NCBI GenBank assembly: GCA_017553815.1
Contig: JAFZJT010000288.1
Coordinates: forward strand, 1 to 18,342
Direction: 5' to 3'
Length of the DNA stretch: 18,342 bases
Source of the DNA: Clostridia bacterium
GTDB lineage: Bacteria > Bacillota_A > Clostridia > Christensenellales > CAG-138
Part shown: positions 1-18,342 of the stretch, piece after piece
Position numbering within the stretch: position 1 is the first letter of the stretch
Layout of the letters: each line of letters starts with the position of its first letter
Translations under genes and position numbers: made by a program
The notes under the pieces: generated by a model
What the model was told of the DNA's origin: nothing
What the model saw: only the letters and a program-made list of their open reading frames with translations
Databases searched by the model: none

Positions 1-639
1 ACCGAGCTTCTCATCTGCGGCGAATGCGGAACGCCCTACCGCCGATGCACATGGACGGCATCCGGCAAGAAAAAGATAGTCTGGCGCTGCATAAACCGCC
101 TCGACTTCGGCAAGAAGTACTGCCATAACTCACCGACCATCGAGGAAAGCGTACTTCAAGAAGCGATAATGGAAGCGATCAAGAACACCGCGCAGAGAAA
201 CACCGAACTGCTCGCCACTCTCAAGCTCCATATAGGCATGGGCTTGGAGAGCATGGAGACCGAGGACCGAAGCCTTGCGATACAGGTGCGGATCGCAGAG
301 ATCAACGCCGAATTCAAGGAGCTGCTCGAAACAATATCCGCAGATACGGCGGATATCTCATACTACGAGCAGCGCATGGGCGAGCTCTCCGTGGAAAAGC
401 AAAGCCTCGAAGCTGAACTCAAACAATATGCTGATGCACAAGAACGGCGCGATGCGGCGAAATCCCGCATGGACGAGATCGCCGCTGTGATCGATGCCCT
501 CGCCAATCACCCGATGACCTTCGATGATAGGCTCGTCCGGCAGGTGCTCGAATGCGTGATCGTTGAATCGAAGGATGTGATAAAGGTGGTGTTTAAGGGA
601 GGGATGGAAATATTCATCCTTCTCTATTATAGCGAATAG
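1..639 (+). CDS. Large serine recombinase, C-terminal fragment (5' end outside window)
   Basis: The reading frame is open from base 1 to the TAG at 637-639, giving 212 residues of a longer protein. The first visible residues form a zinc-ribbon with a CGEC knuckle (local residues 6-9) and two further cysteines at about 30 (WRC) and 41 (KYC). This is followed by a long charged helical stretch rich in Glu, Lys and Arg (about residues 75-150), consistent with the coiled-coil of large serine recombinases. In that family these C-terminal modules recognise the attachment site and control integration versus excision; the catalytic serine domain would lie upstream of the window. An internal ATG at 169 exists but the frame continues upstream, so it is not the start. 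Base composition is richer in G+C than the next gene. It probably belongs to the mobile element carrying the downstream cargo, but no attachment site could be identified. Confidence 0.85.
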   Translation, partial: TELLICGECGTPYRRCTWTASGKKKIVWRCINRLDFGKKYCHNSPTIEESVLQEAIMEAIKNTAQRNTELLATLKLHIGMGLESMETEDRSLAIQVRIAEINAEFKELLETISADTADISYYEQRMGELSVEKQSLEAELKQYADAQERRDAAKSRMDEIAAVIDALANHPMTFDDRLVRQVLECVIVESKDVIKVVFKGGMEIFILLYYSE

Positions 640-659
640 TGAGTTTTGTTGAAAAGACG

Positions 660-688
660 TTGACAAATTTATCAAAACAGTGTAAAGT
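660..688 (+). promoter_or_regulatory. Sigma-A-type promoter of the NTPase gene
   Basis: A perfect -35 box TTGACA (660-665) is followed after 17 nt by TAAAGT (683-688), which matches 4 of 6 positions of the -10 consensus. It starts 20 nt after the recombinase stop codon and leads into the ribosome binding site AGGAG (718-722) and ATG at 728. The cassette can therefore be transcribed independently of the recombinase. Confidence 0.6.
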
Positions 689-720
689 GTATTTGGTGAT
701 CTCCACAAACTTTCGCTAGG

Positions 721-816
721 AGTTAATATGAGCAATACGAATACATTTCATAAAAGGATTCGTCGTAGAGTTAATATGAGCAATGCGAATGTATTTCATA
801 AAAGGATTCTTCGTAA
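721..816 (+). repeat. Tandem 48-bp duplication spanning the start codon of the NTPase gene
   Basis: Bases 721-768 and 769-816 are direct tandem copies that differ at about five positions. Each contains AGTTAATATGAGCAAT, so the start codon, the sequence just before it and the first 16 codons are all duplicated. The product begins with two related 16-residue units, MSNTNTFHKRIRRRVN and MSNANVFHKRILRKLK. Only the upstream copy keeps a good AGGAG; the downstream ATG (776) is preceded by the weaker GTAGAG. Confidence 0.9.
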
Positions 817-3535
817 ACTTAAAATCGAGGCACTTTCGCCCAATGACCAATTAAACAAATCCAGAAAATGCTTATCCGCTGATTCACGGCAGGATTTTAA
901 AGCATATAATCATGTTTTCAAGCGCATGATGCGGGATAAGCGAATTACCAACATAGCGGTAACGGGTGAATTTGGCGTTGGAAAAAGCAGTATAATTCGT
1001 TCCGCTGATCATAATACATTTCCAAGGCACAGGTCGTTCCTGTATGTTTCATTAGTGGACTTTTACAACATATATGATTATTCTGCAGGCTTCGATAAAA
1101 ACGAGAATGAGAATAAGACTGAAGATGGTGCAATTCTTTTGCAAACGGACAGTGAGGTATCAACCCTTACTGAAGCGATTTCGTCACTGACGCGCGCAAT
1201 TGGCGCAGCGGACAAAAATGGTAGTGAAGATAATAGAAAAAACAGCAAACAAAAACTATCCCCAAAGACGAAAGAGGTTTCCAAGACAGATGCGCGTGAA
1301 GATTTTATCTACTGCTTTTTGAACCAGCTTCGTTCAAAGTACAGTAGTGTAAGGATGCGGAGATTTATCAAAGGTACAGTTTCACTCTCGCTTGCACTGT
1401 TCATCATATTAGGACTATGGCTATACTCGCCAAGTGGAGCGAATGGTTCAGCACCAGTAAATGACGTAGTGTCCTCTATTGCAACAGCAGATGTCGCACA
1501 ACCAGAAGAAACATCTGCTGAAGCAAATGGAGCGAATCAAACACCGAACAACGGTTCCAATGATAACACAACTGCATCGCCCGCGGTTCCTGAACAAAAT
1601 ATTTCGGAATATAGTTTTAAGAATTATATCAACGGGTTATCTGCAACTCTATTGAATGTTCCGTACTATCTTTCACAGCTTTTAGGACGGATAGCAGGTA
1701 AAACCGATGGAGGAGTTTTCGCTTGCACAAAGCATGAGTGTAATTTTTACGGCGTTTCGCCATTATTTGGTTTATTTGCTATCATGCTATTGTATTATGG
1801 TGTGTGGCAAGTCCTAAAGCTTATACGTTTAGAAGCGAAAATGAAGGAGCTAAACCTAAAATTTTTTGATGTTGATGCCAAACTATCTTTCGTTTCACAA
1901 GATCTGCCAATAGAAAAGAGCTGCCCCGAAATCATCAGCATTCTGAAAGAGCTATCTGGCACGATAAAAAACACAGTTATTTTTGATGATATGGACAGGC
2001 TGGGAAAGGATGTCTGCTATTCCCTTCTCACTAAGCTACGCGAGATAAATCATATACTTAACACCAGAACCCGCAAGACGGTTCGTTTCGTTTATCCTTT
2101 AAACAATGATATTTATGAGATCTCTCGGGGAACGAAGTTTTTTGATGCTATGATCCCTGTTATTTCACGTGTGGATAAAACCAATGCAGGTGATTATTTG
2201 TTTGGGCTAATTTGGGAGATGACGGGCATAGAGCTTCGCAATGCAACAAAGCCAAATGCTCAAAAAGGCGATATAACGTTTGATGGATTGGATGAAGATG
2301 TAGAGAAATTTGGCAATTTGATTGGAGCTTGTATTAATGACTATAGATCTATCCATCAAATTCTTAACGAGTTAGTCGTTTTGACAAAGCGTGGCCCTAA
2401 GGTGGAGCAATGTGATAATGCGGAGGAAATAGGCTTAGATAATGCATCAAAGTGTAGGAAAAAATTGTTGGAGAATCTTTCTTTCGCGTTATATAAGAAC
2501 CTGTTGCCAGAAGATATTGGAATATACTGTATCATTGAAGCGGAGCCAGCACGTAGAGTAGAACTTATCGAGAATCGTCTTATGCATAATATTGCGAAAA
2601 GAGATCGTGAAGTGCAGAAGGAAACCGTTAGCGCGAAGTCAGAGAATATGGGAAACTTAATCTCATTTATGCTCAAGAAGGGCTGGTTATCTGGAAATGA
2701 ATTCTATTCGTTGGGTCATGTGTCAAAGGGTTATGAGGATCAGGCAACGGACCTGCTCAAGAATCAGGAGTATGAAAATGCAGCAGCAGTTTTAAGTGAG
2801 GCAATAGAAAACTGTGAGATCAAAAAGTATGGCGATTATGCGACTGTAGATAGGAAAAAGAGAGTTGCAAGTTTTATGCATCACAAGGGTGTTTGCTTGT
2901 ATTATCAATCAATCGAATCCGCGGATTCTAAAGCAAAGTGTGCCCATACAGCGGCTGCTGTTTCGAGTCTTAAAGAAGCACTTAGTTACTGCCCGACTGT
3001 ATACAGTGATTTGTATAATAACATTTGCAGGATGCTCGTATCTATATCGGATGATGTCGATGACCCGATAGTCAAAAAAGCAATCCTTGTAGTAAAATCG
3101 CTAATTGATGAGAGTATAAGTGCAGGCGACCCAATATATATTGGCTTGGACGCAACTAGCCCAACCGATGGGGCTGACTCTATTGCAAGAAAACTCGATC
3201 CAACCTTCGTTGAGTGGAAAAAGATAACGGGAACTGATAAGTATATATGCAGTTCAGCGTTTGATCGTGATTGTGATTTGAGACTCGGAAAAATGTTGCC
3301 ACAGGATGACGGAACTGTTAAAACATTCATGTGGACATTAGGATACTTAAGCAAGGATGAATATGAGTCTAACAAACACACAATCGATCCGTGCGGTAGC
3401 CCATGGAGACTTCAATCCAAGAATGATGGTTATGTATCTAATGATGGGCTATTGATACCGGCTCCGCCCAATTGGGATGATATTCCGTGGCGTCCGGTAC
3501 TCGTTGATTTAAAATGCAATCATGAAAGGGAATGA
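728..3535 (+). CDS. KAP/YobI-like membrane-anchored P-loop NTPase
   Basis: A 935-residue protein with a Walker A motif GEFGVGKS (80-87) and a Walker B stretch VIFDDMDR (417-424). Between these two motifs lie two hydrophobic segments, about 215-233 and 344-361, flanking a roughly 110-residue Ser/Thr/Asn/Ala-rich loop. A P-loop domain interrupted by a pair of membrane helices is the hallmark of KAP NTPases, and the N-terminal region resembles the Bacillus YobI-type family. The NTPase would be cytoplasmic and the low-complexity loop exported. The C-terminal third (about 700-790) is helical with TPR-like spacing (for example AAAVLSEAIENC and AVSSLKEALSYC), suggesting a protein-binding platform. 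The ATG at 728 is chosen for its AGGAG at 5-nt spacing; the duplicated ATG at 776 is an alternative. KAP proteins include phage-exclusion factors such as PifA, so a defence role is plausible but inferred. Confidence 0.8.
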   Translation: MSNTNTFHKRIRRRVNMSNANVFHKRILRKLKIEALSPNDQLNKSRKCLSADSRQDFKAYNHVFKRMMRDKRITNIAVTGEFGVGKSSIIRSADHNTFPRHRSFLYVSLVDFYNIYDYSAGFDKNENENKTEDGAILLQTDSEVSTLTEAISSLTRAIGAADKNGSEDNRKNSKQKLSPKTKEVSKTDAREDFIYCFLNQLRSKYSSVRMRRFIKGTVSLSLALFIILGLWLYSPSGANGSAPVNDVVSSIATADVAQPEETSAEANGANQTPNNGSNDNTTASPAVPEQNISEYSFKNYINGLSATLLNVPYYLSQLLGRIAGKTDGGVFACTKHECNFYGVSPLFGLFAIMLLYYGVWQVLKLIRLEAKMKELNLKFFDVDAKLSFVSQDLPIEKSCPEIISILKELSGTIKNTVIFDDMDRLGKDVCYSLLTKLREINHILNTRTRKTVRFVYPLNNDIYEISRGTKFFDAMIPVISRVDKTNAGDYLFGLIWEMTGIELRNATKPNAQKGDITFDGLDEDVEKFGNLIGACINDYRSIHQILNELVVLTKRGPKVEQCDNAEEIGLDNASKCRKKLLENLSFALYKNLLPEDIGIYCIIEAEPARRVELIENRLMHNIAKRDREVQKETVSAKSENMGNLISFMLKKGWLSGNEFYSLGHVSKGYEDQATDLLKNQEYENAAAVLSEAIENCEIKKYGDYATVDRKKRVASFMHHKGVCLYYQSIESADSKAKCAHTAAAVSSLKEALSYCPTVYSDLYNNICRMLVSISDDVDDPIVKKAILVVKSLIDESISAGDPIYIGLDATSPTDGADSIARKLDPTFVEWKKITGTDKYICSSAFDRDCDLRLGKMLPQDDGTVKTFMWTLGYLSKDEYESNKHTIDPCGSPWRLQSKNDGYVSNDGLLIPAPPNWDDIPWRPVLVDLKCNHERE

Positions 3536-3609
3536 ATGTGAAGCAAGCGTATAGAACAAGCGAATTATGGATAGAGAATCGGTAGAAATCAGCGGATTAA
3601 GAAAAAAGC

Positions 3610-3638
3610 TTGACAGCTTGTCCTCCATATGTTATAAT
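3610..3638 (+). promoter_or_regulatory. Perfect-consensus promoter P1
   Basis: TTGACA (3610-3615), a 17-nt spacer, then TATAAT (3633-3638). It lies 75 nt after the NTPase stop codon; the intervening 3536-3609 shows no recognisable element. Its transcript would start near 3645 and meet a terminator-like hairpin at 3682-3718, before the second promoter. Confidence 0.8.
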
Positions 3639-3644
3639 ATATAT

Positions 3645-3718
3645 TGGGTTTAGGCATTGCGGGTGATACATTGTTTATGTGTGTTGCAGAAAAGGAAGGG
3701 TTGCAACAGTTTTTGTTT
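3645..3718 (+). ncRNA. Candidate short structured RNA of about 75 nt
   Basis: This interval is bounded by promoter P1 and by a hairpin with a T-run, and has no meaningful open reading frame. Two adjacent hairpins can be drawn: ATACAT (3666-3671) with ATGTGT (3677-3682, one G-U pair), and TGTTGCA (3682-3688) with TGCAACA (3702-3708). The 13-nt loop of the second is purine-rich and contains AAGGAAG (3692-3698), complementary to CTTCCTT (3734-3740) just in front of promoter P2. It could be a regulatory RNA, an RNA component of the neighbouring system, or just an attenuated leader. The family is not recognised. Confidence 0.35.
3682..3718 (+). terminator. Putative intrinsic terminator between P1 and P2
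   Basis: A 7-bp stem TGTTGCA/TGCAACA with a 13-nt loop is followed by GTTTTTGTTT. The stem is short and only moderately GC-rich, so termination may be partial. Confidence 0.45.
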
Positions 3719-3738
3719 AAATATATTGCGCCACTTCC

Positions 3739-3767
3739 TTGACAAATATTTCGCGCTTTGATATAAT
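3739..3767 (+). promoter_or_regulatory. Perfect-consensus promoter P2
   Basis: TTGACA (3739-3744), a 17-nt spacer, then TATAAT (3762-3767). It should drive the 70-residue gene at 3903 and probably the two genes after it, with an unusually long leader of about 130 nt before the first start codon. Confidence 0.8.
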
Positions 3768-3902
3768 AGCAAAGCTCGCATCTGCACGCAGGTTCGAGTG
3801 ATTGGATATTATAGAAGAAGAGAGTATTGGTTTAGCTTAACAGCGCAGAATAAATATTGCGTGGATTCTGTGTCTTATGTATTTAGTTTGGAGGTTATTT
3901 TG

Positions 3903-4115
3903 ATGATTAAGAAGAAGTATACATCGTTTGATGATTCCATTGATAATGCTACAGAGGCTCCGTACCCAATGGACTATAGAACGATCAGCAGCTCAAGATT
4001 TGAGGGTACATGGCCAAGGCCGTTTTGTAGCTCTGTAAACGAGAACTTGATGGATGACAATGATGACTCCTTCTATGAGATAGCTAAGAATTATTTAGAA
4101 GAGTTTTCCGTGTAG
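3903..4115 (+). CDS. Small acidic protein, 70 residues, unknown function
   Basis: The start ATG (3903) is chosen because GGAGG (3890-3894) lies 8 nt upstream. The frame remains open back to a GTG at 3798, but that codon has no ribosome binding site and would give an unlikely 35-residue extension. The product begins MIKKKYTSF, has an aromatic and proline-rich middle (APYPMDYR, GTWPRPFC) and a strongly acidic tail (LMDDNDDSFYEIAKNYLEEF). No membrane segment or known domain is seen. It is the first gene after promoter P2 and precedes the 271-residue and metallopeptidase genes. It could be a regulator, inhibitor or substrate of its neighbours, but nothing in the sequence decides this. Confidence 0.6.
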   Translation: MIKKKYTSFDDSIDNATEAPYPMDYRTISSSRFEGTWPRPFCSSVNENLMDDNDDSFYEIAKNYLEEFSV

Positions 4116-4243
4116 GCTGTTATAGCTGGATCAGTAATGTTGTTTTTATTGATGCTAAGTAATGGATGGTGCATTAATATGTTGGTTTCCGTCAGTTACT
4201 TTGGCATCTTTGTTATATTCTGAGATAGTGAAAGAATACGATC

Positions 4244-5059
4244 ATGGACAGAAAAATACTGACAGCAAAGTTTAAAAAAGCTAAAGAATGCACTAAAAAA
4301 AATGAAGCAGAATGCAATACTGTTTTTGCAATTAAAGATGCTTACATAGCCATGGGGCACTATGATGTTGTTGTTTTCAATCATGTTTCAAGGAACGAAG
4401 AACAGGTTCTTAATGTTGGCGAACGATGTTTTCTTCCGTTTGACGAAGCCAGTATCGCAGAGGCGGTAGGAACTTCCGTGTACCGTTTTTTGGTCATGAT
4501 CAACATCCTGCACAAGGATTCCGTTGAAAAGAATATAAAGGAAACGGCGCAGGAATTCGTATCCCAACTGGAAAGTTATGGGAGCAAAGGTAATGTGTAC
4601 AATCTGTATAGATCGCTTGATAATTGCGATATCGCATGCATAATCGACAGCGATGATTACCCCGGAACTTTGGAGTTGGTGAGAAAATGTGCGGATTCAA
4701 TTGAAACCCCGACCGTCTATTTTTTCACCGTGCCCATGCTGAATGCTAGGGTGTTGGATGAAACGAAAATCATCAATGCTGATATAGAGACTGAGGTGCC
4801 GGATACTGCTCTGCTTGTCAGAACAACAGTAAAGGAGCATCGGAAGATCGGTGAGCTTCTGTCTGAAGAGAAGCTGCTGAAAGGGTTGAGAAAAACATCA
4901 AAATATATTATGTTTGGTGCTAACGATATTGTAGTCGATATGGGTTGTTACAGCGCTTATAAGGTGATAACATACTACAGAAATGTTATGAACTATATAG
5001 CTGATTACTTGGCCGTTCTGTATTCGGCCGAAGTCGAGATAATGAAGAAAAAGAGTTAA
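4244..5059 (+). CDS. Unrecognised 271-residue protein of the cassette
   Basis: A soluble, mixed alpha/beta protein with no signal peptide or membrane helix; I do not recognise a family. Three similar segments occur at roughly 90-100-residue intervals: GHYDVVVF (38-45), NCDIACIIDSDD (127-138) and GANDIVVDM (225-233). Each places an Asp before a short hydrophobic strand, hinting at three related alpha-beta modules, perhaps ferredoxin-like as in small sensory domains. The acidic cluster DSDD (135-138) is the most obvious candidate for a polar active or binding site. The start has only a weak GAAAG upstream; 128 nt separate it from the previous gene with no clear promoter. The stop codon is 17 nt before the metallopeptidase start, so these two are almost surely co-transcribed. 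Confidence 0.7.
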   Translation: MDRKILTAKFKKAKECTKKNEAECNTVFAIKDAYIAMGHYDVVVFNHVSRNEEQVLNVGERCFLPFDEASIAEAVGTSVYRFLVMINILHKDSVEKNIKETAQEFVSQLESYGSKGNVYNLYRSLDNCDIACIIDSDDYPGTLELVRKCADSIETPTVYFFTVPMLNARVLDETKIINADIETEVPDTALLVRTTVKEHRKIGELLSEEKLLKGLRKTSKYIMFGANDIVVDMGCYSAYKVITYYRNVMNYIADYLAVLYSAEVEIMKKKS

Positions 5060-5076
5060 GTAAGGAAGCGTGTTTT

Positions 5077-6579
5077 ATGTATCCCGAAAATGAAAAAACT
5101 GATATCTCTTCTAAACTCGTTGAGTTTAGAAAGAAGGTTGACAAGATAAACAACATTAATTCTCTATTGCGGATGGCGCTCTGCTCGCAGATGAAATCGT
5201 TGCTCGAATTGAAGGAAAGTGGCTTTTTTGCGATAATCTGCAACAACTCGATCGAGGCGTTGGATGCAGTTGTTGATGGTGCCATCAAATCGCAGAGCAG
5301 AATAGATGTGTCAATCAGCAGAGGACTTGAAGAGTTTGTAGAAGCTCTGAATGTGACATTGCAATCATACCTGTTTACCGATAGTACTATGCTTGAGTTT
5401 TTAAGCGCTAATACTGAAGTATATGGGGTAAGGAATAATCTTTCACTTGAATATGCCAGATTCATTTCGGACTGCATCAGCTTTCTTGAATCAGATGCAG
5501 ATCACCGAACAAAGTATCTGTTTACACCGAGCCTTTCCTCGAGTGTCTTTGTGGCTCGAATCTGGAACGTTGAGCCGCAGGTTTGTATTATAAAAATCCC
5601 AACAGAAACGATGCTAACATCTCCGAAGAAGCTTTTGTTCAGGATAGCGCATGAGGTTTCTCATTACGCAGGGCGTAGTTTTAGAAAATGCGAGGAACGA
5701 AACAAGGTAATAAGAGAACTATGCACTATTATCTTTGTACAGTATTCTGTTAATTATTTTAATCTGCAAATCGGGCGAAGCAGTGTCGAGGAGACAAATC
5801 GAATTAAAAAGGAACGCAAAGAGCGCATACTGAATGCGATAAGACATGTGAGAAATGGTTATAGTTTCGAGGATATGTACTCTGTTTTTTGCAAGGACCT
5901 GAGGGTTATTTTTCAAAACATTATTGAAAGTGTCGAGTTCATCGAGGCATTCAATCTTGGGTTACGCAACTCGAGTGAGATATATGATTATTCTGAAGAA
6001 ATGACCCAGAGACAAAAAGATTTCTCTTTAGATTCATATATGCAAGATCTTAGAAAGAATGTATTAGTTATTCAAGACTTCTTTATGCAGATGATAAAGG
6101 AATGCACAGCTGATATAATTTCGGCTAAAATCCTGGGAATATCGGATGCTTGTGAATACATAAGAATAATGTCTTCAGATAGCTTTGATAGTGATCATAA
6201 AGAGAACGTTGGCCACTGCATTCATGATATTCTCAAAGATGATACAACTGGCGACTTTGGTGTTTTTTCCAACCTTGTTCGCAAGTTGATCGTCGCAGGA
6301 GTCATCAGCCGCAAAGGCTGTTTTACCGAAGAAGATAAAAACACGATTTTTTCGTTTAAACTTGCTGACAATCATTGGGGACTTCTACGTACTACCAGTG
6401 ATTTTTTCCTTGGTTTTATCAAGCATATGATTTGGACCGACAGTCTTGATATGCTTTTTGATTTCCTTAATAAGGTCAATCTGCAGGAAAGATTAGATGG
6501 AGATAATCCTTGTAGGGATATGTTTAACAGTGTGAGATTCACCGAGCATTCTGATGACTATTACGAGTCGATTATTTAA
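5077..6579 (+). CDS. Putative HExxH zinc metallopeptidase, 500 residues
   Basis: The segment LLFRIAHEVSHYAGRSF contains HEVSH (192-196), the HExxH signature in which two His bind zinc and Glu activates water. About 145 residues later ECTADIISAKILG (342-354) resembles the ExxAD motif that supplies the third zinc ligand in gluzincins. Between them is a helical, charged insertion (about 200-340). The first 120 residues and the C-terminal 150 are largely helical and not recognised. No signal peptide or membrane helix is visible, so it should act in the cytoplasm. The start ATG follows AAGGAAG (5062-5068) with good spacing. Length and motif spacing do not match a common housekeeping protease, and the neighbours (a membrane NTPase and two unknown proteins) suggest a dedicated system in which proteolysis is the effector or trigger. 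The HExxH call is direct; zinc binding and peptidase activity are inferred. Confidence 0.7.
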   Translation: MYPENEKTDISSKLVEFRKKVDKINNINSLLRMALCSQMKSLLELKESGFFAIICNNSIEALDAVVDGAIKSQSRIDVSISRGLEEFVEALNVTLQSYLFTDSTMLEFLSANTEVYGVRNNLSLEYARFISDCISFLESDADHRTKYLFTPSLSSSVFVARIWNVEPQVCIIKIPTETMLTSPKKLLFRIAHEVSHYAGRSFRKCEERNKVIRELCTIIFVQYSVNYFNLQIGRSSVEETNRIKKERKERILNAIRHVRNGYSFEDMYSVFCKDLRVIFQNIIESVEFIEAFNLGLRNSSEIYDYSEEMTQRQKDFSLDSYMQDLRKNVLVIQDFFMQMIKECTADIISAKILGISDACEYIRIMSSDSFDSDHKENVGHCIHDILKDDTTGDFGVFSNLVRKLIVAGVISRKGCFTEEDKNTIFSFKLADNHWGLLRTTSDFFLGFIKHMIWTDSLDMLFDFLNKVNLQERLDGDNPCRDMFNSVRFTEHSDDYYESII

Positions 6580-6582
6580 AAT

Positions 6583-6643
6583 GAATCACCGTTCGGGGTT
6601 CGAACCACCTGGGGCGGACAACAAACGGTGATTCTTTGTTTTT
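6583..6643 (+). terminator. Terminator hairpin of the cassette (repeat copy 1)
   Basis: GAATCACCGTT (6583-6593) pairs perfectly with AACGGTGATTC (6624-6634) around a 30-nt loop that itself contains the palindrome GGTTCGAACC (6597-6606). TTTGTTTTT follows (6635-6643). It begins 3 nt after the metallopeptidase stop codon and so should end the operon. Confidence 0.7.
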
Positions 6644-6815
6644 GCTTTTATTATATCAGTTTTTTGACTATCTTTATCTGAATTCAAATCGGTCAAAAAT
6701 CAAAAAAGTTAAAAACAGAAATCTAAAACGATCCGAACCACTCTGTCCGATTTGAACTGATCAAAAAACCTAATTGTGTGTTGGGAAAACAAAAGTCTAT
6801 TTCCGGTTACGTCTT

Positions 6816-6877
6816 GAATCACCGTTCGGGATCTGAACCCCCTGGGTTCGGACAGCAAACGGTGATTCTTTGTTTTT
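6816..6877 (+). terminator. Terminator hairpin (repeat copy 2)
   Basis: GAATCACCGTT (6816-6826) and AACGGTGATTC (6858-6868) form the same 11-bp stem as copy 1, followed by TTTGTTTTT (6869-6877). The loop differs from copy 1 but holds its own hairpin GAACCC/GGGTTC (6835-6849), so loop structure is kept while sequence has changed. Confidence 0.65.
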
Positions 6878-7181
6878 GCTTGTTTTATATGTGTTTTCTG
6901 ACTATCGTTTCCTGAATTCAAACCGGACACAAAAGTCAAAAAAGTTCAAAACGGAAATCGAAAACGAAAAACCTTTACGATCCGAACCCCATTGTCCGAT
7001 TTGAATTGATCAATAAAAACTAATTCTTTGTTGGAAAAACAAAAGTCGATTTCCGGTTATGTCTTGTTTCACGGCTGAACTTCGACTACAACATTAGCGG
7101 AACAATACAATATAGAACACTGTGTTTTCCAAGACGGCATGTGGTTACGGTAGTTCAACTCCGCCCGCAAAAATCCGGAAA

Positions 7182-7225
7182 ATCTTTTTCGGTAAGATAA
7201 CACATGTTATCTATACGAAAAAGAT
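7182..7225. repeat. 44-bp near-perfect palindrome
   Basis: The outer arms ATCTTTTTCG (7182-7191) and CGAAAAAGAT (7216-7225) are exact inverted repeats. After a 3-nt mismatch on each side, the inner arms AGATAACA (7195-7202) and TGTTATCT (7205-7212) are also exact, leaving only CA in the centre. It could be a site for a dimeric DNA-binding protein or recombinase, or a long transcript hairpin. A terminator begins 13 nt downstream. Confidence 0.85.
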
Positions 7226-7238
7226 ATAGAGCGAAAAA

Positions 7239-7262
7239 AGCCCGATAAAATCGGGCTTTTTT
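7239..7262. terminator. Bidirectional intrinsic terminator
   Basis: AGCCCGAT (7239-7246), loop AAA, ATCGGGCT (7250-7257), flanked by A-run (7234-7239) and T-run (7257-7262). The symmetric A and T tracts let it work on both strands. Confidence 0.85.
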
Positions 7263-7417
7263 GCACCCAAAACGCCTGTAAACTACTGTACAGAACCATA
7301 GATGTAAAATGGGCAAACATGCCCTTTGACAGGAGTTGAACCCCCGCGAAAACCGAATATCGAACAGTTCATAGCCGACTGAGCAAAAAAGTCTGCCTTT
7401 TTTTATTCCACCACCTC

Positions 7418-7450
7418 GCCGATCGTTTGAAAATAACGGTCGGCTTTTTT
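7418..7450 (+). terminator. Intrinsic terminator or attenuator just before a small ORF
   Basis: GCCGATCGTT (7418-7427) pairs with AACGGTCGGC (7435-7444, one G-U pair), followed by six T (7445-7450). It ends 28 nt before the ATG of the 35-codon ORF at 7478, so it either ends upstream transcription or attenuates that ORF. Confidence 0.8.
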
Positions 7451-7477
7451 CATTTCAAGCGAAAGGAGCTTAATACA

Positions 7478-7585
7478 ATGTTATTCACAGAAACTCCAAA
7501 GCTCAGGACTTTGGAACGGCTCATGACGAGCGTACCGAACTTCAGGTCGCAAGGGAGCGGCTATATGGTCCTTCACTGTTTCTAG
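7478..7585 (+). CDS. Small ORF of 35 codons, possibly a truncated mobile-element gene
   Basis: ATG at 7478 is preceded by GAAAGGAG at ideal spacing, which is why the ORF is listed despite its size. The product starts MLFTETPKLRTLERLMTS and ends GYMVLHCF before TAG at 7583. No domain can be assigned. The strong ribosome binding site together with the short length suggests either a genuine small protein or the stump of a longer gene; the following 130 bases hold no continuation in another frame that I can recognise. Confidence 0.35.
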   Translation: MLFTETPKLRTLERLMTSVPNFRSQGSGYMVLHCF

Positions 7586-7651
7586 CCGCCGGAACCCTGC
7601 CACGAAGGATACAGCGCATATTACTGTTAAAGTAATAGCTTCACATCGCTT

Positions 7652-7682
7652 GCAGAGGACACAATACTTTCTCTGCCTTTTT
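7652..7682 (+). terminator. Weak terminator-like hairpin
   Basis: GCAGAG (7652-7657) and CTCTGC (7671-7676) form a 6-bp stem with a 13-nt loop, followed by CTTTTT. It lies between the small ORF and the kinase promoter. Confidence 0.4.
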
Positions 7683-7718
7683 GCTTGAATCCTGATCATC
7701 CGATTTTTAAGTTGCACA

Positions 7719-7748
7719 TTGACATGCGGGGTTAAATAAGGGTATAAT
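7719..7748 (+). promoter_or_regulatory. Promoter of the HipA-fold kinase gene
   Basis: TTGACA (7719-7724), an 18-nt spacer and a perfect TATAAT (7743-7748), followed by the ribosome binding site AAAGGAG (7765-7771) and ATG at 7780. The leader is short, about 25 nt. Confidence 0.75.
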
Positions 7749-7779
7749 AGGTATAAAGAGAGTTAAAGGAGCCGAAGAT

Positions 7780-9300
7780 ATGCCTAACGAAAAGGATCTG
7801 AGCAGAATAACCGAACTGACGGAGCGGATAGAGGCTCTGCCGAGGGGCTATGTTTCAAAAAAGACCATCAGCGGTAAAACATACTGGTATCACCAATGGT
7901 CGCAAAACGGCAGAAAGCAGAGCCGGTATCTGCACGACGGCGAGATAGAGCCGCTTGTGAAGCTTATAGAACAGCGAAAAGCACTGCAGGCGGAGCTGAG
8001 AGAGCTCAGATCGAGTGCGGACGGTGCGCCGGTAGGTGAAAGGCAGACGGAGGAACAAAAGTTGAAATACATTCTGATGCATAAGAAAACGGAAGTGGTT
8101 GAGATCGAGCTTGACGACGTTACGGGCTTCATTCAGCGTATCGGCGAGGTGTACTCGTCCGCGCATCTGCCCGTCGGCGTTTCCGCTGTTCGCGGTCGCC
8201 ACGATCGAGCGGATCTCAATGAATGGTGGACCGACAGATCCATCCCCGCAAGCAGGTCTGGCATACGGGAGGCGCTTGAAACGCTTGAGATATCGAGTAC
8301 GAAAATGCTGCTCGTTCGCTGTTTGGGACTCAGCCTCTCGGATCAGTATTGGATAAAGCCGGAGGGCTCCGAGCTGTCTTGGGAGAGCATAAACTTCTTC
8401 AACAATCCCTTCTCGGACGATATAGGCGACGTGTTGTTCGGTGGAAACAGGAAAGCCGATGCGCTTGATTTCAGCTCGCCTGACAACACCTCGGACGGAA
8501 ACCTCAAAAAGAGATGGAAGATAATGGACGGCAGGCGCTGTCTGATCAAGGGCGGTTCCAACCCGTTCCGTCAGCAGCCGTTCAACGAGGTCATAGCGGC
8601 GGGAATAATGGAGCGCCTCGGCATAGCGCACGTTCCATATTCCGTGATATGGCATAAGGAAGCGCCGTACTCGGTTTGCGAGGATTTCGTGACGGCTGAA
8701 ACGGAGCTTATCCCCGCTTGGCGCATCATGAAAACACAGAAGAAGCCGAACAACGTGTCGATCCATGCGCATTTTCTGCGCTGCGCCGAAGCTCTCGGCA
8801 TACCGGGAGTTCAAGCCTTCATCGACCGAATGATAACCGTGGACTATATCATCGCCAACGAGGACAGACACCTCAACAATTTCGGCGCGATAAGGAACGC
8901 GGAAACCTTGGAATGGCTCGGAATGGCGCCGATCTACGACAGCGGCTCGTCCCTGGGCTACGACAAGGTCGCCGCGGAGATACGTTCCTCAAGGAACGTG
9001 ACCTGCAAGCCGTTCAAAAACGACCATGAGGAACAGTTGAAGCTTGTCTCCGATCTCTCATGGTTCGATCCAAGCAGGCTCTCGGATGTTCATGCGCTCA
9101 TCGAGGATACCCTCTCCGAAGGCGGCGCGGGCGAATACATCGACAAAAACCGTATAACTGCCATAGCCGATGCCGCCGAAAGACGGATAAGGCATATCGC
9201 GGATATCGCCGTTTCCAATAGGCAAAAGCATACGGATTCCACACTCAACGACGTTGAGGAAGACGTGGCAGAGGATTATTTACCTAAAACGAGCGAGTAA
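7780..9300 (+). CDS. HipA-fold kinase-like protein with N-terminal extension
   Basis: A 506-residue protein. Residues 1-80 carry the pattern GYVSKKTISGKTYWYHQW, then GRKQSRYL, then a charged helix (IEQRKALQAELREL); this resembles the short DUF6788-type module seen in phage and recombinase-linked proteins. The middle (about 145-225) includes a segment of the kind preceding HipA-like cores (LGLSLSDQYWIKPEG). The kinase core shows CLIKGG with likely ATP-binding Lys257, the catalytic loop NEDRHLNNFG (360-369) with Asp362 and Asn367, and a metal-binding APIYDSGSSLG (383-393) with Asp387. HipA enzymes phosphorylate proteins such as a tRNA synthetase and normally pair with an HTH antitoxin HipB; no such partner is adjacent. 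It has its own promoter and terminator, so it is a one-gene unit. Substrate and toxicity are unknown. Confidence 0.8.
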   Translation: MPNEKDLSRITELTERIEALPRGYVSKKTISGKTYWYHQWSQNGRKQSRYLHDGEIEPLVKLIEQRKALQAELRELRSSADGAPVGERQTEEQKLKYILMHKKTEVVEIELDDVTGFIQRIGEVYSSAHLPVGVSAVRGRHDRADLNEWWTDRSIPASRSGIREALETLEISSTKMLLVRCLGLSLSDQYWIKPEGSELSWESINFFNNPFSDDIGDVLFGGNRKADALDFSSPDNTSDGNLKKRWKIMDGRRCLIKGGSNPFRQQPFNEVIAAGIMERLGIAHVPYSVIWHKEAPYSVCEDFVTAETELIPAWRIMKTQKKPNNVSIHAHFLRCAEALGIPGVQAFIDRMITVDYIIANEDRHLNNFGAIRNAETLEWLGMAPIYDSGSSLGYDKVAAEIRSSRNVTCKPFKNDHEEQLKLVSDLSWFDPSRLSDVHALIEDTLSEGGAGEYIDKNRITAIADAAERRIRHIADIAVSNRQKHTDSTLNDVEEDVAEDYLPKTSE

Positions 9301-9341
9301 ACAGAATACAAAACACAGGATTAAAGAAGAACCAAATATAG

Positions 9342-9380
9342 GACCACTCGTTTTGCTGTTAGTGAAACGAGCGGTCTTTT
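9342..9380 (+). terminator. Terminator of the kinase gene
   Basis: GACCACTCGTTT (9342-9353) and AAACGAGCGGTC (9365-9376) form a 12-bp stem with one mismatch and an 11-nt loop, followed by TTTT. It lies 42 nt after the kinase stop codon. Confidence 0.75.
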
Positions 9381-9587
9381 ACTTACAGTGCATCGCAAGT
9401 GATAGTGATAAAACACATACGGGATTTCGTTTTTGAGATGAATTACGAAAACGCTCGTCTTTTGCAGCAAGGGGTTTTGTGCGCTTTGGGTAATTGGGGC
9501 TAAACTGTTCGAATCATATCATTATCGAATCGACTTGCAAAACTGCGCACAATCAACATCAGTACCTAAAAATGTACAAACCGAATA

Positions 9588-9616
9588 TTGACATGGCAAC
9601 TCAGCCCTTATATAAT
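9588..9616 (+). promoter_or_regulatory. Perfect-consensus promoter of the cas operon
   Basis: TTGACA (9588-9593), a 17-nt spacer and TATAAT (9611-9616), about 28 nt before the cas3 start. A consensus promoter predicts strong basal expression unless it is repressed; no obvious operator overlaps it. Confidence 0.8.
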
Positions 9617-9644
9617 ATAAGCATCAAGCGTTTCGAGGTGAAGT

Positions 9645-11789
9645 ATGAACACTTCAGAATATCTTGCTCATATCTCTGAGGACAAAAGGCAGCAGACAGT
9701 CCTAGAGCATCTTGAAGGAACGGCAGCGTTATGCGGCGGATTCGCTTCTGCTTTTGGCTGCCGCGAACATGGTGAGGCGATTGGACTGATGCACGATGTG
9801 GGGAAATGCTCCGATGCCTTTCAAAAGAGGCTTTATGGCGGAAGTGTGGTAGATCATGCAACTGCTGGTGCTCTTGAATATGCCAAATTCGACCTGTTGT
9901 GGGCATCATGCTGTATAATCGGTCATCATGGCGGCCTTCCTAATGTTGGGAGCGAGATGGATGGCGATGACAGCCCAACCATGTTCGGGAGACTAAAAAG
10001 AGCGATTCTAAACGGTGCTATACCGGAATATCATCTTCCGATTGCGTCACGCAAGGTTCATTCTCCGGAAGGCTATGGGAAAGATGGCTTAACGGATTCC
10101 TTTATCATACGAATGCTTTATTCCTGCCTTGTGGATGCTGATTATTTGGACACCGAGGCATTTATGCTCGGCGGCTCAAGCGTACGCTCGAAGGGCGAAA
10201 GTATGATTGCTTTGCGTGACAAGCTAAGTGAATTCATTAAGCCGTGGTTTCCGCCGAAAAATGAATTGAATCGTTTGCGCTGTTCCATTCTTAAAAGCTG
10301 CATTCAAAAGGGCGCGGGGAAAAGAGGGCTCTACTCGCTGACCGTTCCCACAGGCGGTGGAAAGACGATCGCCTCTCTTGCATTTGCGCTCAATCATGCG
10401 GTCGAAAACGGATTGGACCGCGTTATCTACGTTATCCCGTACACTTCAATAATCGAACAAACTGCCGACGTTTTCCGGATGGTGCTTGGAGAAAACAACG
10501 TGCTTGAGCATCATTCCGGCTCCGCTGTTGACGTTCCGGATGGAGCAAGCACGCGGACACAATTCAATGCGCTTGCCGCAGAAAACTGGGATGCCCCAAT
10601 CATAGTTACTACTGCAGTACGCTTTTTTGAATCGCTTTATGCAAACCGCTCCTCCGCTTGCAGAAAGCTCCATAATATCGCAAACAGCGTAATAATATTC
10701 GATGAAGCCCAGATGCTTCCTTCGGCGCACTTACGTCCCTGCGTGGCCGCAATGTCGAAGCTTGCTGCAAATTTCAGATCAACGCTCGTACTATGCACGG
10801 CTACTCAGCCAGTGCTTGCGCCACTGTTTTCACAGTATGCTCCGAAGCTTGCTGTGGACGAGATCTGCCCCGATACAGATGGACTTTACCGTGCGCTTAA
10901 GCGCTGCATAATAGATTTCGCGGGCAAGCTTTCAAACGAGGCGCTTGCTTCAAAGCTCGCAAGCGCCGAGCAGGTGCTCTGCATAGTGAACAGCAGGAAG
11001 GCGGCGCAGGAGCTTTACCGCCTGCTTCCTCGCGAGGGCAGCTTCCATCTTTCAACGCTGCTTTATCCGGAGCACAGGCGCGAACTACTCATCGAGATAC
11101 GCAAAAGGCTTTCCGAAGGGCTTCCGTGCCGCGTAGTTTCGACTTCGCTGATCGAGGCGGGAGTTGACGTAGATTTTCCGCTGGTTTATAGGGAAATGAG
11201 CGGTTTGGATTCGATCCTTCAGGCTGCGGGCAGATGCAATAGGGAAGGCAAGCGTCCTGTTGAAGCAAGCAGGACGACCGTTTTTGAAAGCGAATACCCG
11301 TCGCCCGCAATGCTTGGAGTGAATATTGGAGCGGCTAAGGAAACGATCTCGATGCATTTGGACGTGACCACACCAGAGGCGATCGAGTGTTACTTCAGAT
11401 CATTCCTCGATCTTTCCGACAAACAGCATGATGTTTTTGATATTGTCGGTGCATTTGAAAAAGGTATTCATGGCTGCATGCTTCCATTCAAAACAGTGGC
11501 GGAGAGCTTCAGTTTCATAAACGATGCATCGAAAACCGTCTACATTCCAACCGAGAACAATGCAGCGGATATCGCGGCGCTGAAAAACGGCGTTCGCACA
11601 AAGGCTCTGTTTCGCCGCCTTGGCCGTTTCGGCGTTGGTATATACGAAAAACACTTTAACGAACTGCTTGCTTGCGGTGATATAGTTTTGCTTGAAGGCG
11701 AAGCAGCCGTGCTTGAAAACGCCGCTCTCTATGATAAAAACACGGGGCTTTCATCGGAACCGGATAAAGGAAAGGCTCTGTTTTATTAA
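9645..11789 (+). CDS. cas3: CRISPR-associated helicase-nuclease Cas3, type I-C
   Basis: Cas3 is recruited by Cascade bound to its target, unwinds the DNA and degrades it. In this 714-residue protein the N-terminal HD nuclease domain shows HLEG (22-25), MHDVGK (49-54) with the metal-binding His50-Asp51, and IIGHHGG (91-97). The superfamily 2 helicase follows with Walker A VPTGGGKT (234-241), Walker B IFDEAQ (351-356), motif III CTATQP (384-389), motif V TSLIEAGVDVD (500-510) and motif VI QAAGRCNREG (526-535). All expected motifs are intact. The length is in the usual I-C range. The start follows GAGGTG (9635-9640). It is the first gene of the operon, 27 nt ahead of cas5c. Confidence 0.97.
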   Translation: MNTSEYLAHISEDKRQQTVLEHLEGTAALCGGFASAFGCREHGEAIGLMHDVGKCSDAFQKRLYGGSVVDHATAGALEYAKFDLLWASCCIIGHHGGLPNVGSEMDGDDSPTMFGRLKRAILNGAIPEYHLPIASRKVHSPEGYGKDGLTDSFIIRMLYSCLVDADYLDTEAFMLGGSSVRSKGESMIALRDKLSEFIKPWFPPKNELNRLRCSILKSCIQKGAGKRGLYSLTVPTGGGKTIASLAFALNHAVENGLDRVIYVIPYTSIIEQTADVFRMVLGENNVLEHHSGSAVDVPDGASTRTQFNALAAENWDAPIIVTTAVRFFESLYANRSSACRKLHNIANSVIIFDEAQMLPSAHLRPCVAAMSKLAANFRSTLVLCTATQPVLAPLFSQYAPKLAVDEICPDTDGLYRALKRCIIDFAGKLSNEALASKLASAEQVLCIVNSRKAAQELYRLLPREGSFHLSTLLYPEHRRELLIEIRKRLSEGLPCRVVSTSLIEAGVDVDFPLVYREMSGLDSILQAAGRCNREGKRPVEASRTTVFESEYPSPAMLGVNIGAAKETISMHLDVTTPEAIECYFRSFLDLSDKQHDVFDIVGAFEKGIHGCMLPFKTVAESFSFINDASKTVYIPTENNAADIAALKNGVRTKALFRRLGRFGVGIYEKHFNELLACGDIVLLEGEAAVLENAALYDKNTGLSSEPDKGKALFY

Positions 11790-11816
11790 AAATTATAAAT
11801 GAAAGGAAGTGAAAAC

Positions 11817-12479
11817 ATGTCATTTCGCGTTGAGGTCTGGGGCGAGTATGCCTGCTTCTCCAGACCGGAAATGAAGGTGGAAAGAGTTAGCTACGATGTG
11901 ATGACGCCGTCTGCAGCAAGAGGCCTGCTTGAAGCCATCTACTGGCATCCGGGTATGCGCTGGGTGATAGACCGCATCCGCGTGGTGAATCCAATCCGCT
12001 TCACAAACATCAGGCGCAATGAAGTAACGGATAAAGCAAACGCAAGCTCTGCTATGTCTGCGGCAAACAGAAATGAGCTTCCAGCGCCGATCATATCCTC
12101 CGAGTGCATAGCACAACGTGCTACTATGGCTCTGCGTGACGTGCGCTACGTGATCGAGGCGCATTTCGAAATGACGGGTGAGGCGAACCCTACTGATAAT
12201 GAGGGCAAATTCGCCGACATTATGCGTAGGCGGCTAGAAAAAGGACAGTTCTACCATCAACCCTGTTTTGGCACAAGGGAGTTTATTGCGTACTTCAAAC
12301 CATGCGATGCAGTTCCGGAGTGTCCCTCGGAACTTCGCGGCGAGCGCGATCTCGGCTGGATGCTGCTCGATATGGATTATTCGGACAGATCTAATATCAA
12401 GCCGATGTTTTTCAGAGCCTCGCTCCGCGACGGTGTGCTCGATGTGCCGAGGCTAGGCAGTAAGGTGGTGGTAGGATGA
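11817..12479 (+). CDS. cas5c: Cas5c (Cas5d), Cascade subunit and likely crRNA-processing nuclease
   Basis: In type I-C, which lacks Cas6, Cas5c cuts the repeat RNA and then stays on the crRNA 5' handle in Cascade. This 220-residue protein begins MSFRVEVWGEYACFSRPEMK, typical of the family, with PSAARGLLEAIYW (31-43) and QRATMALRDVRYVIEAHF (100-117), and the conserved GQFYHQPCFGTREF (143-156). Tyr42 and His116 are candidates for the Tyr and His of the catalytic set described for Bacillus Cas5d, but I could not align them rigorously. The ATG at 11817 is chosen over one 18 nt upstream because AAGGAAG (11803-11809) sits in front of it and the family starts there. It overlaps cas8c by 4 nt (ATGA), implying translational coupling. 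Confidence 0.95.
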   Translation: MSFRVEVWGEYACFSRPEMKVERVSYDVMTPSAARGLLEAIYWHPGMRWVIDRIRVVNPIRFTNIRRNEVTDKANASSAMSAANRNELPAPIISSECIAQRATMALRDVRYVIEAHFEMTGEANPTDNEGKFADIMRRRLEKGQFYHQPCFGTREFIAYFKPCDAVPECPSELRGERDLGWMLLDMDYSDRSNIKPMFFRASLRDGVLDVPRLGSKVVVG

Positions 12480-14272
12480 TACTTCAGGCGCTTGTTAAAC
12501 TCTATGAGGATCTGCTATCTCGCGGCGAGATCGCATCGGAAGGCTGGAGCCAGGTCAAAATCAGTTATGCTGTCTGCATCGATGAAAACGGCTCGGCACT
12601 TCAGGTCATACCGCAGGTAGTGGAGGAGCTTCGCGGCAAGAAAACCGTGCTGTCTTCGCGGCAGGTCATGCTTCCCGCTCCGGTAACGAAATCCAGTGGT
12701 ATAGTCTCAAACTTTCTTTGGGAAAATGCCGACTATCTTCTCGGAATTCCAAAGGATCCCGAAGACTCGGAAAAATCCGCCAAGCGCTTTGCCGCCTGCC
12801 GCGAGAAACACCATGAGCTCTTGGACGGCATTGAGAGCGATGCAGCAAAGGCGGTACTTGCGTTCTTCGATAATTGGGACAACGCAAATGCGGCGGAGCA
12901 TCCCGAAACACGCGAAATTGCGGATGAACTTCGCAAGGGCTGTAATCTGACCTTCAGATTCAAAGCAGGATTTGTTTCCGATGACGAGGCGATCAAAAGA
13001 GCGTGGAACAATCATTACAGTGCAAGTTCAGGCGAGAAACTTCAATGCCTTGTGACAGGCGAATACGGGCCGTATGAGCCGACACATCCCAAAATCAAGG
13101 GTGTAAATGGCGCACAGTCCTCGGGAGCATCGATAGTTTCATTCAATGCGCCTGCATTTTGTTCCTATGACAGGGAGCAGAATGCCAATGCTCCTGTTGG
13201 TAAATATGCTTCCTTTGCCTATACCACGGCGTTGAATTATCTGCTTGCAGACAAGAACTATGTTCAGCGCATAGGCGATGCGACCGTCGTTTTCTGGGCT
13301 GAAGGAGCAAAGCCGCAGTACAGAGCGCTCTCACTTGCCGCGCTTTTCGGCAACACCGAAAGCAGCGGCTTCACGGATGATGAACTGCAAACTGCAGTAG
13401 CGCGGCTTGCCAAAGGGCTTCCGGTAGAGAAACTCGACGTCGAGGCGGACAGAACTTTCTATATTCTCGGTCTTTCGCCTAACTCTTCAAGGCTGTCGGT
13501 AAGATTCTTTTTGAAGGGCAGCTTCGGCAGCTTTATGAAGAATATCAACGACCACCATGAAAGAATGAGGATAGACAAGCCCTCGTTTGATAAGTTTGAG
13601 ACCGTTCCGCTATGGAAGCTGCTTTCCGAAACCGTTAGACCGAAAAGGGACAATGACGAAAAGGCTAGTATTACCGTGAATCCATTGCTTGCCGGAGCAG
13701 TTACAAGAAGCGTATTCACAGGAATCCAATATCCGAGTTCTCTTATAGAAAGCATTATGCTTAGGGTGCGAACTGATCATATTGGAGGCAAGCGTAAAGA
13801 AGAGACTGAGAAGCGCGAGTTTGCTATTAGAGAATACCATAGAGCTGCCATTATTAAGGCGTATTATCTTAAGAACCCAAACCAAGGCTGTCCAAAGGAG
13901 GTATTGACAGTGAGTCTTAATGAATCCAGTACAAATACTGCCTATAATCTTGGCAGGCTGTTCTCGGTTTATGAAGCCGTGCAGCAAAAAGCAAATCCCG
14001 ATATCGGGACAACAATAAGAGACAAGTATTTCTGCTCCGCAGCGGCAACGCCCGCAACTATCTTCCCCGTGCTCAACAATCTCTGCAAGATGCACCTGCG
14101 AAAGCTCGATGATGATGGCTTGAGAATCTATTTCGAAAAGCTTATCGGCGAGATTAAGGGTAAATTCGGTGAGAAATACCCGCTTAGGCTCAGCCTTCCA
14201 GAGCAAGGCTCATTTGACCTCGGATACTACCATCAAACACAAAAACGCTTTACCAAAAAGGAGGAAAACTGA
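12476..14272 (+). CDS. cas8c: Cas8c (Csd1), large Cascade subunit
   Basis: The large subunit recognises the PAM and helps load target DNA into Cascade. The 598-residue product carries the family landmarks MLPAPVTKSSG and FLWENADYLLG (65-90), then CLVTGEYGPYEPTHPKIKG (191-209), GAQSSGASIVSFNAPAFCSY (212-231) and YASFAYTTALNYLL (244-257). The C-terminal 120 residues are the helical small-subunit region, also translated on its own (see Cas11c). The start ATG overlaps the cas5c stop codon; AAGGTGG (12462-12468) in the end of cas5c can serve as ribosome binding site. cas7c starts one nucleotide after its stop codon. Confidence 0.95.
   Translation: MILQALVKLYEDLLSRGEIASEGWSQVKISYAVCIDENGSALQVIPQVVEELRGKKTVLSSRQVMLPAPVTKSSGIVSNFLWENADYLLGIPKDPEDSEKSAKRFAACREKHHELLDGIESDAAKAVLAFFDNWDNANAAEHPETREIADELRKGCNLTFRFKAGFVSDDEAIKRAWNNHYSASSGEKLQCLVTGEYGPYEPTHPKIKGVNGAQSSGASIVSFNAPAFCSYDREQNANAPVGKYASFAYTTALNYLLADKNYVQRIGDATVVFWAEGAKPQYRALSLAALFGNTESSGFTDDELQTAVARLAKGLPVEKLDVEADRTFYILGLSPNSSRLSVRFFLKGSFGSFMKNINDHHERMRIDKPSFDKFETVPLWKLLSETVRPKRDNDEKASITVNPLLAGAVTRSVFTGIQYPSSLIESIMLRVRTDHIGGKRKEETEKREFAIREYHRAAIIKAYYLKNPNQGCPKEVLTVSLNESSTNTAYNLGRLFSVYEAVQQKANPDIGTTIRDKYFCSAAATPATIFPVLNNLCKMHLRKLDDDGLRIYFEKLIGEIKGKFGEKYPLRLSLPEQGSFDLGYYHQTQKRFTKKEEN
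13894..13901 (+). promoter_or_regulatory. Internal ribosome binding site within cas8c
   Basis: AAAGGAGG followed by T (13894-13902) is the closest match to the anti-Shine-Dalgarno complement in the cas operon, yet it lies deep inside the cas8c coding sequence. An in-frame GTG starts at 13910, exactly 8 nt after the GG. It sets the start of Cas11c. Confidence 0.85.
13910..14272 (+). CDS. cas11c: Cas11c, small Cascade subunit translated from inside cas8c
   Basis: In type I-C systems the small subunit is made by internal translation initiation within cas8c, and Cascade contains both products. Here GTG at 13910 is codon 479 of cas8c, in frame, with an excellent AAAGGAGG 8 nt upstream. The product would be 120 residues beginning (M)SLNESSTNTAYNLGRL, predominantly helical, the size expected for Cas11c. 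A TTG at 13904 is in frame too but only 2 nt from the ribosome binding site, so it is unlikely. It would bind along the Cascade belly and stabilise the non-target strand. The assignment rests on position, size and initiation signals, not on a separate domain match. Confidence 0.85.
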   Translation: MSLNESSTNTAYNLGRLFSVYEAVQQKANPDIGTTIRDKYFCSAAATPATIFPVLNNLCKMHLRKLDDDGLRIYFEKLIGEIKGKFGEKYPLRLSLPEQGSFDLGYYHQTQKRFTKKEEN

Positions 14273-14273
14273 T

Positions 14274-15161
14274 ATGGAACCCATCAAAAACCGCTATGAT
14301 TTTATCGTTCTCTTCGATGTTGAGAACGGCAACCCAAACGGTGATCCCGATGCGGGCAATATGCCTCGCATCGATCACGAAACAGGCTTTGGACTGGTTA
14401 CCGACGTTTGCCTTAAGCGGAAGATCAGGAACTATGTTGAGACTGTTCGCGAGGACGAGCACGGCTATCGCATCTATATCAAGGCTGGCGTGCCGCTCAA
14501 CAGGAGCGATGCCGAGGCCTGCGAGCATTTCGGCGCTACACCCGAAAAACTCAAGGAACGCAAAAAGTCCGACCCTGATATAGACCGCAAGCTTCGCGAC
14601 TATATGTGCGAAAACTTCTATGATATCCGCACTTTCGGCGCTGTAATGACAACCTTTGTCAAAGGTGCGCTGAACTGCGGTCAGGTTCGCGGTCCCGTTC
14701 AGCTTGGCTTTGCAAGGAGCATCGATCCCGTGTTTCCCCAGGATGTTACTATAACTCGTGTTACTATTACGACCGAGAAAGATGCAGAGAAAAAAAGCAC
14801 CGAGTTTGGCAACAAATATATTTTGCCATATGCTCTTTACCGCTGCGAAGGCTTTGTATCCGCAAATCTTGCACGTAAGACCACAGGCTTTTCAGAGGAT
14901 GATCTCGAGCTGCTTTGGGAAGCAATTCTCAATATGTTCGAGAACGACCGCTCTGCCGCAAGGGGCATGATGGCGGTGCGCGAGCTCATCATCTTCAAGC
15001 ATGATTCCGAGCTCGGCAATGCGCCCGCGCATAAGCTCTTCGACCTTGTTCGCATCACGAGGGATCCCGAACTGATCGCGCCGCGCTCCTATTCCGACTA
15101 TACGGTTGAGATTGACGAGAGCGGACTCCCCGCGGGCGTCAGTATCATCAGGAAGAGTTGA
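14274..15161 (+). CDS. cas7c: Cas7c (Csd2), Cascade backbone subunit
   Basis: Multiple Cas7 copies polymerise along the crRNA spacer and form the Cascade backbone. The 295-residue protein opens with RYDFIVLFDVENGNPNGDPD (7-26) and continues PRIDHETGFGLVTDVCLKRK (31-50), the family signature, then DIRTFGAVM (117-125) and GQVRGPVQLGFARSIDPV (136-153). The ATG at 14274 is chosen for AAGGAGG (14258-14264) with 9-nt spacing and because the family begins there; the frame is open for 35 codons further upstream but inside cas8c. The strong ribosome binding site fits the high copy number needed. The stop codon overlaps the cas4 start by one base. Confidence 0.96.
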   Translation: MEPIKNRYDFIVLFDVENGNPNGDPDAGNMPRIDHETGFGLVTDVCLKRKIRNYVETVREDEHGYRIYIKAGVPLNRSDAEACEHFGATPEKLKERKKSDPDIDRKLRDYMCENFYDIRTFGAVMTTFVKGALNCGQVRGPVQLGFARSIDPVFPQDVTITRVTITTEKDAEKKSTEFGNKYILPYALYRCEGFVSANLARKTTGFSEDDLELLWEAILNMFENDRSAARGMMAVRELIIFKHDSELGNAPAHKLFDLVRITRDPELIAPRSYSDYTVEIDESGLPAGVSIIRKS

Positions 15162-15817
15162 TGTATAACGAGGAAAACTTCCTTCCCCTCTCAGGCCTGC
15201 AGCATTTTCTGTTCTGCCGCCGCCAATGGGCGCTGATCCACATTGAGCAGCAGTGGGCGGAAAACATCAAAACAGCCGAGGGCAGGGTTATGCACGAGCG
15301 GGCGCACAGCGACGAGACCGAGAAGCGCGGAAACAAGCTCACGGTTCGCGCTTTGCGCATCCGCTCTGCGGAGCTTGGGCTGAGCGGGCAGTGCGATGTG
15401 GTTGAATTTCTCTCCGCCAAGGATGGAACTCCGCTTCCCGGCCGCGATGGGCTGTTCATCCCCTACCCCATCGAGTACAAGCGCGGCTCTGCTAAATCGC
15501 ATAATGCGGATCGAGTTCAGCTCTGTGCTCAAGCGATGTGTCTTGAGGAGATGCTTGCTTGCAATGTGCCCGAAGGTGCGCTGTTCTATGGAGAAACGCG
15601 AAGGCGCGAGGTCGTGTGCTTTACGGATGAACTGCGAAATACCGTAACCCAGGCCGCTTCCGAGATGCACGCACTATATGCGCGTGGCTATACGCCGAAG
15701 GTGAAGACCGGAGCCTTCTGCAAAAGCTGCTCGCTTTCGGAAATATGCCTGCCCAAGCTTATGCGCACCCGCTCCGCCAAGGAGTATCTGGAGGATGCAT
15801 TATGCGAAGATTGCTGA
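15161..15817 (+). CDS. cas4: Cas4, PAM-selecting adaptation nuclease
   Basis: Cas4 works with Cas1-Cas2 to trim prespacers and ensure that they carry a correct PAM and orientation. The 218-residue protein has the iron-sulfur cysteines at Cys19 (FLFCRRQW) and Cys187, Cys190 and Cys196 (CKSCSLSEIC). The RecB-like nuclease residues are Asp79 (GQCDVVEF), Glu105 and Lys107 (YPIEYKRG), followed by RVQLCAQAMCLEE (118-130). All are intact. The ATG at 15161 (preceded by GGAAGAG) is preferred to a TTG one codon earlier. It overlaps cas1 by 16 nt. Confidence 0.95.
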   Translation: MYNEENFLPLSGLQHFLFCRRQWALIHIEQQWAENIKTAEGRVMHERAHSDETEKRGNKLTVRALRIRSAELGLSGQCDVVEFLSAKDGTPLPGRDGLFIPYPIEYKRGSAKSHNADRVQLCAQAMCLEEMLACNVPEGALFYGETRRREVVCFTDELRNTVTQAASEMHALYARGYTPKVKTGAFCKSCSLSEICLPKLMRTRSAKEYLEDALCEDC

Positions 15818-16833
15818 ACACACTCTATATCACGTCTGAAGATGTGTACCTAGTTCTTGATGGCGAGAATGCTGTCGTTAAGCGGAAGGATGAGGAGGTC
15901 GCGCGCTTCCCTCTACACACGCTTGAGAGCATTATCAGCTTTTCATACATGGGTGCGAGCCCCGCCTTTATGGGCGTATGCGCCGATAGAGGTATCGGAT
16001 TAAGCTTCCTAACGCCGAGGGGACGATTCCTTGCGCGAACGGTTGGGGAGACGCATGGCAACGTTCTGCTGCGCCGCAGGCAGTATCGGGCGGCCGACGA
16101 TGAAGCGGAATGCGTTCGCTTCGCTTCATCCATGCTGATCGGAAAGGTTTACAATTGCAGGCGGAACATCGAGCGCTGCATCCGCGATCACGGTATGCGT
16201 GTTGATACGGAAAGGCTCGGATCCGCCTCAGCTTCGCTCAAGCAATCGCTTTTTGAATTGAGAAATGCCGGTTCGCTCGAAACTCTGCGAGGAATCGAGG
16301 GCGATGCCGCAAGAACGTATTTCGGTGTGTTCGACGAGCTTATTCTGCGCGATAAGGAGAGCTTCCGCATGGTCTCGCGCTCAAAAAGGCCCCCTATGGA
16401 CAGGATTAACGCACTGCTCTCGTTCGTGTATATGCTGCTTGCATCGAGCTGCGCTCATGCACTTGAAAGCGTTGGGCTTGACAGCTATGTGGGCTTCCTT
16501 CACAGGGATAGGCCCGGAAGAACGTCGCTTGCGCTCGACCTTATGGAAGAACTGCGGCCGTATCTTGCTGAGCGGTTCGTTCTAACTCTGATCAACAATC
16601 GAACGATCGACGCAAACAGTTTTACGATTCATGAAAGCGGCGCTGTATCGATAAACGACGCGGCACGAAAGAGCTTGCTTTCGGCATGGCAGGAACGCAA
16701 ACGCGATGAGATCAGCCATCCTTTTCTCGGAGAAAAGCTTCCTCTAGGGCTGCTTCCCTTTGTGCAGGCGCAGCTGCTTGCGCGCTGTCTTCGCGGAGAT
16801 CTTGACCAGTACCCGCCATTCCTATTGAGATGA
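15802..16833 (+). CDS. cas1: Cas1 integrase, type I-C
   Basis: Cas1 joins new spacers to the leader-proximal repeat. The 343-residue protein begins MRRLLNTLYITSEDVYLVLD as I-C Cas1 proteins do. The metal-binding residues appear as Glu166 (GIEGDAA), His234 (FLHRDRPGR) and the acidic pair Glu249-Glu250 (LDLMEE, 245-250). The ATG at 15802 is set by GGAGG (15790-15794) inside the cas4 tail. It ends one base before cas2. Intact catalytic residues and normal length indicate an active adaptation module. Confidence 0.97.
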   Translation: MRRLLNTLYITSEDVYLVLDGENAVVKRKDEEVARFPLHTLESIISFSYMGASPAFMGVCADRGIGLSFLTPRGRFLARTVGETHGNVLLRRRQYRAADDEAECVRFASSMLIGKVYNCRRNIERCIRDHGMRVDTERLGSASASLKQSLFELRNAGSLETLRGIEGDAARTYFGVFDELILRDKESFRMVSRSKRPPMDRINALLSFVYMLLASSCAHALESVGLDSYVGFLHRDRPGRTSLALDLMEELRPYLAERFVLTLINNRTIDANSFTIHESGAVSINDAARKSLLSAWQERKRDEISHPFLGEKLPLGLLPFVQAQLLARCLRGDLDQYPPFLLR

Positions 16834-16834
16834 C

Positions 16835-17125
16835 ATGCTGGTTTTGATAGCATATGATGTGAATACCGAAACCGCAGCGGGACGCAGCCGTTTGAGAAAG
16901 GTGGCAAAGCTGTGCGTGGATCATGGGCAGCGCGTTCAAAACAGCGTTTTTGAATGCATGTTGGATCCCGCGCAGCTGAAGCTGCTTCAGCACAAACTGC
17001 TCAATACCATAGACCCGGAGCATGATAGCTTGAGATTTTATAATCTCGGAAACAACTATAACACACGCATCGAGCAATTCGGATGCGGCAAGAGCTACGA
17101 TCCACAGGATACTCTGATGGTGTAG
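16835..17125 (+). CDS. cas2: Cas2, adaptation complex subunit
   Basis: Cas2 dimers bridge two Cas1 dimers and set the spacer length. The 96-residue product starts MLVLIAYDVNTET, with the conserved Asp8 after the first strand, then GQRVQNSVFEC (31-41), and ends shortly after YDPQDTLMV. Its length is standard. The start lies one base after the cas1 stop, and it is the last cas gene before the leader. Confidence 0.97.
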   Translation: MLVLIAYDVNTETAAGRSRLRKVAKLCVDHGQRVQNSVFECMLDPAQLKLLQHKLLNTIDPEHDSLRFYNLGNNYNTRIEQFGCGKSYDPQDTLMV

Positions 17126-17277
17126 CTCCTGCGCGAACCGTAAGTAAACGGTAAAACCACGGCGTGTTCGCGCGAAAAACAGGTTTTTTGCCCTGTTCTT
17201 GGTCGGTTTGATTCGGCAGAGAACCATATTGACACAGTATTATGTGTCATGCTGAATGTTTAATGCAACATTTAGCT
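17126..17277 (+). promoter_or_regulatory. CRISPR leader
   Basis: The 152 bp between cas2 and the first repeat have no ORF. Hairpins can be drawn from GCGCGAAC/GTTCGCGC (17131-17138 and 17166-17173), enclosing ACCGT/ACGGT, and from AACAGG/CCTGTT (17178-17183 and 17192-17197). A TTGACA lies at 17229-17234, but no clear -10 box at the right distance is seen. The repeat-proximal end is AT-rich, as usual for leaders that carry the array promoter and the integration signals. Confidence 0.8.
17230..17249. promoter_or_regulatory. Inverted repeat in the leader
   Basis: TGACACA (17230-17236) and TGTGTCA (17243-17249) are exact inverted arms around GTATTA. The left arm overlaps the TTGACA box, 28 bp before the first repeat. 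It could be an operator or a site for a host factor assisting integration. Confidence 0.55.
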
Positions 17278-18342
17278 GTCGCCCCCCTCGCGGGGGCGTG
17301 GATTGAAATTGGTCGGTAAATCAAAATCCGGCAACCCTCTAATGTCGCCCCCCTCGCGGGGGCGTGGATTGAAATTTTTTGAGCGGGTCGATCCCGCAAC
17401 GCTGATCGAGTCGCCCCCCTCGCGGGGGCGTGGATTGAAATTGCCGTTCGTATTTTTTGCGGAATTACTATATCGTCGCCCCCCTCGCGGGGGCGTGGAT
17501 TGAAATCTCGTTGATCCATATGTTAAAATCGGAGATCAGGTCGCCCCCCTCGCGGGGGCGTGGATTGAAATCTTTCGTCAAATAAAATATGTATTAAATT
17601 GATGGTCGCCCCCCTCGCGGGGGCGTGGATTGAAATGGGCAATATGTACGGCATATACTGTCGACTATCGTCGCCCCCCTCGCGGGGGCGTGGATTGAAA
17701 TACATGGACAAAGCGGAATATTTCGGACGTCGCGTGTCGCCCCCCTCGCGGGGGCGTGGATTGAAATGGTGGGAGTGATCTCGATGCTGTCAACAGTACC
17801 CTGTCGCCCCCCTCGCGGGGGCGTGGATTGAAATATGATAACCTTATTACTATGCGTAATAACTATAACGTCGCCCCCCTCGCGGGGGCGTGGATTGAAA
17901 TCGGATGATCACCGCTGCAAGGCTGTAAATCGCAAGGTCGCCCCCCTCGCGGGGGCGTGGATTGAAATTTAATTTGCATTTCCCCAAGATCAACCAGGCT
18001 GGTCGCCCCCCTCGCGGGGGCGTGGATTGAAATTGTTAACATCAATACCAACGCTAACGGCTGTTATCGTCGCCCCCCTCGCGGGGGCGTGGATTGAAAT
18101 CAAATTGTAAGTGGTAATATGCGGTTTGTCATGCGTCGCCCCCCTCGCGGGGGCGTGGATTGAAATGATATCGCCTTTTGCAAATGCGGTTGTATTTGGC
18201 GTCGCCCCCCTCGCGGGGGCGTGGATTGAAATAGCGGCCATGGTTTAGAGGATTTTAGCAGAATCGTAGTCGCCCCCCTCGCGGGGGCGTGGATTGAAAT
18301 TGTATAATCAACGTCATAAAACGGGTTAAATGCCAGTCGCCC
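17278..18342 (+). CRISPR. Type I-C CRISPR array, 16 complete repeats plus a partial one, continuing beyond the window
   Basis: The 32-bp repeat starts GTCGCCCCCC, continues TCGCGGGGGCG and ends TGGATTGAAAT; CGCCCCC and GGGGGCG form the stem, leaving an 11-nt 3' segment that would become the crRNA 5' handle. Repeats begin at 17278, 17344, 17410, 17475, 17540, 17605, 17670, 17736, 17803, 17870, 17937, 18002, 18069, 18135, 18201 and 18269, with a truncated copy at 18336. By eye all are identical. The 16 spacers are 33-36 bp and all different. Orientation is the same as the cas genes, with the leader on the left, so these are the newest spacers. The total array length is unknown because the window ends inside it. 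Confidence 0.99.

Follow-up and report, generated by a model that had tools for sequence, protein, structure and literature searches.

A Tmn-like membrane NTPase next to a putative sensor-protease pair: two adjacent candidate defence modules in a Clostridia bacterium

Four neighbouring genes of a Clostridia bacterium can be read as two adjacent candidate defence modules, a Tmn-like NTPase (module A) and a sensor-protease pair (module B), carried on an acquired stretch; we put the probability of this reading at about one half. The genes belong to a stretch of 18,342 nucleotides, the whole of which we call the window (Table 1). The initial annotation had described them as AT-rich genes on one strand between a recombinase and a terminator, and the open reading frames, the base composition and the folding of the downstream hairpin bear this out. 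Their GC content is 0.385–0.405, as against 0.485–0.569 in the seven downstream genes measured, a difference that fits a foreign origin, and the four-gene stretch was probably acquired horizontally. None of 200 shuffled sequences folds as well as the hairpin that closes the stretch, which is not among the sites returned by a simple terminator scan. The surroundings are most likely defence-like or defence-rich, as they hold a type I-C CRISPR-Cas locus and a HipA_C protein that also matches PDC-M03A. No tRNA was found in the window, and no Rfam family reached its gathering score there, gaps between genes included. The intergenic region at 6580–7072 consists of a segment of ~235–250 bp in tandem duplicate (matched pieces 79–89% identical); both copies contain a strongly folding hairpin, with z −5.0 in one and −4.1 in the other, and a T-rich tail.

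Table 1 Features of the window discussed in the text
Feature	Position	Strand	Details
Large serine recombinase, C-terminal part	1–639		PHROG integrase, 4.5e-25; 5' flank of the four genes
Region of the four reported genes	660–6643	+	Between recombinase end and strong hairpin
KAP-type (YobI/Tmn-like) P-loop NTPase	728–3535 or 776–3535	+	935 aa or 919 aa
Promoter-like site	3610–3638	+	TTGACA-17-TATAAT, TG before second hexamer; 12/12, consensus match only
Second promoter-like site	3739–3767	+	TTGACA-17-TATAAT, TG before second hexamer; 12/12, consensus match only
Acidic protein, 70 aa	3903–4115	+	Charge −7, no known family; GGAGG 8 bases before ATG
Putative sensor, 271 aa	4244–5059	+	Predicted tandem ferredoxin-like / dimeric alpha-beta-barrel-like modules
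Predicted M48-like gluzincin zinc peptidase, 500 aa	5077–6579	+	HEVSH...ECTAD
Likely terminator	6583–6637	+	Strong hairpin, then T-rich tail; −30 kcal/mol, z −5.0
HipA_C protein	7780–9300		Pfam HipA_C; also matches PADLOC PDC-M03A
Type I-C CRISPR-Cas set	9645–17125		cas3-cas5c-cas8c-cas7-cas4-cas1-cas2
CRISPR repeat array	from 17277 on		Whole CRISPR-Cas locus with array, 9645–18233

The first gene had been annotated as a KAP-like membrane NTPase, and its closest named relatives in Pfam and PADLOC are indeed YobI-ATPase and the anti-phage protein Tmn (transmembrane NTPase, KAP family). The match to Pfam YobI-ATPase (PF20693) reaches 120.5 bits (1.6e-34), well above the cut-off of 27; Pfam KAP_NTPase (PF07693) scores only 15.1 bits, under its cut-off of 20. 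PADLOC Tmn matches partially (E 9.3e-20) in two stretches, the better of which covers model positions 273–354 of 1273, and no full-length Tmn match taking in the long C-terminal region was found. Walker A (TGEFGVGKSS) contains Lys86. Numbered on the 919-aa form, it occupies residues 63–72, and Walker B (IFDDMDR) residues 401–408. Hydropathy places two hydrophobic stretches, at 198–216 and 329–347, between them, and the claim that two membrane segments split the Walker motifs was thus upheld. Such an insertion characterizes YobI-ATPase/KAP-type proteins and is a hallmark of the known KAP/YobI/Tmn kind; available portions of PMC11846954 describe this feature and call the precise defence mechanism of Tmn unexplored. 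At the start of the gene, the first 16 codons are repeated by an in-frame tandem duplication of 48 bp (720–815, 92% identical), leaving two possible starts, 728 and 776.

Judged by its sequence, the protein is a short variant of the known Tmn/YobI kind. It shares the P-loop NTPase core and the two membrane helices of Tmn/YobI-ATPases (PF20693), and differs in length (about 919 aa here, ~1,200 aa there) and in having a ~110-residue loop between the helices, by eye rich in S, T, N, P and A, as well as a C-terminal region of its own. In an alignment with four plasmid homologues, identity is 22–28% and best in the first ~600 residues; the last ~300 residues do not align convincingly, and nothing in the window protein corresponds to the long C-terminal part of the ~1,200-aa homologues. 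Some plasmid homologues carry the annotation "anti-phage transmembrane ATPase". Scanning genome contigs yielded at least 587 stretches with at least 379 relatives, the best 80 of which were kept as loci; these are 23–35% identical to the window protein in their best segment, and closer relatives may exist beyond this set. Compared with the 919–935 aa of the window NTPase, 69 of these 80 best of at least 379 relatives have reading frames of 1,062–1,303 aa, which makes this set mainly the long Tmn/YobI type. A search of 391 genomes gave five with a match (29–36% identical), and viral contigs searched with an alignment (A3) gave three loci, as against none when single-protein patterns were used; no match was found in phages.

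We then looked for the partners of module B among the relatives of module A, translating frames of at least 60 residues in 88 NTPase loci (1.54 Mb), which include the 80 genome loci. The best E values, 0.2 for the peptidase and 0.042 for the 271-aa protein, amount to no credible resemblance, and none of the 80 distant loci (the best 80 of at least 379) holds a recognizable relative of either protein. A same-strand frame of at least 50 aa begins within 150 bp downstream of the NTPase in 31 of these 80 (again the best of at least 379), and the four annotated plasmid loci have no partner gene in common by name. Reading frames with the pattern HExxH...E..[ACGS]D lie within 8 kb of the NTPase at 4 of the 80 best loci (of at least 379), and none resembles the window peptidase: those at L032 and L076 look to us like BlaR1/M56, that at L072 like ArdC and that at L082 like ribosomal protein L25. 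Two Tmn/YobI-type loci, from Sphingobacterium and Pedobacter (L060, L061), have in common what may be a partner gene: it encodes 338 aa, is 85% identical between them and follows the NTPase at a distance of 34–37 bp. Separately, two relatives from the class searched (L093, L094) have the P-loop GxxSAGKS instead of GxxGxGKS, and such variants may partly explain why the simple Walker A pattern is missing in 13 of the 80 best loci (of at least 379).

The 500-aa protein of module B would be a zinc protease. It carries HEVSH (His192) and a distal ECTAD, as the initial annotation had noted, with Glu342 lying 146 positions past His196, and His192, Glu193, His196, Glu342 and Asp346 are invariant in all six aligned peptidase clusters, the window's own included. 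An HExxH followed by a glutamate in ExxxD is the signature of M48 gluzincins, in which Glu342 would act as the third ligand. The predicted metallopeptidase identity that had been proposed is further supported by Pfam Peptidase_M48, which matches weakly at the HExxH in four of the six clusters (best 16.2 bits, under the cut-off of 20.3); the window protein and P0004 give no match to this family even below threshold. A Foldseek search with the predicted model returned nothing significant, and the weak structural matches include Ste24p, ZMPSTE24, BepA, abylysin and BlaR1. The protein resembles M48 gluzincins such as Ste24, BepA and abylysin in its HExxH and distal ExxAD, in the weak Pfam matches of four of the clusters and in these weak structural matches, and departs from them in scoring below the Pfam cut-off, in the 146 positions between His196 and Glu342, in the helical extensions that flank its core on both sides, in having no membrane segment by hydropathy, and in being paired or fused with the 271-aa module.

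This last feature defines module B. The 271-aa and 500-aa genes are 17 bp apart in the window, and in two of the six peptidase clusters (P0005, P0006) the 271-aa protein forms the N-terminus of a single chain of 774–776 aa, its part being 40 and 44% identical to the window protein; because the two are one chain there, we take them to form a unit. The separate arrangement is found again in homologues of 53–63% identity, and P0003 with P0008, and P0004 with P0009, sit on contigs of equal size (5,620 and 4,076, respectively). The contigs of P0002–P0006 measure from 3.1 to 102.7 kb. The pair is a very rare family in sequence data: only six peptidase clusters were found among about 5.8 billion sequences by a search that requires shared 5-residue words. 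No homologue of either protein was accepted from the viral contigs, genome contigs or 15 chosen genomes searched, and none was found in plasmids (peptidase query only) or phages (P0006 query). Likewise, no homologue was accepted from 391, 31 and 375 genomes of one class and two orders (some drawn more than once); the genomes searched include none known to hold the family, and these blanks therefore come without a positive control. Two matches, each in one of the 391 genomes, were set aside, one (L089; E 0.004, model positions 14–69, one internal stop) as due to chance, the other (A2 profile, E 6.6e-5) for its locus of genes that we take to be flagellar-type. The whole stretch, compared as DNA with plasmids, gave no match.

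Compared with solved structures, the 271-aa protein showed no significant relationship in sequence, and its modules are predicted ones. A repeat origin of the three putative ferredoxin-like modules was considered and dropped, with no profile similarity beyond the overlap of the first two pieces, and a GxYD-like motif read by eye in each module was not supported. Compared with dimeric alpha-beta-barrel or ferredoxin-like families (TRAP, HmoB, HemQ/Cld, LsrG, GYD), the 271-aa protein stands apart in accompanying a protease.

Between the NTPase stop codon (3535) and the other three genes lie two perfect sigma-70-type promoter matches, which separate module B from module A. The promoter scan returned 34 sites against 19.9 expected from shuffled sequences; only three score 12/12, the third of which, with a spacer of 18, precedes the HipA-like gene. 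Folding in the gaps is not striking (z −1.5 at 3645–3740, 0.2 at 3774–3902 and −1.9 at 4116–4243). Behind the twin matches, the small gene most likely starts at ATG 3903, with its GGAGG, rather than at GTG 3798 as had been listed. Read in frame, it has a codon score of 0.18, inside the 0.06–0.23 spanned by its neighbours, and the other five frames are negative. Across searches with the form starting at 3798 and with the 70-aa form, Pfam, PADLOC and PHROGs gave no match to the small protein, and NCBIfam a chance-level match only. With no relative found, its role as an inhibitor or substrate is a guess that draws on position, charge and the promoter matches.

Under our preferred reading of two modules, module A would be a stand-alone gene for one KAP/YobI/Tmn-type membrane protein that mounts an NTP-driven response to infection at the membrane. 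In module B, the 271-aa ferredoxin-like protein would bind a ligand or partner and thereby gate the M48-like protease, which, once freed, may cleave a host or phage protein so that growth stops; the 70-aa acidic protein, encoded behind the twin promoter matches, might be its inhibitor or its substrate. The substrate idea has a precedent, described in excerpts of PMC7159879, in a zincin-like metallopeptidase that accompanies certain conflict systems and cuts a small partner protein whose sequence diverges rapidly. We infer the zinc protease activity, the gating, the role of the small protein and the anti-phage function of both modules, defence being read from relatives and neighbours.

That M48-type peptidases occur near defence genes is already known from, for example, the RRDM island of E. 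coli (RptR-RMS-DarTG-M48), which, in the available portions of PMC12255303, combines a type I restriction system, DarTG and a predicted M48-family metallopeptidase to which no function is assigned; it guards against phage, and the gene association recurs in other genomes. In both cases an M48-type peptidase gene borders a stretch that came in by horizontal transfer, probably so in the window, and that protects against phage in RRDM; there, however, the neighbours are type I restriction and DarTG, those portions mention no such NTPase or 271-aa partner, and the comparison is one of descriptions. Also by description, VMAP-ternary (actinobacterial) and FtsH-ternary systems place metallopeptidase and small-protein genes near an NTPase conflict system, with other NTPases and with an FxSxx tail (excerpts of PMC7159879) that the 70-aa protein, ending in NYLEEFSV, does not have. 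An M15-family peptidase is listed among predicted, unvalidated defence domains in the part of PMC13092281 available. In keeping with the initial annotation, the literature accessible to us, in part as excerpts, described no system made up of exactly these components, and it contained neither a ferredoxin-like module paired or fused with such a peptidase nor a KAP-type NTPase beside such a pair.

The initial annotation treated the four genes as one system. Such a system would have the membrane NTPase sense infection and switch on the peptidase, with the 271-aa and 70-aa proteins as adaptor and as inhibitor or substrate. The genes do share strand, GC content and a position between recombinase and hairpin, and the accessible parts of two surveys lend the idea plausibility, reporting NTPase-peptidase pairings in STAND and MoxR conflict systems, with KAP NTPases among related putative sensors (PMC10907252), and metallopeptidases as rare effectors of NTP-dependent conflict systems (PMC7159879). 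The fusion in two homologues strengthens one part of this proposal, the link between the 271-aa and 500-aa proteins, whereas membership of the NTPase gained no support: two perfect promoter matches part it from the other three genes, the four annotated plasmid loci name no common partner, and the recurrence of the KAP gene with the pair, put forward earlier as a test, failed to appear at any of 80 distant loci (23–35% identical; the best 80 of at least 379). This absence is suggestive rather than decisive evidence against one system, since the relatives are mainly of the long type and distant and represent the best 80 of at least 379. We consider a single four-gene system doubtful.

We judge it unlikely that defence falls to the NTPase alone and that module B serves a mobile element as a protease for regulation or maintenance, either by cleaving a repressor, as ImmA does, or by working together with the 70-aa protein in the manner of a toxin-antitoxin pair. 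A serine recombinase adjoins the stretch and the twin promoter matches precede a small acidic frame, both in line with such a role, but Pfam finds no DNA-binding domain in the four genes, and viral contigs, plasmids (peptidase query) and phages (P0006 query), where element-maintenance genes would be expected, hold no homologue. Decay of the island, leaving a shortened Tmn and a broken 271/500 fusion gene with nothing in working order, would account for an NTPase that lacks the C-terminal half of Tmn and has a 48-bp duplication at its start, and for the fused form in relatives. Against it, no frame is interrupted, codon usage resembles that of coding sequence in every part and the motifs are intact; and because homologues of 53–63% identity again have the 271/500 proteins as separate chains, the split looks like an old working state. 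Decay is accordingly very improbable. Going beyond two modules, the genes might represent a new class of defence, in which an M48-like zinc protease is gated by a ferredoxin-like (GYD/RAM-like) ligand sensor, is restrained by an inhibitor or pseudo-substrate that is small and acidic, and may be triggered by the KAP-type NTPase. Infection, signalled at the membrane or by a small molecule, would then set off proteolysis in the cytoplasm; this we regard as a long shot.

The shortened Tmn relative, with its different C-terminal region and large inter-helix loop, is a useful natural variant for dissecting the mechanism of Tmn. The natural 271/500 fusion gives a clear and testable sensor-protease hypothesis, and a tractable pair of this kind could help to explain why M48-type peptidases travel with defence genes.
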